Origin: Bacteroidota bacterium | GTDB taxonomy: Bacteria > Bacteroidota > Bacteroidia > Bacteroidales > JACABE01 | DNA length: 64,000 nt | Direction of reading: 5' to 3' | NCBI GenBank assembly: GCA_026391675.1 | Contig: JAPLDQ010000012.1 | Location: forward strand, 62,001-126,000 | In this document: in pieces, positions 1-64,000 of the stretch | How the letters are laid out: each line of letters opens with the position of its first letter | How positions within the stretch are numbered: the stretch's first letter is position 1 | Notes under the pieces: model-generated | Database searches by the model: none | Seen by the model: the letters and a program-made list of their open reading frames with translations, nothing else | What the model was told of the DNA's origin: nothing | Position numbers and translations under genes: made by a program

Positions 1-705
1 ATAATTGATCAGGTTGACTTTCTGCTCTTCATAAATCAGATATACTTTCTGGTCAACCCCTTCTGCCGGTTTCGACATGGATAAGGATATTTCGACAGGA
101 TGGTGTAATACTTTCTTTGCCAGTGAACGGATATTTCCTGCCATGGTAGCACTGAACATCAGGGTTTGCCTTTCTTTGGGCAGATGCGAAATTATAGACA
201 ATATATCGTCAACAAATCCCATATCCAGCATTTTATCGGCTTCATCCAACACAAGATGTTTGATTTTTTTGAAATTGATGTAGCCCATATTCAGATGTGA
301 CAGTAATTTACCCGGTGTGGCTACAATAATATCTGTTCCGTTTTTTAAGGCTTCTTTTTGCGATTCCCAGTCTTTCCCATCACCACCACCATATACTGCA
401 ATGGAACCAGCTGCTACAAAATAGGAAAAGCCCTGTATCTGTTGATCAATCTGTATGGCCAGTTCTCTGGTAGGCACTATTATTAAGGTATCTATGCTAT
501 GATCGGTTTTCCCGATCAACTTATCTAAAATTGGTAAAACAAAAGCTGCAGTTTTGCCGGTTCCTGTTTGCGCACAGGCAATCAAATCCTTGTTTTCGAG
601 TATTACAGGAATTACCTGCTCCTGAATGGGTGTAGCTGTTTCAAAGCCTAAATAAGATATGGCTTCCAGTATTTTTGGATCCAGCTTTAGTTCTGTAAAA
701 TTCAT
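1..705 (-). CDS. DEAD-box ATP-dependent RNA helicase, N-terminal 235 codons
   Basis: The gene runs off the left edge of the window, so only the first RecA-like domain and the start of the second are present. Visible motifs in order are the Q motif ending TPIQ (residues 25-28), motif I AQTGTGKT (45-52), motif Ia PTREL (79-82 region), TPGK (130-133), DEAD (154-157) and SAT (185-187). These define an SF2 RNA helicase that unwinds RNA using ATP, probably in ribosome assembly or mRNA decay, but the missing C-terminus prevents assignment to RhlE, CsdA or another subfamily. The start is the ATG at 703-705. The gene stands alone, with the toxin-antitoxin pair upstream on the same strand. Confidence 0.95.
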   Translation of the reverse strand, partial: MNFTELKLDPKILEAISYLGFETATPIQEQVIPVILENKDLIACAQTGTGKTAAFVLPILDKLIGKTDHSIDTLIIVPTRELAIQIDQQIQGFSYFVAAGSIAVYGGGDGKDWESQKEALKNGTDIIVATPGKLLSHLNMGYINFKKIKHLVLDEADKMLDMGFVDDILSIISHLPKERQTLMFSATMAGNIRSLAKKVLHHPVEISLSMSKPAEGVDQKVYLIYEEQKVNLINY

Positions 706-778
706 CTGTTTTTTGTAAATGATTTAATATTGCCGTTAGCATACTTCTTGTTTAGCATAAAAAAAAAGTTTAATATTA

Positions 779-1132
779 CTAAAATTGAGGGTTTTTATAC
801 TTTTTTATTTTTGTTGGTTTACGTGAAGCATGAATAATGCCAAGAATATGAATAACTTCGCCTTTGATCTTATAAATAATAATCCAGCTGAGGCAAACGG
901 CTTTTCTATAAATATGATTTTTTGTTGGTATTTCTAAACATTCTCGGAAAACATAAGGGTTTAATGCAATCTTATCAATAGTTTTAAAGATTGCATCTCC
1001 CACTTTTATTGCATTCATTGGTTGATGATTTATAAATGCAATAAAGCCTGTTATTTCCTCTATATTTCTGATAGCAGTAGCTGAGATCTCTACTTTGTAA
1101 GATTTTGCAATTGTTTCTTTTTTAGTTCCCAT
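779..1132 (-). CDS. RelE/ParE-family toxin
   Basis: This 117-residue basic protein has the layout of RelE/ParE toxins: an N-terminal helical pair (SATAIRNIEEI...), a central strand region with NPYVFRE, and a C-terminal sheet with YRKAVCLSWIIIYKI and ILGIIHASR. Family members either cut mRNA on the ribosome or poison gyrase; the sequence alone does not say which. Its ATG lies inside the end of the upstream antitoxin gene, a 43-base out-of-frame overlap that suggests translational coupling. The tail after IHASR is long and lysine-rich. The family call is firm; the biochemical activity is inferred. Confidence 0.85.
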   Translation of the reverse strand: MGTKKETIAKSYKVEISATAIRNIEEITGFIAFINHQPMNAIKVGDAIFKTIDKIALNPYVFRECLEIPTKNHIYRKAVCLSWIIIYKIKGEVIHILGIIHASRKPTKIKKYKNPQF

Positions 1133-1341
1133 TTGCTTTTTGCTTCAGTTAAACTAGTAAAAGTATCGTTTTCGGCATTATTAACCCACTTCTTAAAGTT
1201 TATAATGCTCATTTCTTCACCTTGTAAAGCATAAGAATCAATTGCATCATCTTTTACAATGCGTAACACCTTATTTAATTCCAGGTCTTGCAATAATTTC
1301 AATGCATTGTTGTTTTTAACTTCTATTGTAATTGTTCTCAT
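1090..1341 (-). CDS. Antitoxin of the adjacent RelE/ParE toxin
   Basis: This 83-residue acidic/basic mixed protein directly precedes and overlaps the toxin gene. Its N-terminal strand (MRTITIEVKNNNALKLLQDL) resembles the small antitoxins paired with RelE/ParE toxins in Bacteroidota, and its lysine-rich C-terminal helix (LTEAKSKWELKKKQ) would be the toxin-binding part. The gene comes first in the operon, as is usual for type II systems. A candidate -7 element TAACTTTG (minus strand, 1386-1379) lies about 40 bases upstream. Identification rests mostly on position, length and partner rather than on a diagnostic motif. Confidence 0.75.
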   Translation of the reverse strand: MRTITIEVKNNNALKLLQDLELNKVLRIVKDDAIDSYALQGEEMSIINFKKWVNNAENDTFTSLTEAKSKWELKKKQLQNLTK

Positions 1342-1378
1342 CTTATTTTAATTTTAGCTAAACAGAACATACTATCTG

Positions 1379-1386
1379 CAAAGTTA
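1379..1386 (-). promoter_or_regulatory. Candidate -7 element of the toxin-antitoxin operon
   Basis: The minus strand reads TAACTTTG, matching the Bacteroidota -7 consensus TAnnTTTG, 38 bases upstream of the antitoxin ATG. No good -33 TTTG was found at the expected distance. Confidence 0.4.
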
Positions 1387-1549
1387 AGCAAAATACTGAC
1401 TAATTATATTATAAAAAGCTATTTTTTCGGAAAGTTGGAATAAGTGCTATTAAAAAAACTAAGCAAAAGTTTGTTCTTTTATTTAATCATCCAATTTTAA
1501 GAAATTATTAATTTTCATACATATAATCGGACTTAGTAATTTATTTTCC

Positions 1550-1557
1550 TATTTTTG
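1550..1557 (+). promoter_or_regulatory. Candidate -7 element of the response-regulator gene
   Basis: TATTTTTG matches TAnnTTTG and lies 38 bases ahead of the ATG at 1595. The 253-base gap from 1342 to 1594 holds otherwise only AT-rich sequence. Confidence 0.45.
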
Positions 1558-1594
1558 TAAAGCTGTTGCGAATTAACGTTGCAAAGCATTTATT

Positions 1595-2278
1595 ATGAAA
1601 GCAGAAGATTTTATCCTGTTACTGGTTGATGATGAATCGGATATTTTGGAATTTTTAGGTTATAATCTGCGTAAGGAAGGCTATACGGTACATACCGCTG
1701 AAAATGGCAGGGAAGCCATTGAGAAGGCTAGTCATTTACATCCGCATTTAATTATTTTAGATGTAATGATGCCCAAAATGGATGGTATCGAAACTTGTGC
1801 TGAAATCAGAAAAAATCCCACACTTGCAAATACCCTGATTGTTTTTCTTACTGCCAGAGGTGAAGATTACTCACAGATAGCAGGTTTTGAAGCAGGTGCT
1901 GATGACTATATAACCAAACCCATCAAGCCAAAGATTATTATAAGTCGTGTAAAAGCATTGCTCCGCAGGTACCGCAATGACCAGCCTGTTGAAAACAGGC
2001 TTGAATTAAAGGATATCATCATTGACAAAGAGAGATACCTCGTCATAAAAGACGGTAAAGAAATTATATTGCCACGCAAGGAATTTGAATTGCTCTCCAT
2101 ATTATGTTCAAAACCCAATAAGGTGTTTACCAGGAGTGAAATATTTTCAAAAGTATGGGGCGATGATGTTATTGTAGGCGACAGAACCATAGATGTGCAC
2201 ATCAGACGAATCCGCGAAAAAATCGGAATCGAAAATTTAAATACGATTAAAGGTGTGGGGTATAAGTATGAAGAGTAG
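1595..2278 (+). CDS. OmpR/PhoB-family response regulator
   Basis: This 227-residue protein is a DNA-binding two-component response regulator. The receiver domain (about 5-125) has the acidic pair D12-D13, the phosphoacceptor D56 in LDVMMPKMDG, T86 and K108 in DDYITKPIKP. The C-terminal half is a winged-helix OmpR domain with the usual ending (RTIDVHIRRIREKIG...IKGVGYKYEE). The next gene on the same strand is a PhoR-like histidine kinase, 239 bases away and probably its partner. Because the window also holds a phosphate operon with an 11-base phased repeat, of the kind that tandem OmpR-family regulators bind, this protein is a plausible PhoB. That link is an inference. Confidence 0.95.
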   Translation: MKAEDFILLLVDDESDILEFLGYNLRKEGYTVHTAENGREAIEKASHLHPHLIILDVMMPKMDGIETCAEIRKNPTLANTLIVFLTARGEDYSQIAGFEAGADDYITKPIKPKIIISRVKALLRRYRNDQPVENRLELKDIIIDKERYLVIKDGKEIILPRKEFELLSILCSKPNKVFTRSEIFSKVWGDDVIVGDRTIDVHIRRIREKIGIENLNTIKGVGYKYEE

Positions 2279-2310
2279 GCAATAGGAATTAGGAATTAGG
2301 CAATAGGGTG
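2279..2310 (+). repeat. Short degenerate tandem repeat after the response regulator
   Basis: Words such as GGAATTAGG and GCAATAGG are repeated immediately after the stop codon. It is one of several degenerate short repeats in the intergenic gaps of this window. Confidence 0.6.
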
Positions 2311-2362
2311 TGGAAAGTGACAATTTAAATGTATTTTATTTATATTACGCTGAGTTTTCTTT

Positions 2363-2449
2363 TTGTCATTCCGAGCCTTAGCAAGGAATCTCAATGAAAT
2401 AAAAAATACATATTATATGAGATGCTTCACTCCGTTCAGCATGACAAAA
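2363..2449. repeat. REP-like inverted pair between regulator and kinase genes
   Basis: The left arm reads TTGTCATTCCGAGC then CAAGGAATCTC. The right arm, read on the other strand, is TTTGTCATGCTGAACGG then AAGCATCTC. The arms share the frame TGTCATnCnGA...AnGnATCTC and are separated by an AT-rich spacer. The arrangement resembles dispersed intergenic palindromes seen in Bacteroidota and other genomes. It could fold in mRNA as a cruciform-like hairpin between the two genes. Confidence 0.65.
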
Positions 2450-2462
2450 CAATAAATAGCAC

Positions 2463-2515
2463 AACAAACTTTATAACTTTACAAACTTTAAGAACTTTAT
2501 AAACTTGACAAACTC
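2463..2515 (+). repeat. Degenerate AACTTTA-type tandem repeat ahead of the kinase start
   Basis: Words AACTTTATAA, CTTTACAAA, AACTTTAAG, AACTTTATAA and ACTTGACAAA follow one another up to the ATG at 2518. No ordinary ribosome-binding site is visible between the repeat and the start. Confidence 0.6.
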
Positions 2516-2517
2516 AA

Positions 2518-3567
2518 ATGTATAATTCAAATCCAAAAAAAATCGCCCTTAACAATGCTGTTTTTATAGCCTTGTTTTTCCTGCTGATGTATGCTTTAAT
2601 TACTATACTATTGGGTCAATTTCATTTACTTAGCCTATTATTGCTGACGGCTGGAATATTTGTCTTTTCGTTTATCATCATCAATTATTCCGTTGAAAAA
2701 TTCATCTATCAGAAAATCAGAATCATCTATAAAAATATTCATAATATTAAAGTCTCCAAGAAGACATTTCTGGAACAAATGAAGGAAACACCCGATTTAT
2801 TGGAGAATGTAAATCAGGATGTACTGGATTGGGTTGTTAATAAGAGCAAAGAAGTGGAAGACCTCAAAAAACTTGAGATTTACCGGAAAGAATACATTGG
2901 TAATGTTTCGCATGAGCTGAAAACACCTGTTTTTAATATTCAGGGCTATATTTCGACCTTGCTGGAAGGAGGTATGGAAGATGCTGCCATCAATAAAGAA
3001 TACCTGGAGCGCTCAGAAAAAAATGTAAACAGAATGATCAGTATTTTACATGATCTTGAAGAAATATCACGGCTGGAAACCGGAGAACTAAAACTGCACT
3101 ATACCCACTTTGATATCATCGCACTGGTTAAGGAAGTGTTTGAACACCTTCACATAAAAGCTGAGCAGAAAAACATCATCTTAAAGATAGCCCCTACTGA
3201 CGAAAAGCAGAAAATTGTGGAAGCCGACAGGGAACGTATCCGTCAGGTGCTGATAAATCTGATTGAAAATTCGCTCAAGTATTCCAAAGATGAAAATGCT
3301 TCAACCAAAGTGAGTTTTTACGATATGGATAAGCTCATGCTGATAGAAGTGGCTGATAATGGCATAGGTGTCAGCGAAGCCGATATACCCCGTTTATTTG
3401 AACGTTTCTACCGTACCGATAAGGGCAGGGCCCGCACCGAAGGCGGCACAGGACTGGGCTTATCCATTGTAAAACACATCATTGAAGCCCACCAGCAAAC
3501 CATTAACGTAAGAAGTACATTAGGCGTAGGGACTACATTTGGGTTTACACTGCAAAAAGGGGGATAG
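2518..3567 (+). CDS. PhoR-like sensor histidine kinase
   Basis: This 349-residue inner-membrane kinase phosphorylates a response regulator. Two membrane segments sit at about 13-32 and 37-57 with almost no extracytoplasmic loop. A linker follows, then the H box with phosphoacceptor H132 in NVSHELKTP. The ATP-binding domain has an N box at 243-255 (NLIENSLKYSK), DNGIG at 280-284 and GGTGLGLS at 309-316. The tiny periplasmic loop argues that it senses through its membrane part or through partners, as PhoR does with the Pst transporter and PhoU. It follows the response regulator, although the 239-base gap is unusually wide for a two-component operon. Confidence 0.93.
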   Translation: MYNSNPKKIALNNAVFIALFFLLMYALITILLGQFHLLSLLLLTAGIFVFSFIIINYSVEKFIYQKIRIIYKNIHNIKVSKKTFLEQMKETPDLLENVNQDVLDWVVNKSKEVEDLKKLEIYRKEYIGNVSHELKTPVFNIQGYISTLLEGGMEDAAINKEYLERSEKNVNRMISILHDLEEISRLETGELKLHYTHFDIIALVKEVFEHLHIKAEQKNIILKIAPTDEKQKIVEADRERIRQVLINLIENSLKYSKDENASTKVSFYDMDKLMLIEVADNGIGVSEADIPRLFERFYRTDKGRARTEGGTGLGLSIVKHIIEAHQQTINVRSTLGVGTTFGFTLQKGG

Positions 3568-3614
3568 GAGTTTAGACTGTTAGGCTGAGAATAGTGGAAA
3601 TTTTAATTTCTTGT

Positions 3615-3644
3615 CTTTTATTGGTAAAATAATTCGTAGTTTTG
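3615..3644 (+). promoter_or_regulatory. Promoter-like 30-base repeat, copy 1
   Basis: Reads CTTTTATTGG...AATTCGTAGTTTTG and ends in TAGTTTTG, a TAnnTTTG match. It agrees at 28 of 30 positions with a second copy at 4667-4696. It lies 86 bases before the start at 3730. Confidence 0.55.
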
Positions 3645-3729
3645 TTAAAGATTATAAGGATTATTCTATCACAAAGGCAAAATTTCATCATAATAGTAAA
3701 TATCTGAGAATCAAGTTTCCGCTACATTA

Positions 3730-4125
3730 ATGAAAAAAGCAATTTACATTTTGGTTCTAGCATTTTATGCTTTGGGTACTTTGTTTTTACCTTTGGGCGA
3801 TTTTTCTTTATTACAAGACTTACCTCAAATGTATCAGCATTGCAAAACAACAGAGGATAAGGATATGACAGCTATAGATTTCATTACCGACCATTTAATA
3901 AATATTGATAGTATTTTTGATAAACACGAAAATGGAGATGATCAAAAACCCCATATTCCGGTTCAATATCATTCACAGCAATTACAAACAATTTATTTAA
4001 TACAAGTTTTTGAAATTCCTGACGCTAATCCTATAGTATTAAATAATAAATTTCCTGATTATTCAGAAATAATTTATTTATCAGATTATATATTTAAAAT
4101 ATTCAGACCGCCTGTAATTGCTTGA
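3730..4125 (+). CDS. Small exported protein of unknown function, resembling metal-operon proteins
   Basis: The 131-residue product has an N-terminal hydrophobic segment (AIYILVLAFYALGTLFLPLG). After it come an acidic central part (DLPQMYQHC, FITDHLINIDSIFDKHE, QKPHIPVQYH) and the ending LSDYIFKIFRPPVIA. Short Bacteroidota proteins with this QKPH-P-Q and FRPP pattern are, from memory, often encoded beside heavy-metal efflux or TonB-receptor genes. No such gene is next to it here. A lone cysteine (C39) and several histidines could bind a metal, but that is speculation. The promoter-like repeat upstream supports expression as its own unit. Confidence 0.6.
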   Translation: MKKAIYILVLAFYALGTLFLPLGDFSLLQDLPQMYQHCKTTEDKDMTAIDFITDHLINIDSIFDKHENGDDQKPHIPVQYHSQQLQTIYLIQVFEIPDANPIVLNNKFPDYSEIIYLSDYIFKIFRPPVIA

Positions 4126-4188
4126 TTACTAAACAATCAATTTAAAGTGAAATTTTAAAATAATTAATGAAATTTAAATGAAAAAAAA

Positions 4189-4614
4189 ATGAAAAAAATA
4201 ATTTTCGTTGCTATGCTTATTTTATTAAACTTAGCAACAAGCTTTGCGCAAAGCAAAGCACCGGCTGCTGTAATATCAGCTTTTAAACAAAAATTCCCAA
4301 CAGCCACTAAAGTAAGCTGGGGAAAAGAAAATGCCAAAGAGTGGGAAGCAGAGTTTACATTAGATGGAAATAAAGTTTCTGCAAACTTTAACCTTGAAGG
4401 TGTTTGGCTGGAGACCGAAATGGAAATTCCTGTTTCAAAGTTACCAAAAGCTGTTGCTGATGCAATACAAAAGCAATACCCTAATTGGAAAATTACCGAA
4501 GCCAATAAAACCGAAACCGCTAAAAACGGATGGATTTACGAAGCAGATATTAAATCAGGTAAACAAAAGAAGGAAGTTGTTTTTAAAGAAGACGGAACAA
4601 GTGTTGTAAAGTAA
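4189..4614 (+). CDS. Secreted PepSY-like protein (DUF2874 type)
   Basis: This 141-residue protein starts with a clear signal peptide ending near SFAQSKA. Two similar halves follow, each with the pattern 'hydrophobic-helix, QKFPTATKVSWGKE / QKQYPNWKITEANK, then a charged beta-hairpin'. That two-repeat layout is typical of periplasmic PepSY-like (DUF2874) proteins of Bacteroidota, whose function is poorly known. The coding strand is very rich in AAA/GAA codons. A strong hairpin terminator follows 8 bases after the stop, so it probably forms a single-gene unit. Confidence 0.8.
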   Translation: MKKIIFVAMLILLNLATSFAQSKAPAAVISAFKQKFPTATKVSWGKENAKEWEAEFTLDGNKVSANFNLEGVWLETEMEIPVSKLPKAVADAIQKQYPNWKITEANKTETAKNGWIYEADIKSGKQKKEVVFKEDGTSVVK

Positions 4615-4621
4615 ATACCCA

Positions 4622-4656
4622 AAAAGGAGTCCTGAGATTAAGGGCTCCTTTTTTTT
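4622..4656 (+). terminator. Rho-independent terminator after the PepSY-like gene
   Basis: AAGGAGTCCT pairs with AGGGCTCCTT (one G-U pair) around an 8-base loop and runs into eight T residues. Confidence 0.85.
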
Positions 4657-4666
4657 GAATTCTATC

Positions 4667-4696
4667 CTTTTATTGATAAAATAATTCGTAGATTTG
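4667..4696 (+). promoter_or_regulatory. Promoter-like 30-base repeat, copy 2
   Basis: Reads CTTTTATTGA...AATTCGTAGATTTG and ends in TAGATTTG, a TAnnTTTG match 25 bases before the methyltransferase ATG. Only two positions differ from copy 1 at 3615-3644. Confidence 0.6.
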
Positions 4697-4721
4697 AAGA
4701 ATAATCCTGATACGAAAACAA

Positions 4722-7091
4722 ATGAACCTTTACCAGAAATTACAGCAGGCAAAAAGCGAAGAAGACGTAAAAGATGCCTATATCAAGGCACTTGGATTAA
4801 AGGGATATTCAAAAAATTTAATTGACATACAAACCAAAGAAATCTGGTTTGAAGCAAAGGACAGCGGGAAAAATTCCACCTATGCCATGTTTACCCAGCT
4901 GATGCATTATGTACAGCAGGCCTTGAACAAAGGTGAATATGTACCACCATTTCTGGCTGTAATTGATACCCAAAAGGCAGCCATCATGAAAAGTACCGAT
5001 GTCCTCTCCTTTTTGGAAAAGAAAACCATTAAATGGGGCAAAAATGCCAGCAATTATACTCCCGAAGCACTGGATGCCATTTCTGCCCATATCGGCACTC
5101 ACTTTGTAAGTTTTAAAATAGAAACTCACGAAGAGGAATTTATCAATACCATTAAAAATGCCATTAAAAACGGAGATATTATCCGTACGCAAATTACGCC
5201 CGACAACCTGAAACAGGTATTCGACAAATGGGTGCAAATGATAGGCCGTGAAATTAAAGGGGTTGCCGAAGAAGATTATGCCCTCTTGTTTTTTGCTGAT
5301 ATCATGCACGATGGCACGGTTTCTACCCACGAAAACCTGCCTGCTGAGTTGATGCACAAAAACAATGCCCCTGTTTTCCTATTGGCCGGCAAGGTTTACG
5401 AACTGAGCAACAAAGAAGGATACCGCCAGTTCTGGGCCATTTACCACAAACCACCCAAGGCGGAATACCGCGATTACCTGCTGGAACGCCGCGACAGCTT
5501 AATCCCGCTTGACGAAAGAAGTTTTAAAGGGGCGTATTATACACCCCTTGCCGTTGTGGATAAAGCTTACGATAAGTTAGCCGAAACGCTGGGCAACAAC
5601 TGGCAGAAAGAATACATTGTATGGGATATGTGCTGCGGTGTGGGCAATCTGGAAGTTAAACACAGCAATCCCCGCAATATTTATATGAGTACCCTCGACC
5701 AGGCCGATGTAGATGTAATGAAAGCCACCAAAACCTGCGTTGCTGCCGAACGCTTCCAGTACGATTACCTCAACGATGACATAACTGACTTTGGTGAAAT
5801 AGATTATTCGCTTACCAATAAAGTTCCGGAAGGCTTACGCAAAGCCATAGCCGACAATAAGAAGATTTTGGTGCTGATAAATCCACCTTATGCAGAAGTC
5901 AGCACTAGCATTGATAGTGAAAATAAAACTGGAGTTTCTGCAACACAATTGTCAAAAATGATGAACAATTATGGCTATGCTAAACGAGAGTTATTTACTC
6001 AATTTATGGCACGTGTTAAAAAAGAAATTCCATCCGCTACACTTGCAATGTTTAGCACTTTAAAATATATCAATGCACCAAATTTTGAGCAATTTAGGAA
6101 TTTATGGTATGCAACATATTTAGGTGGTTTTGTAGTTCATAATAGAGCTTTTGATGGATTAAATGGTAACTTTCCAATTGGATTTTTAGTATGGTCAACA
6201 AATAATCTTAAAAAACAAACTACAATTAAAGAAGTATTAACTGAAGTGTTTGATAAAAATGTCAAACCTATTGGTGAGAAAACTTATTACAATTTACCTA
6301 ATAGTGAACACTTAAACTCATGGATACCAAGACTAACTACAGATTGTAATAATATACCGTTAAAAAATGCAATTCACCCTCAAATTGCTAAAGCAAAAGT
6401 AATTGCATGGGTTGAAAATGCCATTGGTTATTTACTATGCAAAGGTGGAGATGTACAAAATGCTAATCAAACAGGCTTGTTATCTTCTGTCTATAGCAAT
6501 GGTTGTGGATTTTATGTCACTAGAATCAATCTCTGGCAAGCAGCTATTGTTTTCACAGTCCGCCGTGTTATAAAACAAATCTGGCTTAACGACCGCGACC
6601 AATTCTTACAACCCACTGAACCACTCACCGATGAGTTTAAAAATGATTGTTTAATATGGATGTTGTTTAATGGCAGCAACCTAACCGCGAGTGCCAATGA
6701 GTTGGAATGGAATGTTAAAAGTTGGTCTATCGTAAATCATTTTATTCCTTATACCGAGGAAGAAGTTGGGGCCAACGGGCGTTTTGAATCAGATTTTATG
6801 GTGAATTATCTGGCAGATAAAATTTTATCGGATGAAGCCACAGCAGTGCTCAATGCAGGCAAAGTATTGTGGCAGGCTTATTTTCAGCATACCGATGTAA
6901 GGACTGTAAGGGATGAGTTAAAGCTCAACCGCCCTGATGTGGGCTGGTATCAGATAAGGAAAGCCCTGCAGGCACGAAATGCAAGCGGAGATTTTCCACC
7001 TGTAAGCTTTAAACAGTTTGAAGAAACATATAAATCCTTAACCGAAAAATTAGAACCTCAGGTGTATGAGCTGGGTTTTTTAAAAAGATAA
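4722..7091 (+). CDS. Type IIG-like DNA methyltransferase/nuclease (N6-adenine, NPPY class)
   Basis: The 789-residue protein has the features of a one-chain restriction-modification enzyme. Near the N-terminus, D35...E44-A-K46 fits a PD-(D/E)xK nuclease core. YYTPLAVVD (272-280) is the methyltransferase entry motif, DMCCGVGN (302-309) the SAM-binding motif I, and NPPY (387-390) the catalytic motif of adenine-N6 enzymes. Residues from about 392 to 610 would carry the DNA-target recognition part and are encoded by far AT-richer DNA than the rest. No separate endonuclease, specificity subunit or BREX gene is adjacent. At 789 residues it is shorter than many Type IIG enzymes, so it might act as a methylase only. 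Confidence 0.85.
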   Translation: MNLYQKLQQAKSEEDVKDAYIKALGLKGYSKNLIDIQTKEIWFEAKDSGKNSTYAMFTQLMHYVQQALNKGEYVPPFLAVIDTQKAAIMKSTDVLSFLEKKTIKWGKNASNYTPEALDAISAHIGTHFVSFKIETHEEEFINTIKNAIKNGDIIRTQITPDNLKQVFDKWVQMIGREIKGVAEEDYALLFFADIMHDGTVSTHENLPAELMHKNNAPVFLLAGKVYELSNKEGYRQFWAIYHKPPKAEYRDYLLERRDSLIPLDERSFKGAYYTPLAVVDKAYDKLAETLGNNWQKEYIVWDMCCGVGNLEVKHSNPRNIYMSTLDQADVDVMKATKTCVAAERFQYDYLNDDITDFGEIDYSLTNKVPEGLRKAIADNKKILVLINPPYAEVSTSIDSENKTGVSATQLSKMMNNYGYAKRELFTQFMARVKKEIPSATLAMFSTLKYINAPNFEQFRNLWYATYLGGFVVHNRAFDGLNGNFPIGFLVWSTNNLKKQTTIKEVLTEVFDKNVKPIGEKTYYNLPNSEHLNSWIPRLTTDCNNIPLKNAIHPQIAKAKVIAWVENAIGYLLCKGGDVQNANQTGLLSSVYSNGCGFYVTRINLWQAAIVFTVRRVIKQIWLNDRDQFLQPTEPLTDEFKNDCLIWMLFNGSNLTASANELEWNVKSWSIVNHFIPYTEEEVGANGRFESDFMVNYLADKILSDEATAVLNAGKVLWQAYFQHTDVRTVRDELKLNRPDVGWYQIRKALQARNASGDFPPVSFKQFEETYKSLTEKLEPQVYELGFLKR
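5890..6560 (+). other. AT-rich segment inside the methyltransferase gene
   Basis: Sampled 60-base lines before it (5401, 5641) contain 30 and 27 G+C, and a line after it (6721) contains 27. Lines within it (6061, 6181, 6241) contain 15, 13 and 17. The change starts right after the NPPY codons and covers the expected target-recognition region. Confidence 0.75.
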
Positions 7092-7125
7092 ACTATTTTG
7101 AGAATATTTGGAGTTAGAATAACTT

Positions 7126-7181
7126 CTAAAATCAAAAATCGTTAATCGTTGTTCTAAAATCAAAAAAAATAGCGATTAACG
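7126..7181. repeat. Inverted repeat with duplicated flank downstream of the methyltransferase
   Basis: CGTTAATCG (7140-7148) faces CGATTAACG (7173-7181), a perfect 9-base stem. TTCTAAAATCAAAAA occurs in front of each arm. It lies between convergent genes, and degenerate CCAAATCA-type words follow up to 7243. Confidence 0.6.
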
Positions 7182-7248
7182 AATGAAGAAGTAAAAAGAC
7201 ATTAAAAATCGCCAATTCACCAAATCACCAAATCGCCAAATAAATTTG

Positions 7249-7869
7249 TTATTGTTTAATTATCTGAAGCAATACAGACAATATATACTCCACCCCTATT
7301 GCTATTACAATAAAACCGATAATTCTGGATAAAGCATTTAATCCCGAAGCACCTAAGAATTTCAAAATGATATCAGCACTTTTAAGAATAAAATAAATGA
7401 TGATTGAAGTCGCTATTAAAGCAGCAACCAATATTGAAACATCAGCAATATTGGTATATTCCTGATTATAGGTAATTAATAACGAAATTGTTCCGGGGCC
7501 GGCCAGCATGGGAATAGCCAGAGGTGTTAAACTGATGTCGGAACGTTTCTGAGCATCATCACTTACCGATTTTTTCATTCCTTTATGCTCATTAAATCTG
7601 CCGGTCAGCAAGGCAAAACCTGAAGCTGCAATTATCATTCCTCCGGCTATTTTCAGGGATTGTATGCTGATACCGAAGAAAGTCAGCAGGTATTTTCCCA
7701 AAAAGAAAGATACCAGTAATATCATCAGCACATTTATAGATGTGTAAAGGGCAATGTTTTTAATCTGCTTTTTGTTCTTTCCCTGCGTCAGGCTTAAAAA
7801 AACAGGAACAGTACCCAATGGGTTCATGATAGAAAAAAGTGCTGCTGATATTACAAGAAATAAGTTCAT
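7249..7869 (-). CDS. MarC-family integral membrane protein
   Basis: This 206-residue protein has six predicted hydrophobic segments and the MarC (UPF0056) pattern: an N-terminal SIMNPLGTVPVFLSLTQG and a central LAIPMLAGPGTISLLI. The family was once linked to multiple antibiotic resistance, but its transport role is not established. The ATG is 6 bases after the phoU stop, which makes it the last gene of the phosphate operon. That placement suggests co-expression under phosphate limitation; a direct role in phosphate handling is only inferred. Confidence 0.9.
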   Translation of the reverse strand: MNLFLVISAALFSIMNPLGTVPVFLSLTQGKNKKQIKNIALYTSINVLMILLVSFFLGKYLLTFFGISIQSLKIAGGMIIAASGFALLTGRFNEHKGMKKSVSDDAQKRSDISLTPLAIPMLAGPGTISLLITYNQEYTNIADVSILVAALIATSIIIYFILKSADIILKFLGASGLNALSRIIGFIVIAIGVEYILSVLLQIIKQ

Positions 7870-7875
7870 GTCTGT

Positions 7876-8559
7876 TTATTGATTTTCGGTCTTCTTCTGA
7901 TGCTTAATGATTATACCTTCCACCACAAAGGTAATAGATTCGGCGATATTGGTTGAATAGCCTGCAATACGCTCGAGCAGATTTACAATGATCATGATAT
8001 TGGTTGCCACCACTATGATTTCTTTCTGTTTCATCATTTCTTCAATAATTTTTTCAGAAATCTGATGGCAATTTTCCTTGATTTCAACAGCGTTTTTAAA
8101 AATATCGTCAGCCAGAACCATATTATGGGTTTTAATCAACTGATCCACATCTTTGTACATCATTACCGTTTTGTTTGCCACAACATCTATACCCAGTTCT
8201 TTAGATAAATAGGTATAATCGCAAACACCATCAATTCTTTTGGCAATATTAACTGCATGATCACCAATGCGTTCCAGATCATTATTAATCTTAAGCGATG
8301 AAATGATGTATCTTAAATCAGTTGCCACCGGTTGCTGCAAGGCAAAAATCTTCTGACAAAGCTTGTCAATTTTCACATCCAGTTTATCTACCTTATTATC
8401 ATTTTCTATTACATGTTGAGCCAGTTCCATATCACAACTGTTTAAGGCAAGTATGGCATTGCTCACTTGTTCTTCAACAAGATGACTCATTTTTCTAACC
8501 CTTTCGGTTAATTTTTCGAGTTCATTGTCAAATATCCTGTATTTTTCCATTTCAGTCAT
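7876..8559 (-). CDS. phoU: Phosphate-transport regulator PhoU
   Basis: This 227-residue all-helical protein has the twin PhoU domains. Recognisable blocks are ALNSCDMELAQHVIENDNKVDKLDVKID, AL-QQPVATDLRYIISSLKINNDLERIGDHAVNIAKR in the first half, and a matching LLERIAGYSTNIAESI in the second. The E-x-x-x-D metal-site residues (NDLERIGDHA) are present. PhoU dampens PhoR signalling when phosphate is plentiful and adjusts Pst uptake. It sits 22 bases after pstB, the usual order. Confidence 0.97.
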   Translation of the reverse strand: MTEMEKYRIFDNELEKLTERVRKMSHLVEEQVSNAILALNSCDMELAQHVIENDNKVDKLDVKIDKLCQKIFALQQPVATDLRYIISSLKINNDLERIGDHAVNIAKRIDGVCDYTYLSKELGIDVVANKTVMMYKDVDQLIKTHNMVLADDIFKNAVEIKENCHQISEKIIEEMMKQKEIIVVATNIMIIVNLLERIAGYSTNIAESITFVVEGIIIKHQKKTENQ

Positions 8560-8581
8560 TTAAAAATTTATTATGACAAAA

Positions 8582-9340
8582 TTAACCAAATCTTCCGGTT
8601 ATATAATCTTCAGTTTGTTTTTTGTCGGGATTAGTATATATTTTTTTTGTTTTATCAAACTCTATCAATTCACCTATATAAAAGAAAGCAGTATAATCAC
8701 TAACTCTGGCTGCTTGTTGCATATTATGGGTTACAATAACAATAGTATATTTATCTTTTAATTCGTGTATCAGTTCTTCAATTTTTGATGTTGAAATGGG
8801 GTCGAGTGCACTGGCCGGTTCATCCATCAGAATAATTTCAGGATTAACAGCCAACGTACGGGCTATGCAAAGACGTTGCTGCTGACCGCCTGATAAACCC
8901 AGGGCTGAATCATATAAACGGTCTTTTACCTCATCCCAGATGGCAGCATTTTGCAGTGAAGTTTCAACAATTTCAGTTAATTCATTTTTATTGTTGATTC
9001 CATTGATACGTGGCCCATAGGCTACGTTTTCAAAGATGGATTTGGCAAAAGGATTTGATTTCTGAAAAACCATACCTACTTTTTTACGCAGGTTAACCAC
9101 ATCAATATTTTTATCGTAAATATTAATCCCATCAATAAAAACATTTCCTTCAATCTTAACAGAATCAATTAAATCATTCATTCTGTTCAAACTTCGGAGA
9201 AAAGTAGATTTTCCGCAGCCTGATGGTCCGATCAATGCTGTTACTTTATTTTCAGGTATACTTATAGAAATATTATTCAGCGCCATTTTACTTCCATAGT
9301 GCAAATACATATTTTCCGTTTGAATTTTAATCGTTTTCAT
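8582..9340 (-). CDS. pstB: Phosphate ABC transporter ATPase PstB
   Basis: This 252-residue ATPase powers high-affinity phosphate import. It shows Walker [10 protein letters not shown] (38-46), Q-loop VFQKSNPF (91-98), the signature LSGGQQQR (149-156), Walker B ILMDEPAS (170-177) and the H-loop [13 protein letters not shown] that is typical of PstB. Length is normal for the family. It lies between pstA (19-base gap) and phoU and would dimerise under PstA/PstC at the inner face of the membrane. Confidence 0.98.
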
Positions 9341-9359
9341 TCTTGTCTTTTAAATATTA

Positions 9360-10400
9360 TTAAGCAATGCGTCTTTTTCTGATTCTGTATCTTAAAATAA
9401 TGGCTACTATATTGAGCGAGAAAGTAAGCAACAATAATACCATAGTTGTTCCGAACTGTATAGGCAAAGTCTGATCTACATTGGCTGATTGCGTGGTCAT
9501 AATATAGATATGATATCCCAATACCATGAACTGGTCGCTCAGTGAGCCCGGTAAGGTTGCCAGATAATAGGCAGCTCCTGTAAAAAGTATAGGTGCAACC
9601 TCTCCTGCCCCACGGCTTACAGCAAGAATAGCACCGGTTAAAATACCGGAAATGGATCCCGGAAAAACCACCTTGCGGATGGTTTGCCATTTTGTAGCAC
9701 CCAGGGCTAAACTTGCTTCACGCAATTCGCGGGGAATGGTTTTCAACGCTTCTTCCACAGAAACAATTACAACCGGTAAGGTAAGCAAAGCCATGGTTAA
9801 ACTGGCCCATAGAATATTGGGTTGTCCCCATTTCAAATGTCCGCCCAAAAACACACTATCCATTCCGGTTCCAACATATTTGATAAAAAACCCAAGACCG
9901 AACAAACCATAAATAATGGATGGAATTACAGCCAGTGTTCTTACTGCAAAACGGATGCTCCGGGCAATAAATGAATTTTCTCTGGCATATTCGGTGAGAT
10001 AAATTGCCGTTATGGTACCAAAAGGTACAGCTGCTATGGACATAATAATTACCAATAATGCTGTTCCATAAATAGCAGGGAATATTCCGCCTTTTGTCAT
10101 GCCTTCCTTAGGGAAAGTAGTCAGAAATTCCCAGGTAAACATTGATTTTCCGCCATTAAAAATAACCACCAGCATTACAATAAGTATAGCGACAATTATC
10201 AATGCTGAAGCTAGGGTTATTCCTTCAAAGATAAAGCCTTTGGCATCTCTTTTATACCGATTGGTTTTCAATTTTAACATTTCAAAAAAAGAGTTTTTTT
10301 GAAATGTTGTTGAAAATCCATCGGCATTTAATTCTGTAATCGTATTATTTCGATTTTGTTTTTTGGAACGAACAGAATTATAAAACTTTTGTAGCATCAT
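9360..10400 (-). CDS. pstA: Phosphate ABC transporter permease PstA
   Basis: This 346-residue permease has an N-terminal cytoplasmic extension of about 50 residues, a first membrane helix, and then the ABC permease core. The coupling loop EEALKTIPRELREASLALGATKWQTIRKVV contains the EAA-type motif that docks on PstB. Its ATG overlaps the pstC stop by 4 bases, so translation is coupled. The N-terminal extension before the first helix is longer than in the E. coli protein (296 residues). Confidence 0.96.
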   Translation of the reverse strand: MMLQKFYNSVRSKKQNRNNTITELNADGFSTTFQKNSFFEMLKLKTNRYKRDAKGFIFEGITLASALIIVAILIVMLVVIFNGGKSMFTWEFLTTFPKEGMTKGGIFPAIYGTALLVIIMSIAAVPFGTITAIYLTEYARENSFIARSIRFAVRTLAVIPSIIYGLFGLGFFIKYVGTGMDSVFLGGHLKWGQPNILWASLTMALLTLPVVIVSVEEALKTIPRELREASLALGATKWQTIRKVVFPGSISGILTGAILAVSRGAGEVAPILFTGAAYYLATLPGSLSDQFMVLGYHIYIMTTQSANVDQTLPIQFGTTMVLLLLTFSLNIVAIILRYRIRKRRIA

Positions 10401-11686
10401 TTTCCCTGAATTTTTTTCATTAATTTACCTTTTACCCAGAATTCTGCAATAGCATTGATGATAAAAGTGAAGATAAACAACATTGAACCAATTAAAAATA
10501 ATACATTATAATGGGTATCACCGAATACAACTTCTGCCATTTCAGCACCAATGGTAGCAGCCAGGGTTCTGACAGATTCAAATGGATTTAATCCCATCAT
10601 AGCTGCATTTCCTGTTGCCATTAAGGCAATCATGGTTTCGCCGAACACCCTTCCAATGCCTAATAAAACTGCAGCAAATATACCCGGTGTGGCTGCCGGC
10701 AATATTACAAAGAATGCTGTTTGCCATTTGGATGCACCCAATGCAAGACTGGCTTCATAATAGGTTTTAGGTACAGCAGTCAATGCATCTTCGGTAATGG
10801 TATAAATAATAGGAATAGCAGCAAGTCCCATAGCAATTCCACCTACAAATGAGTTTAAACGGGTAGCGTAACCAAACAAATTCTGTAAAAAGCTGGCCAT
10901 TACCATTAAGGCAAAAAACCCTATAACTACTGATGGAATTCCAGCCAACATTTCAATGGTTGGCTTAATGATTTCCTTTAAGCGTTTATTGGCAAAAACT
11001 GAAGTATATAATGCTGCAAGTATAGCCAGCGGTGCAGCAAACAATAATGAAATAATGGTTATCTTGAATGTTCCTAAAAGTAAAGGTAATAAACCATATC
11101 TGGGATTATCAGAAACCGGTTGCCAGGTTTTTGTAATTAAAGTTTTTATAGCTTGTTTATTAGAAGCATTGGTTGAACCGCTTTCAGTTGCTTCATTTGG
11201 TGTTTTGTTTTCACCCATCATCAGGGAATCTTTGCCGGTTTCAACTCCATATTGCTCCTGTTGGCTTGCTTCTGTAGTTTCTACGCCATATTGTTCCTGT
11301 TTGGCTGGTTCAGATGTTTCCGCTCCATATTGCTCCTGTTTTTCAGGTGCTGTGGTTTCCACTCCGTATTGTTCCTGCTGCGGATTTTGATTTGCTGTAT
11401 TGTTTTGATTTTTAGTCGCTGTTAATTGCTCTGTTTTAGGTTTATCTTTTGACCCAAAATTAAAAATAGGGAAAGATTCCCTGAAGACAAAGAAAAAAAT
11501 CAGAATAATAATAGTGATGGAAAGAAAAGCAACACCTTTAATGATTTTTTCAGCAATAAAATCCGACCATCTGAAACGTTTATGGGTTATATCGATTTTA
11601 TCGCCGGGCATTGCTTTTTGCTTTCTAAAAAGGCCTGTTAATTTTGAGATAATTTGTTTAATTTTATTCATAAGCTTAAGTAGCAT
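10397..11686 (-). CDS. pstC: Phosphate ABC transporter permease PstC with repeat-bearing loop
   Basis: This 429-residue permease pairs with PstA. The core and coupling loop (EDALTAVPKTYYEASLALGASKWQTA) are standard. Between the first membrane helix (about 50-72) and the second (from about 200) lies a low-complexity periplasmic loop of roughly 120 residues. Four consecutive copies of QEQYGxET sit at residues 104-150 of that loop, with a 13-residue period. This loop explains why the protein is about 110 residues longer than usual. An alternative internal start (MNKIKQ, codon 6) is possible and would not alter the loop. Confidence 0.95.
   Translation of the reverse strand: MLLKLMNKIKQIISKLTGLFRKQKAMPGDKIDITHKRFRWSDFIAEKIIKGVAFLSITIIILIFFFVFRESFPIFNFGSKDKPKTEQLTATKNQNNTANQNPQQEQYGVETTAPEKQEQYGAETSEPAKQEQYGVETTEASQQEQYGVETGKDSLMMGENKTPNEATESGSTNASNKQAIKTLITKTWQPVSDNPRYGLLPLLLGTFKITIISLLFAAPLAILAALYTSVFANKRLKEIIKPTIEMLAGIPSVVIGFFALMVMASFLQNLFGYATRLNSFVGGIAMGLAAIPIIYTITEDALTAVPKTYYEASLALGASKWQTAFFVILPAATPGIFAAVLLGIGRVFGETMIALMATGNAAMMGLNPFESVRTLAATIGAEMAEVVFGDTHYNVLFLIGSMLFIFTFIINAIAEFWVKGKLMKKIQGK
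11231..11377 (-). repeat. 39-base tandem repeat within pstC
   Basis: It encodes QEQYGVETTAPEK, QEQYGAETSEPAK, QEQYGVETTEASQ and a final QEQYGVETG. The third-position differences between copies show it is not a very recent duplication. Confidence 0.9.
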
Positions 11687-11741
11687 AAGAAATTAGATAA
11701 AAATCGATTTTAATCCCGATTTGATATATTGAAAATGATAT

Positions 11742-11774
11742 AAACCTGACAGGATTTTGATGCCTGTCAGGTTT
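11742..11774. terminator. Perfect stem-loop between pstS and pstC
   Basis: AAACCTGACAGG pairs exactly with CCTGTCAGGTTT across a 9-base loop. No long T run follows on the minus strand, so it may be a partial terminator or an mRNA-stabilising end for pstS rather than a full stop. Confidence 0.7.
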
Positions 11775-11828
11775 GATTTTATGTTTATACTTTTTGTTTT
11801 AAGCGTATAATTCATTAAAGCATTATTA

Positions 11829-12671
11829 TTATCGTACAGGGAAATAACCCATTTCAGTAACCAAACCTTGTCCTTCAGGACTTAAAATCCAGTCAATGTA
11901 TGCTTTCATTGCACCTGTTGGTCTGTTTCTTAAATACATATATAAGTATCGGGTTATCGGATACTGATTGTTTTTAATAGTTGTTGCATTTGCTTCGTAT
12001 GCAGGACTGTTGGTATCTTTTTTAACTTTACAGATTTCAATTCCGGTAGAATAAGCTGCACCTCCGTATCCAATTCCGTTTACATCTTTTTTAACAGCAT
12101 TCACAACTGCAGCAGTTCCGGGTAATGTCTGACAATTTGGAGCATAATCAGCTTTTACCACATTGTCTTTAAAGAATACATAGGTTCCTGAACTGTTTTC
12201 CCTGCCATATAATCTGATATCAGCATTGGCACCTCCAAGATCTTTCCAGTTTTTGATTCTTCCGGCAAAAATATCGCTTAATTGTTTTAATGTCAGTTCT
12301 TTAACTTTGTTGCCCGGATGTAAATAAATAGTGATACCATCTTTTGCACATGGAACTTCAACTCCTAATGTATTGTAACGATCTTTTAATTTGTCAATTT
12401 CAGATTGTTTCATCTTACGACTGGCATTACAAATATCGGTAGAACCATTGATTAAAGCAGAAATACCTACGCCTGAGCCACCACCTGTTACCTGAATAGA
12501 AGCAGTTGGATTTTTCTTCATATAAACTTCAGCCCATTTCTGAGCTAAAATTACCATAGTATCAGAACCTTTAACGGTGATTCTTTCCTGATTGATGAAT
12601 GCAAAACTGATAATTCCTGTTACTAATAAGCTAAGAACTACAGCTAATTTTTTAATGTTTAATGTTTTCAT
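11829..12671 (-). CDS. pstS: Phosphate-binding protein PstS
   Basis: This 280-residue protein captures phosphate in the periplasm for PstCAB. It has a signal peptide ending near FINQ. Family blocks are VKGSDTMVILAQKWAEVYM, TGGGSGVGISALINGSTDICNASRKMK, IYLHPGNKVKELTLKQLSDIFAGRIKNWKDLGG, and GRENSSGTYVFFKDNV, where the serine and threonine residues line the phosphate site. It lies 46 bases after the porin gene and before pstC, separated from pstC by a stem-loop that could set PstS in excess over the permease. Confidence 0.97.
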   Translation of the reverse strand: MKTLNIKKLAVVLSLLVTGIISFAFINQERITVKGSDTMVILAQKWAEVYMKKNPTASIQVTGGGSGVGISALINGSTDICNASRKMKQSEIDKLKDRYNTLGVEVPCAKDGITIYLHPGNKVKELTLKQLSDIFAGRIKNWKDLGGANADIRLYGRENSSGTYVFFKDNVVKADYAPNCQTLPGTAAVVNAVKKDVNGIGYGGAAYSTGIEICKVKKDTNSPAYEANATTIKNNQYPITRYLYMYLRNRPTGAMKAYIDWILSPEGQGLVTEMGYFPVR

Positions 12672-12717
12672 ATTTTTATTATTATTTTTTGTTGTTTATT
12701 GTTGTTATAAATATTTT

Positions 12718-14241
12718 TTAGAATTTTGCCTGAATCCTAATGGTAAATGTGTTTTGTTTAAATACAGAATTATAATAATTGTATTGATCCACACCATTGA
12801 TGGTTGCTTTATCATTCAGATTGATTAAATTATTATTTGCATCTTTTGTAAGATCTTTTGATTGAGTTTTTTCATTCATTGGAATTTCGTAAGCAAAAGT
12901 TACACGGATATTGTCATTTAAATAATGATTCCATGCCAGGGTTAAGGTTTGATATGCGATATCACCGGTACCACTGTTTAGTTTAACATTGGTTTGGGTA
13001 ACATTTTTTGTAACTATAATGTTTTTACCTGATACTTTTGATGAGGTTGTAGTTACATCAGCGATACTGGCATTATAGAATTTAGAATTAATTTCGTTGC
13101 CTGAAATCTGAGTATTTGGATCATAGAAATCATATCTTGCAGATATCTGATTCTTTTTGCCAATATTTTTATTCAGATATAAATATCCACCTGAAAATTT
13201 AACGATCTGATTTGGTTTCTGTGTTTTATTTATGGTATTTGTAGTCGTTGTAAGAATGGTATCATTGGTAGCATTCATTGCATTTGCGGTTGTAGTTGTA
13301 GTTGCATTGGATATATAACCGGGCAATGCATTCTGTCCCATCATATATTCGCCTTTCAATGACATTCCACCAAGGAAATCAACATATAACTGGAACTCAG
13401 CACCAATCCAGTTGCGTTTTAATGCATCACCAACAGCAGTTGTATTATTATCTAAGGTATAATCACCTTTTATGGTAGAAGTTGAAGTAGCTTTAAGCTG
13501 ACCTAAATATCCGTTAAACCCGAAATCCAGACCGATAATATCATTAATTTTTGAAGTATAAGTTGCTCTGAACATAAAGTCCTTAAAATTATCATAATCT
13601 TTATTCGTTAAAGCCTGAGCAGTATTCATGTTGTTTCCCAATGCATCTTTATATGTAAAACCATCATTACCGTTCAAAATTGCCAATTGCAATTTTAATG
13701 GAATTATTTTTGCTTTATATTCCAATTTAGCACCTATGGCTCTTTCGCCCGGATATAAGGCTTTGATAATACGTGAACGTTCCGGAACTTCGCGCTGACT
13801 GGAAGAATATTCAACTTCATAGTTAGGACGGTTAAATTTACCAACCCATAAATCAAGGTTCTTAAATATTGGTGAATTGGCAGTAACATAAGCATCCTTA
13901 AGTTCAAAACCTCCCGGACCTAATTCAGGTTGTAAAACAAATCTTACGCCTTCTGCAGCTTCATACTGAACTTTTAACCTGGTACGACGTACCTGAAAAG
14001 AATTATTAGGATACGACAGTTTATTTTCGAAATAATCAAATTGGCCTTGTATATAACCGGAAATTTTAATTTTGTTATGCTTTGATAAATCACTTTCGGT
14101 TGTTAATAAACGCTCATCAATACCATTGATACGTTCTTTCAGTTCAACCATTTGATCTTTCAAAGAGTCCTGAACACTTTGTGCTTTAGCATTAATTGCT
14201 AAACAAATAAAGATTGTAATAATCAGATAAAAATTTTTCAT
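12718..14241 (-). CDS. Phosphate-selective porin (OprO/OprP type)
   Basis: This 507-residue outer-membrane protein has a signal peptide (cleavage near AKAQ), a short coiled coil (ELKERINGIDERLLTTESDL) and a beta-barrel of the porin O/P family. The barrel contains ISGYIQGQFDYFE, FQVRRTRLKVQYE and LKDAYVTANSP...LWVGKFNRPNYEVEYSSSQREVPERSRI. It ends in a terminal strand closing with FTIRIQAKF, the usual aromatic end. It leads the operon, which gives a complete path: porin, binding protein, ABC importer. The promoter just upstream carries the phased TTAAG repeats. Confidence 0.93.
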   Translation of the reverse strand: MKNFYLIITIFICLAINAKAQSVQDSLKDQMVELKERINGIDERLLTTESDLSKHNKIKISGYIQGQFDYFENKLSYPNNSFQVRRTRLKVQYEAAEGVRFVLQPELGPGGFELKDAYVTANSPIFKNLDLWVGKFNRPNYEVEYSSSQREVPERSRIIKALYPGERAIGAKLEYKAKIIPLKLQLAILNGNDGFTYKDALGNNMNTAQALTNKDYDNFKDFMFRATYTSKINDIIGLDFGFNGYLGQLKATSTSTIKGDYTLDNNTTAVGDALKRNWIGAEFQLYVDFLGGMSLKGEYMMGQNALPGYISNATTTTTANAMNATNDTILTTTTNTINKTQKPNQIVKFSGGYLYLNKNIGKKNQISARYDFYDPNTQISGNEINSKFYNASIADVTTTSSKVSGKNIIVTKNVTQTNVKLNSGTGDIAYQTLTLAWNHYLNDNIRVTFAYEIPMNEKTQSKDLTKDANNNLINLNDKATINGVDQYNYYNSVFKQNTFTIRIQAKF

Positions 14242-14292
14242 GTTTTTTTTATTTTTTTTAATTTTTGTTTTCGTTTAATTTCTTTTTCGCAA

Positions 14293-14300
14293 CAAAAGTA
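14293..14300 (-). promoter_or_regulatory. Candidate -7 element of the phosphate operon
   Basis: The minus strand reads TACTTTTG, matching TAnnTTTG, 52 bases before the porin ATG. The -33 position (about 14320-14323) reads ACAG rather than TTTG and falls within the last phased repeat, as expected for an activator-dependent promoter. Confidence 0.6.
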
Positions 14301-14320
14301 GATAGCATTTAACATGATGC

Positions 14321-14360
14321 TGTTAAGCTAAGATTAAGTTAATATTAAGAAATTGTTAAG
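14321..14360 (-). promoter_or_regulatory. Candidate Pho box: four 11-base phased repeats
   Basis: TTAAG occurs on the plus strand at 14323, 14334, 14345 and 14356, exactly 11 bases apart. Read in the direction of the operon, the 7-base cores are CTTAACA, CTTAATA, CTTAATC and CTTAACA with 4-base AT-rich spacers. This is the 7+4 geometry of the E. coli Pho box, and the core resembles the TTAACA repeats of the Bacillus PhoP box. The last repeat overlaps the -33 position. Confidence 0.75.
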
Positions 14361-14505
14361 CAATGTAAATTATTGAATATCAATTTACAATTACAATAAA
14401 TTACCAGAGATTCCGGAGTAATTTTTAATTAAAAAAAATATATGATAATAGGAAAGTGAAAAATGAAGTGGAATTAATAAAAATCTTAAAATGAAGGAGG
14501 ATTTA

Positions 14506-16032
14506 TTACCCGCCAATTCGCTTCAAGCCTGCTTTAGCTTTGGTATGCAGGCTGTTTTTATATTCCTTAGGACTCATGCTCAGGCAGCGTTTAAAATATA
14601 AACGGGCAGTATTTAAATCTTTGCGGTTTTCGTATATCAATCCAAGTTGAAGTGCTGCATTGGTAGCAAAATACCAGGGAGCATTACAACCTTTTCGAAG
14701 CACTTTTTCATAATAAGGAACAGCATTATCTGTTTTATCCCATTCATGGTATATTCTGCCTAAACGATAGTAAAATTCCAATGAATCCTTATCCGTTTTT
14801 AATAATAATGATTGTGTATTTTCATCCAGATTTTTTAATGCCTGCTGAAAATAGCCTCCATCGCATAGCAACCTTGCTTTCATCAGCTGAACATTTGAAG
14901 GCTCATTTCTGTTAGCTTCATACAAAGCCTGCTTATCTATTTCGGAAAGAGCTGCACCAAAACGTGCTGCTTTTTTCATATTTTCAGTATATTTTCCAAC
15001 ATCATTATTTAACAAATAGTACCACGCCAAATGCTGATAGCTTGCTTTAATATAATGTGCACCTTTATATTTTACATTATAATTTAAAAAATAATTTGCA
15101 GCATCTTTGTCTAAACGGTTGAGTTTTGTTTTACCGCATAAATAGTCTACAAAACCGAAGTATGCAACATTATTCCCACGTGGAAAAGCTTCCAGTGCTT
15201 GTATTGCCTCATCATTTCGTCCAAAAAAGATATCATATCTTGCTTTTGCATAAAGCAAAACAGCATTGGATTTAATTTCGGCAATTATATCGGGATTTGT
15301 GTAATATTTTTTCAGAAATAGTGCTTTTTGTTTGTTTGCCTGAAGGTTTATTTCAACAAAAGTGAGTAAAAACAGGGCTTCTGATTTAACAAAATCAATA
15401 TTTTTATCTGCAATGGCTTTGTCTGTTAATTGCATCAGTTCTGCAGTACCCTGTTCAAAACTTCCGTCAAAAGCCAGGGATTTAACAATAGTTTTGTAAT
15501 TAGCGGGAACAACATCTACCAGGGCACGCATCAAGCCTAATAATTTAAGGTTGGGTGCAAAATTTGGAAATTTTGACTGATTTTTTTCAATAATTTCATA
15601 GGATTTTTTAAACTCCAGAGCAGCCTTTATGCCATCTATCATATCACTCATGTCTTTCATAAATAATAAGCGAGCCACAGCCCATTGAAAATAAACATCT
15701 GCCAGACAATAATTGTAATAAGGTGAAGATTGGTCATCCTTTGCAATCAGATCAATCATATCAGACCTTTTAGCCAGCAGGCGATCAAAACTTGCTTTAT
15801 CCTGACTTACAGCAATTGATATGAAATCTTTATAATTTTCAAGATAATAAGGGATTTTATTGGAAGGATTGCTTTTTTTCTCTACATCTATCATCTGTTG
15901 CGCTTCATTGAGTTGCAAATTCATAATGAGTTGATGTATTTTCCGGCAATTTATTGTAAAATCAAAATAAGCAAAGCTGAATTTTGTGATGCATAAAAGA
16001 AAAAGAAAGAGAAATATGCTTTTTTTATTCAC
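14506..16032 (-). CDS. Secreted tetratricopeptide-repeat protein
   Basis: This 508-residue protein has a signal peptide (hydrophobic FLFLFLLCITKFSFA). The rest is almost entirely helix pairs of TPR type, clearest at the C-terminus: DSLEFYYRLGRIYHEWDKTDNAVPYYEKVL and YFATNAALQLGLIYENRKDLNTARLYFKRCLSM. Such proteins scaffold periplasmic or surface complexes; its partner is unknown. It has its own -7-like element (TATTTTTG, minus strand 16062-16055). It lies between the phosphate operon promoter and the zinc-ribbon gene, from which a terminator separates it. Confidence 0.85.
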   Translation of the reverse strand: MNKKSIFLFLFLLCITKFSFAYFDFTINCRKIHQLIMNLQLNEAQQMIDVEKKSNPSNKIPYYLENYKDFISIAVSQDKASFDRLLAKRSDMIDLIAKDDQSSPYYNYCLADVYFQWAVARLLFMKDMSDMIDGIKAALEFKKSYEIIEKNQSKFPNFAPNLKLLGLMRALVDVVPANYKTIVKSLAFDGSFEQGTAELMQLTDKAIADKNIDFVKSEALFLLTFVEINLQANKQKALFLKKYYTNPDIIAEIKSNAVLLYAKARYDIFFGRNDEAIQALEAFPRGNNVAYFGFVDYLCGKTKLNRLDKDAANYFLNYNVKYKGAHYIKASYQHLAWYYLLNNDVGKYTENMKKAARFGAALSEIDKQALYEANRNEPSNVQLMKARLLCDGGYFQQALKNLDENTQSLLLKTDKDSLEFYYRLGRIYHEWDKTDNAVPYYEKVLRKGCNAPWYFATNAALQLGLIYENRKDLNTARLYFKRCLSMSPKEYKNSLHTKAKAGLKRIGG

Positions 16033-16054
16033 GTTGTATCAAATTTATAAGCAG

Positions 16055-16062
16055 CAAAAATA
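16055..16062 (-). promoter_or_regulatory. Candidate -7 element of the TPR gene
   Basis: The minus strand reads TATTTTTG, 22 bases before the ATG at 16032. Confidence 0.4.
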
Positions 16063-16090
16063 CTATATTTTTTCACTGAAAACTATAAAC

Positions 16091-16120
16091 AAAAAAGGTG
16101 CAAGTTTTGTTACTTACACC
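16091..16120 (-). terminator. Terminator after the zinc-ribbon gene
   Basis: On the minus strand GGTGTAAGT pairs with ACTTGCACC (one G-U pair) and six T residues follow. Confidence 0.8.
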
Positions 16121-16146
16121 CTTTATAAACAATATTATAATTAAGT

Positions 16147-16986
16147 TTAGCGTTTTACAACTTCTTCGATAGCATTATCAACTAAAATTCTGCCGCAATA
16201 TTCGCAAACAATAATTTTTTTGTGCATACGAATATCCAATTGACGTTGAGGTGGAATTTTATTAAAGCAACCGCCGCAAGCATCCCTTTCAACTTTTACA
16301 ACAGCTAAACCATTACGGGCATTTTCGCGGATACGTTTGTAAGCTATTAATAATCTTTCTTCAAACATCTTTTGGTTATCATGCGATTTCTTGATAAGGT
16401 CTGTTTCTTCCTTTTCAGTTTCAGCAATGATATCGTCTAATTCAGCTTTTTTAATATCCAGTTCGCCTTTACGTTCAACAAGTTTTACCTGTGCAAAATC
16501 TACTTCTTCTTTTTTAGCATCCAATGCAATTGTAAACTCTTTTATTCTTTTTTCGCTTAACTGAATTTCGAGGTTCTGGAATTCAATTTCTTTGGTTAAT
16601 GAGTCGTATTCGCGATTGTTTCTAACATTATTTTGTTGCTCTTCGTAACGTTTAATCAGCATCTGGCAGTCTGAAATAATTGCTTTTTTCTCGCTGATTG
16701 CACTTTCGAGTACATTGATTTCCTGAACAAAATTATCAATACGGGTTTCCAAACCGGCTACCTCATCTTCCAGATCCTGTACTTCCAATGGAAGTTCGCC
16801 CCGTATGATTCTGATTTTATCAATCTGTGAATCAATTTGTTGTAATGTGTATAGTGCTATTAATTTTGTTTCAACACTAATATCGGCTTCTTTGGCAATA
16901 ATATCATTGTAGTTGGTTTCAACTACTTCATTTTCAACAACTGCAGTGTCTGTTGCTTTCTTTTCGCCTTTGCTTGTCTTTGCCAT
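16147..16986 (-). CDS. Coiled-coil C4-type zinc-ribbon protein (DUF164/CT398 type)
   Basis: This 279-residue protein has a long central coiled coil (about 50-215) rich in E, K and L heptads. A C-terminal zinc ribbon follows, with the cysteine pairs CGGC and CEYC and the block CFNKIPPQRQLDIR typical of this family. The role is not firmly known; nucleic-acid binding or a scaffold role in secretion has been proposed for relatives. It is 17 bases downstream of the Nif3-family gene, a pairing conserved in many bacteria. The first 30 residues (lysine, threonine and valine rich) are variable. Confidence 0.9.
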   Translation of the reverse strand: MAKTSKGEKKATDTAVVENEVVETNYNDIIAKEADISVETKLIALYTLQQIDSQIDKIRIIRGELPLEVQDLEDEVAGLETRIDNFVQEINVLESAISEKKAIISDCQMLIKRYEEQQNNVRNNREYDSLTKEIEFQNLEIQLSEKRIKEFTIALDAKKEEVDFAQVKLVERKGELDIKKAELDDIIAETEKEETDLIKKSHDNQKMFEERLLIAYKRIRENARNGLAVVKVERDACGGCFNKIPPQRQLDIRMHKKIIVCEYCGRILVDNAIEEVVKR

Positions 16987-17003
16987 ATATATTGAATTTG
17001 AAT

Positions 17004-18095
17004 TTACAAGTAATGTATTGGATTTGTATTTTTTTCTGAAATTAAAACTGCAAAATTAGGAAATTTTTTTGAAATAATTGAATATAATAATTCTTTTGTA
17101 AACTGTTCACTTTCATAATGTCCAATATCAGCGATAATTAAATGTTTTTCCGCTTCAAAAAAATCATGATATTTTACATCTCCTGTAACAAAAACATCAG
17201 CACCCATTGCAATAGCATCATGAATCAGAAAACTACCTGCACCACCGCATAAAGCTACTTTTTTAACGGCATTTCCCAATAAAGCCGTATGTCTTATACA
17301 TTTGGTATTTGTTATTGTTTTTAGTTTTTGTAAAAAAGACAGCTCATCTGTTTCTTCAACTTCGCCTATAACGCCGCTTCCGACTGTATTTAACTGATTC
17401 TCCAGATTGTAGATATCATAGGCTACTTCTTCGTAAGGATGCTTGTTAAATAAGGCTTTTAAAATTTTACTCTCAAGCCAGGCAGGATAAACCGTTTCTA
17501 TCCTGATTTCATTTTCTGTGTGAAGTTCGTTAATATTACCAACAAAAGGGCTTGCATTATCCAATGCCCTAAAACTACCTTCACCGGCAATATTGAAACT
17601 GCAACTATCATAATTACCAATATGTCCTGCTCCTGCCTCAAAAAGTGCAATTTTAACTGTTTCAGCATGAGAAGGCGGACAGAAACACACTAATTTACGT
17701 AATAAATTGGTTTTAGGCTGTAATTTCCTGACATTTTTCAGATTCAATTTTTCAGCAAATATCTTATTAACACCGGCTTCAGCATTGTCAAGGTTGGTAT
17801 GCGCAGCATAAATAGCAATATTGTGTTGTATCGCTTTTACAATGATTCTTTCCACCTCATTTTTATCATTCAGCTTTTTTATTCCTTTGAAAATTAGGGG
17901 ATGATGTGAAATTACAAGCTTGCAGTTCTTTTCTATGGCTTCTTCCAGAACTTCTTCAGTTATATCGAGGCAAATAAGGGCTTTTTCAACAGCTGCATTT
18001 TTATTTCCAATAATAAGGCCTGAATTATCATAACTTTCCTGATATGAAAGCGGTGCAATGCTTTCGATTAAATCTGTAATATCTTTTAACAACAT
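17004..18095 (-). CDS. Nif3-like dinuclear metal-centre protein
   Basis: This 363-residue protein belongs to the YbgI/YqfO/Nif3 family. The metal-site histidines appear in VISHHPLIFKG, AAHTNLDN and, near the end, IADIGHYESEQFTKELL. Between the two halves (about 125-230) is the inserted PII/CutA-like domain seen in the longer YqfO form (AGAGHIGNYDSCSFN...HPYEEVAYDIY). The biochemical function is unsettled; annotations as GTP cyclohydrolase type 2 are weakly supported. It begins the operon that continues into the zinc-ribbon gene. Confidence 0.95.
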   Translation of the reverse strand: MLLKDITDLIESIAPLSYQESYDNSGLIIGNKNAAVEKALICLDITEEVLEEAIEKNCKLVISHHPLIFKGIKKLNDKNEVERIIVKAIQHNIAIYAAHTNLDNAEAGVNKIFAEKLNLKNVRKLQPKTNLLRKLVCFCPPSHAETVKIALFEAGAGHIGNYDSCSFNIAGEGSFRALDNASPFVGNINELHTENEIRIETVYPAWLESKILKALFNKHPYEEVAYDIYNLENQLNTVGSGVIGEVEETDELSFLQKLKTITNTKCIRHTALLGNAVKKVALCGGAGSFLIHDAIAMGADVFVTGDVKYHDFFEAEKHLIIADIGHYESEQFTKELLYSIISKKFPNFAVLISEKNTNPIHYL

Positions 18096-18215
18096 CTTTT
18101 TTATTTTAATTTGAGCTTGTAAAGTTATAAAATCAAATGCAAGAACGTTAAAAATGCAGGGAAATTATTTTAGCTGACAGTATTTTCAAAATTTCGATGC
18201 TATTATAAATTTCCT

Positions 18216-18223
18216 TAATTTCG
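18216..18223 (+). promoter_or_regulatory. Possible -7 element of pnuC
   Basis: TAATTTCG is a one-base variant of TAnnTTTG, with TTCG 19 bases before it (18193-18196). It lies 56 bases before the pnuC start. Confidence 0.3.
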
Positions 18224-18245
18224 CAAACTAAATTAATTACGAATT

Positions 18246-18278
18246 ACGAATAGCCAACAGCCAATAACCAATAACCAA
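18246..18278 (+). repeat. CCAATAA tandem repeat touching the pnuC start
   Basis: The words GCCAACA, GCCAATAA, CCAATAA and CCAA run directly into ATG at 18279. A related repeat touches the start of the next gene at 19053. Confidence 0.7.
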
Positions 18279-18881
18279 ATGGAGACTATAACCTCTACTC
18301 TTTACCAGAATATCCTCAACACCAGCTATGTCGAAATAGTTGCCGTTTTTTTTGGCTTACTCAGTGTCTGGTATGCCCGTAACGAAAATATCAGGGTTTT
18401 CCCAACCGGCTTGATTAATGTTGGTTTATCTGTTTACATTTTTCTGATTTCAAAATGTTATGCCAATATGGGTATCAATGCTTATTTTGTTGTGATGAGC
18501 ATTTACGGATGGTACCATTGGGCTAAGAAAGATAAAAATAAAAAACAGCTTGCCATAACCCGTTGCAATAATAAGGAATACATTATAAATGCTGCATTGT
18601 TTCTGGTTTCACTTGTTGTTTTATATTTTGTACTTAAACCCCAAACCGATAGTAAAATTCGAATACTCGATTCAATTACATCCTCTTTTTATATAGTAGC
18701 CATGTGGCTGCAGACACGTAAAAAACTCGAAAGCTGGACTTTCTGGATAATTGGTGATTTACTCATTTTACCTCTTTTAATTTATCAGGGTTTGCTCTTT
18801 TTAGGATTTCAGTATCTTGTATTTCTGATTATTGCTACTTCCGGTTATTTTGAGTGGAGGAAGAAAGTAATTAAAAATTAG
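18279..18881 (+). CDS. pnuC: Nicotinamide riboside transporter PnuC
   Basis: This 200-residue membrane protein has about seven hydrophobic segments. The family signature residues include WYARNENIRVFPTGLINV near the N-terminus, YGWYHWAKK in the middle, and WTFWIIGDLLILPLLIYQGL near the end. PnuC carries nicotinamide riboside by facilitated diffusion, with phosphorylation trapping it inside. The following gene encodes a NadR-type kinase that would do this, which favours nicotinamide riboside over thiamine (PnuT) as the substrate. Confidence 0.92.
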   Translation: METITSTLYQNILNTSYVEIVAVFFGLLSVWYARNENIRVFPTGLINVGLSVYIFLISKCYANMGINAYFVVMSIYGWYHWAKKDKNKKQLAITRCNNKEYIINAALFLVSLVVLYFVLKPQTDSKIRILDSITSSFYIVAMWLQTRKKLESWTFWIIGDLLILPLLIYQGLLFLGFQYLVFLIIATSGYFEWRKKVIKN

Positions 18882-19052
18882 GAATCTGGAATTAGGAATT
18901 AATTAGCAATTAGCAATGAGTAATGAGTAATTAAAAATCAGCGAAAATCAGTAATAATCAGTGTCTTCAGCATGCTATTTTTTTTATCACTTGTCTCTTA
19001 TCGCTTGCCACTTAATAACCTAATAACTTAATAACCAATAACTAATAACTAA
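18882..19052 (+). repeat. Degenerate short-repeat spacer between pnuC and the kinase gene
   Basis: It holds GGAATTAGGAATTA, TTAGCAATTAGCAATG, GTAATGAGTAAT, AAAATCAG words, then CTAATAACTTAATAACCAATAACTA words ending at the next ATG. No gene or clear terminator was found here. Confidence 0.65.
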
Positions 19053-19565
19053 ATGACCAAACGTATTGCCATTACAGGACCTGAATCAACCGGAAAAAGC
19101 CAGTTAGCTGAAGAATTGGCAGCACATTACCATACTTTATTTGTGGCCGAATATGCCCGTGAATATATTGAAAAACTCGACCGGCAATATACCTACGATG
19201 ATGTGCTGGAAATAGCCAAAGGCCAACTGCTAAGGGAAAATGAAGCAGCAAATGCAGCAAATGCCCTATTATTCTGTGATACCGATTTTACAGTTACGAA
19301 GATCTGGTGCGATTATAAGTATAAACAATGCCACGACTGGATAAACGGGCAATTTGTCAGCCATACATACGATATATATTTACTCTGCAGTACTGATTTA
19401 CCATGGGAATACGATGCACAGCGCGAAAACCCCAACGAAAGGGAAGAACTTTTTCAGCATTATCTCAAAACATTAACGGATAATGGTTTTCCTTTTGCAA
19501 TTATCAACGGTACAGGTGCTGAAAGATTACAAAATGCCATTAAAGCTGTTGATAAATTAATTTAA
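19053..19565 (+). CDS. NadR-type ribosylnicotinamide kinase-like ATPase
   Basis: This 170-residue P-loop protein matches the C-terminal kinase domain of NadR and lacks the nucleotidyltransferase and repressor domains. Walker A is GPESTGKS at 8-15. Further blocks are VAEYAREYI, LLFCDTDFTVTKIWCDYKY and YLLCSTDLPWEYDAQRENP. It should phosphorylate nicotinamide riboside to NMN for NAD salvage. The position right after pnuC supports that import-and-trap role. Whether the two genes share one transcript is uncertain because 171 bases of repetitive sequence separate them. Confidence 0.9.
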   Translation: MTKRIAITGPESTGKSQLAEELAAHYHTLFVAEYAREYIEKLDRQYTYDDVLEIAKGQLLRENEAANAANALLFCDTDFTVTKIWCDYKYKQCHDWINGQFVSHTYDIYLLCSTDLPWEYDAQRENPNEREELFQHYLKTLTDNGFPFAIINGTGAERLQNAIKAVDKLI

Positions 19566-19604
19566 ATTATTTTCATTTTCTATTTATTCTGAATTATTTC
19601 AGTC

Positions 19605-19612
19605 TATCTTTG
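19605..19612 (+). promoter_or_regulatory. Candidate -7 element upstream of the first T9SS cargo gene
   Basis: TATCTTTG matches TAnnTTTG. A 141-base leader with no reading frame would precede the ATG at 19753. Confidence 0.4.
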
Positions 19613-19752
19613 TTAAATAATTAACAAAAGTTACAACCTTTTTTTGAATTTTTGCGTCTATACTAAAACACAGTTGCAAGTCTTAAATTAAGACTTCAAA
19701 TCTGCAATTTCTTCATATTAAGAAACAGCTTTTATCACTAAATAATGAGAAA

Positions 19753-20823
19753 ATGAAAAAAATTCTACCAATTCTGATTTTATTATCGTTACGGTTATGT
19801 GCCTTTACGCAAGCACCCGTATTGGATTCAGCTAATATTGTCCATAAAGACGGTGACAGTATTTTTTACTGGGATGGAAACATAAATTATTATGATCCGG
19901 GTAATTCAGGAGCTAATGTATTCTGGGATTTTTCTTCTGTTAATTTTACCATTCCCGTTACAAGTCCTGCTCAGTTAACATACTCAATGATTTATTCTGA
20001 TCCACCGACGTATTATCCAACCGGATGTAATTTAGTTGATTTTTCAATGTCACCTGTTGGTAATGAAATTAAAAGGTATTACCTTGCCGATATAAATAAA
20101 TTAGTTGCAATGGGTGAAGCAACAACTCCTGTTGCAGAGGCATATTATTTGCCATCCAGGTACATTTTTAAATTTCCATTTACCTATCTTTCAGGATTTT
20201 TAGATTCAACAAATTATCAGTCTGATTTTCAACCTGGTCCAAATACTACTAAACATAATAGAAAATTTCATTACAGTGTTGTTGCTGACGGATGGGGCAG
20301 TCTGAAAATATTAAATAAAACACATACCAATGTCATAAGAGTAAGAACCATCAACCAATGGACAGACACTTCAACTTTGTATTCTAATAACATTCCGTAT
20401 TTTACAAATAGTTATTATGGAATCGACACAATTTATTCATGGTATAAACCAAACACCTATGAGGCTTTACTATCAATGAGTACCGGCTGGCAGGACAGCA
20501 GTGGTGTCTGGATAAACCATAAAAGTGGATATATTTCACCTTATGGTCTGGAGTATTTACCGTGTTTTGTCGGAGTTAATGAAAACACTATTTTCAAAAA
20601 TATTTCAGTTTCACCCAATCCGGCCAGGGAATTCTTTAACGTTTATACAAATGAAAGAATAAGCAGGGTTGAAGTGCTTGATTTTCGTGGTATTTTATTA
20701 AAAACCTTTCTCAAACCTAAAGTATCAGAAGAATATTATGTTGGTAATCTTCTAAAAGGGCTTTATTTTGTAAGAATATATGCTGAGGGTATGGTAGATA
20801 CCTTTAAATTAGTGAAATATTAG
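19753..20823 (+). CDS. T9SS type A cargo protein of unknown function
   Basis: This 356-residue secreted protein has a signal peptide ending near CAFTQ. It carries a beta-rich body of about 260 residues in which I recognise no known domain, and a C-terminal sorting domain. The last starts at about 285 (ISVSPNPAREFFNVYT), continues through VEVLDFRGILLKTF and ends GLYFVRIYAEGMVDTFKLVKY. The domain targets proteins through the Type IX system to the surface or medium. The C-terminal domain closely matches that of the protein at 23063, evidence of duplication within the cluster. Confidence 0.88.
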   Translation: MKKILPILILLSLRLCAFTQAPVLDSANIVHKDGDSIFYWDGNINYYDPGNSGANVFWDFSSVNFTIPVTSPAQLTYSMIYSDPPTYYPTGCNLVDFSMSPVGNEIKRYYLADINKLVAMGEATTPVAEAYYLPSRYIFKFPFTYLSGFLDSTNYQSDFQPGPNTTKHNRKFHYSVVADGWGSLKILNKTHTNVIRVRTINQWTDTSTLYSNNIPYFTNSYYGIDTIYSWYKPNTYEALLSMSTGWQDSSGVWINHKSGYISPYGLEYLPCFVGVNENTIFKNISVSPNPAREFFNVYTNERISRVEVLDFRGILLKTFLKPKVSEEYYVGNLLKGLYFVRIYAEGMVDTFKLVKY

Positions 20824-20946
20824 AATATATGACTTGGTTTTTTAATAGAATTTATGAAATAGCCATAAGAATAACATTCAAATCAACCTACAATGATTTT
20901 ATAATATGGCGTATTCCATGTGACTTAAAAAAAAAATTAATACCAC

Positions 20947-23058
20947 ATGAAAAGAACTTTACTTTTAGTTATTACAGCATTTTTACTTAATCATTCTTAT
21001 GCTCAGCTTACAGCTGCTTCTTCCAATTATACTAACATAGAACTTTTTGTAAATAATATATTCGTTGGAACCGGAGTAAGTATCAGTAATGTTACTTTTA
21101 ATGGTTCATACGGAAATAATTGGAATACCTTTGGTTCTTTTACAACTGGTCTGGTTCAGACTAATCTTGGTATGAACAGTGGTCTATTATTGGCAACAGG
21201 TGGAGTTTCAGGAGCTGGGGGCCCCAACAATAGTGGAGGATATACATTAGCAGTTTCGCCAACTACACCAGTTATGTCAGATACTGATTTATTAGCTATT
21301 GTTGATACGAGTATATTTTCTTTAAAAGATGCAGCAATCCTGGAATTTGATTTTATTCCTTATGCTGATACCATTAGTTTCAACTACGTTTTTGGATCAG
21401 ATGAATACCCTGAATATATAAATTCCTTTAAAGATGCATTTGCATTTTTTATCAGCGGCTTAAATCCTTCAGGAGGTAATTATTTTAAAAAAAATATTGC
21501 ATTATTTCCTGGTACAAATATCCCTGTTAGCATTCATAATTTAAATAACGGGACTGCTAACACAGGACCTTGTGTGAACTGCCAATATTACATTAATAAT
21601 ACCGGAGGGACTGGTATACAAGCAGATGGATTTACAACAGTATTAAAAGCTTCGGCCAATGTTGTTCCTTTCACGACTTATCATTTAAAAATAGTTATTG
21701 CCGATGCAAATGATCAGGTATTAGATTCATGGCTGTTTTTGGAAGCCAACAGTTTTTCAACCAACGCACCTTCAATATCTGTAAGCTATTCAAATCAGTA
21801 TGTAAAACCTATGGCAATTGAAGGTTGTAATAATGCCAACATTAAATTTAAAATTCCCAAAGCATTAACAAATACGGTAACTATTCCGCTAATAATTTCC
21901 GGCACAGCTATTAATGGTATTGATTATCAACTAATTCCGGATACTGTTTATATATTGCCCGGTCAAACAAGTTTAAATTTAACTATAGTTCCGCTAACAG
22001 ATAATATTAACGAGCCTATTGAAACCGTAATTATTAAAACCAATAGCCCCTTATTTACTGGCTTTGCAGATTCTGTTCAGATTAATATTTTTAACAGAGA
22101 ACCTATTTTACTGAATGTAAGTAATGACACTACGATTTGTCAGGATTATTTTGCACCAAATAATTTACAAATTTATGTAATTGCAAACGGAGGTTCGGGT
22201 TCGTTAACATATTCATGGCAACCTTACTATTTATTGAATTCAGATACAATTCCAAATCCTGTTGCTACTCCTGTTACAACTACTCAATTTAATGTTTTTG
22301 TAACGGATACAACCGGATGTCAGGGTTCAACGTCATCTGTTGTGATAACGGTAAATGAAACGCCTCAAATCAGTTATTTGTATGAACATAATTCAGGATG
22401 CCTTCCCTTTACATTAACTATTCAAAATCAAACAACGCCATTAAATTCAACATTCATTTGGACTTTTGGTGACGGGAGTACATCAGATGTAAGGGATCCA
22501 TCTCATACTTATCAAAATTCGGGAATTTATACGATAATAGTTAAAGCTTATACCGATAAAGGTTGCTTTTCAAAATATACTGATTCATCAGCGATACAAG
22601 TATTTGGCGTGAAAACACCAACAATTATAAAAATTGGTGATACTTTGATTGCTATCGATAACAATTATGTGTTTCAATGGTATAAAAATGACACAATAAT
22701 TCAGGGAGCTGTCAGCTATTTTTATATTCCTGCTGAAACCGGATATTACAGTGTAATTGCCCAGGATTATACCAGTTGTTATTCTTTGCCATCCAATAAA
22801 ATTTTATCACCAGATATAAACCTTTTAATAAACAATAACAATATCTTTCCAAATCCCAGCTATGATTATTTTGGTTTTAAATACAATCTCATTGTAAAAC
22901 AAATTGATGTATTTGATTTGAACGGGAAGCAAATCAAGCATTTTAATTATGATTTATCCAATATATACGATATAAGTGAATTATCTAAAGGATTGTATTT
23001 TATTAAAATTCAATATGATGAGAATAAAATGGATGTACTAAAATTAATAAAGTATTAA
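20947..23058 (+). CDS. T9SS cargo with choice-of-anchor L, Calx-beta-like and PKD domains
   Basis: This 703-residue secreted protein starts with a signal peptide (cleavage near SYAQ). Residues about 20-270 form a choice-of-anchor L domain, with its hallmark VFGSDEYPEYI. A Calx-beta-like domain follows (about 275-385, ending in PLTDNINEPIETVII). An Ig-like segment and a PKD domain come next (about 470-560, with FGDGSTSDVRDPSHTYQNSG). After an Ig-like stretch it ends in a type A sorting domain (IFPNPSYDYFGF...GLYFIKIQYDENKMDVLKLIKY). These proteins are usually adhesive or matrix components. It is separated from the next cargo gene by only 4 bases. Confidence 0.9.
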   Translation: MKRTLLLVITAFLLNHSYAQLTAASSNYTNIELFVNNIFVGTGVSISNVTFNGSYGNNWNTFGSFTTGLVQTNLGMNSGLLLATGGVSGAGGPNNSGGYTLAVSPTTPVMSDTDLLAIVDTSIFSLKDAAILEFDFIPYADTISFNYVFGSDEYPEYINSFKDAFAFFISGLNPSGGNYFKKNIALFPGTNIPVSIHNLNNGTANTGPCVNCQYYINNTGGTGIQADGFTTVLKASANVVPFTTYHLKIVIADANDQVLDSWLFLEANSFSTNAPSISVSYSNQYVKPMAIEGCNNANIKFKIPKALTNTVTIPLIISGTAINGIDYQLIPDTVYILPGQTSLNLTIVPLTDNINEPIETVIIKTNSPLFTGFADSVQINIFNREPILLNVSNDTTICQDYFAPNNLQIYVIANGGSGSLTYSWQPYYLLNSDTIPNPVATPVTTTQFNVFVTDTTGCQGSTSSVVITVNETPQISYLYEHNSGCLPFTLTIQNQTTPLNSTFIWTFGDGSTSDVRDPSHTYQNSGIYTIIVKAYTDKGCFSKYTDSSAIQVFGVKTPTIIKIGDTLIAIDNNYVFQWYKNDTIIQGAVSYFYIPAETGYYSVIAQDYTSCYSLPSNKILSPDINLLINNNNIFPNPSYDYFGFKYNLIVKQIDVFDLNGKQIKHFNYDLSNIYDISELSKGLYFIKIQYDENKMDVLKLIKY

Positions 23059-23062
23059 TCTG

Positions 23063-25279
23063 ATGAAATATATAATTAAACAATTTATTTTTATTTTATT
23101 TATATTTATTAGTGTAAAAACAAATGCTCAGGTAGTTATTCAATCCCAATGCCCGAATGCAGATTTTTCCTATCATGATTTTACAAACTGGAATGGCTGT
23201 TATTGTTTAAGTCATGCTGTTTCATGTTATACAGCGATTATGTATTCTGGGCCACTCTCCAATTGTACACCAATAGCTATACAACCTATAATAAATTGTG
23301 GAACTCAGGGATTTTTATCTACAGGTACCATTGCAAGACCATCATTGCATACCATATTAACTCCATCGGTTGTAAGTTATCCAAACCCTAATAGTCCTTC
23401 ATTAACCGGTTTATATGATTCGCTTACAAATTATAATTTAAGGAAAATACCTGCAACTGTTAATCAGGTCGTGCGGCTTAACAGCTGGATGAATACCTAT
23501 GAAACTTCACAAATGTCATATAAAATCCAGGTTGATACAACTGTTTCCGGATTATTTGTATACAGTTTTGCAGCTGTGCTGGAAAATCCTTCTCATAATT
23601 GTGTTGAACAACCCTATTTTCAGATTCGTATTACTGATACAAATAATATACCTATTAATAATACTTGTGGTAATTTTACTTATGTTTCAGGAACTCCGGG
23701 TTCATATGTTAAAACCTGTACGGCTTTTGGACATACCATAAACTGGTTTGACTGGCAAACGATAGGTTTAAATTTAAAATCTTATCATGGTCAACATATT
23801 AAAATTCATTTTATTGCATCCGATTGTGGAGAAGGAGGACATTTCGGATATGCTTATTTTTATGGTTATAGTGACCCAAGGAATCTCGGGATAGCCTATT
23901 GCCCAGGAAGCACATCAGCTGTAATAACGGCTCCAAGTGGATTTCGTTACAAATGGTTACCTATGGGAGATACCACACAATCCATTACTATTAGCAATCC
24001 AATTGACAGTACAATTTATAAAGTTGTTATTTCATCAAAGTTAAGCAGCACTTGTACAGATACTTTAAGCTGTATGCTTTTACCAAATACTATTCATCCT
24101 GATTTTACGATTACTAATGCATGTGCCGGTTCTCCGGTAACTTTTACCAGAACCACAACATCAAATGTGGCCATAAATAACTGGCGCTGGGATTTTGGGA
24201 ATCCGGGTTCAGCAGACAATAAACAAAATAATGTAATTTCACCGACACATATTTATTCAACAGCAGGCACCTATTATGTAAAATTAGTTGAGGATACTGC
24301 AAGTGCTTGTCCTGATTCAGTAACAAAAACTGTGATTGTTTTTCCTAAACCGGTATTAACTGTTATTGGTGATTCTGTTTGCCAGGGTGATACTGCAAAA
24401 CTCACTGTCAGTGGTGCAAATAAGTATTTGTGGAGTAATGGTGACACGGCACAACAAATATGGGTTCATCCATTTACTACTTATCCAAGTGATACTACTT
24501 TTAATTATAAAGTTATTGGTACAACATCTCATGCATGCAAGGATACTGCGATAGCTAAAGTATTGGTATACAGCCAGGCTCAAATAGCTTATTTGCGTGA
24601 TAAAAGCTTTGGGTGTATTCCTCTTACAATAAATTGGAACAATCAAACAACTCCATTCAACTCAACATTCATGTGGTATTTTGGTGACGGGGATTCTTCA
24701 CTTTTTAGTTCCCCAACTCATACCTATCTAAATTCAGGTTTATATAATGTTACAATTAATGCTTTTACCCCTGAAGGTTGCAAATCATCATTTATTGATT
24801 CTTTTTCAATCCATGTTTTAGAAAGACCATTAACACCTATTATTACAAAACATGGAGATACACTTATTGCTTATGATCCTTTATATACCCAATATCAATG
24901 GTATTTATTTGATACCATTATTCCAGGTGCTAATCAATATTTTTACATTCCCGTTCAGATTGGATATTATTCTGTAATTGCCCAAAATATATGGGGATGT
25001 TTTTCCCTGCCCTCCATAAATGTTTTGTCCATTGATAAATCTGTAATACTATCGAAAACAGCTATTTTAAATAATCCAACCGCAGATTATTTTGGTATTT
25101 ATTTTAACCGCATAGTAACAAGGGTTGATATTCTTGATTACCGTGGCATTTTATTAAAAACTTATCCAAAACGCAATATTGATAATGCCTATTATGTTGG
25201 TGATTTAGCCAAGGGCATATATATTGTAAGAATATATGCCGATGGCCGGATAAATAATCTTAAATTAGTGAAATACTAA
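23063..25279 (+). CDS. T9SS cargo with two PKD domains
   Basis: This 738-residue secreted protein starts with a signal peptide (cleavage near NAQVV). An N-terminal beta-rich region of about 280 residues has paired cysteines and no family I recognise. Two PKD-type domains follow: WRWDFGNPG...SPTHIYSTAG and FMWYFGDGDSS...SPTHTYLNSG. It ends in a sorting domain beginning near TAILNNPTADYFGIYF. The second PKD region and the following Ig-like part parallel the preceding protein, and the C-terminus parallels the protein at 19753. It ends 3 bases from the convergent DUF4139 gene with no terminator visible between. Confidence 0.88.
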   Translation: MKYIIKQFIFILFIFISVKTNAQVVIQSQCPNADFSYHDFTNWNGCYCLSHAVSCYTAIMYSGPLSNCTPIAIQPIINCGTQGFLSTGTIARPSLHTILTPSVVSYPNPNSPSLTGLYDSLTNYNLRKIPATVNQVVRLNSWMNTYETSQMSYKIQVDTTVSGLFVYSFAAVLENPSHNCVEQPYFQIRITDTNNIPINNTCGNFTYVSGTPGSYVKTCTAFGHTINWFDWQTIGLNLKSYHGQHIKIHFIASDCGEGGHFGYAYFYGYSDPRNLGIAYCPGSTSAVITAPSGFRYKWLPMGDTTQSITISNPIDSTIYKVVISSKLSSTCTDTLSCMLLPNTIHPDFTITNACAGSPVTFTRTTTSNVAINNWRWDFGNPGSADNKQNNVISPTHIYSTAGTYYVKLVEDTASACPDSVTKTVIVFPKPVLTVIGDSVCQGDTAKLTVSGANKYLWSNGDTAQQIWVHPFTTYPSDTTFNYKVIGTTSHACKDTAIAKVLVYSQAQIAYLRDKSFGCIPLTINWNNQTTPFNSTFMWYFGDGDSSLFSSPTHTYLNSGLYNVTINAFTPEGCKSSFIDSFSIHVLERPLTPIITKHGDTLIAYDPLYTQYQWYLFDTIIPGANQYFYIPVQIGYYSVIAQNIWGCFSLPSINVLSIDKSVILSKTAILNNPTADYFGIYFNRIVTRVDILDYRGILLKTYPKRNIDNAYYVGDLAKGIYIVRIYADGRINNLKLVKY

Positions 25280-25282
25280 TTA

Positions 25283-27304
25283 TCAATCAGTATTAACACC
25301 AATATATTTGGGGTATTTTACAGTATAATTAAACTTGATTTCTTTCTTTTCATTGGCCTGTAAGATATAATCCCAGCTTAGTTTACCGCTTTGTGCATCT
25401 ACCTTAGCATTCATAGCATCATTCAGTCTGATGTCGATGGATTTTCTTTCAGTAACAGGATACTGGTCTTCGATGATAATATGAATCGGATAAGGTTTGG
25501 TATTTTTTACAGTAATATTCCAGCCCACTGTTTCCTTAATATTGTTATCGTTAACTTTTTTATCGTTTATCTCTTTAATCCCGTTGCGGCTGATGTAGAG
25601 GTTTTTATCCCTTCCCAGTGAAATCTTAAGGGTATCACTGGCTTCGTTGGTATTCAATACCGATTCACCGACGAATGTTCCCTTGAAGAATATATTATAT
25701 TTGGCATCCAACAGATTTAAATTTTGCCAGTTGTTGACTTCACATATAAGGAAAGGATCTGCATCAAGTTTTGGAATGGCAAGATAATGATAATCGACAG
25801 GCATTTTTGCTTCCTTAATACGAATGGCATAATCTTTTCCGTCGGATAAAATAGAATAGGGCGTTTCAATTACATATTCGAGATTACTGATATTCCGTTG
25901 TAAATCATTGGAAATAAAATTAGTGTTTTGTAATTCTGTATTTCTTGTTCTGACGCCATCAACATATTGAACAGTATTTCCAGATCTTGCACCTCTATAA
26001 TTGCCGTATACGCCTCCCATTTCACTGGAAGCTGAAACTCCGGGCATTCTTGCGATATCTTCGGATGTAATTGTTGCGCCTGATTGTAATTGATCTCTGC
26101 TTATCAAAGGAGTCTTATATTCAACTATTTCGACTGATTCCAGAGTTATAGCAGATTGTTGCATTGATACATCTAAAAAAGTAATTTTATCTTTATTAAT
26201 AATAACATTTGAAATTAAAACAGCTTTATAGCCAATAAAAGTGCATTTTAAGTTATAATTACCGGCTGGCAGGGGTTTTATGATATAATTTCCGTCAAAA
26301 TCAGATGTTGTAGCACCAAATTGTTTTCCATATTGTTCAATAACAACAATAGCAAAAGGTAAAGGCTCATTGGTGGTTGCATCTGTAACTTTACCTCTTA
26401 TTTCGCCGCCGTTTAAGCTGAAAACATCACGGGTAACTGTTTGTCTTCTGTTGTTTTCAAGATACCATCTGTTAAGTTCAGGCTTTGCCGTTTTCAGCAT
26501 GGGATTATTACCTGATAATTTGAGTTTTACATTTGTCCAGTCCTCGCCCGTACTCTGAAAAACATTGGCATTATAAACAATAGCCAGGGGTTCGTTGATT
26601 TCTTCAACCCTGAAATCATAATAAGGTACCCAGCCTGCTGCATTAACAAAATAACTGAAACTTAACTTTGTAGTTATGGCTTTTTCGCAATCAACCATAA
26701 GGAGGATTTCAGAATATTTTCTTTCAATTTCATTTTTTAATTCATTTATTTTTTTGTTCAGATCCTGAATACCTTCCATTTCTGTTTTAATTTCCTTTTG
26801 AATGCGAATGTTTTCCATTGCAATTTCATTCATTCGGCTGCGGTAAAAATCGGCAGCTTCTTTCAATTGGAGAATTGTCAGACTTTGTTTTTCATTGGCT
26901 AACTGCCTGTTATCCCACAGCATTTTTTCTTCTTTTTCATAAACCTGTAGTTTGGCATTTAATACGCGGATTTTCTGTTCTTTTTCCTCAATATTTTTCT
27001 GCACATCTTTAATAGGCTGTTTTTCTTTGTTGCCAATACTTGTAGGTTGTGCTTTTACAGATAAAATCTGGGCGTTTGGAATATTTTTCACCTGAATGCT
27101 TTGTTCATTAAGCTCTGCAGGTAACTTTTTCAGAATAATCAGTTGTTGACCTTTAATTAGATTAACTGAGGCAGTTCTTGTAAGCTGTGCTCCCTGATAA
27201 AAAACACATACATCACTAACTTTCGATTGAATGATTACTGTATCATTTTGAGAATAAAGGAGTACCGGTAAAAATAGAACGATTAAGAAAATTAATTTTT
27301 TCAT
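25283..27304 (-). CDS. MuiA-type DUF4139 protein with inserted carboxypeptidase-regulatory and TonB-plug-like domains
   Basis: This 673-residue protein has a signal peptide (ends near LYSQ). A DUF4140-like N-terminal domain (about 21-95) and a coiled coil (about 100-200) come next. A split DUF4139 body follows, starting near SYFVNAAGWVPYYDFRV and resuming at about 470 (NLEYVIETPYSILSDGKDY). The insert between its halves has a carboxypeptidase-regulatory-like fold at about 300-385 (GKVTDATTNEPLPFAIV...GNYIIKPLPAGNY). It is followed at about 388-460 by a segment like the TonB receptor plug: ITSEDIARMPG and YVDGVRTRN, but no barrel. The function of MuiA-type proteins is poorly defined. Confidence 0.88.
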   Translation of the reverse strand: MKKLIFLIVLFLPVLLYSQNDTVIIQSKVSDVCVFYQGAQLTRTASVNLIKGQQLIILKKLPAELNEQSIQVKNIPNAQILSVKAQPTSIGNKEKQPIKDVQKNIEEKEQKIRVLNAKLQVYEKEEKMLWDNRQLANEKQSLTILQLKEAADFYRSRMNEIAMENIRIQKEIKTEMEGIQDLNKKINELKNEIERKYSEILLMVDCEKAITTKLSFSYFVNAAGWVPYYDFRVEEINEPLAIVYNANVFQSTGEDWTNVKLKLSGNNPMLKTAKPELNRWYLENNRRQTVTRDVFSLNGGEIRGKVTDATTNEPLPFAIVVIEQYGKQFGATTSDFDGNYIIKPLPAGNYNLKCTFIGYKAVLISNVIINKDKITFLDVSMQQSAITLESVEIVEYKTPLISRDQLQSGATITSEDIARMPGVSASSEMGGVYGNYRGARSGNTVQYVDGVRTRNTELQNTNFISNDLQRNISNLEYVIETPYSILSDGKDYAIRIKEAKMPVDYHYLAIPKLDADPFLICEVNNWQNLNLLDAKYNIFFKGTFVGESVLNTNEASDTLKISLGRDKNLYISRNGIKEINDKKVNDNNIKETVGWNITVKNTKPYPIHIIIEDQYPVTERKSIDIRLNDAMNAKVDAQSGKLSWDYILQANEKKEIKFNYTVKYPKYIGVNTD

Positions 27305-27464
27305 AACAAATTGTTTTTAAAGTGATTAATTAATTGTTTAAAATATTGTATATAAAAGTATTTGTTTTTAATAGCCAATTTTATTATAAATAAGTTTACG
27401 GTAATTAAAAAAAAGTTTACGGTATAAACGATAAATCAGCAAACCGAAAATCACCAAATAAATT

Positions 27465-27482
27465 AAAACTTTGCAAAGTTTT
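27465..27482. promoter_or_regulatory. 18-base perfect palindrome ahead of the DUF2723 gene
   Basis: AAAACTTTGCAAAGTTTT is its own reverse complement and lies 37 bases before the ATG at 27520. It could be an operator; the AT-rich ends make part of the symmetry cheap. Confidence 0.4.
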
Positions 27483-27519
27483 TTATAAATTCGCAGATTA
27501 AAGTTTTAAAAAAATAAGA

Positions 27520-30500
27520 ATGATTACTCAATACAAAAAGTGGAACAACATCCTTGGATGGTTGATTTTTATTATTGCTGCAGCTGTTTATATACTTACT
27601 TCTGAACCTACAGCAAGTTTTTGGGATTGTGGTGAATACATAGCCACATCTTACAAATTACAGGTTGGTCACCCACCGGGAGCTCCTTTTTTCCAATTGA
27701 TCGGGCGTTTTTTCTCACTCTTTGCATTTGGTGATGTAAGCCATGTGGCACGCATGGTTAACACTATGTCTGCTTTAGCCAGTGGATTTTGTATATTATT
27801 TTTATTCTGGTCGATTACTTTACTGGGCAAAAAAATGGTATTACAAAACGGAGAACTTACTGATGGCAAGATTTACGCTATTTTTGGCAGCGCTATTGTA
27901 GGAGCCCTGGCTTATACATTTTCAGATTCTTTCTGGTTCTCTGCTGTAGAAGGCGAAGTTTATGCTTCATCTTCTTTTTATACAGCCATTACCTTTTGGG
28001 CAATACTTAAATGGGACGAAAATGCGGATGAAAAACATGCTTTCCGGTGGTTAATTCTTATAGCTTATTTAATAGGTTTGTCAATAGGCGTTCACTTATT
28101 GAATTTACTGGCCATTCCCGCTATAGTATTTGTCTATTATTTCCGCAGGTTTGAAACCACACGCATGGGTGTAATCAAAGCCTTACTTTTATCTTTGGTT
28201 TTACTGGCAGGAATATTGTTTGGTATTATTCCTGAAATAGTAAGTCTTTCCGGATTTTTCGAAAGAATGGTAGTTAATTCGTTCGGATTTGGCTTTGGGT
28301 CAGGGACTGTGGTATATTTTGCAATTTTAATAGCTGCTATCATTTTGGGGTTGCGCTATTCAAAAAAACATCACAAAGTTGTATTAAACACCATTATTAT
28401 TTCTTTGATTTTCCTGCTAATCGGCTATTCATCTTTCTTTATTCTGGTTATACGTTCAAATGCCAATACACCGCTTGATGAAAACAATCCTGATAACGCG
28501 ACTGCTCTGGTATCTTATCTGGAACGTGAACAATATGGTTCAAATCCACTTTTGTACGGACAATATTATAATGCTCCGATAATTGAGTATAAGGATGGTA
28601 ATCCCGTTTATACCAAAGCCTATCTTGTAATGAACGGCGAACAGCAAATTGCAACTTATTTCAGTGAATTTGATGCCAGTCAATACATTGAAAAAAATAA
28701 AAATATTCCAAACCTCCAAATCAAAGGCAAATACGTCATCACTGATGATAAGAAAAATGATGAGCCTGTTTATGACCCGAGGTTTACAACAATTTTCCCA
28801 AGAATGTGGAGCAACTCTGATCAGCAGCATATAGATGCCTATAAGGATTGGGGAAGAATAAAAGGTACGCCAATTACAGTACAGGGCAGAAATGGAGAAG
28901 AAACGCTAATAAAACCAACATTCCTCGAAAATCTGACTTATTTTTTCGGATACCAGTTAAACTATATGTATTTCAGATATTTTATGTGGAATTTTGCCGG
29001 CAAACAGAATGATTTGCAAGGCAGAGGTGATAATTTAAACGGAAACTGGATTAGTGGCATTCCATTTATCGATAGCTGGAGACTGGGCCCTCAGGATAAT
29101 ATTCCTGACACCTTGAAAAACAAAGGAACAAATAAATTTTATTTACTTCCATTGATATTGGGTTTAGTTGGATTATTTTATCATTTCAATACAGATACTA
29201 AAAGCGGATGGGTGGTTGCGCTGCTGTTTTTCCTCACAGGTATTGCTATTGTAATTTATCTGAATCAATATGCTTACCAGCCCCGTGAACGTGATTATGC
29301 TTTTGCTGCTTCATTCTATGCTTTTGCAATTTGGATAGGCCTGGGTGTTTATGCAATTTTTGATTATCTGAGTAAAAAAATAGCACCAAAAACGGCGGCT
29401 GTGGTGGCAACTTTAGCCTGCACATTACTGGTTCCAACCATTATGGCCAAAGAAGGCTGGGATGATCATGACCGTTCCAACAGGTATACTGCATTACAAT
29501 TCGCAGAAAACTACCTGAATTCCTGTGCTCCGAATGCAATTTTGTTTACCAATGGTGATAACGATACTTTCCCGCTTTGGTATGCTCAGGAAGTTGAAGG
29601 AATCAGAACCGATATCAGGGTAATTAATCTGAGTTTACTGAATACAGACTGGTATATTGATCAGGCTAAGCGTAAAGCATACAATTCAGAACCGGTACCT
29701 TTCTCTCTTACAAAAGAAAAATATATTCAGGGGACGCGTGATTATGTGTTGTTTGATAAATCTGCCAATACACAAGGTGTTTATGTTAACATCAAAGAAG
29801 CAATCAGTTTCATTTCAGATGATAACAACAGCCGTATGATGTCAAATCAAAAAATGATGAGTGTCTTCCCAACCGATAAATTCAGTATTCCTGTCAATAA
29901 AGATGATGTTATTAAAAATGGAGTGGTTGATGTATCAAAAAGAGATTCTATACTTGATTCCGTTAACTGGACAATGAATGGTTATGGTGTTCAGAAAGCA
30001 CAATTAATGCAGCTGGATTTACTGGCCAATTTTGACTGGAAACGTCCTGTTTATTTTGCCATTACTACCGGAAGTGAAGCATATATTGGCCTTGAAAATT
30101 ATTTCCAGATCGAAGGATTGGCTTATCGTTTGGTTCCTCTGAAAGCACACAGCACTGACGGACAATCCGGGACAGTGAACACCGCTATTATGTATGATAA
30201 TCTGATGAACAAATTCAAATGGGGCAATATGACCAGTCCTCATGTTTATATGGATGAAACCAATATGCGAATGACGATGAATTTCCGTAATATTTTTGCA
30301 CGTCTGGCCAATGCATTATTGGATGAAGGGAAAAAAGATTCAGCCATTAAAGCACTTGACCGTTGTTTTGAAATTATGCCTGAAAGTAAATTTCCTTACA
30401 CCTATTACGTTATTCCTCTGGCAGAAGCTTATTACAAAGCAGGACAACCGACCAAAGCAAATGCTATTCTGAGCCGTTTGATGGAAGTTAACAATAAAGA

Positions 30501-30720
30501 ACTAACCTATTATTTCCGTTTCCAGGGTGATAAAGCACGTTATCTGGATTTCGATAAACGTCAAAGTATTGGATTACTCAACAGAATTAAAGAAATTGCG
30601 GAAAGAGAAAAACAACAGAAATTAAGTGCTGAAGCCAATAAGGCTTTTGAACATTATTACCAGTTGTATATGAGTACAACACCGGCAAGTATGCTTCAAC
30701 AACAGCAACAGCAACAATAA
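27520..30720 (+). CDS. GT-C type membrane glycosyltransferase (DUF2723 family)
   Basis: This 1066-residue polytopic protein opens with the family's N-terminal block (TSEPTASFWDCGEYIATSYKLQVGHPPGAPFFQLIGR). The acidic D-C-G-E there fits the catalytic acidic site of GT-C enzymes. About a dozen membrane helices follow, then an extracytoplasmic region with FTNGDNDTFPLWYAQEV. The protein ends in TPR-like helices and a run of seven glutamines. The family is believed to transfer sugars, probably from lipid carriers, to surface molecules or proteins; the acceptor here is unknown. It stands alone, with a terminator after it. Confidence 0.88.
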   Translation: MITQYKKWNNILGWLIFIIAAAVYILTSEPTASFWDCGEYIATSYKLQVGHPPGAPFFQLIGRFFSLFAFGDVSHVARMVNTMSALASGFCILFLFWSITLLGKKMVLQNGELTDGKIYAIFGSAIVGALAYTFSDSFWFSAVEGEVYASSSFYTAITFWAILKWDENADEKHAFRWLILIAYLIGLSIGVHLLNLLAIPAIVFVYYFRRFETTRMGVIKALLLSLVLLAGILFGIIPEIVSLSGFFERMVVNSFGFGFGSGTVVYFAILIAAIILGLRYSKKHHKVVLNTIIISLIFLLIGYSSFFILVIRSNANTPLDENNPDNATALVSYLEREQYGSNPLLYGQYYNAPIIEYKDGNPVYTKAYLVMNGEQQIATYFSEFDASQYIEKNKNIPNLQIKGKYVITDDKKNDEPVYDPRFTTIFPRMWSNSDQQHIDAYKDWGRIKGTPITVQGRNGEETLIKPTFLENLTYFFGYQLNYMYFRYFMWNFAGKQNDLQGRGDNLNGNWISGIPFIDSWRLGPQDNIPDTLKNKGTNKFYLLPLILGLVGLFYHFNTDTKSGWVVALLFFLTGIAIVIYLNQYAYQPRERDYAFAASFYAFAIWIGLGVYAIFDYLSKKIAPKTAAVVATLACTLLVPTIMAKEGWDDHDRSNRYTALQFAENYLNSCAPNAILFTNGDNDTFPLWYAQEVEGIRTDIRVINLSLLNTDWYIDQAKRKAYNSEPVPFSLTKEKYIQGTRDYVLFDKSANTQGVYVNIKEAISFISDDNNSRMMSNQKMMSVFPTDKFSIPVNKDDVIKNGVVDVSKRDSILDSVNWTMNGYGVQKAQLMQLDLLANFDWKRPVYFAITTGSEAYIGLENYFQIEGLAYRLVPLKAHSTDGQSGTVNTAIMYDNLMNKFKWGNMTSPHVYMDETNMRMTMNFRNIFARLANALLDEGKKDSAIKALDRCFEIMPESKFPYTYYVIPLAEAYYKAGQPTKANAILSRLMEVNNKELTYYFRFQGDKARYLDFDKRQSIGLLNRIKEIAEREKQQKLSAEANKAFEHYYQLYMSTTPASMLQQQQQQQ

Positions 30721-30732
30721 TATTAATTAGAT

Positions 30733-30761
30733 AAAAGAGGGACATGGCGTTCCTCTTTTTA
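30733..30761 (+). terminator. Terminator after the DUF2723 gene
   Basis: AAAAGAGG pairs with CCTCTTTT around an 11-base loop and ends in a T run. Confidence 0.75.
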
Positions 30762-30783
30762 TTTATAATTAAAAATTTAAACT

Positions 30784-30791
30784 TAAATTTG
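30784..30791 (+). promoter_or_regulatory. Candidate -7 element of rsgA
   Basis: TAAATTTG matches TAnnTTTG and ends only 14 bases before the TTG start codon, implying a very short or absent 5' leader. Confidence 0.5.
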
Positions 30792-30805
30792 TAAAAAAAA
30801 TAAAA

Positions 30806-31744
30806 TTGGAAGGCATAGTCGTAAAATCTACCGGAAGCTGGTTTAGTGTATTGCATTCAGGGAATATATTCACTGAGTGTAAAATAAAAGGCAATTTCAG
30901 AATGAAAGGTATGAAAACTACCAATCCCTGTGCCGTTGGCGACCATGTTGTATTTCAGATGATGCCCAATGAAGCAATAGGTGTAATCAGTGAGATTAAA
31001 GACAGGCATAATTGCATTATCCGTAAATCGACCAACCTTTCCAAACAGAAACATTTGCTGGCAGCCAATATTGATCAGGCTTTTCTGATAGTAACCGTTG
31101 CTTCTCCACGTACATCAACAGGTTTTATTGACAGATTTTTGGTAACTGCTGAAGCATATCACATTCCTACAACTTTACTGTTTAATAAAATTGACATCTA
31201 TAATGATGAAGTTATGAAATACCATAATCTCATTAAAGCTATTTATGAAAAAGCAGGTTATCCCTGTTTAGAAGTTTCTGCTTTAAGGGGTGATAATATT
31301 GATAAAGTTAAGGTACTGTTGAAAGATAAGATTAATTTATTCTCAGGACATTCAGGCGTTGGGAAATCGGCGTTAATCAACAAAATTATTCCGGGATTTA
31401 GTCTTAAAACCGGGATTATTTCTGACATGCACCAAAAAGGCAAGCACACCACTACTTTTGCAGAAATGTTCAAATTACCCTTTGGTGGTTTTATTATCGA
31501 TACACCCGGAATTAAAGAATTTGGCATGGTAGATTTTACCAGAGAAGAAGTTACCTATTTTTTCCCTGAAATGAAATTGCTGGCCAATAAATGTCAGTTC
31601 GACAATTGCTCCCATGAGCATGAACCACGCTGTGCTATTAAACAGGCCGTTGCCGAAGGCAATATAAGCGAAACCCGCTACCTGAATTACCTGAACATTA
31701 TAAATGGCAGGGAAATGGATGTGGATGCCTGGGAGCTGAAGTAG
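30806..31744 (+). CDS. rsgA: Ribosome small-subunit-dependent GTPase RsgA (TTG start)
   Basis: This 312-residue GTPase checks 30S subunit maturation. It has an N-terminal OB fold (GIVVKSTGSWFSV), then a circularly permuted GTPase order: G4 NKID comes before G1 GHSGVGKS, then G3 DTPGIKEFG. The C-terminal zinc site is CQFDNCSHEHEPRC. Alignment of the opening G-x-V-x-K-STGSW block to the family puts the start at TTG 30806. No in-frame ATG exists upstream before the terminator, and the next internal ATG would cut the OB fold. Confidence 0.96.
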   Translation: MEGIVVKSTGSWFSVLHSGNIFTECKIKGNFRMKGMKTTNPCAVGDHVVFQMMPNEAIGVISEIKDRHNCIIRKSTNLSKQKHLLAANIDQAFLIVTVASPRTSTGFIDRFLVTAEAYHIPTTLLFNKIDIYNDEVMKYHNLIKAIYEKAGYPCLEVSALRGDNIDKVKVLLKDKINLFSGHSGVGKSALINKIIPGFSLKTGIISDMHQKGKHTTTFAEMFKLPFGGFIIDTPGIKEFGMVDFTREEVTYFFPEMKLLANKCQFDNCSHEHEPRCAIKQAVAEGNISETRYLNYLNIINGREMDVDAWELK

Positions 31745-31745
31745 G

Positions 31746-31774
31746 CTGTTGGCTATTTGTTGTTAGCTGTTGGT
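31746..31774. repeat. Short GCTGTTGG-type repeat between rsgA and the deiminase gene
   Basis: The words GGCTGTTGGCTA, TTGTTGTTAGC and TGTTGGTTT lie in the 30-base gap between convergent genes. Confidence 0.5.
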
Positions 31775-33550
31775 TTATTTTACAATCAGTTTTTGGGAAA
31801 TTGAATTTTCTTTGGTTTGTAATTTTACAACATAAATGCCTTTGCTCAATTTAGCAGCATCAATAAAATAGTTTTTATTGCCTTTGGGAATTATACCATC
31901 AAAAATAGTAATAATTTTTTGACCAATTATATCAAACAATTCGATACTGGCCTCAGTTTCTTTTGATGTTTCAACCGGTATACAGGTAATGGCTGATGCA
32001 GGATTCGGGAATATATCGCCAAGTTTAACAAAATTATTATTTGTTAATTCATTTATATTTCCCGGTGTATTTACAACAAATGAATAAGTTCCTGTTGGAG
32101 CTGTAATCGGTCTTCTCTGGGTTTTACCGGAATTTGCTTTTGCAGAAATATAATAATCATATTTTACAAAGAAATTTTTAACCGGTAACATGAAAGGAAT
32201 ATTTGCCTGATAATAATCAGGTTCTCCTGGAACAGGAAGCATAACAACTGAATCAGATTTCCATGTTGAAACTTTATAAAATAATTTAGGCTGTTGTATT
32301 CCTGATTTATGCTTTATAAATGCTTTTATAGTTATAAAAGAAGGATTGGATTGAAGTGTATCTTTAACCGCTTCATGAACAATTAAAAGCGGATCGTTAG
32401 AAGCTATACAATGTGTAATACAATGGATGGCTCCACTGGCGGATATGGTTGAATTGCAATTGATTCCCACAACATTGTAACCGGGAAGTGCTTTTTCATA
32501 TATTTTCTGAACAACGGTATCATATTGTGCATAGTAAGTTGGGTATAAAAAAGTTTTATTTACAAACACACCGTTGGTATAGGTAAGATAAGATCCGTTG
32601 GGTGGATATTGATTGGATGATGCAGGGTCTGGTGGCATGGGAATTCTGATAACTTTATAAGGTGTTCCAAACTCTGAATTATAATTGGACAGCATATATT
32701 GAAGATTTGCTTCAATCTGAGGGCCATCAGCTGTTCCTGCCGGATATTGTCCGAAAATTATTGTATTTTCGTTCAATAGCTTAGTATGCATATCAATATG
32801 GTGGATACCGTCGTAAGGAAGGGTTTCAAACATGATATAACGGTGAATTCCAAGATATTTTTTAGCTAATGTATCAATCTGGGCCTCGGATAAGTTTTGA
32901 TTATAGCCACCACCACTTGCATTTTCATTTAATATTAATTTGGAAGAAAAAGCTGTGCCCATACCGTCACTCATAAAGTTCCCTCCTGTTGCAACAAGGG
33001 TATTCGGTGATTGGGTCATTTCATATAAAGGTATTCCGGTATATCTGTTCAGTGTTCTTGCCAAAGTGTCATCTTTAGGTCTTGGCCGGTTATAGGTCCA
33101 GTCAACCAGTAAAAGTGAATCCACATCATTGGTATACACATTATTGGCACTGTAATCCCTTACCCATACGCTATTATAGGGTGCAATAATATATCTTACA
33201 TTGGTCAAACTAACGTTTCCTGCAGTTAAATAAGATATTACACTTGCAGAATCTGAACAAACCACATAAACTTTGCATTCATTAACTGCATTGCGGACAA
33301 TCTCTCGGAGAACCGGTGTATAAGTTGTCCAGGTTACAATAAGTGCATCAATTTCTTCCCATTCCGCAGCTGATCTTACTTTTGAAAAAGGAGGATAATT
33401 ATATCCCTTACTATTATTGTTAAAATAATAATCATGCATCAGTAATTTTTCCTGTGGAGTTAAAGAAATAGGTAAATTCTGACCAAAGGCGATGATTACC
33501 AATAAATTTAGTAATATTACAGAAATTATTTTTGTAATGATTTTTTTCAT
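31775..33550 (-). CDS. Secreted peptidylarginine-deiminase-like enzyme with T9SS domain
   Basis: This 591-residue protein has a signal peptide (to about 23) and a guanidine-modifying deiminase domain at about 50-390. An Ig-like domain (about 395-495) and a type A sorting domain (from IFPNPASA at 513) follow. Catalytic positions are D132 in WVRDYS, H251 and D253 in HHIDMH, and C377 in AIHCITH. This architecture matches Porphyromonas gingivalis PPAD. After the first catalytic Asp the sequence reads DWTYNRPRPKDD rather than the NAWGG of agmatine deiminases. R155 and R157 fall where PPAD has the pair that binds the substrate C-terminal carboxylate. Citrullination of C-terminal arginines is therefore likely but unproved; agmatine deiminase is the alternative. 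Confidence 0.88.
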   Translation of the reverse strand: MKKIITKIISVILLNLLVIIAFGQNLPISLTPQEKLLMHDYYFNNNSKGYNYPPFSKVRSAAEWEEIDALIVTWTTYTPVLREIVRNAVNECKVYVVCSDSASVISYLTAGNVSLTNVRYIIAPYNSVWVRDYSANNVYTNDVDSLLLVDWTYNRPRPKDDTLARTLNRYTGIPLYEMTQSPNTLVATGGNFMSDGMGTAFSSKLILNENASGGGYNQNLSEAQIDTLAKKYLGIHRYIMFETLPYDGIHHIDMHTKLLNENTIIFGQYPAGTADGPQIEANLQYMLSNYNSEFGTPYKVIRIPMPPDPASSNQYPPNGSYLTYTNGVFVNKTFLYPTYYAQYDTVVQKIYEKALPGYNVVGINCNSTISASGAIHCITHCIASNDPLLIVHEAVKDTLQSNPSFITIKAFIKHKSGIQQPKLFYKVSTWKSDSVVMLPVPGEPDYYQANIPFMLPVKNFFVKYDYYISAKANSGKTQRRPITAPTGTYSFVVNTPGNINELTNNNFVKLGDIFPNPASAITCIPVETSKETEASIELFDIIGQKIITIFDGIIPKGNKNYFIDAAKLSKGIYVVKLQTKENSISQKLIVK

Positions 33551-33625
33551 ACGTTAAAATCTAAAATTTCAGGTAAAAGTAGGAAAATTTCAGGCAATCT
33601 TTTTATAAAAAAATATTTTTTAATG

Positions 33626-33656
33626 CTTGTCAATTAAAATAATTTGAGTAATTTTG
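33626..33656 (+). promoter_or_regulatory. Consensus Bacteroidota promoter of rpsP
   Basis: CTTG at 33626-33629, a 19-base spacer, then TAATTTTG at 33649-33656. This fits the -33/-7 consensus TTG-N19-TAnnTTTG, and the ATG is at 33706. Confidence 0.8.
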
Positions 33657-33705
33657 CACCCGAATTTAAATAAATATTATTTAACAACTTAATAAACAAA
33701 AGTTT

Positions 33706-34335
33706 ATGCCAGTAAGAATGAGATTACAAAGACATGGTAAAAAAGGTATGCCTTTTTATCATATTGTAATAGCGGATGGTCGTGCACCTCGAGATGGAAA
33801 ATTCATTGAGAAAATTGGTACTTACAACCCTATTACTAAACCAGCTGAAATCGTATTAAATATTGATAAAGCTGTAAAATGGTTAAATAATGGTGCGCAA
33901 CCCAGCGATACTGTTAGAGCAATATTATCCTATAAAGGTGTATTGTACAAAAACCATCTGTTAAAAGGTGTTGCAAAAGGCGCTTTAACACAAGAACAAG
34001 CTGATGTTAAATTTAACGAATGGGTTGAATCTAAAGAAGCTAAGATTTCAGGTGTTAAAACTGCTTTAAAAATAGCTGGAAAAGACGACATTAAAAAACG
34101 CTTAGAAGCTGAAGTTAAAGCTAATGAAGCTAAAGCTACAGCAATTGCAGATAAAAAAGCGAAAGAATTAGCAGCTGCTCAAAAAGCAGAAGCAAAAGCA
34201 GAGGAAACAACTACCGAAGACGTAGTTGAAGAAACTCCTGCAACTGAAGAAGTTGCTGAGGAAGTTACAACTACTGAAGTGGTTGCTGAAGAAACTCCTG
34301 CTACAGAAGAAACTGCAGAGAATACTGCAGAGTAA
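33706..34335 (+). CDS. rpsP: 30S ribosomal protein S16 with long acidic/alanine tail
   Basis: The first 85 or so residues are a standard S16 ([42 protein letters not shown] region). A 120-residue extension follows. It is helical and lysine/alanine rich ([26 protein letters not shown]), then a Glu/Thr/Val tail with repeats of EETPATEE. Bacteroidota S16 proteins are often extended, but the acidic repeat tail is conspicuous. It has its own consensus promoter and a strong terminator, so it is a single-gene unit rather than part of the usual rpsP-rimM-trmD operon. Confidence 0.97.
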
Positions 34336-34364
34336 TTTTTTTCATAATAAATTGTTTAGTTATG

Positions 34365-34393
34365 AGCCGGGATTTTAATCCCGGCTTTTTTTT
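34365..34393 (+). terminator. Terminator after rpsP
   Basis: AGCCGGGATT pairs perfectly with AATCCCGGCT and is followed by eight T residues. Confidence 0.95.
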
Positions 34394-34394
34394 A

Positions 34395-34402
34395 TACGTT
34401 TG
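34395..34402 (+). promoter_or_regulatory. Candidate -7 element of the DUF486 gene
   Basis: TACGTTTG matches TAnnTTTG, directly after the rpsP terminator and 23 bases before the ATG at 34426. Confidence 0.5.
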
Positions 34403-34425
34403 CAATTGTAATTCTTATCATTAAA

Positions 34426-34794
34426 ATGAAAATCATATATACAATTTTATTACTGATACTGTCAAATACCTTTATGACATTTGCCTGGTATGGTCATTTG
34501 AAATATAAAGAAATGAGCTTTATGAGTAACCTTGGACTAATCAGTATCATTTTAATCAGTTGGGGAATAGCTTTATTTGAATACTTCTTTATGATACCGG
34601 CAAACCGGATTGGATATAAAGGAAACGGAGGTCCTTTTACTTTGTTACAGCTTAAAGTACTCCAGGAAGTAATTACCTTGACTGTTTTTCTGACTTTTTC
34701 TTTATTTTTTTTCAAAACAGAAACTTACAGACCAAATCAGCTCATTGGATTAGTATTTTTAGTTCTTGCAGTTTACTTTATATTTAAAAGATAA
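34426..34794 (+). CDS. DUF486 (DMT-like) small membrane protein
   Basis: This 122-residue protein has four hydrophobic segments and the family blocks NTFMTFAWYGHLKYK, WGIALFEYFFMIPANRIGY and FTLLQLKVLQEVITLTVF. It is related to half-size drug/metabolite transporters, which work as dimers; no substrate is known. Length is typical. It stands as a single gene between the rpsP terminator and the pyrH promoter. Confidence 0.9.
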   Translation: MKIIYTILLLILSNTFMTFAWYGHLKYKEMSFMSNLGLISIILISWGIALFEYFFMIPANRIGYKGNGGPFTLLQLKVLQEVITLTVFLTFSLFFFKTETYRPNQLIGLVFLVLAVYFIFKR

Positions 34795-34832
34795 GTTTTT
34801 TTTAATTTTTATTTTCAGTTTTAAAAAAATTG

Positions 34833-34840
34833 TATATTTG
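34833..34840 (+). promoter_or_regulatory. Candidate -7 element of pyrH
   Basis: TATATTTG matches TAnnTTTG, 23 bases before the ATG. Confidence 0.5.
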
Positions 34841-34863
34841 TCAATAAGAAATTAATTTAAGTC

Positions 34864-35574
34864 ATGCAAAAATACAAACGAATCTTATTGAAACTCAGTG
34901 GTGAATCATTAATGGGAAATCAAAGCTATGGCATTGACCCCTTAATGCTTCAGAAATATACCAATGATATAAAATCAATTGTTGAAGATGGTGTTCAGGT
35001 GGCCATTGTAATTGGCGGAGGTAATATATTCCGTGGCTTACAGGGTGCTGCTAAAGGAATGGACCGTGTACAGGGAGATTACATGGGCATGCTGGCTACT
35101 GTTATCAACAGTATGGCATTACAGGGAGAACTCAAAAAAAATAAAATTAAAACTACTTTGTTATCCGGCATTGCCATCGAATCAATTTGCAAAGCAATGA
35201 GCCGTTCCAAAGCAATTGAAAATCTTGAAAAGGGAAACGTAGTTATCATTAGTGGTGGTACCGGAAATCCATTTTTCACCACTGATACTGCAGCTGCATT
35301 AAGAGCTGTAGAAATTGAAGCTGATGTTTTATTAAAAGGAACCCGTGTTGATGGCGTATATACTGCCGATCCTGAAAAAGATCCGACTGCAGTTAAATTC
35401 GAAAACATAAGTTTTGATGAAGTATACGAAAAAGGACTTAATATCATGGACTTAACAGCTTTTACCTTATGCAAGGAAAACAAACTTCCAATTATCGTTT
35501 TTGATATGAATAAAGAAGGTAACCTGAAAAAAGTAGTGAATGGCGAGAAAATTGGAACTTTAGTGAAAGAATAA
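34864..35574 (+). CDS. pyrH: UMP kinase PyrH
   Basis: This 236-residue amino-acid-kinase-fold enzyme phosphorylates UMP to UDP for RNA and sugar-nucleotide synthesis. Blocks include ILLKLSGESLMG, VIGGGNIFRG, GDYMGMLATVINSMALQ, and VIISGGTGNPFFTTDTAAALRAVEI with the UMP-binding residues. The length is normal. The next gene is frr, the common neighbour in many bacteria. Confidence 0.98.
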   Translation: MQKYKRILLKLSGESLMGNQSYGIDPLMLQKYTNDIKSIVEDGVQVAIVIGGGNIFRGLQGAAKGMDRVQGDYMGMLATVINSMALQGELKKNKIKTTLLSGIAIESICKAMSRSKAIENLEKGNVVIISGGTGNPFFTTDTAAALRAVEIEADVLLKGTRVDGVYTADPEKDPTAVKFENISFDEVYEKGLNIMDLTAFTLCKENKLPIIVFDMNKEGNLKKVVNGEKIGTLVKE

Positions 35575-35579
35575 TTTTA

Positions 35580-35587
35580 TATTTTTG
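35580..35587 (+). promoter_or_regulatory. Candidate -7 element of frr
   Basis: TATTTTTG lies 28 bases before the frr ATG, so frr may have its own promoter besides read-through from pyrH. Confidence 0.4.
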
Positions 35588-35615
35588 CAATTAAGTTTTT
35601 AAAATATCCAATAAT

Positions 35616-36179
35616 ATGACTGAAGAATCTCAATTTTGTTTAGATGAAGCAAAAGAAGGCATGGAACATGCTTTGCTTCATCTTGATCGTGAATTTCATA
35701 AAATCAGAGCAGGAAAAGCCAATCCTCAGATGCTTGAAGGCGTAAAGGTTGATTATTACGGTACCATGACCGACATTGACAAAGTTGCAAATATCAACAC
35801 ACCTGATCCACGTCAGATTGCAGTACAGCCCTGGGAAAAAAACATGCTGGCTCCTATCGAAAAAGCTATTTTAAATGCTAATCTGGGCTTTAACCCCCAA
35901 AATAATGGTGAAATTATCCGTATTTTAGTTCCGCCATTAACTGAGGAACGCCGTAAAGAATTAGTAAAAAGAGCAAAAATGGAAGCTGAAAATGCTAAAG
36001 TAAGCATAAGAAATATCAGACGTTCTGCCATGGATGCAGCTAAAAAACTGGAAAAAGAAGGCATTCCCGAAGACGAAGTAAAAGTACTGGAAAAAGAAAT
36101 ACAGGATATGACCAATCTTTATATTGACAAAGTGGACAAACACCTTGTATTGAAAGAAAAAGACATCATGACTGTATAA
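35616..36179 (+). CDS. frr: Ribosome recycling factor
   Basis: This 187-residue factor splits post-termination ribosomes with EF-G. It shows the three-helix-bundle blocks (HLDREFHKIRAGKANPQMLEGVKVDYYGT, IRILVPPLTEERRKELVKRAK, VSIRNIRRSAMD) and the hinge to the small beta domain (DPRQIAVQPWEKNMLAPIEKAI). The length is normal. It is 41 bases after pyrH. Confidence 0.98.
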   Translation: MTEESQFCLDEAKEGMEHALLHLDREFHKIRAGKANPQMLEGVKVDYYGTMTDIDKVANINTPDPRQIAVQPWEKNMLAPIEKAILNANLGFNPQNNGEIIRILVPPLTEERRKELVKRAKMEAENAKVSIRNIRRSAMDAAKKLEKEGIPEDEVKVLEKEIQDMTNLYIDKVDKHLVLKEKDIMTV

Positions 36180-36183
36180 AAAG

Positions 36184-36232
36184 TACATAGAGTACTTAAA
36201 ATACTTAGAGTAATTAGAGTACTTAGAGTGCC
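36184..36232 (+). repeat. GTACTTAGA-type short tandem repeat after frr
   Basis: Words AGAGTACTTAA, AATACTTAGAGTAATTAGAGTACTTAGAG follow one another. It lies in the 148-base gap before the next gene, and no terminator hairpin was seen. Confidence 0.6.
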
Positions 36233-36327
36233 TGTAATAATTAAAACTATTTCGTATATTTTTATTTTTAAGTTATTAGGATTTTTTCTTCCATAATTAT
36301 TTGCATGGATTTTGTTATTAGAATAAT

Positions 36328-36759
36328 ATGCGAAATTTAATCATTCTCTTTGTTTTTTTAAGTTTTACTTTTTCTGGTTATGCCCAACAACGTGCTCAGA
36401 ACCAAAACTATCAAACGGTTGCATATATCGGAGATGATGGCCGGGTGCAGAATGGAAATTATCAAACCATAGGCTATATCAACAAAGATGGCCGGGTACA
36501 GAATGGTAATTATCAGACTATAGGCTATATAGGCAATGATGGCAGAATTCAAAACGGAAATTATCAGACAGTCGGTTATGTAAATGAAGATGGCAGGGTG
36601 CAAAACGAAAATTATCAGACTATTGGTTATGTTAATAAAGATGGCAGGGTACAAAACGGAAATTACCAAACTGTAGGTTATTTACCTAATATTGATAAAA
36701 AATGGGTTGCTGCTTATTTCTTTTTCTTTTTTACTAAGAATGATAAAGAAAGTAAATAA
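36328..36759 (+). CDS. Secreted 17-residue-repeat protein (beta-flower-like)
   Basis: This 143-residue protein has a signal peptide (cleavage near GYAQ). NYQT recurs every 17 residues at positions 27, 44, 61, 78, 95 and 112, in units of the form NYQTIGYINKDGRVQNG. The pattern of two short strands joined by a DG-R turn resembles small beta-repeat proteins from Bacteroides described as five-fold beta-flowers, with five full units fitting a closed ring. The end is odd: WVAAYFFFFFTKNDKESK, a phenylalanine run then charges. Function unknown. Confidence 0.8.
   Translation: MRNLIILFVFLSFTFSGYAQQRAQNQNYQTVAYIGDDGRVQNGNYQTIGYINKDGRVQNGNYQTIGYIGNDGRIQNGNYQTVGYVNEDGRVQNENYQTIGYVNKDGRVQNGNYQTVGYLPNIDKKWVAAYFFFFFTKNDKESK
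36406..36660 (+). repeat. Five 51-base tandem repeats coding NYQT units
   Basis: Each unit contains AAYTATCAGAC-type and GATGGCMGGGTRCARAA-type words. Copies differ mainly at third positions, with a partial sixth copy after 36660. Confidence 0.9.
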
Positions 36760-36812
36760 AAACTGATTATTCTTAACATCATTTTATACTAATTCATTTA
36801 ATCATAAATTTC

Positions 36813-37265
36813 ATGCGTGCCTTGATTCAAAGAGTTTCCAAAGCTTCAGTTTCTATTCAAAAGGAAATTTATAATGAAATCAATCAGGGTTTAGTTGTCT
36901 TGCTGGGCATTGAAGAAGATGATAATACTGAAGATATTCAATGGCTTTGTGGTAAAATCAGTCGTTTGCGTATTTTTAACGACGAAAATGCTGTAATGAA
37001 CCTTGATATTCTTGAGATCCGGGGTGAAATCCTGTTAATAAGCCAATTTACCCTGCATGCATCTACTAAAAAAGGGAATCGTCCATCCTATATAAAAGCT
37101 GCTAAACCTGAGATAGCTATTCCGCTTTATAATAAATTCATCATTCTACTGGAAAAAGAATTAGGTAAGGCAGTTAAAACAGGTATATTTGGAGCAAATA
37201 TGCAGGTTTCATTAATCAATGAAGGACCTGTAACTATACTGATTGATAGCAAGAATAAAGAATAA
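36813..37265 (+). CDS. dtd: D-aminoacyl-tRNA deacylase Dtd
   Basis: This 150-residue enzyme removes D-amino acids and glycine mischarged on tRNA. The two signature motifs are SQFTLHA (family SQFTL) and NEGPVT (family NxGP), the latter bearing the active-site Gly-cisPro. The N-terminal MRALIQRVSKASVSI is canonical. It stands between the repeat protein and glutamine synthetase. Confidence 0.97.
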   Translation: MRALIQRVSKASVSIQKEIYNEINQGLVVLLGIEEDDNTEDIQWLCGKISRLRIFNDENAVMNLDILEIRGEILLISQFTLHASTKKGNRPSYIKAAKPEIAIPLYNKFIILLEKELGKAVKTGIFGANMQVSLINEGPVTILIDSKNKE

Positions 37266-37299
37266 TTCAATATCTTGTTGTTATTTTTTTCACAATATA

Positions 37300-37331
37300 T
37301 TGCTATAATTCAAAAAAAATGTGTAGGTTTG
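37300..37331 (+). promoter_or_regulatory. Candidate promoter of glutamine synthetase
   Basis: TTG at 37300-37302, a 21-base spacer, then TAGGTTTG at 37324-37331. The ATG is at 37364. Confidence 0.6.
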
Positions 37332-37363
37332 ATGTCCGAAATTTAACCTAAAATATTTTTGTA

Positions 37364-38866
37364 ATGAACAGTAAACTAAAGCTTAACCCAAATCCTCTGG
37401 TAAAATTTTTGGGCAAGCCCGCTTCCGAATTCACTAAAAAAGACCTGATCAGATTTATTGAAGAATGTAATATTGAGATGCTTAACTTACGCTATGTTGG
37501 TGGTGATGGGCGTTTAAAATGCCTGAACTTTGTCATCAACAGCTTAGACCATTTAGATACAGTATTGAGTTGTGGAGAAAGAGTTGACGGCTCAAGCTTA
37601 TTTTCCCATATTGAAGCAGGTTCCAGTGATTTATATGTTGTCCCGAGATATCGCACCGCTTTTTTAAATCCGTTTACCGAAATTCCAACCTTAGATATTT
37701 TATGTTCTTATTTTAATAAAGACGGCGAACCATTGGAAAGTTCACCTGAATATATTATGCAAAAAGCACATCAGGAATTGAAAAACAAAACGGGTTTCAA
37801 TTTTGAAGTGATGGGTGAACTTGAATTTTACTTTATCAGTCCTAAGGAAGATTTATTTCTGGCAGAAGATCAACGGGGCTATCATGAATCTTCACCATTT
37901 ACTAAATGGGAATTATTACGTACAGAAGCAATGCATGCAATTGCCATGGTTGGTGGAAATATTAAATACGGACATTCAGAAGTTGGCAACTTTACAGTCG
38001 GAGATACTATTTACGAACAAAACGAAATTGAATTCAGTCCTTCACCATTGGAAGAAGCTGCTGACCAGTTATTGATTGCAAAATGGATATTACGGACACT
38101 GGCTTATCAGTATGATGTAACGGTTACTTTTGCACCTAAAATTACTGTCGGTAAAGCCGGTAGTGGTATGCATATTCATACCCGTTTGATGAAAGATGGG
38201 AAAAATATCATGGTTGAAGATGGCAAATTGTCTGATATTGCACGAAAAGCTATTGCCGGTTATTTAACAATGGCACCTTCTTTAACAGCTTTTGGGAATA
38301 CAAATCCTGCATCGTATTTACGTCTGGTACCGCATCAGGAAGCTCCAACCAATATTTGCTGGGGTGACCGCAACCGTTCTGTTTTGGTGAGAGTTCCTCT
38401 GGGCTGGTCAGGGAAGAAAAATATGGCAAAAATTGCCAATCCTTTAGAAGAAGATGTTCCACATGATTTTTCACATAAACAAACCGTTGAATTCCGTTGT
38501 CCTGACGGATCAGCTGATGTTTACCTGTTACTTGCAGGTTTAACGGTTGCAGTTCGTCATGGTTTTGAAATGGCAAATGCCCTTGAATTTGCTAAAAAAA
38601 CTTATGTTGATATTAATATTTTCCATGAAGAATTTAAAGATATTACTTCACAATTGGAACATTTACCAGCTTCATGCTATGAATCTGCAATAAAACTTGA
38701 AGAACAACGTGAAATATACGAAAAATACGGTGTTTTTAGTAAAAGCATGATAGACGGAACGATTAAAAAGCTGAAAGCCTATAACGACGAGCAATTGCGA
38801 GAAGAAATTCATTGCAATAAAGAAAAAATAATGAAGTTGGTTCATACTTATTTTCATTGCGGATAA
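37364..38866 (+). CDS. glnA: Glutamine synthetase
   Basis: This 500-residue enzyme makes glutamine from glutamate and ammonia using ATP. Blocks include the beta-grasp domain (LRYVGGDGRLKCLNF), DGSSLFSHIEAGSSDLYVVP, GELEFYF with metal-binding glutamates, NEIEFSPSPLEEAADQ, GSGMHIHTRL, NRSVLVRVP and VEFRCPDGSADVYLLLAG. The C-terminal end lacks an obvious adenylylation-site tyrosine block of the enterobacterial type, which suggests another mode of control. It is a single-gene unit with a promoter and a terminator. Confidence 0.95.
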   Translation: MNSKLKLNPNPLVKFLGKPASEFTKKDLIRFIEECNIEMLNLRYVGGDGRLKCLNFVINSLDHLDTVLSCGERVDGSSLFSHIEAGSSDLYVVPRYRTAFLNPFTEIPTLDILCSYFNKDGEPLESSPEYIMQKAHQELKNKTGFNFEVMGELEFYFISPKEDLFLAEDQRGYHESSPFTKWELLRTEAMHAIAMVGGNIKYGHSEVGNFTVGDTIYEQNEIEFSPSPLEEAADQLLIAKWILRTLAYQYDVTVTFAPKITVGKAGSGMHIHTRLMKDGKNIMVEDGKLSDIARKAIAGYLTMAPSLTAFGNTNPASYLRLVPHQEAPTNICWGDRNRSVLVRVPLGWSGKKNMAKIANPLEEDVPHDFSHKQTVEFRCPDGSADVYLLLAGLTVAVRHGFEMANALEFAKKTYVDINIFHEEFKDITSQLEHLPASCYESAIKLEEQREIYEKYGVFSKSMIDGTIKKLKAYNDEQLREEIHCNKEKIMKLVHTYFHCG

Positions 38867-38898
38867 AACACTCCTCAAATTACAAAATATTAAAAATT

Positions 38899-38935
38899 AA
38901 CCCTGATAGATTTCTTAAATTTATCAGGGTTTTTA
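38899..38935 (+). terminator. Terminator after glutamine synthetase
   Basis: AACCCTGATA pairs with TATCAGGGTT around a 13-base loop and runs into TTTT. Confidence 0.85.
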
Positions 38936-38970
38936 TATGTTTTTTTTTATAAAATACAAATTATTTTAAT

Positions 38971-38978
38971 TATATTTG
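38971..38978 (+). promoter_or_regulatory. Candidate -7 element of the giant gene
   Basis: TATATTTG matches TAnnTTTG, 85 bases before the ATG at 39064. The long AT-rich leader has no reading frame. Confidence 0.45.
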
Positions 38979-39063
38979 CAAAGATATAGTATTTTGCAAT
39001 AATTATGTTCGCAACAATCTATATCTCAGTGCATTCTAATATTTAAATTATATAATTTTTTAT

Positions 39064-42000
39064 ATGAGAAAAATATATACCCTTTTTACATTTTTTGTTT
39101 TATTACTGTTAAATTTCACTGTGCTAAGGGCACAGGTAACAGTAAGTGGTTCAGCAGGAGGAAACGGTACTTATGGAACCCTGAAGCTAGCATTTGATGC
39201 TTTAAACCTCCAGACTACTCAGGCCGGGAACAATATAGTTATCCAAATTACAGCTAATACTGTAGAATCTGCTACTGCTGTTTTATATCAACCTTCAGTT
39301 AGTAGCTGGGCATCTTTAAAGATTTATCCAACTGTTGGAGGTTTATCAATAAGTGGTAATATTGCAGGTCCTATTATAGATTTAAATGGTGCAGATAAGG
39401 TTACTATAGATGGCAGAATCAGTGCTTCAGGAACTACAGCAGATTTAACGATTATAAATACCAGTACATCCAATACTTCAGGAACTTCAACTATCCGTTT
39501 AATTGAATCTGCTGAAAACAATATGGTGAAATATTGCAATATTAAAGGTTCAACCACTGACCCGACTGGTGGTGTAATTTACTTTGCAACATCTACTGCT
39601 GGTAATGGCAATGATAATGACACCATAAGCTATTGTAATATTTCAAGTACATCAAATGTATTAAGGTCAATAAATGCAATTTTTTCATTTGGATCTGCTT
39701 CTCATGATAATAGTGCTGATTTTATTAATAATAATAATATTTTTGATTTTTTTAACCCATCTATTACTTCAGCAGGGATTAATATTTCCGGTAATTCAAC
39801 GGCCTGGAATATTAATGGTAATAGTTTTTATGAAAGCACAACATTTACACCCAGTGCAGGAGTTGTTTACTATGCGATAAATATTAATAACGGCACTAAT
39901 GGAGATAACTTTAATATAACAAATAATTTTATTGGTGGAAATGCACCCTTGTGTGCCGGAACATTAACAAAATCAGCAAATAGTAATTTGTTTTATGGAA
40001 TGTATCTAAATTTAATAACAGCTACTGGAAATAATATTCAAGGTAATATAATCAAAAATATTAACTGGAATAACTCATCTAAGGCAGATTGGTATGCAAT
40101 GTTTATTAATTCCGGAAAAGTAGATATTGGGACACTTAACAAAAATATTATTGGGGATTCTGTAGGAACAGGCTCAATAACAGTAACAAATGCAATATCA
40201 AATGGATTGGTATATGGAATATACCACAAAGGGACTGGTACAATTCAAAATAATGATATTGGTTCTATCAATGCAGCCAATACTACCGCTGCAAATGCAA
40301 CTATGTTATATGGAATTTACTTATACTCTTTTGGGAATTTAAATGTTAATAATAATTTGATTGGAAGTTTAACAACTTCCGGCAGTTTTTCTACAAGCTC
40401 CACAGCTACTTCAAATGCTCAAATTCTTACCGGAATATTTAATAATGGAACCGGAAATATAACCATAAATAATAATACAATTGCAAATATTGCAAATGGA
40501 GCTACCGGAAGTTTTAACCATCTTACCCATGGTATAAACAATAACAATACTACATCTGCTTTTACAATTTCAAATAATACTATCAGGGATATAAAAATCA
40601 GCAATGCTAATGCTAGCACAGATCAAAATTCGTCAATTATTGGCATATTAGCATATTCACCCAGTGGAAGTCAAATAGTATCCGGAAACACAGTGTATAA
40701 TTTGACAAATACTAACATTTTGGCCAGCGGACAAAATATGATTGGTTTGTATATTAATTGTGGTACAGCTACACAGAACACTTTTTCAAATAACTTAATC
40801 AGTTCTTTCCTAAGTAATTCAGCATCCATCTTTTACGGTATAAAAATTCAAGCCGGAGCAAATTTACTTTCAAATAATATTATTTATATTGATGGGAATT
40901 CAGCATCAACCAATTACGGCTTATATGAAAATGGTGCAGCCGGAAATAATAACATACTGTATTTTAACACAGTTTATCTGGCAGGATCTCCTAATTCAGG
41001 TTCTGCAAATTCATTTGCTTTGTATAGTAATTCAAATTTAAACACAAGAAATTTCAGAAATAATATTTTCTTTAATGCACGTTCTAACAGTGGTTCAGCA
41101 AATGGTACTCATTATGCTGCTTTCTTTAATTATAACAATAATGCAAGCCTTACACTCAATTATAATGATTACTTCGCAAATGGAATCGGAGGAGTTTTGG
41201 GGTATTTTAATTTATCGCCTGTAACTAATCTTCCTATCGTAACCGGTAATGATGTCAATAGCTTAAACATAAATCCTAGTTTTATAAATGCAGGAGGAAC
41301 AAATGCTATTGATTATATGCCATTAGTCATTTTAACTGGTCAATCCGCTACAGGAATTACAACTGATTATTTCTCTGTAAACAGATTTATGCCAACAATG
41401 GGAGCTATTGAATCTTCTAATGTGGATGTATATTCAAGTAATGTTTATCAGTCAACCTATGCAACCTTAAAAGATGCATTTGCTGCCATTAACGCAGGAA
41501 CGCACCAAGGTGCTCTTACGCTTAAAATAAAAGGAAGTACCACAGAAACAGCCACAGCATTGTTAAATGCCAGTGGTGTTGGGTCCGCAAATTATACTTC
41601 TGTATATATTTATCCTACTGCAAGCGGAATTACAATAGGAGGAAGTCTTGCTGCACCAATAGTGGATTTAAACGGTACCGATCATGTATGCTTTGACGGC
41701 AGGGTAAATGCTACAGGAATTATTGCAGATTTAATAATTACAAATGCTGACATATCAACTGCGGCAAATAATTCTACTATAAGATTCAGAGAATCAGCTG
41801 AAAATAATAGTATAAAATATTGTAATGTAAAAGGTTCAAATAAAACAGCAAACAGTGGTATAATTTATTTTTCCACATCTGCTGCCGGTAATGGTAATGA
41901 TAATGATACCATCAATTTTTGTAATATTAGCAGCGAAACCAGCGGAAGAACATTAAATGCAATTTATGCTGAAGGTTCCAGTGGGTTTGTTAATAATAAT

Positions 42001-45000
42001 ATTGTTATAAGTGATAATAATATTTTTAATTATTTTAATCCTGCAATGAATTCTGCAGGTATCTATACATCTTCCTATAATTCAGGATGGATTATCAATA
42101 ATAATAGTTTTTTTGACACTTCTACTTTTTCACCAACTGCTACAGTCAATTATTATGGAATTAAAATTAATTCTGCAACCGGAAATGGAGGAAATTTCCT
42201 GGTATCAAATAATTATATTGGAGGGAATAGTGCTTTATGTAATGGTTTGCTGAATAAAGCGGCTACATCAAGTAATGCCTTTATTGGTATAGATGTTGCT
42301 GTTGGAAATACTGCAGCCAGCAGTATACAAGCTAATATTATTAAAAAAGTAAATTGGTTAAATAATGCAACGGCTGTTTCTAACTGGACTGGCATTAATA
42401 TTCCTTCTGGTTTAGTAACAGTTACAGGAAACCTTATAGGTTCTGTTAACGGTATTGATTCATTAATAGTTACAAATTCAACTTACACAACCGCACAACC
42501 ATTTATTATTGGAATAGCAAGTCAAAGTAGTGACGCTGTTACCATTCAGAACAGTACTATTGGTGCACTCCGCTCTGCCAACAACGATAATCCAAGCCCT
42601 ACAGGAATTTATGGCATATTTACTTCAGGAACCGGCACTTACAATATCAGTAATAACACAATAGGCAGTTTAACTACTTCTAACAGTATATATGCCAGTT
42701 CAACAAGTTCAGGCAATCAGCAGGATATATTTGGAATTTATTGTCTGAATTCAGGAACGCTTAATATTTCAGGCAACACCATTGCAAATTTAACAAATGC
42801 AACTTCATATCCTTCTGCAACCAACCCGGGACGTATAAAAGGAATTGCTCTGGTAAATGCAGGAACAGCAAATGTTTCTGCTAATACTGTAAGAGATCTG
42901 AATAACAATAGTCCATCCGGTCTTGCTGCTAATGATACCATTGCAGCAATAATTGGTATTCAGGTTAATAATTCATCTGCCGGATCAGGGAATAGATCTG
43001 TTTCAGCCAATTCGATTTATAATTTATCAAATACCAATGCAAGTATCGGTTCAAACGTAATCGGTTTTTACTGTGATGGAGACAATGTTACAACTAATAC
43101 ATTTGCCGGCAATTTTATTTACAATTTTTCAGGTAATTCATCCACAGTATTTTATGGAATCAGAAATAATAATGGAATAAATAAGATTTATAATAATATC
43201 ATAAATCTTGGCTCTAACAGTGTTAATAGCATTTATGGTATATGGGAAAACAGTCCTGTTAGTTCAAGTATCGATACGATTTATTTTAATACGGTTTATA
43301 TCGGAGGTACACCTACTACTTCAGCTGCATCATCCTATGCTTTATACAGTAATGCAATTTCCGGTACTTTTAACAAGAGTATTAAAAATAATATCTTTTA
43401 TAATGCCCGTTCCAATAGTGGTTCCGCATCAGGGAAACATTATGCTGCCTATTTTAACTATAACTCCGTTTCAAATCTGTCACTTAATTACAATGATTAT
43501 TATGCACCCGGTTCAGGTGGCTGGATCGGCCATTATAATAGTTCAGATATTGGAACTTTACCTGCTTTAATCTCAGCTATTGGTCAGGATGCCAATAGTT
43601 TAAATATAAACCCCAATTTAGTTAATCCGGGAAGTGCAAATCCCGGTGATTATCGTCCGACTGCTGCTTTATCTGGAATTAGTATAGTTTTAATACCAAC
43701 TGATTATTATTCAGTAACCAGATCTACAACTGCTCCAACAATGGGTGCTTTAGAAACATCCAATGTTGATGTTTATGTTTCAAATGTGTTTCAGTCGAGT
43801 TATGCAACCTTAAAACAAGCTTTTGATTTTATTAACTCCGGTGCTCATACGGGTATTTTAACCGTTAAAATTAAAGGAAATACTATTGAAACTGCACCAG
43901 CTGTGCTAAATGCAAGCGGTAGTGGCAGTGCCAATTACAGCAGTGTTACTGTAATTCCTGTTGGAATAAGAACCGTTACGGGAGCTATTACTGCCGGATC
44001 ACCTTTAATTGATCTGAACGGAGCTGATAATGTTACTATAAATGGTCTCAATAATGGAACAGACTCACTAATCCTGACCAATACCACAGTTTCATCTTCA
44101 GCCGGAACTTCAACTATTCGGTTTATTGCAGACGCAAGCAATGACACCATTATGAATTGCACCATACTTGGAGCCTGCAATCCAACCTCAGCCACAGCAG
44201 CAGGAATCATACTTTTCTCAACAGGAACTACTACCGGTAATGACAAAAATGTGATCAGCACTAATAGTATTGGGAATATTACTGGTTTTAATCCAACATC
44301 AGTCATAACTTCATCAGGAACATCCGGAGCAATTTCAAATGATTCTATTACTATTACCGGCAATAAAATTTACAACTGGTATGCTACTAACGGTGCTAAT
44401 GCAATTAATATTACCGCAAACAGTTCAGCATGGGATATCAACAATAATAAATTTTATCAGACTGCAGCCCAAAGTGGACTTATTTCAGGCAGTTATTTGA
44501 AATGTATTTATATAAATTCAGGAAGTGCCTATTCGATTAGTAATAATAATATAGGGTATGCCAATGCAAATTCAAGCGGTATGTTTACCAATACCGGCGG
44601 ACGCTTTACAGGAATAGATATAAATGTAGCTTCAAATCCTGTTAGTAATATACAGGGAAATACAATAAACAATATCAACTGGACTACTGCCAGTGGTGCT
44701 AATTCTCTGGGTGGAGCAATCTTTAACGGAATAATTGTTAATGGAGGTAAAGTTAATATAGGAAACACAACTTCCAATACTATTGGAAGTTCAACAGGTG
44801 TTGGTTCAAGTTCTTCCGGGATTTACATAACTTCCACAACTTCAAATGCTGCAATTGTTCCAATTTATGTAAATTCTGATGCATCATGCAATATTTCCAA
44901 TAATAATATTGGTGCTATTGCAACAGGAGGAACTGCTGCAATAGGTTATTATTTTTATGGTATAAGTATTGATGAAGGCGGAAATCATATAGTAAACCAG

Positions 45001-48000
45001 AATAATATCGGAAATTCAACATATGGCAGTGTTGCTATTGGTACACTTGGAACTACAACGGCTGCATGTTATTTATATGGTATAAATTCACTTGGAACCG
45101 GTGCTATTACAATTGGGAATACAACAGGTACAGGGAATATTATTCATAATCTTTGCAATAATGGTTTTGGTACCGGTTTAATTTATGCTATTTCAAATAG
45201 CGGAGCAATAACAGGTTTAAGCAAAATCAATTATAATGCTATTGATAGTCTGTTTTTCCCTACAACAGCATCCTCTTCAAATTGTTACCTTATTAATAAC
45301 ACAACAGCTGCTGCAACTGATTCTTTATATATTACAAATAATATTTTTGGCAGTAATGCAGCAAGTTTTACAGGGACTTCAGGTGGTTCAGGTATTTTTT
45401 ATGGTATATATCAAATTGGATCTCCATTTAAAACAGTAATCAGTAATAATGTTTTTAACAATATGAGTGTTAAAACATCCGGTACAATTGGTTTAATCTG
45501 GAATAATTATACAGCACCGGCTAATGGAATTAAAATTATTCAAAACAATTCAATAATTAATGGCTTTAACAGAATACTTGCTACAAATACTGCTAGTTTT
45601 TATTGTTATTATGATATATTAAATTCTCCATCTACCGCAAACATTACAATTTCAGGTAATAATTTTTCAAAAATCACTTCAAATACAACTGGTGTAAATA
45701 GTTTCTTCGGTATTTATAATACTTCATCCAACAATCCTTCTTTAAATGTATATAATAATATATTAGATTCCATCTCATTTAACGGAACATCCAACATTAA
45801 TCTTATTTACTTGAATGGATTTGGCGGTACTGCAGGCACTCCAAATTTAGTTTATGGAAACAGAGTTTCAAATTTCACAAGTAGTGCCAATGCTTTAACG
45901 ATATATGGAATTTATATAGGTCCTCAAAGTTTATATGTTAATATTTACAATGACAGTGTTCAGAATATTACACTTTCCGGTAACTCTACTTTATGTGGCA
46001 TTTATGGAGGTGGTACAACCAATTTGAATAAATTTTATAACAACAGCATTAATAACCTAAGCAATACTTCAAATGGTGTTATTCAAGGTATATTTATAAA
46101 TAGTGGAAATACTATGAATATATACCAAAATGCCATTAATTCTATCTCAAGTTTGGGAACTGTATATGGAATAATAATTAATGGAGGTACAACTATTAAT
46201 ATTTACCAGCATAAAACAATAGGAACAAAAAATTACAGTCTGTACGGTTTAACATCAGGAGGTGCGACTGCAGCTGCCAGGGGTATTACTGTAATTGCAG
46301 GTACTAATGTTAATATTTATAAAAATAATATTTACAATATCAGCAATACAAGTAGTGGAAGTTTATCAGGGTTGGTAAGTGGAATTATTTTAGGCGGAGG
46401 AATAAATGACAGTGTTTTCAATAATACTATTGGTGATTTAACAGCTCCGTCAGCAAACGTCTCAGATGCTATTACAGCTATTGCAGTAAATTCTAATACA
46501 GCGTTGTCAAACTATTATCTGTTTTATAATACAATAAACCTGAATGCTATATCATCAGGAGCAGTTTTTGGGACTACAGGAGTATCTCATGTTACCAGTG
46601 CAACTGCTACTACTGCAAATCTCACTTTAAGAAACAATATTATTGTTAACACTTCAACACCTTCTGGAGGGGGTATTTCAGCAGCTTATCGCAGATCAAG
46701 TGCTTTATTGGCAAATTATAATGCTACTTCAAATAATAATCTGTTTTATTCAGGAACTCCAGGTGCAACAAGACCAATAATGTTTGATGGAACAACAGCA
46801 TTTCAGACTTTAGCCAACTATAAATTTGCTGTGGGAACCCGTGATGCAGCATCTGTTACAGAAAATCCTAACTGGGCGAGCACAACAGGTTCTGCAGCAA
46901 AATATCTCCACATAAATAATACTATTCTTACCGCAATTGATAATGGTGCTGTAAACATTCCAACGATAACAGATGATATTGATAATGATATCCGTCAGGG
47001 AAATGCCGGATATACAGGATTAGGTACTTCACCGGATATGGGTGCTGATGAATTTGATTTAATATGCGGAGGAATGCCTGGTGCATCTACAATTCTTAAA
47101 GCAATACCAGTTATATGTGCCGGTTCTACCGATTCATTATGGCTTAGCACCATATATTTACTTCCGGGAATTTCATATCAATGGGCATCTTCTCCAAATT
47201 ACGGAGGTCCATATACCAATCTGGATACAAATGCAAATCAACCAACTGGAGTTCTTACTGTCACAACTTATTTTAGATGTATAATCAAATGTACAAATAC
47301 AGGTGATTCTATTATTACACCTATTGATTCAATAATTGTATCTCCTACTTCACATGGTGGTTTAGCCACTGCTGTTCCATCAATGGTGTGTTTTAGTACA
47401 TCAACAACGATAACTTTATCAGCATATACAGGAAATATTCAATGGCAATCTTCTCCTGATAGCCTTGTATGGACTAATATAACAGGTCAATCATCACCTA
47501 CATTGTCAACTGGAAATCTTACAACTTATTTTTATTATCGTGCTATTGTAACCAGTAGTCCTTGTTCGCCCGACACGTCTACTGTTGCCAAAGTTACAAT
47601 TGACCCATCAACTGTTGCCAGTATTTCTTATTCAGGTACACCTTATTGTAATTCACTTACAACGCCACAAGCAGTAACACTTACCGGTGCTACAGGAGGA
47701 ACATATTCAGCAGCTGCCGGTCTTAGTATAAATGCTACAACTGGTGCAATTACCCCAAGTACAAGTACTTCAGGCACTTTTACTGTAACATATACTATTG
47801 CTGCTGCAGGTATTTGTAATACGGTCACGACAACAACATCAGTAACAATAGTAACATCTCCTGCTGCAACTATAAGTTATGCAGGAACACCTTACTGTAA
47901 AACATTAATAACAGCTCAAAATATAACTTTAACAGGAACAGCCGGAGGAACATATACTGTATCGCCTGCCGGTCTTACAATAAATGCTGCAACGGGAGCT

Positions 48001-51000
48001 GTAACACCAAGTACAAGTACATCTGGTACATATACTGTCACTTATACTATTGCTGCTGCAGGAGCATGTCCTACTGTCACAACACAAACATCAGTTACTA
48101 TTAATGCATTACCTACAGCAAGCATTTCATATTCAGGAACGCCTTATTGTAACTCAATTACAACGCCTCAATCTGTTACACTTACCGGTGCTGCCGGAGG
48201 AACGTTCACTTCAACTACTGGTCTTAGTATAAATGCAGTTAACGGAGATATTACTCCAAGCACAAGTACAGCAGGAACTTACACTGTTACTTATATTATT
48301 GCTGCTGCAGGCGGATGTGCAACTGTCACAACAACCTCTTCTGTTACTATAACAGCATTACCTGCAGCTACTATAAGCTATGCAGGATCACCTTACTGTA
48401 AAACATTAATTACGGCTCAAAGTGTAACATTAACAGGCTCTGCAGGAGGAACATATATAGCATCACCTGCAGGTCTTACAATAAATGCTGCTACAGGAGC
48501 TGTAATTCCGAGTACAAGTACGGCAGGGACATATACGGTTACCTATACCATAGCTGCTGCAGGTGGTTGCCAGACTGTTACTACAACAACAACTGTTACT
48601 ATTAATGCTCTTCCTACAGCCAGTATTTCATATGCAGGTACTCCTTATTGTAATTCACTTACGACTGCTCAGTCTGTCACACTTACCGGTGCTGCCGGAG
48701 GAACTTTCACTTCAACTACCGGTCTGAGTATAAATACTGCTAACGGAGATATAACACCAAGTACAAGTACAGCAGGAACATATACAGTTACTTATATTAT
48801 TGCTGCTGCTGGAGGTTGCAGTACTGTTACAACTACTGCTTCAGTTACTATAACAGCATTACCTGCAGCTACAATTAACTATGCAGGATCACCTTACTGT
48901 AAAACATTAATAACAGCTCAAAGTGTAACTTTAACAGGCTCTGCAGGAGGAACATATACAGCTTTACCTGCAGGCCTTACTATTAATGCTGCAACGGGAA
49001 GCGTAACTCCAAGTACAAGTACGGCAGGGACATATACTGTAACTTATACAATTGCTGCTGCAGGTGGTTGCCAGACAGTAACTACTACAACAACAGTTAC
49101 TGTTAATGCTTTACCGGTTGCAAGTATTTCTTATGCAGGAACTCCATTCTGTCAAACCCTTATAACTGCTCAATCAGTTACGATTACTGGTGCTGGTGGC
49201 GGAACTTTCACCTCTACTGCAGGACTTAGCATTAATACTTCAACTGGTGCAATTACACCAAATACAAGTACAGCAGGAACTTATACGGTTACCTACATTA
49301 TTGCTGCGGCAGGAGGATGTGCTACAGTTACAACTACTGCTTCAGTTACAATAACAGCATTACCTGCAGCTACTATAAATTACGCAGGATCTCCTTATTG
49401 TAAAACATTAACAACAGCACAAAGTGTAACATTAACAGGCTCTGCTGGAGGAACATATTCAGCATTACCTGCAGGTCTGACGATAAACGCTGCAACGGGA
49501 GGCGTAACACCGAGTACAAGTACAGCAGGGACTTATACTGTTACCTATACCATTGCTGCTGCAGGTGGTTGCCAGACAGTAACTACAACAACAACTGTTA
49601 CTATCAATGCTTTACCGGTGGCAAGTATTTCTTATGCTGGTTCTCCATTCTGTCAAACCCTTACAACTGCTCAATCAGTTACAATTACTGGTGCCAATGG
49701 CGGAACTTTCACTTCAACTACTGGATTGAGCATAAATACTGCTAACGGAGATATTACCCCAAACACAAGTACAGCAGGAACCTATACCGTTACCTATATT
49801 ATTGCTGCTGCAGGTGGATGTGCTACTGTTACAACTACTGCTTCAGTTACAATTACAGCATTACCATCAGCAACAATAAGCTATGCAGGATCACCTTACT
49901 GCAAAACATTAACGACAGCTCAAAGTGTAACACTTACCGGAACTACAGGAGGAACATATTCAGCATTACCTGCAGGTCTGACGATAAACGCTGCGACGGG
50001 AGGCGTAACTCCAAGTACAAGTACGGCAGGAACATATACTGTTACCTATACCATTGCTGCTACTGGCGGATGTACTACAGTTACTACAACATCAACAGTT
50101 ACTATCAATGCTTTACCGGTGGCAAGTATTTCTTATGCAGGCTCTCCATTCTGTCAAACCCTTACAACTGCTCAATCAGTTACAATTACTGGTGCAAGTG
50201 GTGGAACTTTCACCTCTACTGCAGGACTTAGTATTAATACTTCAACAGGTACAATTACACCAAATACAAGTACAGCCGGAACTTACACTGTTACATACGT
50301 TATTGCTGCTGCAGGTGGATGTGCTACAGTTACAACAACTGCTTCAGTTACAATTACAACATTACCATCAGCAACAATAAGCTATGCAGGTTCACCTTAC
50401 TGTAAAACATTAACAACGGCTCAAAGTGTAACACTTACCGGAACTACAGGAGGAGCATATTCAGCATCACCTGCAGGTCTTACTATAAATGTTGCAACAG
50501 GAGGAGTAACTCCAAGTACAAGTACGGCAGGAACTTATACAGTTACCTATACCATTGCTGCTACTGGCGGATGTACTACAGTTACTACAACATCAACAGT
50601 TACTATCAATGCTTTACCGGTGGCAAGTATTTCATATGCCGGAACTCCATTCTGCCAAACCCTTACAACTGCTCAATCAGTAACTATTACAGGTGCCAGT
50701 GGAGGAACTTTCACATCAACAACAGGACTAAGTATCAATACTTCAACAGGTGCAATAACACCAAACACAAGTACAGCAGGAACATACACGGTTACCTATA
50801 TTATTGCTGCTGCAGGTGGATGTGCTACAGTTACAACAACTACTTCAGTAACAATTACAGCATTACCATCAGCAACAATAAGCTATGCAGGATCACCTTA
50901 CTGTAAAACATTAACAACAGCTCAAAGTGTAACACTTACCGGAACTACAGGAGGAGCATATTCAGCATTACCTGCAGGACTTACTATAAACGCTGCAACC

Positions 51001-54000
51001 GGAGGAGTAACTCCAAGTACAAGTACGGCAGGAACTTATACAGTTACCTATACCATTGCTGCTACTGGCGGATGTGCTACAGTAACTACAACAACAACAG
51101 TTACTATCAATGCTTTACCGGTGGCAAGTATTTCTTATGCCGGAACACCATTCTGTCAAACCCTTACTACTGCTCAATCAGTTACAATTACTGGTGCAAG
51201 TGGTGGAACTTTTACTTCAACTGCTGGTTTAAGTATTAATACATCAACTGGTGCTATAACACCTAACACAAGTACAGCCGGAACTTACACGGTTACATAC
51301 GTTATTGCTGCTGCCGGTGGTTGTGCCACAGTTACTACAACAACTTCAATTACAATTACAGCATTACCTATTGCAAGCTTTACTTATTCTTCAGATACTT
51401 ATTGCAGTAATGTTGCAAATCCTTTACCAAGCTATATTAATGGTGGAAGTGCTGGTACATATTCTGCTTCACCTGTTGGATTAAGTTTTGTTAGTACGAC
51501 AACAGGTCAGATTAATTTATCTGCCAGTACAGCAGGTACATATACAATTACTAATACTAAAAGTGCTTTAAATGGATGTCCTGCTGTAACAGCTTTTGAT
51601 ACGATAACTATTTTTGCCGCACCTACTGCAACGATTACATATACTGCTAACCCATTCTGTAAAACTGTTACAACTTCTCAGGCAGTTACAAGAACTGGAA
51701 CAGCAGGAGGAATATATTCAGCTCTACCGGCTGGACTAACACTTGATTCACTTACCGGTGCTGTAACACCAAGTACCAGCACAGCAGGAACTTATACTGT
51801 TACTTATACAATTGCAGCTGCCGGAGGATGTAATACTGTTACAATAACAACATCAGTAACTATAACTACCGCACCAACCGCAACAATTAGCTATGCCGCC
51901 ACTCCTTATTGTCAATCGCTAACAACTGCTCAAAGTGTAACATTTACAGGTAACACAGGCGGAACATATTCTGCAGTACCTGCAAGTCTTTCAATCATTG
52001 CAGCAACCGGGGCAATAACACCGAATACAAGTTCAGCAGGGACTTATACTGTTACTTATACCATTGCAGCAGCTGGTGGATGTGCAACTGTAACAGCCAC
52101 AACAACAGTTACTATAACAGCTTCACCAACTGCAACGATATTATATGCCGGTTCACCTTATTGTAAAAGCCTTACAACTTCTCAGGCAGTTACAAGAACG
52201 GGTATTGCTGGAGGAAAATACACAGCATTACCAGTCGGACTAACACTTGATTCACTTACCGGTGCTGTAATTCCAAGCACCAGTACAGCCGGAACATATA
52301 CAGTAACTTATACCATTGCAGCAGCCGGAGGTTGTAATACCGCTACATTTACAACTTCAGTAACAATTACAGCAGTTCCTATTGCCAGCTATACCTATTC
52401 TGCAAATATATACTGCAGTAATGGAACAAATCCTTTACCAAGTTATTATGGCGGTGGTAGTGCAGGAACATTCTCTGCTACTCCCGTTGGATTAAGTTTT
52501 GTAAGTACTACTACAGGCCAGATAAATCTATCGGGTAGTACCGGGGGGACATATATAATTACAAATACTAAAACTGCAAGTGGATGTCCTTCAGCAACAG
52601 CTGCGGATACCATAACAATTACAACAGCACCGTCTGCTACAATTACTTATGCAGGTTCACCGTTCTGCAGAACGGTAACAACTGCACAAGCAGTAACCCG
52701 TACCGGAACTGCAGGAGGAACTTATTCATTTACACCACTAGGATTATCAATTAATACTTCAACCGGTGCTATAACACCAAGTACCAGTACTGCAGGGTCT
52801 TACTCTGTTACTTATACTATGGCTGCAACAGGTGGTTGTAATACAATTACTACATCTACAACCGTAACTATTACAAATGCACCAACTGCTTCCATTAATT
52901 ATACAACAGCACCATATTGTAATTCTGACACCAATTCTAAGGCAGTAATACGTATAGGTACTGCCGGCGGAACTTATACTGCAGCACCTGCAGGATTAAC
53001 TTTAAACTCATCAACCGGTGCTATAAAACCCAGTACAAGTACACCCGGAACTTATACTGTTTCCTATACTATTGCAGCAGCCGGAGGTTGTGCAACGGTA
53101 ACAGCTACAAAATCTGTAACTATAACAGCTTTACCAACTGCGTCAATTTCTTATGCTGGAAATCCATTCTGTACATCAGTAACCACTTCACAGAGTGTAA
53201 CATTGGTAGGAAACACAAGTGGTACTTATTCTGCATTACCTGTGGGTCTTACTTTAAATACCAATACAGGTGCAATAATACCAAGTACAAGTACTCCAGG
53301 AAATTATCATGTTACTTATACTATTGTTGCGGCAGGTGGTTGCCCAAAAGTAACTGATTCTGTTCAGGTAACTATAACATTACAACCAATACTTAAAGAT
53401 TCAAGCAATGCTCCTATCTGCGAACAAGAAAGTTTACTACTATATTCAACATTTATTAATGGAGCAACATATCATTGGAGCGGACCAAATGGCTGGGGTT
53501 CTCCACAACAAAATCCTGTTGTATCTCCATTTGCTTCAGTTTTATTATCCGGACTTTATACTGTGAATGTTACCGGAATTCCCGGTGGTTGCCCTGATAT
53601 GAGTGCAAGTATTCCAATTGTTGTAAATCCAAAACCAGTTGCTAATTTCTCTCATACACCTGTTTATCCTGAAATGGGTGAAGATATTTATCTGACATAT
53701 ACAGGAACAACAGCAAATCTTTGGAATTGGTATCTCAATGGCATCTTGTTTTCAAATGTTGAAAAACCCGTTTTCAGATTAGATAATTATGGAAACTCTA
53801 TGATTTACTTATATGTACAAAATACATTTGGTTGTAAAGACACTGTTTCTAAATTTATTTATGTTAAAGAACTTAGTAAAATCTGGATGCCAAATGCATT
53901 TACACCTGATGGAGATGGATATAACGATATATATATGGTTTATGCCGTTAATCCTGTTAAAAAATTCAGTATGAGAATATTTAACAGATGGGGTCAGATG

Positions 54001-54153
54001 GTGTTTGAAACGGAAAATATTACTGAAGGTTGGGACGGAAGATATAAAGGTGAAGAATGTCCTATCGGAACTTACGTGGTAGTTATTAACTACACACAAA
54101 GTCAGATAGATCAGTCATTCGAATTAAATCAATCTGTTACACTCATACGTTAA
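39064..54153 (+). CDS. Giant (5029-residue) T9SS type B surface protein with beta-helix and repeat array
   Basis: One uninterrupted frame. A signal peptide (cleavage near LRAQ) is followed by three related right-handed beta-helix modules, starting near residues 20, 786 and 1567. Each opens with a YATLKxAFxxIN/IDLNGADxVTIDG pattern and continues with strands of the NNTI/NNNIG type. The helix ends near DMGADEFDL (2660). Ig-like segments lead to 23 repeats of about 84 residues (2851-4775). Then come an Ig-like and a PKD-like domain, and a type B sorting domain (WMPNAFTPDGDGYNDIY ... SVTLIR), the gliding-motility-associated kind. Likely role: adhesin or surface stalk. It is threonine, serine, alanine and glycine rich with few lysines in the array. 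Confidence 0.95.
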   Translation: MRKIYTLFTFFVLLLLNFTVLRAQVTVSGSAGGNGTYGTLKLAFDALNLQTTQAGNNIVIQITANTVESATAVLYQPSVSSWASLKIYPTVGGLSISGNIAGPIIDLNGADKVTIDGRISASGTTADLTIINTSTSNTSGTSTIRLIESAENNMVKYCNIKGSTTDPTGGVIYFATSTAGNGNDNDTISYCNISSTSNVLRSINAIFSFGSASHDNSADFINNNNIFDFFNPSITSAGINISGNSTAWNINGNSFYESTTFTPSAGVVYYAININNGTNGDNFNITNNFIGGNAPLCAGTLTKSANSNLFYGMYLNLITATGNNIQGNIIKNINWNNSSKADWYAMFINSGKVDIGTLNKNIIGDSVGTGSITVTNAISNGLVYGIYHKGTGTIQNNDIGSINAANTTAANATMLYGIYLYSFGNLNVNNNLIGSLTTSGSFSTSSTATSNAQILTGIFNNGTGNITINNNTIANIANGATGSFNHLTHGINNNNTTSAFTISNNTIRDIKISNANASTDQNSSIIGILAYSPSGSQIVSGNTVYNLTNTNILASGQNMIGLYINCGTATQNTFSNNLISSFLSNSASIFYGIKIQAGANLLSNNIIYIDGNSASTNYGLYENGAAGNNNILYFNTVYLAGSPNSGSANSFALYSNSNLNTRNFRNNIFFNARSNSGSANGTHYAAFFNYNNNASLTLNYNDYFANGIGGVLGYFNLSPVTNLPIVTGNDVNSLNINPSFINAGGTNAIDYMPLVILTGQSATGITTDYFSVNRFMPTMGAIESSNVDVYSSNVYQSTYATLKDAFAAINAGTHQGALTLKIKGSTTETATALLNASGVGSANYTSVYIYPTASGITIGGSLAAPIVDLNGTDHVCFDGRVNATGIIADLIITNADISTAANNSTIRFRESAENNSIKYCNVKGSNKTANSGIIYFSTSAAGNGNDNDTINFCNISSETSGRTLNAIYAEGSSGFVNNNIVISDNNIFNYFNPAMNSAGIYTSSYNSGWIINNNSFFDTSTFSPTATVNYYGIKINSATGNGGNFLVSNNYIGGNSALCNGLLNKAATSSNAFIGIDVAVGNTAASSIQANIIKKVNWLNNATAVSNWTGINIPSGLVTVTGNLIGSVNGIDSLIVTNSTYTTAQPFIIGIASQSSDAVTIQNSTIGALRSANNDNPSPTGIYGIFTSGTGTYNISNNTIGSLTTSNSIYASSTSSGNQQDIFGIYCLNSGTLNISGNTIANLTNATSYPSATNPGRIKGIALVNAGTANVSANTVRDLNNNSPSGLAANDTIAAIIGIQVNNSSAGSGNRSVSANSIYNLSNTNASIGSNVIGFYCDGDNVTTNTFAGNFIYNFSGNSSTVFYGIRNNNGINKIYNNIINLGSNSVNSIYGIWENSPVSSSIDTIYFNTVYIGGTPTTSAASSYALYSNAISGTFNKSIKNNIFYNARSNSGSASGKHYAAYFNYNSVSNLSLNYNDYYAPGSGGWIGHYNSSDIGTLPALISAIGQDANSLNINPNLVNPGSANPGDYRPTAALSGISIVLIPTDYYSVTRSTTAPTMGALETSNVDVYVSNVFQSSYATLKQAFDFINSGAHTGILTVKIKGNTIETAPAVLNASGSGSANYSSVTVIPVGIRTVTGAITAGSPLIDLNGADNVTINGLNNGTDSLILTNTTVSSSAGTSTIRFIADASNDTIMNCTILGACNPTSATAAGIILFSTGTTTGNDKNVISTNSIGNITGFNPTSVITSSGTSGAISNDSITITGNKIYNWYATNGANAINITANSSAWDINNNKFYQTAAQSGLISGSYLKCIYINSGSAYSISNNNIGYANANSSGMFTNTGGRFTGIDINVASNPVSNIQGNTINNINWTTASGANSLGGAIFNGIIVNGGKVNIGNTTSNTIGSSTGVGSSSSGIYITSTTSNAAIVPIYVNSDASCNISNNNIGAIATGGTAAIGYYFYGISIDEGGNHIVNQNNIGNSTYGSVAIGTLGTTTAACYLYGINSLGTGAITIGNTTGTGNIIHNLCNNGFGTGLIYAISNSGAITGLSKINYNAIDSLFFPTTASSSNCYLINNTTAAATDSLYITNNIFGSNAASFTGTSGGSGIFYGIYQIGSPFKTVISNNVFNNMSVKTSGTIGLIWNNYTAPANGIKIIQNNSIINGFNRILATNTASFYCYYDILNSPSTANITISGNNFSKITSNTTGVNSFFGIYNTSSNNPSLNVYNNILDSISFNGTSNINLIYLNGFGGTAGTPNLVYGNRVSNFTSSANALTIYGIYIGPQSLYVNIYNDSVQNITLSGNSTLCGIYGGGTTNLNKFYNNSINNLSNTSNGVIQGIFINSGNTMNIYQNAINSISSLGTVYGIIINGGTTINIYQHKTIGTKNYSLYGLTSGGATAAARGITVIAGTNVNIYKNNIYNISNTSSGSLSGLVSGIILGGGINDSVFNNTIGDLTAPSANVSDAITAIAVNSNTALSNYYLFYNTINLNAISSGAVFGTTGVSHVTSATATTANLTLRNNIIVNTSTPSGGGISAAYRRSSALLANYNATSNNNLFYSGTPGATRPIMFDGTTAFQTLANYKFAVGTRDAASVTENPNWASTTGSAAKYLHINNTILTAIDNGAVNIPTITDDIDNDIRQGNAGYTGLGTSPDMGADEFDLICGGMPGASTILKAIPVICAGSTDSLWLSTIYLLPGISYQWASSPNYGGPYTNLDTNANQPTGVLTVTTYFRCIIKCTNTGDSIITPIDSIIVSPTSHGGLATAVPSMVCFSTSTTITLSAYTGNIQWQSSPDSLVWTNITGQSSPTLSTGNLTTYFYYRAIVTSSPCSPDTSTVAKVTIDPSTVASISYSGTPYCNSLTTPQAVTLTGATGGTYSAAAGLSINATTGAITPSTSTSGTFTVTYTIAAAGICNTVTTTTSVTIVTSPAATISYAGTPYCKTLITAQNITLTGTAGGTYTVSPAGLTINAATGAVTPSTSTSGTYTVTYTIAAAGACPTVTTQTSVTINALPTASISYSGTPYCNSITTPQSVTLTGAAGGTFTSTTGLSINAVNGDITPSTSTAGTYTVTYIIAAAGGCATVTTTSSVTITALPAATISYAGSPYCKTLITAQSVTLTGSAGGTYIASPAGLTINAATGAVIPSTSTAGTYTVTYTIAAAGGCQTVTTTTTVTINALPTASISYAGTPYCNSLTTAQSVTLTGAAGGTFTSTTGLSINTANGDITPSTSTAGTYTVTYIIAAAGGCSTVTTTASVTITALPAATINYAGSPYCKTLITAQSVTLTGSAGGTYTALPAGLTINAATGSVTPSTSTAGTYTVTYTIAAAGGCQTVTTTTTVTVNALPVASISYAGTPFCQTLITAQSVTITGAGGGTFTSTAGLSINTSTGAITPNTSTAGTYTVTYIIAAAGGCATVTTTASVTITALPAATINYAGSPYCKTLTTAQSVTLTGSAGGTYSALPAGLTINAATGGVTPSTSTAGTYTVTYTIAAAGGCQTVTTTTTVTINALPVASISYAGSPFCQTLTTAQSVTITGANGGTFTSTTGLSINTANGDITPNTSTAGTYTVTYIIAAAGGCATVTTTASVTITALPSATISYAGSPYCKTLTTAQSVTLTGTTGGTYSALPAGLTINAATGGVTPSTSTAGTYTVTYTIAATGGCTTVTTTSTVTINALPVASISYAGSPFCQTLTTAQSVTITGASGGTFTSTAGLSINTSTGTITPNTSTAGTYTVTYVIAAAGGCATVTTTASVTITTLPSATISYAGSPYCKTLTTAQSVTLTGTTGGAYSASPAGLTINVATGGVTPSTSTAGTYTVTYTIAATGGCTTVTTTSTVTINALPVASISYAGTPFCQTLTTAQSVTITGASGGTFTSTTGLSINTSTGAITPNTSTAGTYTVTYIIAAAGGCATVTTTTSVTITALPSATISYAGSPYCKTLTTAQSVTLTGTTGGAYSALPAGLTINAATGGVTPSTSTAGTYTVTYTIAATGGCATVTTTTTVTINALPVASISYAGTPFCQTLTTAQSVTITGASGGTFTSTAGLSINTSTGAITPNTSTAGTYTVTYVIAAAGGCATVTTTTSITITALPIASFTYSSDTYCSNVANPLPSYINGGSAGTYSASPVGLSFVSTTTGQINLSASTAGTYTITNTKSALNGCPAVTAFDTITIFAAPTATITYTANPFCKTVTTSQAVTRTGTAGGIYSALPAGLTLDSLTGAVTPSTSTAGTYTVTYTIAAAGGCNTVTITTSVTITTAPTATISYAATPYCQSLTTAQSVTFTGNTGGTYSAVPASLSIIAATGAITPNTSSAGTYTVTYTIAAAGGCATVTATTTVTITASPTATILYAGSPYCKSLTTSQAVTRTGIAGGKYTALPVGLTLDSLTGAVIPSTSTAGTYTVTYTIAAAGGCNTATFTTSVTITAVPIASYTYSANIYCSNGTNPLPSYYGGGSAGTFSATPVGLSFVSTTTGQINLSGSTGGTYIITNTKTASGCPSATAADTITITTAPSATITYAGSPFCRTVTTAQAVTRTGTAGGTYSFTPLGLSINTSTGAITPSTSTAGSYSVTYTMAATGGCNTITTSTTVTITNAPTASINYTTAPYCNSDTNSKAVIRIGTAGGTYTAAPAGLTLNSSTGAIKPSTSTPGTYTVSYTIAAAGGCATVTATKSVTITALPTASISYAGNPFCTSVTTSQSVTLVGNTSGTYSALPVGLTLNTNTGAIIPSTSTPGNYHVTYTIVAAGGCPKVTDSVQVTITLQPILKDSSNAPICEQESLLLYSTFINGATYHWSGPNGWGSPQQNPVVSPFASVLLSGLYTVNVTGIPGGCPDMSASIPIVVNPKPVANFSHTPVYPEMGEDIYLTYTGTTANLWNWYLNGILFSNVEKPVFRLDNYGNSMIYLYVQNTFGCKDTVSKFIYVKELSKIWMPNAFTPDGDGYNDIYMVYAVNPVKKFSMRIFNRWGQMVFETENITEGWDGRYKGEECPIGTYVVVINYTQSQIDQSFELNQSVTLIR
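47614..53388 (+). repeat. 23-unit tandem repeat array, about 250 bases per unit
   Basis: Units begin with [AV]xISYAGxPxC and end with TVTITALP or TVTINALP. Units 2-15 alternate strictly between type A (PYCKTL, GLTINAATG, TIAA) and type B (PFCQTL or PYCNS, GLSIN[TA], IIAAAGGC), giving a higher-order period of about 500 bases. Units 16 and 20 are a divergent type C (YCSN...NPLPSY...FVSTTTGQINLS). The last units are more diverged. Confidence 0.93.
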
Positions 54154-54176
54154 ATAATTAATCTTTTTTCACAAAT

Positions 54177-54232
54177 ATTTTAGTCCTGTCTTTTTGTTTA
54201 GCTCAGAGCTTTACAAAAGATAGGACTGAAAT
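54177..54232 (+). terminator. Long stem-loop between the giant gene and mqnE
   Basis: AGTCCTGTCTTTTTGT pairs with ACAAAAGATAGGACT with one G-U pair and one bulge, and the stem extends outwards through TTTT/GAAA. It could end the giant transcript, though no T run follows the right arm. Confidence 0.65.
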
Positions 54233-54255
54233 TTATACTAAATAAATTATTTTAA

Positions 54256-55368
54256 ATGGAATTACAAACTATTATTCAAAAAATAAATATAAGTGCTGAA
54301 TTAAAAAACATTGCTATTAAAATATTTGAAAACAAACGTATAAGTATTGACGAATGTGTTGTTCTTTATAAAAATGCTGATCTTAGCTTAGTGGGAATGC
54401 TTGCCAATCAAATAAGGGAGAATAAAAATGGAAACAACACCTATTTTAATAAAAACCTTCATATAGAACCTACCAATATATGCATACATAATTGTAAGTT
54501 TTGTTCATATTCTAAAAAAATTGGTGGGGATGGATGGGAATCTACAGTTGACGAGATGCTTGATACCATTAATAAGGCTGATGATGCTATTACAGAAGTT
54601 CATATTGTAGGGGGTGTTCACCCGCATCGTGATATTCATTATTACGGAAATCTTATCATGCAAATAAAACTGCTTAGACCTAAACTTCATGTTAAAGCAT
54701 TTACAGCAGTTGAAATAGACTTTATGATTAAAAAAGCCGGACTAAGCTTAAATGAAGGGGTCCTGCTATTAAAAGAATATGGTCTGGATTCAATACCCGG
54801 TGGTGGTGCTGAAATCTTTGATGAAGAATTGCGGGCAGAAATTTGTCCTTCAAAAACATCCTCCGAACAATGGTTAGCTATTCATGAAGCATTACATCAG
54901 GTTGGTATTCCAAGTAATGCTACAATTTTATATGGTCATATCGAAACATACCGTCATCGTGCTGAACATATGGAGCGTTTAAGATTACTACAAGACAGGA
55001 CGAATGGGTTTAATGCCTTTATCCCTTTGAAATTTAAGCATAAGAACAATACTATGTCAGAAATCAAAGAAGTTTCTGTAATTGAAGACCTGAAGAACTA
55101 TGCTATTTCAAGAATCTTCCTCGATAATTTCCCGCACATCAAAAGCTACTGGCCAATGGTTGGAAAACAATTGGCTCAATTATCCCTATCCTTTGGTGTT
55201 GATGATTTTGATGGTACTATAAACGATTCAACTAAAATTTATTCTTTAGCAGGATCTGAAGAGCAAAACCCATCCATGACGACTGAAGAAATGGAAGAAT
55301 TAATTACTGCAGTCGGAAGAATAGCTGTTGAAAGGGATTCCGTGTATAATCATGTAAAATCAAATTAA
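54256..55368 (+). CDS. mqnE: Aminofutalosine synthase MqnE (radical SAM)
   Basis: This 370-residue enzyme belongs to the futalosine route of menaquinone synthesis. It joins the enolpyruvyl-benzoate product of MqnA to SAM-derived adenosine. The radical-SAM cluster motif is CIHNCKFC (CxxxCxxC). IPGGGAEIFDEELR and the ending NAFIPLKFKHKN fit MqnE rather than MqnC. LYGHIETYRHRAEHMERLR is also typical. No other mqn gene lies in the window. The gene starts a short plus-strand run with recX. Confidence 0.93.
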   Translation: MELQTIIQKINISAELKNIAIKIFENKRISIDECVVLYKNADLSLVGMLANQIRENKNGNNTYFNKNLHIEPTNICIHNCKFCSYSKKIGGDGWESTVDEMLDTINKADDAITEVHIVGGVHPHRDIHYYGNLIMQIKLLRPKLHVKAFTAVEIDFMIKKAGLSLNEGVLLLKEYGLDSIPGGGAEIFDEELRAEICPSKTSSEQWLAIHEALHQVGIPSNATILYGHIETYRHRAEHMERLRLLQDRTNGFNAFIPLKFKHKNNTMSEIKEVSVIEDLKNYAISRIFLDNFPHIKSYWPMVGKQLAQLSLSFGVDDFDGTINDSTKIYSLAGSEEQNPSMTTEEMEELITAVGRIAVERDSVYNHVKSN

Positions 55369-55387
55369 TATTTTAAAATTTATCCAA

Positions 55388-55885
55388 TTGAATGAAGGAA
55401 AGGACATAAAAAAGAAAGTATTGGATAAAAAAACGGCAATACTAAAAGCACAGCAATATTGTGCTTATCAGGAACGCTGCCAGCAGGAAGTCAGGGATAA
55501 ATTATATGAATGGGGCTTACACCAGAATGATGTTGAGCAAATTATAGTTGAATTAATTGAATTGAATTTTATTAATGAAGAAAGATTTGCCATTCAGTTT
55601 GCCGGAGGAAAATTCAGAATAAAAAAATGGGGAAAATTAAAGATTAAAAATGCTTTAAAGTTTAAGAAAATCAGTCCTTATTGCATAAGAAAAGCCCTGG
55701 AATTAATTGATGATAAAGAGTATATGGAATGCTTGCATGATTTACTTAAAAAGAAAGCTGCCAGAATAACTGAAAAAAATAAATATAAACGATTTTCCAG
55801 CATAGCTGCCTTTGCTGTTTCAAAAGGCTATGAGCCTGAACTGGTAAGGGTTTTAATGAACAATGAAGATGAAATGCTAATATAA
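55388..55885 (+). CDS. recX: Regulatory protein RecX
   Basis: This 165-residue helical protein limits RecA filament growth. It shows the three-helix repeats of RecX: AQQYCAYQERCQQEVRDKLYEWG, IIVELIELNFINEERFAIQFAGGKFRIKKWGKLKIKNALK, and the C-terminal RFSSIAAFAVSKGYEPELV. The frame opens at TTG 55388, 20 bases after mqnE. No in-frame ATG exists before the conserved part, so a TTG start here or at a nearby codon is likely. The exact start is uncertain. Confidence 0.9.
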   Translation: MNEGKDIKKKVLDKKTAILKAQQYCAYQERCQQEVRDKLYEWGLHQNDVEQIIVELIELNFINEERFAIQFAGGKFRIKKWGKLKIKNALKFKKISPYCIRKALELIDDKEYMECLHDLLKKKAARITEKNKYKRFSSIAAFAVSKGYEPELVRVLMNNEDEMLI

Positions 55886-55888
55886 TCT

Positions 55889-56731
55889 TCAGGCATTTTT
55901 ATGGTAGCTTATTAATCCTTCCATAGGGGTTTTGAGTATTTTATCTACTTTAACACCCCAATTTTCGGCAACTTTTATAAAAATATCTTTGTAAATATAA
56001 GCTACAGAACCGGTACAGCTTAATGGCTGTGTTTTATATCCGGTATAATGGCTTACCTGATAAAGGAAGAATTTATTAAAACTATCGAAAATCAGCTGAT
56101 ATATATATGGATGCGTGATTTGTGTTGCTATAAATGTTGAAAAAGATGCTAAAAAACGGTTAGGGAATGCTTGTTTATATATTGCATCCAGAATATTTTC
56201 AAACCGCATGGGAGAAGCTGATTCAAAAGCTTGTTTAAGATCAGGTGGTAATTCATCGCGCAGGTAGGCTGAAATAAACATTTTTCCAATATAAACACCT
56301 GCCCCCTCATCACCAATCAGGTAACCTACAGAAGGTACATTTTCCAGTATATCGTTTCCATCATACAAACAGGAGTTTGAACCTGTTCCTAATATACATG
56401 CTATACCGGCTTCTTTACCGCATAATGCCCTGGCAGCAGCCAATAAATCATGCTCTACCTCTACCTCTGCCATTCTGAAAAAGCCTTCCAATGGCTCACG
56501 TATTACATCCTTTTTCTGTATACTACTGCAACCTGAACCATAAAAAAAAACTTTTGTAATTAACTGTTGGTTTACAAAAGGTAATAAATTTTTTTCCAGT
56601 TCTTTTTCGATTCCTTCTTTATCAATAAAATAAGGATTCATTCCTATGGTTTGAAAACTTCTGTTTTCATGTTCAGGTATGATTAATGTCCAGTCGGTTT
56701 TGGTAGAACCACTATCTGCTATCAGTATCAT
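55889..56731 (-). CDS. BadF/BadG-type (N-acetylglucosamine kinase-like) ATPase
   Basis: This 280-residue protein has the ASKHA fold of sugar kinases. The phosphate-1 motif is DSGSTKTDW. The phosphate-2 region is CILGTGSNSCLYDG, followed by VGYLIGDEGAGVYIGK, typical of the BadF/N-acetylglucosamine kinase family, and a late adenosine motif CTGSVAYIY. It probably phosphorylates an amino sugar, perhaps from wall recycling, given its nearness to the division cluster. The substrate is inferred. It follows dgkA by 17 bases and ends 3 bases from convergent recX. Confidence 0.88.
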   Translation of the reverse strand: MILIADSGSTKTDWTLIIPEHENRSFQTIGMNPYFIDKEGIEKELEKNLLPFVNQQLITKVFFYGSGCSSIQKKDVIREPLEGFFRMAEVEVEHDLLAAARALCGKEAGIACILGTGSNSCLYDGNDILENVPSVGYLIGDEGAGVYIGKMFISAYLRDELPPDLKQAFESASPMRFENILDAIYKQAFPNRFLASFSTFIATQITHPYIYQLIFDSFNKFFLYQVSHYTGYKTQPLSCTGSVAYIYKDIFIKVAENWGVKVDKILKTPMEGLISYHKNA

Positions 56732-56748
56732 TTTTTAAAATTAAAATT

Positions 56749-57180
56749 CTATTTAAATAAGGTATAAAGATTATTTAGGCTGATTATATAAGGTATAAAA
56801 ATAATGCATGCGGCAATTACTGCTGCTATGGCTGTAATCAAAACGGCTCCGGCAGCCATGTCCTTTATCCGGCCTGCTTTTTCACTGTAATCAGGCGAAT
56901 GCAGGTCAACCAATGCTTCTATGGCTGAATTAAAGATTTCAGCAGCCAGTACCATTGCTATTGCAAATATTATTACTATCCATGCTATGGGTCTGAGATC
57001 GCATATAAATCCCATCCCAACTACTATTAACATCAGCAAAATATGTATCCACATATTATGCTGTGTTGCAATTACATATTTTATGCCTCTATAGGCATAA
57101 ACAAAACTCTTAAGCCTGTCTTTTAAAACAAATGGTTTATGTTTTTCTGCTGATGACATTGATGATAAATTAAAGTTCAA
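56749..57180 (-). CDS. dgkA: Diacylglycerol/undecaprenol kinase DgkA
   Basis: This 143-residue protein has a cytoplasmic N-terminus and three membrane helices. It carries the family motif AAEIFNSAIEALVDL, with the catalytic and metal-binding glutamates, and a later GRIKDMAAGAV. In such organisms it recycles diacylglycerol or undecaprenol to their phosphates, the latter serving peptidoglycan and glycan synthesis. The start is ATG 57180; a later ATG at codon 8 is also possible. Co-transcribed with the sugar-kinase-like gene. Confidence 0.93.
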   Translation of the reverse strand: MNFNLSSMSSAEKHKPFVLKDRLKSFVYAYRGIKYVIATQHNMWIHILLMLIVVGMGFICDLRPIAWIVIIFAIAMVLAAEIFNSAIEALVDLHSPDYSEKAGRIKDMAAGAVLITAIAAVIAACIIFIPYIISLNNLYTLFK

Positions 57181-57210
57181 ACTTACTTAAAAATATGCTA
57201 AGAAATTAAA

Positions 57211-57245
57211 AAAAAGCCATTTATTACAGTAATAAATGGCTTTTT
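57211..57245. terminator. Bidirectional terminator between yqeY and dgkA
   Basis: AAAAAGCCATTTATTA pairs perfectly with TAATAAATGGCTTTTT around a CAG loop. T runs flank both sides. Confidence 0.95.
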
Positions 57246-57263
57246 ATCTTCTCAAAATTGATT

Positions 57264-57719
57264 TTAAATGGCTAATAGTTCTTTAACAAAGGCAGCCACA
57301 ATTTTATTATCAGCTTTACCTGTGAGTTGTTTAGAAGCAAGACCCATTATTTTACCCATATCTTTTATTCCTGTGGCACCATTTTCTGTAATAAGTTGCT
57401 GAACAATAGCTTTTACTTCTGCTTCGCTCAGTTGAACAGGCAGGTATTTTTCAATAATGCTTACCTGAAACATCTCTACATCATACAAATCCATACGGTT
57501 TGATGATTTATACATCTCCGCGGCTTCCTTGCGTTGTTTCACAAGTTTTTGCAATGTCTGTAATTCAACTTCTTCCGGTACTTCAGCTGTTGCTGTATCT
57601 TTTCCTGTTTTTATCAGTAATAAAGCTGCTTTTATAGCCCTTAAAGCCTCCAGCTTGCCTTTATCCTTAGCAAGCATTGCAGCTTTGATATCATTATTTA
57701 TGGTTATTTCCAGACTCAT
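57264..57719 (-). CDS. YqeY-family protein (GatB/YqeY domain)
   Basis: This 151-residue helical protein matches YqeY: an N-terminal INNDIKAAMLAKDKGKLEALRAIKAALLL, a central LQKLVKQRKEAAEMYKSSNR and a C-terminal IKDMGKIMGLASKQLTGKAD. It resembles the tail domain of GatB, which binds tRNA in amidotransferase. Its own role is not settled. It is 2 bases after ftsZ, so it is co-transcribed with it, and a strong terminator follows. Confidence 0.93.
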   Translation of the reverse strand: MSLEITINNDIKAAMLAKDKGKLEALRAIKAALLLIKTGKDTATAEVPEEVELQTLQKLVKQRKEAAEMYKSSNRMDLYDVEMFQVSIIEKYLPVQLSEAEVKAIVQQLITENGATGIKDMGKIMGLASKQLTGKADNKIVAAFVKELLAI

Positions 57720-57721
57720 AT

Positions 57722-59287
57722 TTAATCAACGTTATCGTGCAAAAATGAATTATTCGATTTAATTTCAACTTTTTTATCATCATTCTCAGTAAGCGTATAA
57801 CGTGAAATTTCAGATTCTGAAGATGGTGTAACATCACTTAAAACAACACTCCTGCGTTGGTAAGCCGGTATTTTTTCCATTTCCTGCAGACCTTCAGGTG
57901 TTCTGATTTTCATGCTCAGCTCTTTCAGACGTTGAATGCGTTCACTGGATCTTTTATCGATTTCAGGATTAGTGATTTCAGATTCCTTAAAATTGGTTTC
58001 TTCTTTCTTTTCAATTTCAACTGTAGCCTGAGGTTCTCTCTTTTCCTTGATATAGGGGTCATCATTCTCCCTGTATGGTTTAGGAGCAAAAACTTCAGGT
58101 TTCGAAGTTTCAGCAGCGGGTTCTGTTTCAAAAGTAAAAATTACAGCTTCAGCTTCTTCCTTTTTCTCAACTATTGTTATATTATTTAATTCAGATTCAT
58201 CCTGCAAAACAGGAGTTTCTATTTTGCTAATAATACTTTCTATCGTTTCCGGTTCTTCCAGACGATTTACTTTAACTTCAGGCTGTTTATTTGAATTAAA
58301 ATCAAATTCATGTTTTTTGTCAAATCCGGTAGCAACCAGTGTTATTGATAATTTATCACCTAAAGAGTCATCAGTACCTGCTCCCCAGATAATATCCACA
58401 TCTTTACCGGCTTCATTCAACAAAAAGTCTGTAATTTCAGTAATTTCATCCATGGTAGCTTCGCTTGTACCTGAAGAGAAGTACAATAAAATATTTTTTG
58501 CACCCTTGATATTATTATCATTCAATAATGGTGAGTTGATAGCCATTTCTATAGCCCTGAAAGCACGGTTTTCGCCTTCAGCAATACCGGAACCCATTAA
58601 TGCAACACCACTGTCTTTCATTACTGTATTAACATCCCTGAAGTCAATGTTTACAAAGGCTTTTACCGTAATAATTTCTGCAATGCCTTTAGCAGCAGTA
58701 GTTAAAATATTGTCGGCTTTCTCAAATGCCTTACCTAAAGGCAAATCGCCAAATTCTCTTAATTTATCATTGTGAATTATAAGGATGGCATCAACATGTT
58801 TTCTGAGTTCTTTAATACCTTCTTCGGCTTGTAAAATTCTTTTTCTGCCTTCAAAAGAGAAAGGTAAAGTAACTATAGCAACTGTAAGAATTTTATTTTC
58901 CAGATCATCAGACAGTTCAATTTCTTTAGCTAAAGCAGCAATTACAGGAGCAGCACCGGTACCGGTACCACCACCCATACCGGCAGTAATAAAAAGCATT
59001 TGAGTGTTTTTTTCGAGTAGTGCCTTAATTTCGTCAGCTTTTTCTTCAGCAGCCTTTTTAGCAACATTAGGAATATTACCGGCTCCGAGACCTTTACCCA
59101 ATTGCACCTTAGTAGGAATAGGGCTTGCATCCAAAGCTTGTGCATCTGTGTTGCACACAATAAAATCAACACCATTGATGCCCTGATTAAACATATAATT
59201 TACGGCATTGCTACCGCCACCACCAACTCCGATTACTTTAATAATGGATGACTGGTTTTTTGGCAAATCAACTTTTAACATGCTCAT
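57722..59287 (-). CDS. ftsZ: Cell division GTPase FtsZ
   Basis: This 521-residue tubulin homologue forms the division ring. GTP-binding loops are GGGGSNAV (22-29), GMGGGTGTGAAP (103-114) and the synergy loop NIDFRDV. Beyond residue 330 comes a long linker of about 170 residues, rich in E, K and P, typical of Bacteroidota FtsZ. It ends without a strongly conserved C-terminal peptide that I can identify (last residues SNNSFLHDNVD). It follows ftsA after a 193-base gap that may hold its own promoter. Confidence 0.98.
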   Translation of the reverse strand: MSMLKVDLPKNQSSIIKVIGVGGGGSNAVNYMFNQGINGVDFIVCNTDAQALDASPIPTKVQLGKGLGAGNIPNVAKKAAEEKADEIKALLEKNTQMLFITAGMGGGTGTGAAPVIAALAKEIELSDDLENKILTVAIVTLPFSFEGRKRILQAEEGIKELRKHVDAILIIHNDKLREFGDLPLGKAFEKADNILTTAAKGIAEIITVKAFVNIDFRDVNTVMKDSGVALMGSGIAEGENRAFRAIEMAINSPLLNDNNIKGAKNILLYFSSGTSEATMDEITEITDFLLNEAGKDVDIIWGAGTDDSLGDKLSITLVATGFDKKHEFDFNSNKQPEVKVNRLEEPETIESIISKIETPVLQDESELNNITIVEKKEEAEAVIFTFETEPAAETSKPEVFAPKPYRENDDPYIKEKREPQATVEIEKKEETNFKESEITNPEIDKRSSERIQRLKELSMKIRTPEGLQEMEKIPAYQRRSVVLSDVTPSSESEISRYTLTENDDKKVEIKSNNSFLHDNVD

Positions 59288-59344
59288 GCTATTTTATATT
59301 AATTTATTGTAAATTCTGAATTTTATATAACAACTTTAACTTAT

Positions 59345-59380
59345 GATAATAATTTGAATATCATTCAAATATGAATTATC
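59345..59380. repeat. Inverted repeat between ftsA and ftsZ
   Basis: GATAAT-ATTTGAAT faces ATTCAAAT-ATTATC around a 3-base centre, with small offsets in the spacers. It lies in the 193-base gap and might act in control of ftsZ. Confidence 0.5.
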
Positions 59381-59480
59381 AATAATCTTGTTTCTGAAAA
59401 TATTTAGCTTCGTTAAATGTATTAATTTATTTTAATTAATAAAAAATGAAATCAATTATTATTCAACAATGCATTGTTAA

Positions 59481-60749
59481 TTACTTTACGTCTTCGTCAA
59501 AGAATTTTTTAAATTTATCAAGGAACCTGACATTGTTTTCAGATTTTGGTTTTTTTGTGCTTTTCTTATCTTTCACATCCTTTTCCGGTTCTTTTTCAGT
59601 CCTTTCCAAACCTTTAATAACAAGGCCCACACCGGTAGCATAAATAGGATGTGATAAATGTTCAGCTGAATTATTGGATAAGTGTTCATTCGGATATCCA
59701 ATGCGTGTATCCAGGCCTGTCATAAACTCCGAAAGCAAGGCAATATGTTTAAGCATCGAACCACCACCTGTTAAAACAATTCCGGCAATCAATTTCTTTT
59801 CGTATCCTGAACTTTTTATTTCGTACATTACATGTTCGAGAATCTCTTCCATACGTGCCTGAATAATATTGGCCAGGTTGCGCAATGAAATTTCTTTTGG
59901 TTGTCTGCCACGTAATCCTGGAATGGCCACTATTTCTTCTTCTTTATTTTCGCTGGCTAATGCAGAACCAAATTTCACTTTTAAGGCTTCAGCCTGACTT
60001 TTAATGATAGAGCATCCCTCTTTTACATCTTCGGTAATAATATTACCACCTAATGGTATAACGGCGGTATGACGAATGATACCATCCTGAAAGATAGCGA
60101 TATCTGTTGTTCCGCCACCAATATCGACCAATGCAACACCGGCTTCTTTTTCTTTTTCGTCAAGCACAGCTTCGGCAGAAGCCAGAGGTTCCAGTATCAG
60201 GTCCTTTACTTCTAAATTGGCTTTTTTAACACTACGGATAATGTTTTTAATAGATGCAATCTGACCAGTGATGATATGAAAGTTTGCTTCAAGACAAATA
60301 CCGGACATACCGATAGCTTGCTTTATGCCTGGTTCATTATCAATAATATACTCCTGAGGAATAACATCAATAATTTCTTCGCCAGGTTTCATAACCAGTT
60401 TATGCATATTATCAATCAACAGGTTGATATCCTTTTGAGATATCTCTTCATCTGTAGAATTACGCATAATATTGCCTCTTTGCTGCAAACTTTTAATGTG
60501 CTGCCCGGCAATGCCTACATACACTTCAGCAACTTCAACATTAGATGCAGCACTCGCTTCCTGTACTGCAGACAGTATAGATTCAGCTGTTTTTTCAATA
60601 TTAATTACTGAACCTCTCATTACTCCTACTGAGTCAGTTTTGCCAGAACCAAGGATTTCAATTTTACCATGGCTGTCTTTTCTGCCAATAATTACAGCTA
60701 TTTTGGTTGTACCAATATCTAAGCCGACTATAATTTCACTTTCGCTCAT
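59481..60749 (-). CDS. ftsA: Cell division protein FtsA
   Basis: This 422-residue actin homologue ties FtsZ to the membrane. Motifs are GLDIGTTKIAVIIG (phosphate 1), ALVDIGGGTTDIAIF (phosphate 2) and GIVLTGGGSMLKHI (adenosine). The SHS2 region (1C domain) lies at about 80-160. A charged tail ends in NVRFLDKFKKFFDEDVK, which fits an amphipathic membrane-binding helix. The start is 6 bases after the ftsQ stop. Confidence 0.97.
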   Translation of the reverse strand: MSESEIIVGLDIGTTKIAVIIGRKDSHGKIEILGSGKTDSVGVMRGSVINIEKTAESILSAVQEASAASNVEVAEVYVGIAGQHIKSLQQRGNIMRNSTDEEISQKDINLLIDNMHKLVMKPGEEIIDVIPQEYIIDNEPGIKQAIGMSGICLEANFHIITGQIASIKNIIRSVKKANLEVKDLILEPLASAEAVLDEKEKEAGVALVDIGGGTTDIAIFQDGIIRHTAVIPLGGNIITEDVKEGCSIIKSQAEALKVKFGSALASENKEEEIVAIPGLRGRQPKEISLRNLANIIQARMEEILEHVMYEIKSSGYEKKLIAGIVLTGGGSMLKHIALLSEFMTGLDTRIGYPNEHLSNNSAEHLSHPIYATGVGLVIKGLERTEKEPEKDVKDKKSTKKPKSENNVRFLDKFKKFFDEDVK

Positions 60750-60755
60750 ATATTA

Positions 60756-61577
60756 TTAATTATTAATAGTTTTTATTTTTATATCATTTTTTGTGCATAC
60801 CACCTGGTTGTCAAACGTAAGGTTAATCAATCTGTATTTGTCCCAGCCTAATTTATTAAATGCTTCTTTATAAACTATCATCAGTTTATTAAACTTATTT
60901 TCCATATTTTCAGCATTTCCGAAAATTATTATCTGATCTCCCAATTTTGGGATTAGTTCGATATCACCATCTTCATTAACAAAAACCTGCTCAATTTGTG
61001 CTTTTAAGAAATCACTTTTGTTAATAAATTTCGCAATTCTATAAACACTATAAAGTATCGAATCATTCTTTAAATTCAAAGTATCGTCTCTTTGTGCTGA
61101 AATTGCCGGTATAAAAGGAATATAAGCAGTTTTTATATTCCCGCTGGCAATAACTACATTGGCTGGATAATTCGAATTTATAGGAATTTTTACGCCGAGA
61201 TTATCAATATAAAAATCCTGATTATACGAATTAACCACTCTTACAATTGGTTTGCGTTGTGAAATATTTATTTTAACTACACCATCCATGGTTGTATAAA
61301 CATCAGATTCTCTTACATAGGGATTCTCATTAATAACAGATTCAAAAAGATTTTCATTAATATCAGCAATGGGTTTACCAATAATTGAATCACTTTTAAG
61401 TATCAGAAAAGCATAAATATCCTCTTTTGTAAAAAAAGGATCACCTCCACCATAATCTATATTGATTTCAACGGCTTTACATAATCTTTTCTGATGAAAA
61501 ATTCCTGCAAAGATTATACCTGCAACTAATCCTACTGCCAAAAGCACCCAAATTGCTATGATAATTATTTTCTTCAT
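60756..61577 (-). CDS. ftsQ: Cell division protein FtsQ/DivIB
   Basis: This 273-residue protein has one N-terminal membrane helix (IIIIAIWVLLAVGLVAGIIFA). A POTRA-like region follows (EDIYAFLILKSDSIIGKPIADINENLFESVINENPYVRESDVYTTMDGVVKINISQRKPIVRV), then a beta domain. It links early and late division proteins in the periplasm. Its ATG overlaps the murC stop by 4 bases. Sequence conservation in this family is low; the call leans on gene order and topology. Confidence 0.9.
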   Translation of the reverse strand: MKKIIIIAIWVLLAVGLVAGIIFAGIFHQKRLCKAVEINIDYGGGDPFFTKEDIYAFLILKSDSIIGKPIADINENLFESVINENPYVRESDVYTTMDGVVKINISQRKPIVRVVNSYNQDFYIDNLGVKIPINSNYPANVVIASGNIKTAYIPFIPAISAQRDDTLNLKNDSILYSVYRIAKFINKSDFLKAQIEQVFVNEDGDIELIPKLGDQIIIFGNAENMENKFNKLMIVYKEAFNKLGWDKYRLINLTFDNQVVCTKNDIKIKTINN

Positions 61578-62926
61578 GATAGTAACATCTTTTCAATAGG
61601 TTCAACTAATTGGTCAATATCTCCTGCACCCAGTGTTAAAAGCACTTCTATGTCCCTATTTTTTAAAAAATTTATTATTTCTGATTTTTCAACTAAATGT
61701 TTTTCAGTATTAATGATTTTATCGAGTATAAATTGAGATGTAATACCCGGAATCGGCAATTCGCGTGCTGGATAAATATCCAGAAGGACTACTTCATCCA
61801 GTAATTCCAGACTTCTGGCGAATTCATCGGCAAAATCCCTGGTTCTGCTGAATAAATGAGGTTGAAAAATACCGCATATTTTCTTATCCGGAAATAAATT
61901 TCTGACGGAATAAATACATGCTTTCAGTTCTTCCGGATGATGAGCGTAATCGTCAATATACACCAGCTTTTCTGTTCTTATTCTGAAATCAAACCTGCGG
62001 CTTACGCCTTCGAATGCTGCTAATGCCGGTCTTATCTCATTTTCTTTAACACCTGATAAAACAGCAACTGATATGGCTGCAACAGCATTTTCAATATTGT
62101 GCAAACCTGGATATCCCATTTTTATCTCTTTAAAAATACCATCAGGGAATATATAATCAAAATAGTAATATCCGTTTTTAATGGTAATATTGGCAGCGTG
62201 AAAATCGGCATTTTCATTTAACGAATACGTGTAAATATCGATATTATCTGGCATAATGAGCTGTAAGCCTTTTTTTACAATGAGTTTTCCACCCTTTTGA
62301 ATTTGAGAAATAAAAACTTCAAAAGATTTTTTTAGTTCATTTTTATCACCATAAATATCTAAATGATCTGCATCTATTGAGCTTACAACAGCAATATAAG
62401 GATGCAGCTGTAAGAAGGAACGGTCAAATTCATCAGCTTCAACTACTATATAATCGCTTTTTTCAGAAAGTAAAAGATTGCTGTTGTAATTTTTTGAAAT
62501 ACCACCCAGAAAAGCGCTGCAATCAATAGCTGACTGTTTTAATAAATGGGCTGTCATAGTTGATATGGTTGTTTTTCCATGTGTACCCGCAACACCAATA
62601 CTTTTGGCATCTCTGGTAATCATTCCCAAAACTTCTGAACGTTTATAAATATTAAATGCTTTTTTCTGAAAATATTGTAATTCCTTGTGCATTTTGGGAA
62701 TAGCAGGAGTATAAACAACAAAATCAATATTTTCAGGAATTTCATTTATATTTTCTTCAAAATGAATCTGCATTCCCTCTTTTATCAATTGTTCGGTAAG
62801 AGGCGTTTTGGTTTTATCATACCCATATATTACTGCTGCTTTTGAATGGAAATACCTGGCAATAGCACTCATACCAATGCCTCCGATTCCTAAAAAGTAA
62901 ATAATATGTTGCTTCCCAAAATTCAT
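61574..62926 (-). CDS. murC: UDP-N-acetylmuramate-L-alanine ligase MurC
   Basis: This 450-residue ligase adds L-alanine to UDP-N-acetylmuramate. Blocks: N-terminal Rossmann start YFLGIGGIGMSAIARYF, the ATP P-loop GVAGTHGKTT, SSIDADHLDIYGD, and GVSRRFDFR followed by YIDDYAHHPEELKA. It lies in the wall/division cluster between the AhpD-like gene and ftsQ. Confidence 0.98.
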   Translation of the reverse strand: MNFGKQHIIYFLGIGGIGMSAIARYFHSKAAVIYGYDKTKTPLTEQLIKEGMQIHFEENINEIPENIDFVVYTPAIPKMHKELQYFQKKAFNIYKRSEVLGMITRDAKSIGVAGTHGKTTISTMTAHLLKQSAIDCSAFLGGISKNYNSNLLLSEKSDYIVVEADEFDRSFLQLHPYIAVVSSIDADHLDIYGDKNELKKSFEVFISQIQKGGKLIVKKGLQLIMPDNIDIYTYSLNENADFHAANITIKNGYYYFDYIFPDGIFKEIKMGYPGLHNIENAVAAISVAVLSGVKENEIRPALAAFEGVSRRFDFRIRTEKLVYIDDYAHHPEELKACIYSVRNLFPDKKICGIFQPHLFSRTRDFADEFARSLELLDEVVLLDIYPARELPIPGITSQFILDKIINTEKHLVEKSEIINFLKNRDIEVLLTLGAGDIDQLVEPIEKMLLS

Positions 62927-62930
62927 AAAT

Positions 62931-63245
62931 CTATAATTCTGTTGTATCGTAAATATTTAATATTTCCGCCATGCTGTGCGAAATGCCTTTTAATCCTGTA
63001 ATTGTTAGTGTTAACAATATCGTATCTTTAATTTCTTCCCGGCTTGCTCCTGCTTTTTTGGCCATAGGTACATGAAATTTTACAGCTATAAAATCCCCAG
63101 TGACTATTTTCATTCCGATGTAAAGCAGTTGCTTGGTTTTAGCATCCAGTCCCTGTGTTTTAATCAATGACTGAATAAATTGATTATAGGCCGAAGCTAC
63201 TTCAGGTGCTTCTTTCTCAAATACAGACAAAGGATTCTTTTCCAT
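62931..63245 (-). CDS. Carboxymuconolactone-decarboxylase/AhpD-like protein lacking cysteines
   Basis: This 104-residue helical protein matches the AhpD-like fold (KTKQLLYIGMKIVTGDFIAVKFHVPMAKKAGASREEIKDTILLTL). AhpD enzymes need a CxxC pair, whereas this protein has no cysteine at all. It keeps H58 and the helix pattern, so it cannot act as a thiol peroxidase reductase and may have another role. It sits between murG and murC with gaps of 2 and 4 bases and so is co-translated with wall-precursor enzymes. Confidence 0.85.
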   Translation of the reverse strand: MEKNPLSVFEKEAPEVASAYNQFIQSLIKTQGLDAKTKQLLYIGMKIVTGDFIAVKFHVPMAKKAGASREEIKDTILLTLTITGLKGISHSMAEILNIYDTTEL

Positions 63246-63247
63246 TT

Positions 63248-64000
63248 TTATTTCTGTTTTACGATTGATATTACTTCATCAGCAATTCTTTCAGCAGCAT
63301 TCAGAAATGCCAGTTTTTTTATATTTTTTGATAATTCAATTTGTAAATTATCATCTGCTAATAATTTAAATAATACATCCTGCAATGATAATCTTGCATC
63401 TTTGTCCTTTACAAGCAAAGCAGCCTTTTGATTAACCAATGCCATGGCATTTTTTGTCTGATGATCTTCAGCAACATTAGGTGAAGGTATCAGAATTACG
63501 GGCTTCCCAACAATACATAATTCTGAAATGGCTATTGCTCCTGCTCTGGAAATAATTACATCTGCTGCAGCATAAGCATAATCCATATCATTTATAAAAT
63601 TAAAAGACTTAATACCATTTTTTTCGTATTTATAGGTTGCTTTATTTGCTAATGGATAATATGTATTACCTGTTTGCCAGATTAATTGCACATTTTCATC
63701 AGCAAATTTCTGTATAATACCTTCAATGCTTTCATTAATGGTTCTTGCTCCTAAACTGCCACCAAATACAAAAACTGTTTTTTTATTTTCTTTTAAACCA
63801 AAGAATTCAGCAGCTTTTGTTTTACTTATAGTATTAACAGCAATATTCTGGCGAACAGGATTTCCGGTCAGTATGATCTTATTTTTGGGGAAAAACTTTT
63901 CCATACCTTCGTAAGCTACACAAATCTTATTAACTTTTGATGCCAGCAATTTATTTGTTATGCCAGGGTATGAATTTTGTTCCTGAATTAATGTTGGAAT
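63248..64000 (-). CDS. murG: UDP-N-acetylglucosamine transferase MurG, C-terminal 251 codons
   Basis: The gene enters from the right edge. The visible part begins IPTLIQEQNSYPGITNK, a conserved MurG block. It then has GNPVRQNI, the GSLGARTINESI donor-domain motif, WQTGN, and the sugar-nucleotide site SRAGAIAISELCIVGKPVILIPSPNVAEDHQTKNA. MurG makes lipid II on the inner face of the membrane. The true start is outside the window. Confidence 0.97.
   Translation of the reverse strand: MPTLIQEQNSYPGITNKLLASKVNKICVAYEGMEKFFPKNKIILTGNPVRQNIAVNTISKTKAAEFFGLKENKKTVFVFGGSLGARTINESIEGIIQKFADENVQLIWQTGNTYYPLANKATYKYEKNGIKSFNFINDMDYAYAAADVIISRAGAIAISELCIVGKPVILIPSPNVAEDHQTKNAMALVNQKAALLVKDKDARLSLQDVLFKLLADDNLQIELSKNIKKLAFLNAAERIADEVISIVKQK

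Follow-up and report, generated by a model that had tools for sequence, protein, structure and literature searches.

A phased 11-bp repeat array in front of a porin-pstSCAB-phoU operon of a Bacteroidota genome, a probable Pho box

The repeat array and the operon downstream

The window analyzed here, a stretch of 64,000 nucleotides from a Bacteroidota contig, carries on its minus strand a porin-pstS-pstC-pstA-pstB-phoU operon with an array of short direct repeats in front of it (Table 1). Four copies of TTAAG, at positions 14323, 14334, 14345 and 14356, are spaced by exactly 11 bp, and in the direction of the operon the array takes the form (CTTAAYM-N4)x4, i.e. 7-mers separated by 4-bp spacers. 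An earlier note on this DNA had reported the four exactly spaced copies as well as the four cores and 4-base spacers listed in Table 1; we recovered the same positions and read the units identically, with shuffle and genome counts in agreement. All three occurrences of TTAAG-N6-TTAAG in the window fall inside the array, compared with a mean of 0.44 and never three in dinucleotide shuffles (n = 100), and three phased copies were found in 0 of 100 shuffles of the window. On a four-unit matrix the array scores 41.0, compared with at most 15.1 in 20 window shuffles. Our genome-wide statements on the 4.04-Mb genome of the window (G000) are based on pattern searches, in which the array was the only occurrence of three phased YTTAAY units, i.e. 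(C/T)TTAA(C/T), and CTTAAY-N5-CTTAAY was found only in the array and in one pair at C21:5396; a matrix scan of the region around that pair gave no array at a score of 9 or above. The array is thereby confirmed as a real observation. Chance repetition in AT-rich intergenic DNA, where TTAA words are common, has a negligible probability as an explanation: the shuffles and the single occurrence in the genome speak against it, and both the congeners, which conserve the array, and the promoter register described below contradict it.

The genes pstSCAB and phoU named in the earlier note stand, each by its TIGR family, while the porin is assigned only through a congener. The first gene of the operon matched no Pfam family at the cut-off, and we call it a porin because a congener protein with 50% identity matches Porin_O_P. 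The closest named PstS comes from a Prolixibacteraceae MAG (76%), which suggests Bacteroidales as the order of the host. The last 7-mer of the array ends 20 bp upstream of the predicted -7 element, TACTTTTG, with the ATG of the operon at 14241. Bacteroidota promoters have a -33/-7 layout, and unit 4 is expected to cover the -33 position, judging from this layout and the spacing.

Two further regions of the window can be mentioned. A 789-aa protein encoded at 4722-7091, between the kinase and pst genes, has no Pfam match at 1e-5, and positions 779-1341 contain a ParE-type toxin gene (PF05016) adjoined by a small gene without a Pfam family, possibly an antitoxin.

Table 1. Features of the window discussed in the text, with strand and basis of assignment
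Feature	Position	Strand	Basis
Putative Pho-box array, four 11-bp direct repeats: CTTAACA-attt, CTTAATA-ttaa, CTTAATC-ttag, CTTAACA-gcat	14317..14360	-	sequence, shuffles, congeners, register
Repeat unit 1, CTTAACA	14354..14360	-	read from sequence
Repeat unit 2, CTTAATA	14343..14349	-	read from sequence
Repeat unit 3, CTTAATC	14332..14338	-	read from sequence
Repeat unit 4, CTTAACA; start 27 bp before -7 element	14321..14327	-	sequence, register
Predicted -7 promoter element TACTTTTG, form TAnnTTTG	14293..14300	-	sequence, register, alignment
Outer-membrane porin, 507 aa, first operon gene	12718..14241	-	50% identity to congener protein matching Porin_O_P
pstS	11829..12671	-	TIGR02136
pstC	10397..11686	-	TIGR02138
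pstA	9360..10400	-	TIGR00974
pstB	8582..9340	-	TIGR00972
phoU	7876..8559	-	TIGR02135
PhoB-like response regulator, candidate array binder	1595..2278	+	best NF053854 match of genome, below cut-off; recognition-helix alignment
PhoR/PnpS-like histidine kinase, candidate partner	2518..3567	+	best NCBIfam match PnpS, 253 of 400 bits

Conservation upstream of pst in relatives

In the congeners G001 and G003, four repeats with exact 11-bp phasing stand before the same operon. A weight matrix trained on only three promoters, those of the window and of the two congeners, was applied to the 2.6 kb preceding pstS, both in 79 named loci and in 12 order relatives. With score cut-offs chosen post hoc, after the data had been seen, and with related sequences in the sample, 15 of the named loci reached a score of at least 15 with period 11 on the coding strand, whereas each of the other periods between 7 and 17 gave 0 or 1 and the reverse strand, again with period 11, gave 1. 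The order relatives gave five forward and three reverse arrays at period 11 and score 12, with 0-1 at other periods; at score 15 there were two at period 11 and one at period 17, counts too small to carry weight. Period 11 was the only enriched period in the pstS upstream scan. Clear arrays before pst were found in Bacteroidales, Ignavibacteria, Kapabacteria, Delongbacteria, Flavobacterium MAGs and others. Upstream of pstC within the order, an array was present at p ≤ 0.03 in 10 of 30 loci; many pstC loci had none, and the 1.5 kb scanned may fall short of the operon promoter at some of them.

The array passed the test set in the earlier note, which would have counted an absent or unphased repeat in orthologous promoters against a Pho box: the repeats are phased in the congeners, recur before pst and keep their register with the -7 element. 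Of the genes that the note had proposed to scan in related genomes, pst had arrays, as did Porin_O_P in the gene-blind searches described below. For PhoX-family loci a clear array stood upstream of only 1 of 30 (L225), so phoX in the class sample is not as a rule controlled by the box. Three strict CTTAAY units were present in only 2 of 149 class genomes, and the strict form is therefore not class-wide.

The genome of the window has a second pst locus (L304, G000:C36:59000-68000), with pstS- and pstC-like matches at C36:62816 and C36:63860, and the matrix scan found no array at a score of 9 or above at this operon. A PstS 80% identical to that of the window is encoded on contig C92 of G043, yet this genome is assigned to another family, which would be explained by transfer or by misbinning.

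Register with the -7 element

To relate the arrays to the promoter, we built a more general matrix from pst promoters, also chosen post hoc, which gave 79 distinct arrays among the loci scanned, and measured the distance from the start of the last unit to TAnnTTTG in the range of 7-62 bp. The element was in range for 35 of the 79 arrays and for 44 there was none in range. At 32 of the 35 the distance equals 5 mod 11, namely 16 bp (12 arrays), 27 bp (16), 38 bp (2), 49 bp (1) and 60 bp (1), the remaining three distances being 18, 31 and 61 bp. At equal score, far fewer arrays were obtained with other periods (four at period 9, none at 10, one at 12 and none at 13). These counts are given without a formal probability, as the matrix and cut-off were set after previous inspection and some of the loci are related to one another. 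The window array belongs to the 27-bp class, and in a gap-free alignment of ten promoters of this class the length of the spacer is constant while its sequence varies. The array-promoter distance is quantised by the repeat period. This favours a PhoB-type Pho box whose contact with the promoter depends on an activator and follows the helical phase. On balance, we lean somewhat towards a common operator, (CTTAAYA-N4)x3-4, shared across Bacteroidota and neighbouring phyla, which would act from several whole-period distances to the -7 element (16, 27, 38 bp and more), occupying one helical face rather than one position.

Gene-blind searches

When gene content was ignored, three phased TAACA units gave 11 matches in 296 class genomes, compared with 2 in a reversed control. 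Adding the -7 element at a free gap of 5-25 bp yielded 7 matches in 396 genomes and 0 in the control, with 5 of the 7 at the in-register gaps of 9 and 20 bp. The genes following these arrays encode Porin_O_P (phosphate-selective porin), TonB receptors and a CarboxypepD_reg/MORN pair, and further matches involve T9SS proteins, a ChaN-like protein and an ECF sigma factor. One array stands before a MORN protein gene, after which comes an OmpR-type regulator; another adjoins a polyphosphate kinase gene and faces away from it. Both congeners have a second array, located some 6 kb beyond the first and ahead of genes for a CarboxypepD_reg and a MORN protein. The stretch after the second array in G003 (L199 7008-15574) encodes CarboxypepD_reg, MORN, two T9SS-tail, TonB-plug and Fib_succ_major proteins.

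The TonB receptors, T9SS proteins, ChaN-like protein and ECF sigma factor among the matches would fit a box serving a broader envelope or outer-membrane regulon, with pst as just one of its members and a main signal other than phosphate. Riemerella anatipestifer belongs to the same phylum as the host of the window. Its PhoP gave a DAP-seq motif with TTTAACA as the most conserved bases, which we took as the same 7-mer as a window unit and which the authors of that study likened to ArcA and linked with virulence; we found there no description of an 11-bp array and no connection to pst (PMC9603813). We consider the envelope regulon improbable, given that the recurrent targets are pst and phosphate-selective porin promoters and that in Flavobacterium johnsoniae phosphate depletion induces a TonB receptor encoded in the phoBR operon (PMC8115612).

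The candidate regulator

Against the Bacteroidota PhoB model NF053854, the response regulator encoded at 1595 scores 219.2 bits, below the curated cut-off of 270; in the comparison across the genome it reaches 218.6 and the next best protein 179.8. Its recognition-helix region, VWGDDVIVGDRTIDVHIRRIR, was aligned with E. coli PhoB, and W184, G185, V190 and D192, residues implicated in PhoB-polymerase contact (PMC3348028), are kept. Orthologs with 61-62% identity occur in cluster L201 and in loci L088 and L084, where orthologs of both regulator and kinase are found in the vicinity of a box-bearing pstS. In G058, the gene for the regulator carries an in-register array, 27 bp from TAATTTTG; upstream of the 1595 gene itself there is no clear array. 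Among 14 pstS-bearing relatives, an array score of 8 or higher, a threshold set after the scores were seen, goes with presence of the regulator (8/9 versus 0/5, p = 0.003), and so it does when the genus of the window is left out (5/6 versus 0/5, p = 0.013). No coupling of the regulator to the presence of pst was found across 59 relatives: it occurs in 8 of 14 with pstS and in 33 of 45 without this pstS type (p = 0.32).

That uncoupling leaves room for a Pho box bound by some other OmpR-family regulator, of which the genome offers four further full-length OmpR-type matches; likewise, G043 carries an array and has no close ortholog of the 1595 regulator at 1e-60. We hold a different binder to be unlikely, though deserving more weight than the envelope regulon, since the 1595 protein leads the ranking against the PhoB model, has PhoB-like contact residues and has orthologs near box-bearing pst genes. 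Within this genome, the 1595 regulator is the strongest candidate for PhoB, and it would most likely be the protein that binds the array.

Comparison with known Pho boxes

The likeness to the E. coli and Bacillus boxes drawn in the earlier note stands in part. In layout, the window array is closest to the E. coli box, with direct repeats of seven conserved and four less conserved bases (PMC4415409). The E. coli PhoB core CTGTCAT (PMC4415409) is not found in the window units, which have CTTAAYA instead, and by sequence comparison the closest known relative is the cyanobacterial SphR box CTTAACCT (PMC1906773), not the E. coli or Bacillus box. In Synechocystis the SphR box consists of at least three tandem copies of CTTAACCT with a 3-bp linker, giving an 8+3 = 11-bp period, and precedes pst and phosphatase genes, the pstS2 box reading CTTAATTCtatCTTAATTTcgaCTTAATCA (PMC1906773). 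Both systems thus have tandem 11-bp repeats before pst, whereas the phylum and promoter type differ, the register of the window array being with the Bacteroidota -7 element (TAnnTTTG). The E. coli box is located 10 bp upstream of the -10 element (PMC1906773), similar to the 9-bp gap of the 16-bp array class; in contrast, the window array consists of four units and, with its 27-bp spacing, lies further upstream by one period.

Within the phylum, EMSA showed binding of Bacteroides fragilis PhoB to a 512-bp fragment of the pstC promoter, for which we found no site sequence (PMC3547664). In the open-access literature we located no published Bacteroidota Pho box sequence and no published account of such an array tied to phosphate genes in Bacteroidota or neighbouring phyla.

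Interpretation and proposed mechanism

The array shows direct repeats with an 11-bp period, a location at a phosphate-gene promoter and a fixed placement relative to the core promoter, as expected of a Pho box. The repeats, their phasing, conservation, register and gene context are seen directly, and the phasing in congeners, the recurrence before pst and the -7 register support the Pho-box reading of the earlier note, whose account was largely right. We conclude that the array is very probably the Pho box of the porin-pstSCAB-phoU operon, acting through a PhoB-type activator as a phosphate-starvation switch. Regulator identity, binding, activation and the phosphate signal are the parts that we infer. 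Upon phosphate starvation, the kinase encoded at 2518 would phosphorylate a PhoB-type regulator, most likely the 1595 protein, which would occupy the four repeats head to tail with one monomer per repeat. With the repeats on a single helical face and their register to the -7 element fixed, the bound regulator could replace the weak -33 element, hold RNA polymerase and switch the operon on. Several observations argue against the Pho-box reading: the 1595 regulator falls below the PhoB cut-off, is present in most relatives without this pstS and was not found in G043; no clear array stands at its own gene or at the second pst operon, and phoX loci rarely have one; more than half of the 79 arrays have no TAnnTTTG in range; and cut-offs were post hoc and sequences related.

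If the Pho-box reading is right, the array provides the phylum with a phosphate-control operator sequence; regulation is known there (B. fragilis, F. johnsoniae), and we found no defined site for it in the literature. Array and register together would then constitute a searchable rule for predicting the regulon, and the distance classes a natural promoter series for OmpR-family activation from different whole-turn distances at a -33/-7 promoter.

A second in-register array exists in the genome of the window (L166 1501-1548, G000:C36:102557), 16 bp from TACTTTTG. It is followed by about 450 bp without a forward ORF of at least 80 aa, and the region has no Rfam match and no unusual folding; what the array drives may be an RNA or a short peptide. 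In locus L203, two arrays (at 4466 and 10624) belong to one TonB-receptor cluster, each 38 bp from TAATTTTG.

Follow-up and report, generated by a model that had tools for sequence, protein, structure and literature searches.

We analysed a 64,000-bp window (C40:62001–126000) of a 4.04-Mb Bacteroidota genome assembled in 48 contigs. One uninterrupted open reading frame, identified by ORF analysis at 39064–54153, encodes a putative giant surface protein of 5029 aa. The gene is flanked upstream by a glutamine synthetase domain protein (37364–38866) and downstream by an aminofutalosine synthase-like radical SAM protein (MqnE-like; 54256–55368), both of which served as synteny anchors; all features described here lie on the forward strand. 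The protein begins with an Asn-rich cassette (residues 1–812; 39064–41499), delimited by self-alignment, with no PDB match, and judged beta-helix-like by eye only. A second cassette, 48% identical to the first (41515–43842; C40:103515–105842), and a partial third, 38% identical to the first (43858–45246; C40:105858–107246), were placed by alignment, and it is on this alignment that the cassettes rest, a separate self-comparison of the N-terminal part having returned the trivial match only. No Pfam or NCBIfam family was found for residues 1–2312.

The C-terminus carries a type B T9SS sorting domain (TIGR04131, CHU_C; 53887–54105) detected by profile search. The 5029-aa protein scored 57.3 bits against TIGR04131 (cut-off 35) and 70.1 bits against PF13585 (cut-off 27), so that its C-terminal sorting domain exceeds the curated cut-off by which type B cargo is recognized. 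The same genome encodes the T9SS translocon (SprA/Sov model TIGR04189, 2697.7 bits against a cut-off of 200; C25:26854–33861), and 33 sorting-domain matches were found in it, 31 of them above the cut-off. We infer a stalk-like geometry and a surface location: the repeat array described below would be the stalk of a giant protein that the T9SS exports to the cell surface.

The array comprises 23 consecutive Ig-like units of 83–85 aa each (47599–53370); a first-pass annotation had located it at 47614–53388, correct to within 20 bases. Unit 1 (47599–47847; 83 aa) is intermediate in sequence and resembles type B, defined below, in length and tree position. Units 2–15 (47848–51354) form an alternating block of seven A+B pairs, each exactly 501 bp, with the register kept across all seven rows. 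Unit 16 (51355–51609) belongs to a divergent type X and has 79% nucleotide identity to unit 20 (52366–52617), also of type X; between them lie units 17–19 (51610–52365), of which 17 and 19 are 79% identical. Units 21–23 (52618–53370) are diverged and colinear with units 7–9 of the syntenic gene in G001, a genome of the same genus. They are followed by a single Ig/PKD-like domain (53377–53643) that matches stalk domains of grappling hook protein A (GhpA), to which we return below.

Structure modelling indicated that each unit is one Ig-like domain. The model of two units reached pLDDT 97.1 and pTM 0.82 from an alignment of 100 rows, made up of 96 of 110 locus pairs (picked from 444 candidates) and four window pairs; a three-unit model from 21 overlapping window rows reached pLDDT 37.1. 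Foldseek and VIA-align recovered the general Ig-like fold only, with a best whole-pair query TM of about 0.6. VIA-align gave Z 9.7 and rmsd 6.0 against LigA, and Z 7.8 and rmsd 3.5 over 147 residues against a GhpA fragment, the latter tied with many others. The units resemble the putative Ig domain He_PIG (PF05345), which matched unit A14 at 25.4 bits, above the 24-bit cut-off, and the array-bearing half of the protein at 95 bits, but unit B13 scored 18.1 bits, below the cut-off, and the window units differ in carrying two conserved cysteines. As the first-pass annotation had noted, these stand at fixed positions about 55 residues apart. Both are present in 23/23 units, with a spacing of 56 in the B-length units among 1–15, 57 in the A units and most later units, and 58 in unit 16. 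Of 573 surveyed units, 558 had both cysteines, 15 had one and none had neither, and the pair is a strong family feature. A disulfide bond is predicted and probably forms inside each unit.

Within the alternating block, even-numbered units are of type A (84 aa) and odd-numbered units of type B (83 aa), which lacks one residue at a fixed place. Thirteen alignment columns, including one in the missing codon, carried fixed differences between 7/7 A and 7/7 B units; in nine more, A and B units had no state in common. Mean synonymous difference (pS) was 0.352 for A–A, 0.462 for B–B and 0.625 for A–B comparisons; the Jukes–Cantor dS values were about 0.50, 0.79 and 1.4, the last so near saturation that the age of the A/B split is unreadable. 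By synonymous difference, the odd/even split ranked best among all 3432 possible 7:7 splits, and the higher-order period 2 of the array was significant against shuffled unit order (p = 0.0002 over periods 2–6). The alternation between two types at fixed positions that had been proposed for units 2–15 is thereby confirmed, and it came through the comparison named at the outset as its refutation, namely equal dS in A–A and A–B pairs. Units 16–23 showed no A/B alternation.

The short motifs by which the two types had first been described hold only in part. PFCQTL, given as the B counterpart of PYCKTL, occurs only in units 7, 9, 11, 13 and 15, whereas units 3 and 5 read PYCNS. GLTINAATG is present in 6/7 A units; GLSINTSTG is found in B units 7, 11, 13 and 15 and also appears in unit 21. 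For the TIAA/IIAA contrast, units 3, 5, 7, 9 and 13 read YIIAA, but units 11 and 15 read YVIAA. The description of same-type units as almost identical was too strong, since the best A pair (12/14) has 95.6% and the best B pair (7/11) 91.6% nucleotide identity.

Mean pS at even lags climbed from 0.34 (lag 2) to 0.53 (lag 12), while that at odd lags was flat (0.59–0.66). Similarity decayed with position in both types (Mantel r = 0.61 and 0.64, p = 0.004 and 0.006), and similarity falling with distance inside each type is the pattern given by repeated local duplication. At the protein level, adjacent A and B units were 65–73% identical (mean 70%) and units within types 87–88%. The nonsynonymous counterpart pN was 0.07 for same-type and 0.19 for A–B comparisons, in each case well short of pS, and so gave no sign of selection for difference.

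The length or order of such an array could be a product of the assembler. The genome is in 48 contigs with the read type not stated, and another repeat array of the same genome, C12, reaches a contig end. The window array, however, sits inside its contig with flanks intact, and all of its units are distinct. The longest exact repeat in it is 92 nt, and neither the array nor the window as a whole has one that reaches 95 nt, so that reads of at least 100 nt can place every unit. Alternating rows that decay with distance are also not expected from misassembly. An assembly artefact is unlikely, and we give it hardly any weight.

The first-pass annotation took a pair of about 500 bases as the copying unit. 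The lower pS at even than at odd lags agrees that this unit was mainly a pair, but the A and B units proved to have partly different histories, so that copying of whole pairs alone does not account for them and smaller exchanges must be invoked. Differences between neighbouring rows numbered 49, 28, 27, 37, 16 and 11 for A and 39, 57, 33, 32, 27 and 33 for B, and were heterogeneous between the types (chi-square p = 0.002 in the A–B pairing and 0.044 in the B–A pairing, values that are indicative, since the compared rows depend on one another). Correlation between the A and the B distance matrix was only moderate in one phase (Mantel r = 0.57, p = 0.009) and lower in the other (r = 0.38, p = 0.12). 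A12 and A14 differ at 11/252 sites and B13 and B15 at 33/249; units 10, 12 and 14 are mutually 94–96% alike, and B units 11, 13 and 15 only 87–89%; unit 7 is nearer to unit 11 than to unit 9. The best reading is that pair duplication built the block and that smaller same-type exchanges came after. The earlier suggestion that exchange is perhaps ongoing finds no support, as same-type pS ranges from 0.083 to 0.66 and no two of the 23 units are identical, in contrast to an array of Flavobacterium paronense that has identical units.

In G001, a gene between the same two neighbours encodes a protein of 2913 aa with 9 units. Its last 1016 residues align to window residues 4013–5029 with 61% identity, and its array shows no alternation (68% nucleotide identity at both lag 1 and lag 2). 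The difference in unit number, 23 in the window against 9 in G001, is 14, the length of the alternating block. In G003 the two neighbour genes are 167 bp apart and the giant gene is absent at that site. Synteny in G002 and G004 was uninformative, with the flanking genes on separate contigs and no array on the stretches examined. Between the window and G001, synonymous difference in the two neighbour genes was 0.68 and 0.73, above every same-type value in the array (maximum 0.66), which fits growth of the block after the split, although exchange can also lower same-type values. The alternating block looks lineage-specific; pairs may instead have been lost in G001.

The closest homologue of solved structure among the matches listed was GhpA of Aureispira sp. 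CCB-QB1 (PDB 9flp and others), a protein of 5898 aa whose stalk consists of about 42 Ig-like domains homologous to the window units and which is reported to assemble as a heptamer (PMC13319060). The window tail (52618–54150) matched GhpA with E 9.4e-133, including the C-terminal part of GhpA (residues 5703–5893; i-E 9e-7), and the tail domain alone with E 1.3e-180. The alternating units matched more weakly (E 1.8e-49, with a large composition correction), and GhpA was not among the matches listed for the two-unit profile A2. The GhpA stalk has period 3, unlike the period 2 of the window stalk. When its 42 domains were scored with a one-domain query, the lag-3 autocorrelation was 0.78, a value that 0/10000 shuffles reached at any lag from 2 to 7. 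Spacing of matches to a three-domain query was rejected as evidence for this period because that query itself spans three domains. The N-terminal hook region of GhpA has no counterpart in window residues 1–2700, which in sequence comparison gave no match to any PDB chain, GhpA among them, with an E value of 0.1 or less. Since the window protein has GhpA-like stalk domains and a GhpA-like C-terminal part and not the N-terminal region, we do not call it a grappling hook.

We scanned 99 loci and the window, with L013 left out, for arrays of at least 6 units; the window units had served as the query that yielded the 75 named loci, so that the sample leans to similar arrays. Of the 60 arrays detected, L086 and L089 duplicated L056 and L055 and were removed, which gave 58; counting L092 and its near-copies L093 and L097 once gave 56 distinct arrays. 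A period of 2 or 3 was significant at p < 0.01 in 11/58 arrays (9/56 distinct), all 11 with a score of at least 0.053. Period 2 occurred in the window, F. paronense (three near-copies), F. hiemivividum, a Kordia MAG (L118) and a Bacteroidetes MAG (L100), and period 3 in L099, L106 and two arrays of L096. The other 47 of the 58 had no significant period at 0.01, among them the syntenic array of G001 and the own-genome paralog C25; five further arrays (L087, L124, L114, L101 and L091) lay at p 0.01–0.05.

In a tree of the units, built on 84 columns only and with bootstrap unsettled, the A units formed one clade (98/96) and the B units another (99/95), both private to the window array. Window A, window B, L118 and L100 each formed their own clade, so that period 2 arose more than once, and A/B types conserved in common with other period-2 arrays were rejected on the same ground. 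Import of the B type from the paralog C25 was likewise rejected: B units are most like C25 (best match C25 unit 7, 71–76% aa identity), but the tree does not join them. The period-3 arrays share type X among themselves and with window units 16 and 20 and, sharing one unit type, may be older. Alternation is not peculiar to the window stalk: related arrays show it too, with periods 2 and 3, and mostly with unit types that are private to the array.

Higher-order periods also appeared in a simulation of neutral unequal crossover. When runs were counted at p < 0.01 and a score of 0.05 or more, a significant higher-order period arose in 14/120 runs without a homology rule and in 25/120 and 29/120 runs with one, a range of 12–24% that is close to the observed 9/56. 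The parameters were chosen by the analyst and the simulation shows sufficiency only; it also yields periods 4 to 6, of which the survey shows none at p < 0.01.

Selection could instead keep neighbours different, if identical adjacent domains misfolded together and only even-step copies survived. The lower protein identity of adjacent than of same-type units is in keeping with this idea, as is the rule stated in the Periscope paper (PMC8201768), and Bjorklund et al. 2006 (PMC1553488) discuss it and grant that duplication of several domains at once may be favoured by it. However, the mean of 70% between window neighbours clearly exceeds the figure that PMC8201768 quotes as typical of adjacent domains, under 50%, and neighbours of the same family come much closer to one another. 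Mean lag-1 nucleotide identity is 0.89 in L102 and 0.87 in L105, arrays of 19 and 30 units without a period, and neighbouring units of the own-genome array C25 reach 94%. Arrays with near-identical neighbours thus exist, and neighbours need not differ. As the neutral simulation also suffices, we regard selection against identical neighbours as unlikely.

A structural origin of the period would have A and B faces alternating along a multi-chain stalk, with the period (2 here, 3 in GhpA) fitted to fibre packing. The reported heptamer of the homologous GhpA, with its three-domain period, and the four further arrays with period 3 at p < 0.01 point this way. Against it, the period varies among related arrays, is not significant in 47/58 of them and is lacking in the syntenic gene of G001, and we consider fibre packing quite unlikely as the source of the alternation. 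That period-2 and period-3 T9SS stalks are different multi-chain fibre architectures, with GhpA as the one solved case, the period encoding the fibre repeat and the window protein being one chain, is a conjecture we doubt.

We conclude, with a probability of roughly 0.78, that the array is best explained as an Ig-like stalk that grew by block duplication and underwent same-type exchange. Neighbouring units A and B would first have diverged. Misaligned recombination between same-type units, 501 bp or a multiple of it apart, would then have duplicated A+B blocks, and subsequent exchange or conversion, in many cases of less than a pair, would partly have evened out the same-type units. The alternation would be a by-product of array growth, not a sequence rule needed by the stalk. 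Recombination as the agent of growth is inferred from these patterns.

Block growth of this kind has been described before. According to PMC1553488, domain repeats grow several domains at once, with peaks at block multiples, the two-domain unit is the commonest overall, and block duplication is preferred over aggregation as the main cause. That study covered 24 proteomes and found repeats far commoner in eukaryotes, whereas the arrays considered here are bacterial T9SS stalks. Periscope proteins (PMC8201768) resemble the window protein in having a surface stalk of tandem folded domains whose length recombination could change. They have highly similar neighbours and are reported to vary in length between strains; adjacent domains of the window, 65–73% identical, lack the high identity by which Periscope proteins are recognized, and our comparison had one genome per species. 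No description of alternation in T9SS stalks was found in the literature searched, in which few subscription journals were covered.

The window stalk is a clear example of a known growth mode of repeat proteins. Within one domain family there are arrays that lack a period, arrays with a period of 2 or of 3, a syntenic gene that does not alternate and a period-3 stalk of solved structure. Together they offer a natural experiment on the question, left open in PMC1553488, of whether repeat proteins duplicate domains in blocks as a neutral consequence of recombination or because the structure requires it.

A second, weaker order was present beyond the A/B block of the giant surface protein, in units 16–21 (51355-52869). 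The divergent unit type X, which is common to the arrays with a higher-order period of three domains (at L096, L099, and L106), occupied units 16 and 20 with 79% nucleotide identity between them, and units 17 and 19 resembled each other at 79% nucleotide identity. The N-terminal half of the protein (39064-45246) consisted of Asn-rich cassettes in threefold tandem (residues 1-812, 818-1593, and 1599-2061), and searches of Pfam, NCBIfam and PDB sequences yielded no match to them.

The homologous stalk of the Aureispira grappling hook protein GhpA (PDB 9flp, residues about 1654-4672) showed a higher-order period of three domains, and its high-scoring domains were mostly spaced about 249 residues apart. 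Flavobacterium paronense encodes a 17-unit period-2 array in three near-copies (L092, L093, and L097), some units of which are identical; two of these copies lie on one 29-kb contig in opposite orientation.

The genome carrying the giant gene also contains a paralogous array on another contig (L009, G000:C25:661-4401, minus strand) in which units of several types follow one another irregularly. It is interrupted by a TAA that splits it into two frames of 1290 and 522 aa, so either the gene is broken or the assembly is wrong at this point. A further array of the family (L011, G000:C12:56000-57469) was cut by the contig end.

In the same-genus genome G003, the two genes that flank the giant gene are separated by only 167 bp (L168, G003:C27:27509-27675), and the giant gene is absent between them, indicating that the whole 15-kb gene was gained or lost within the genus.
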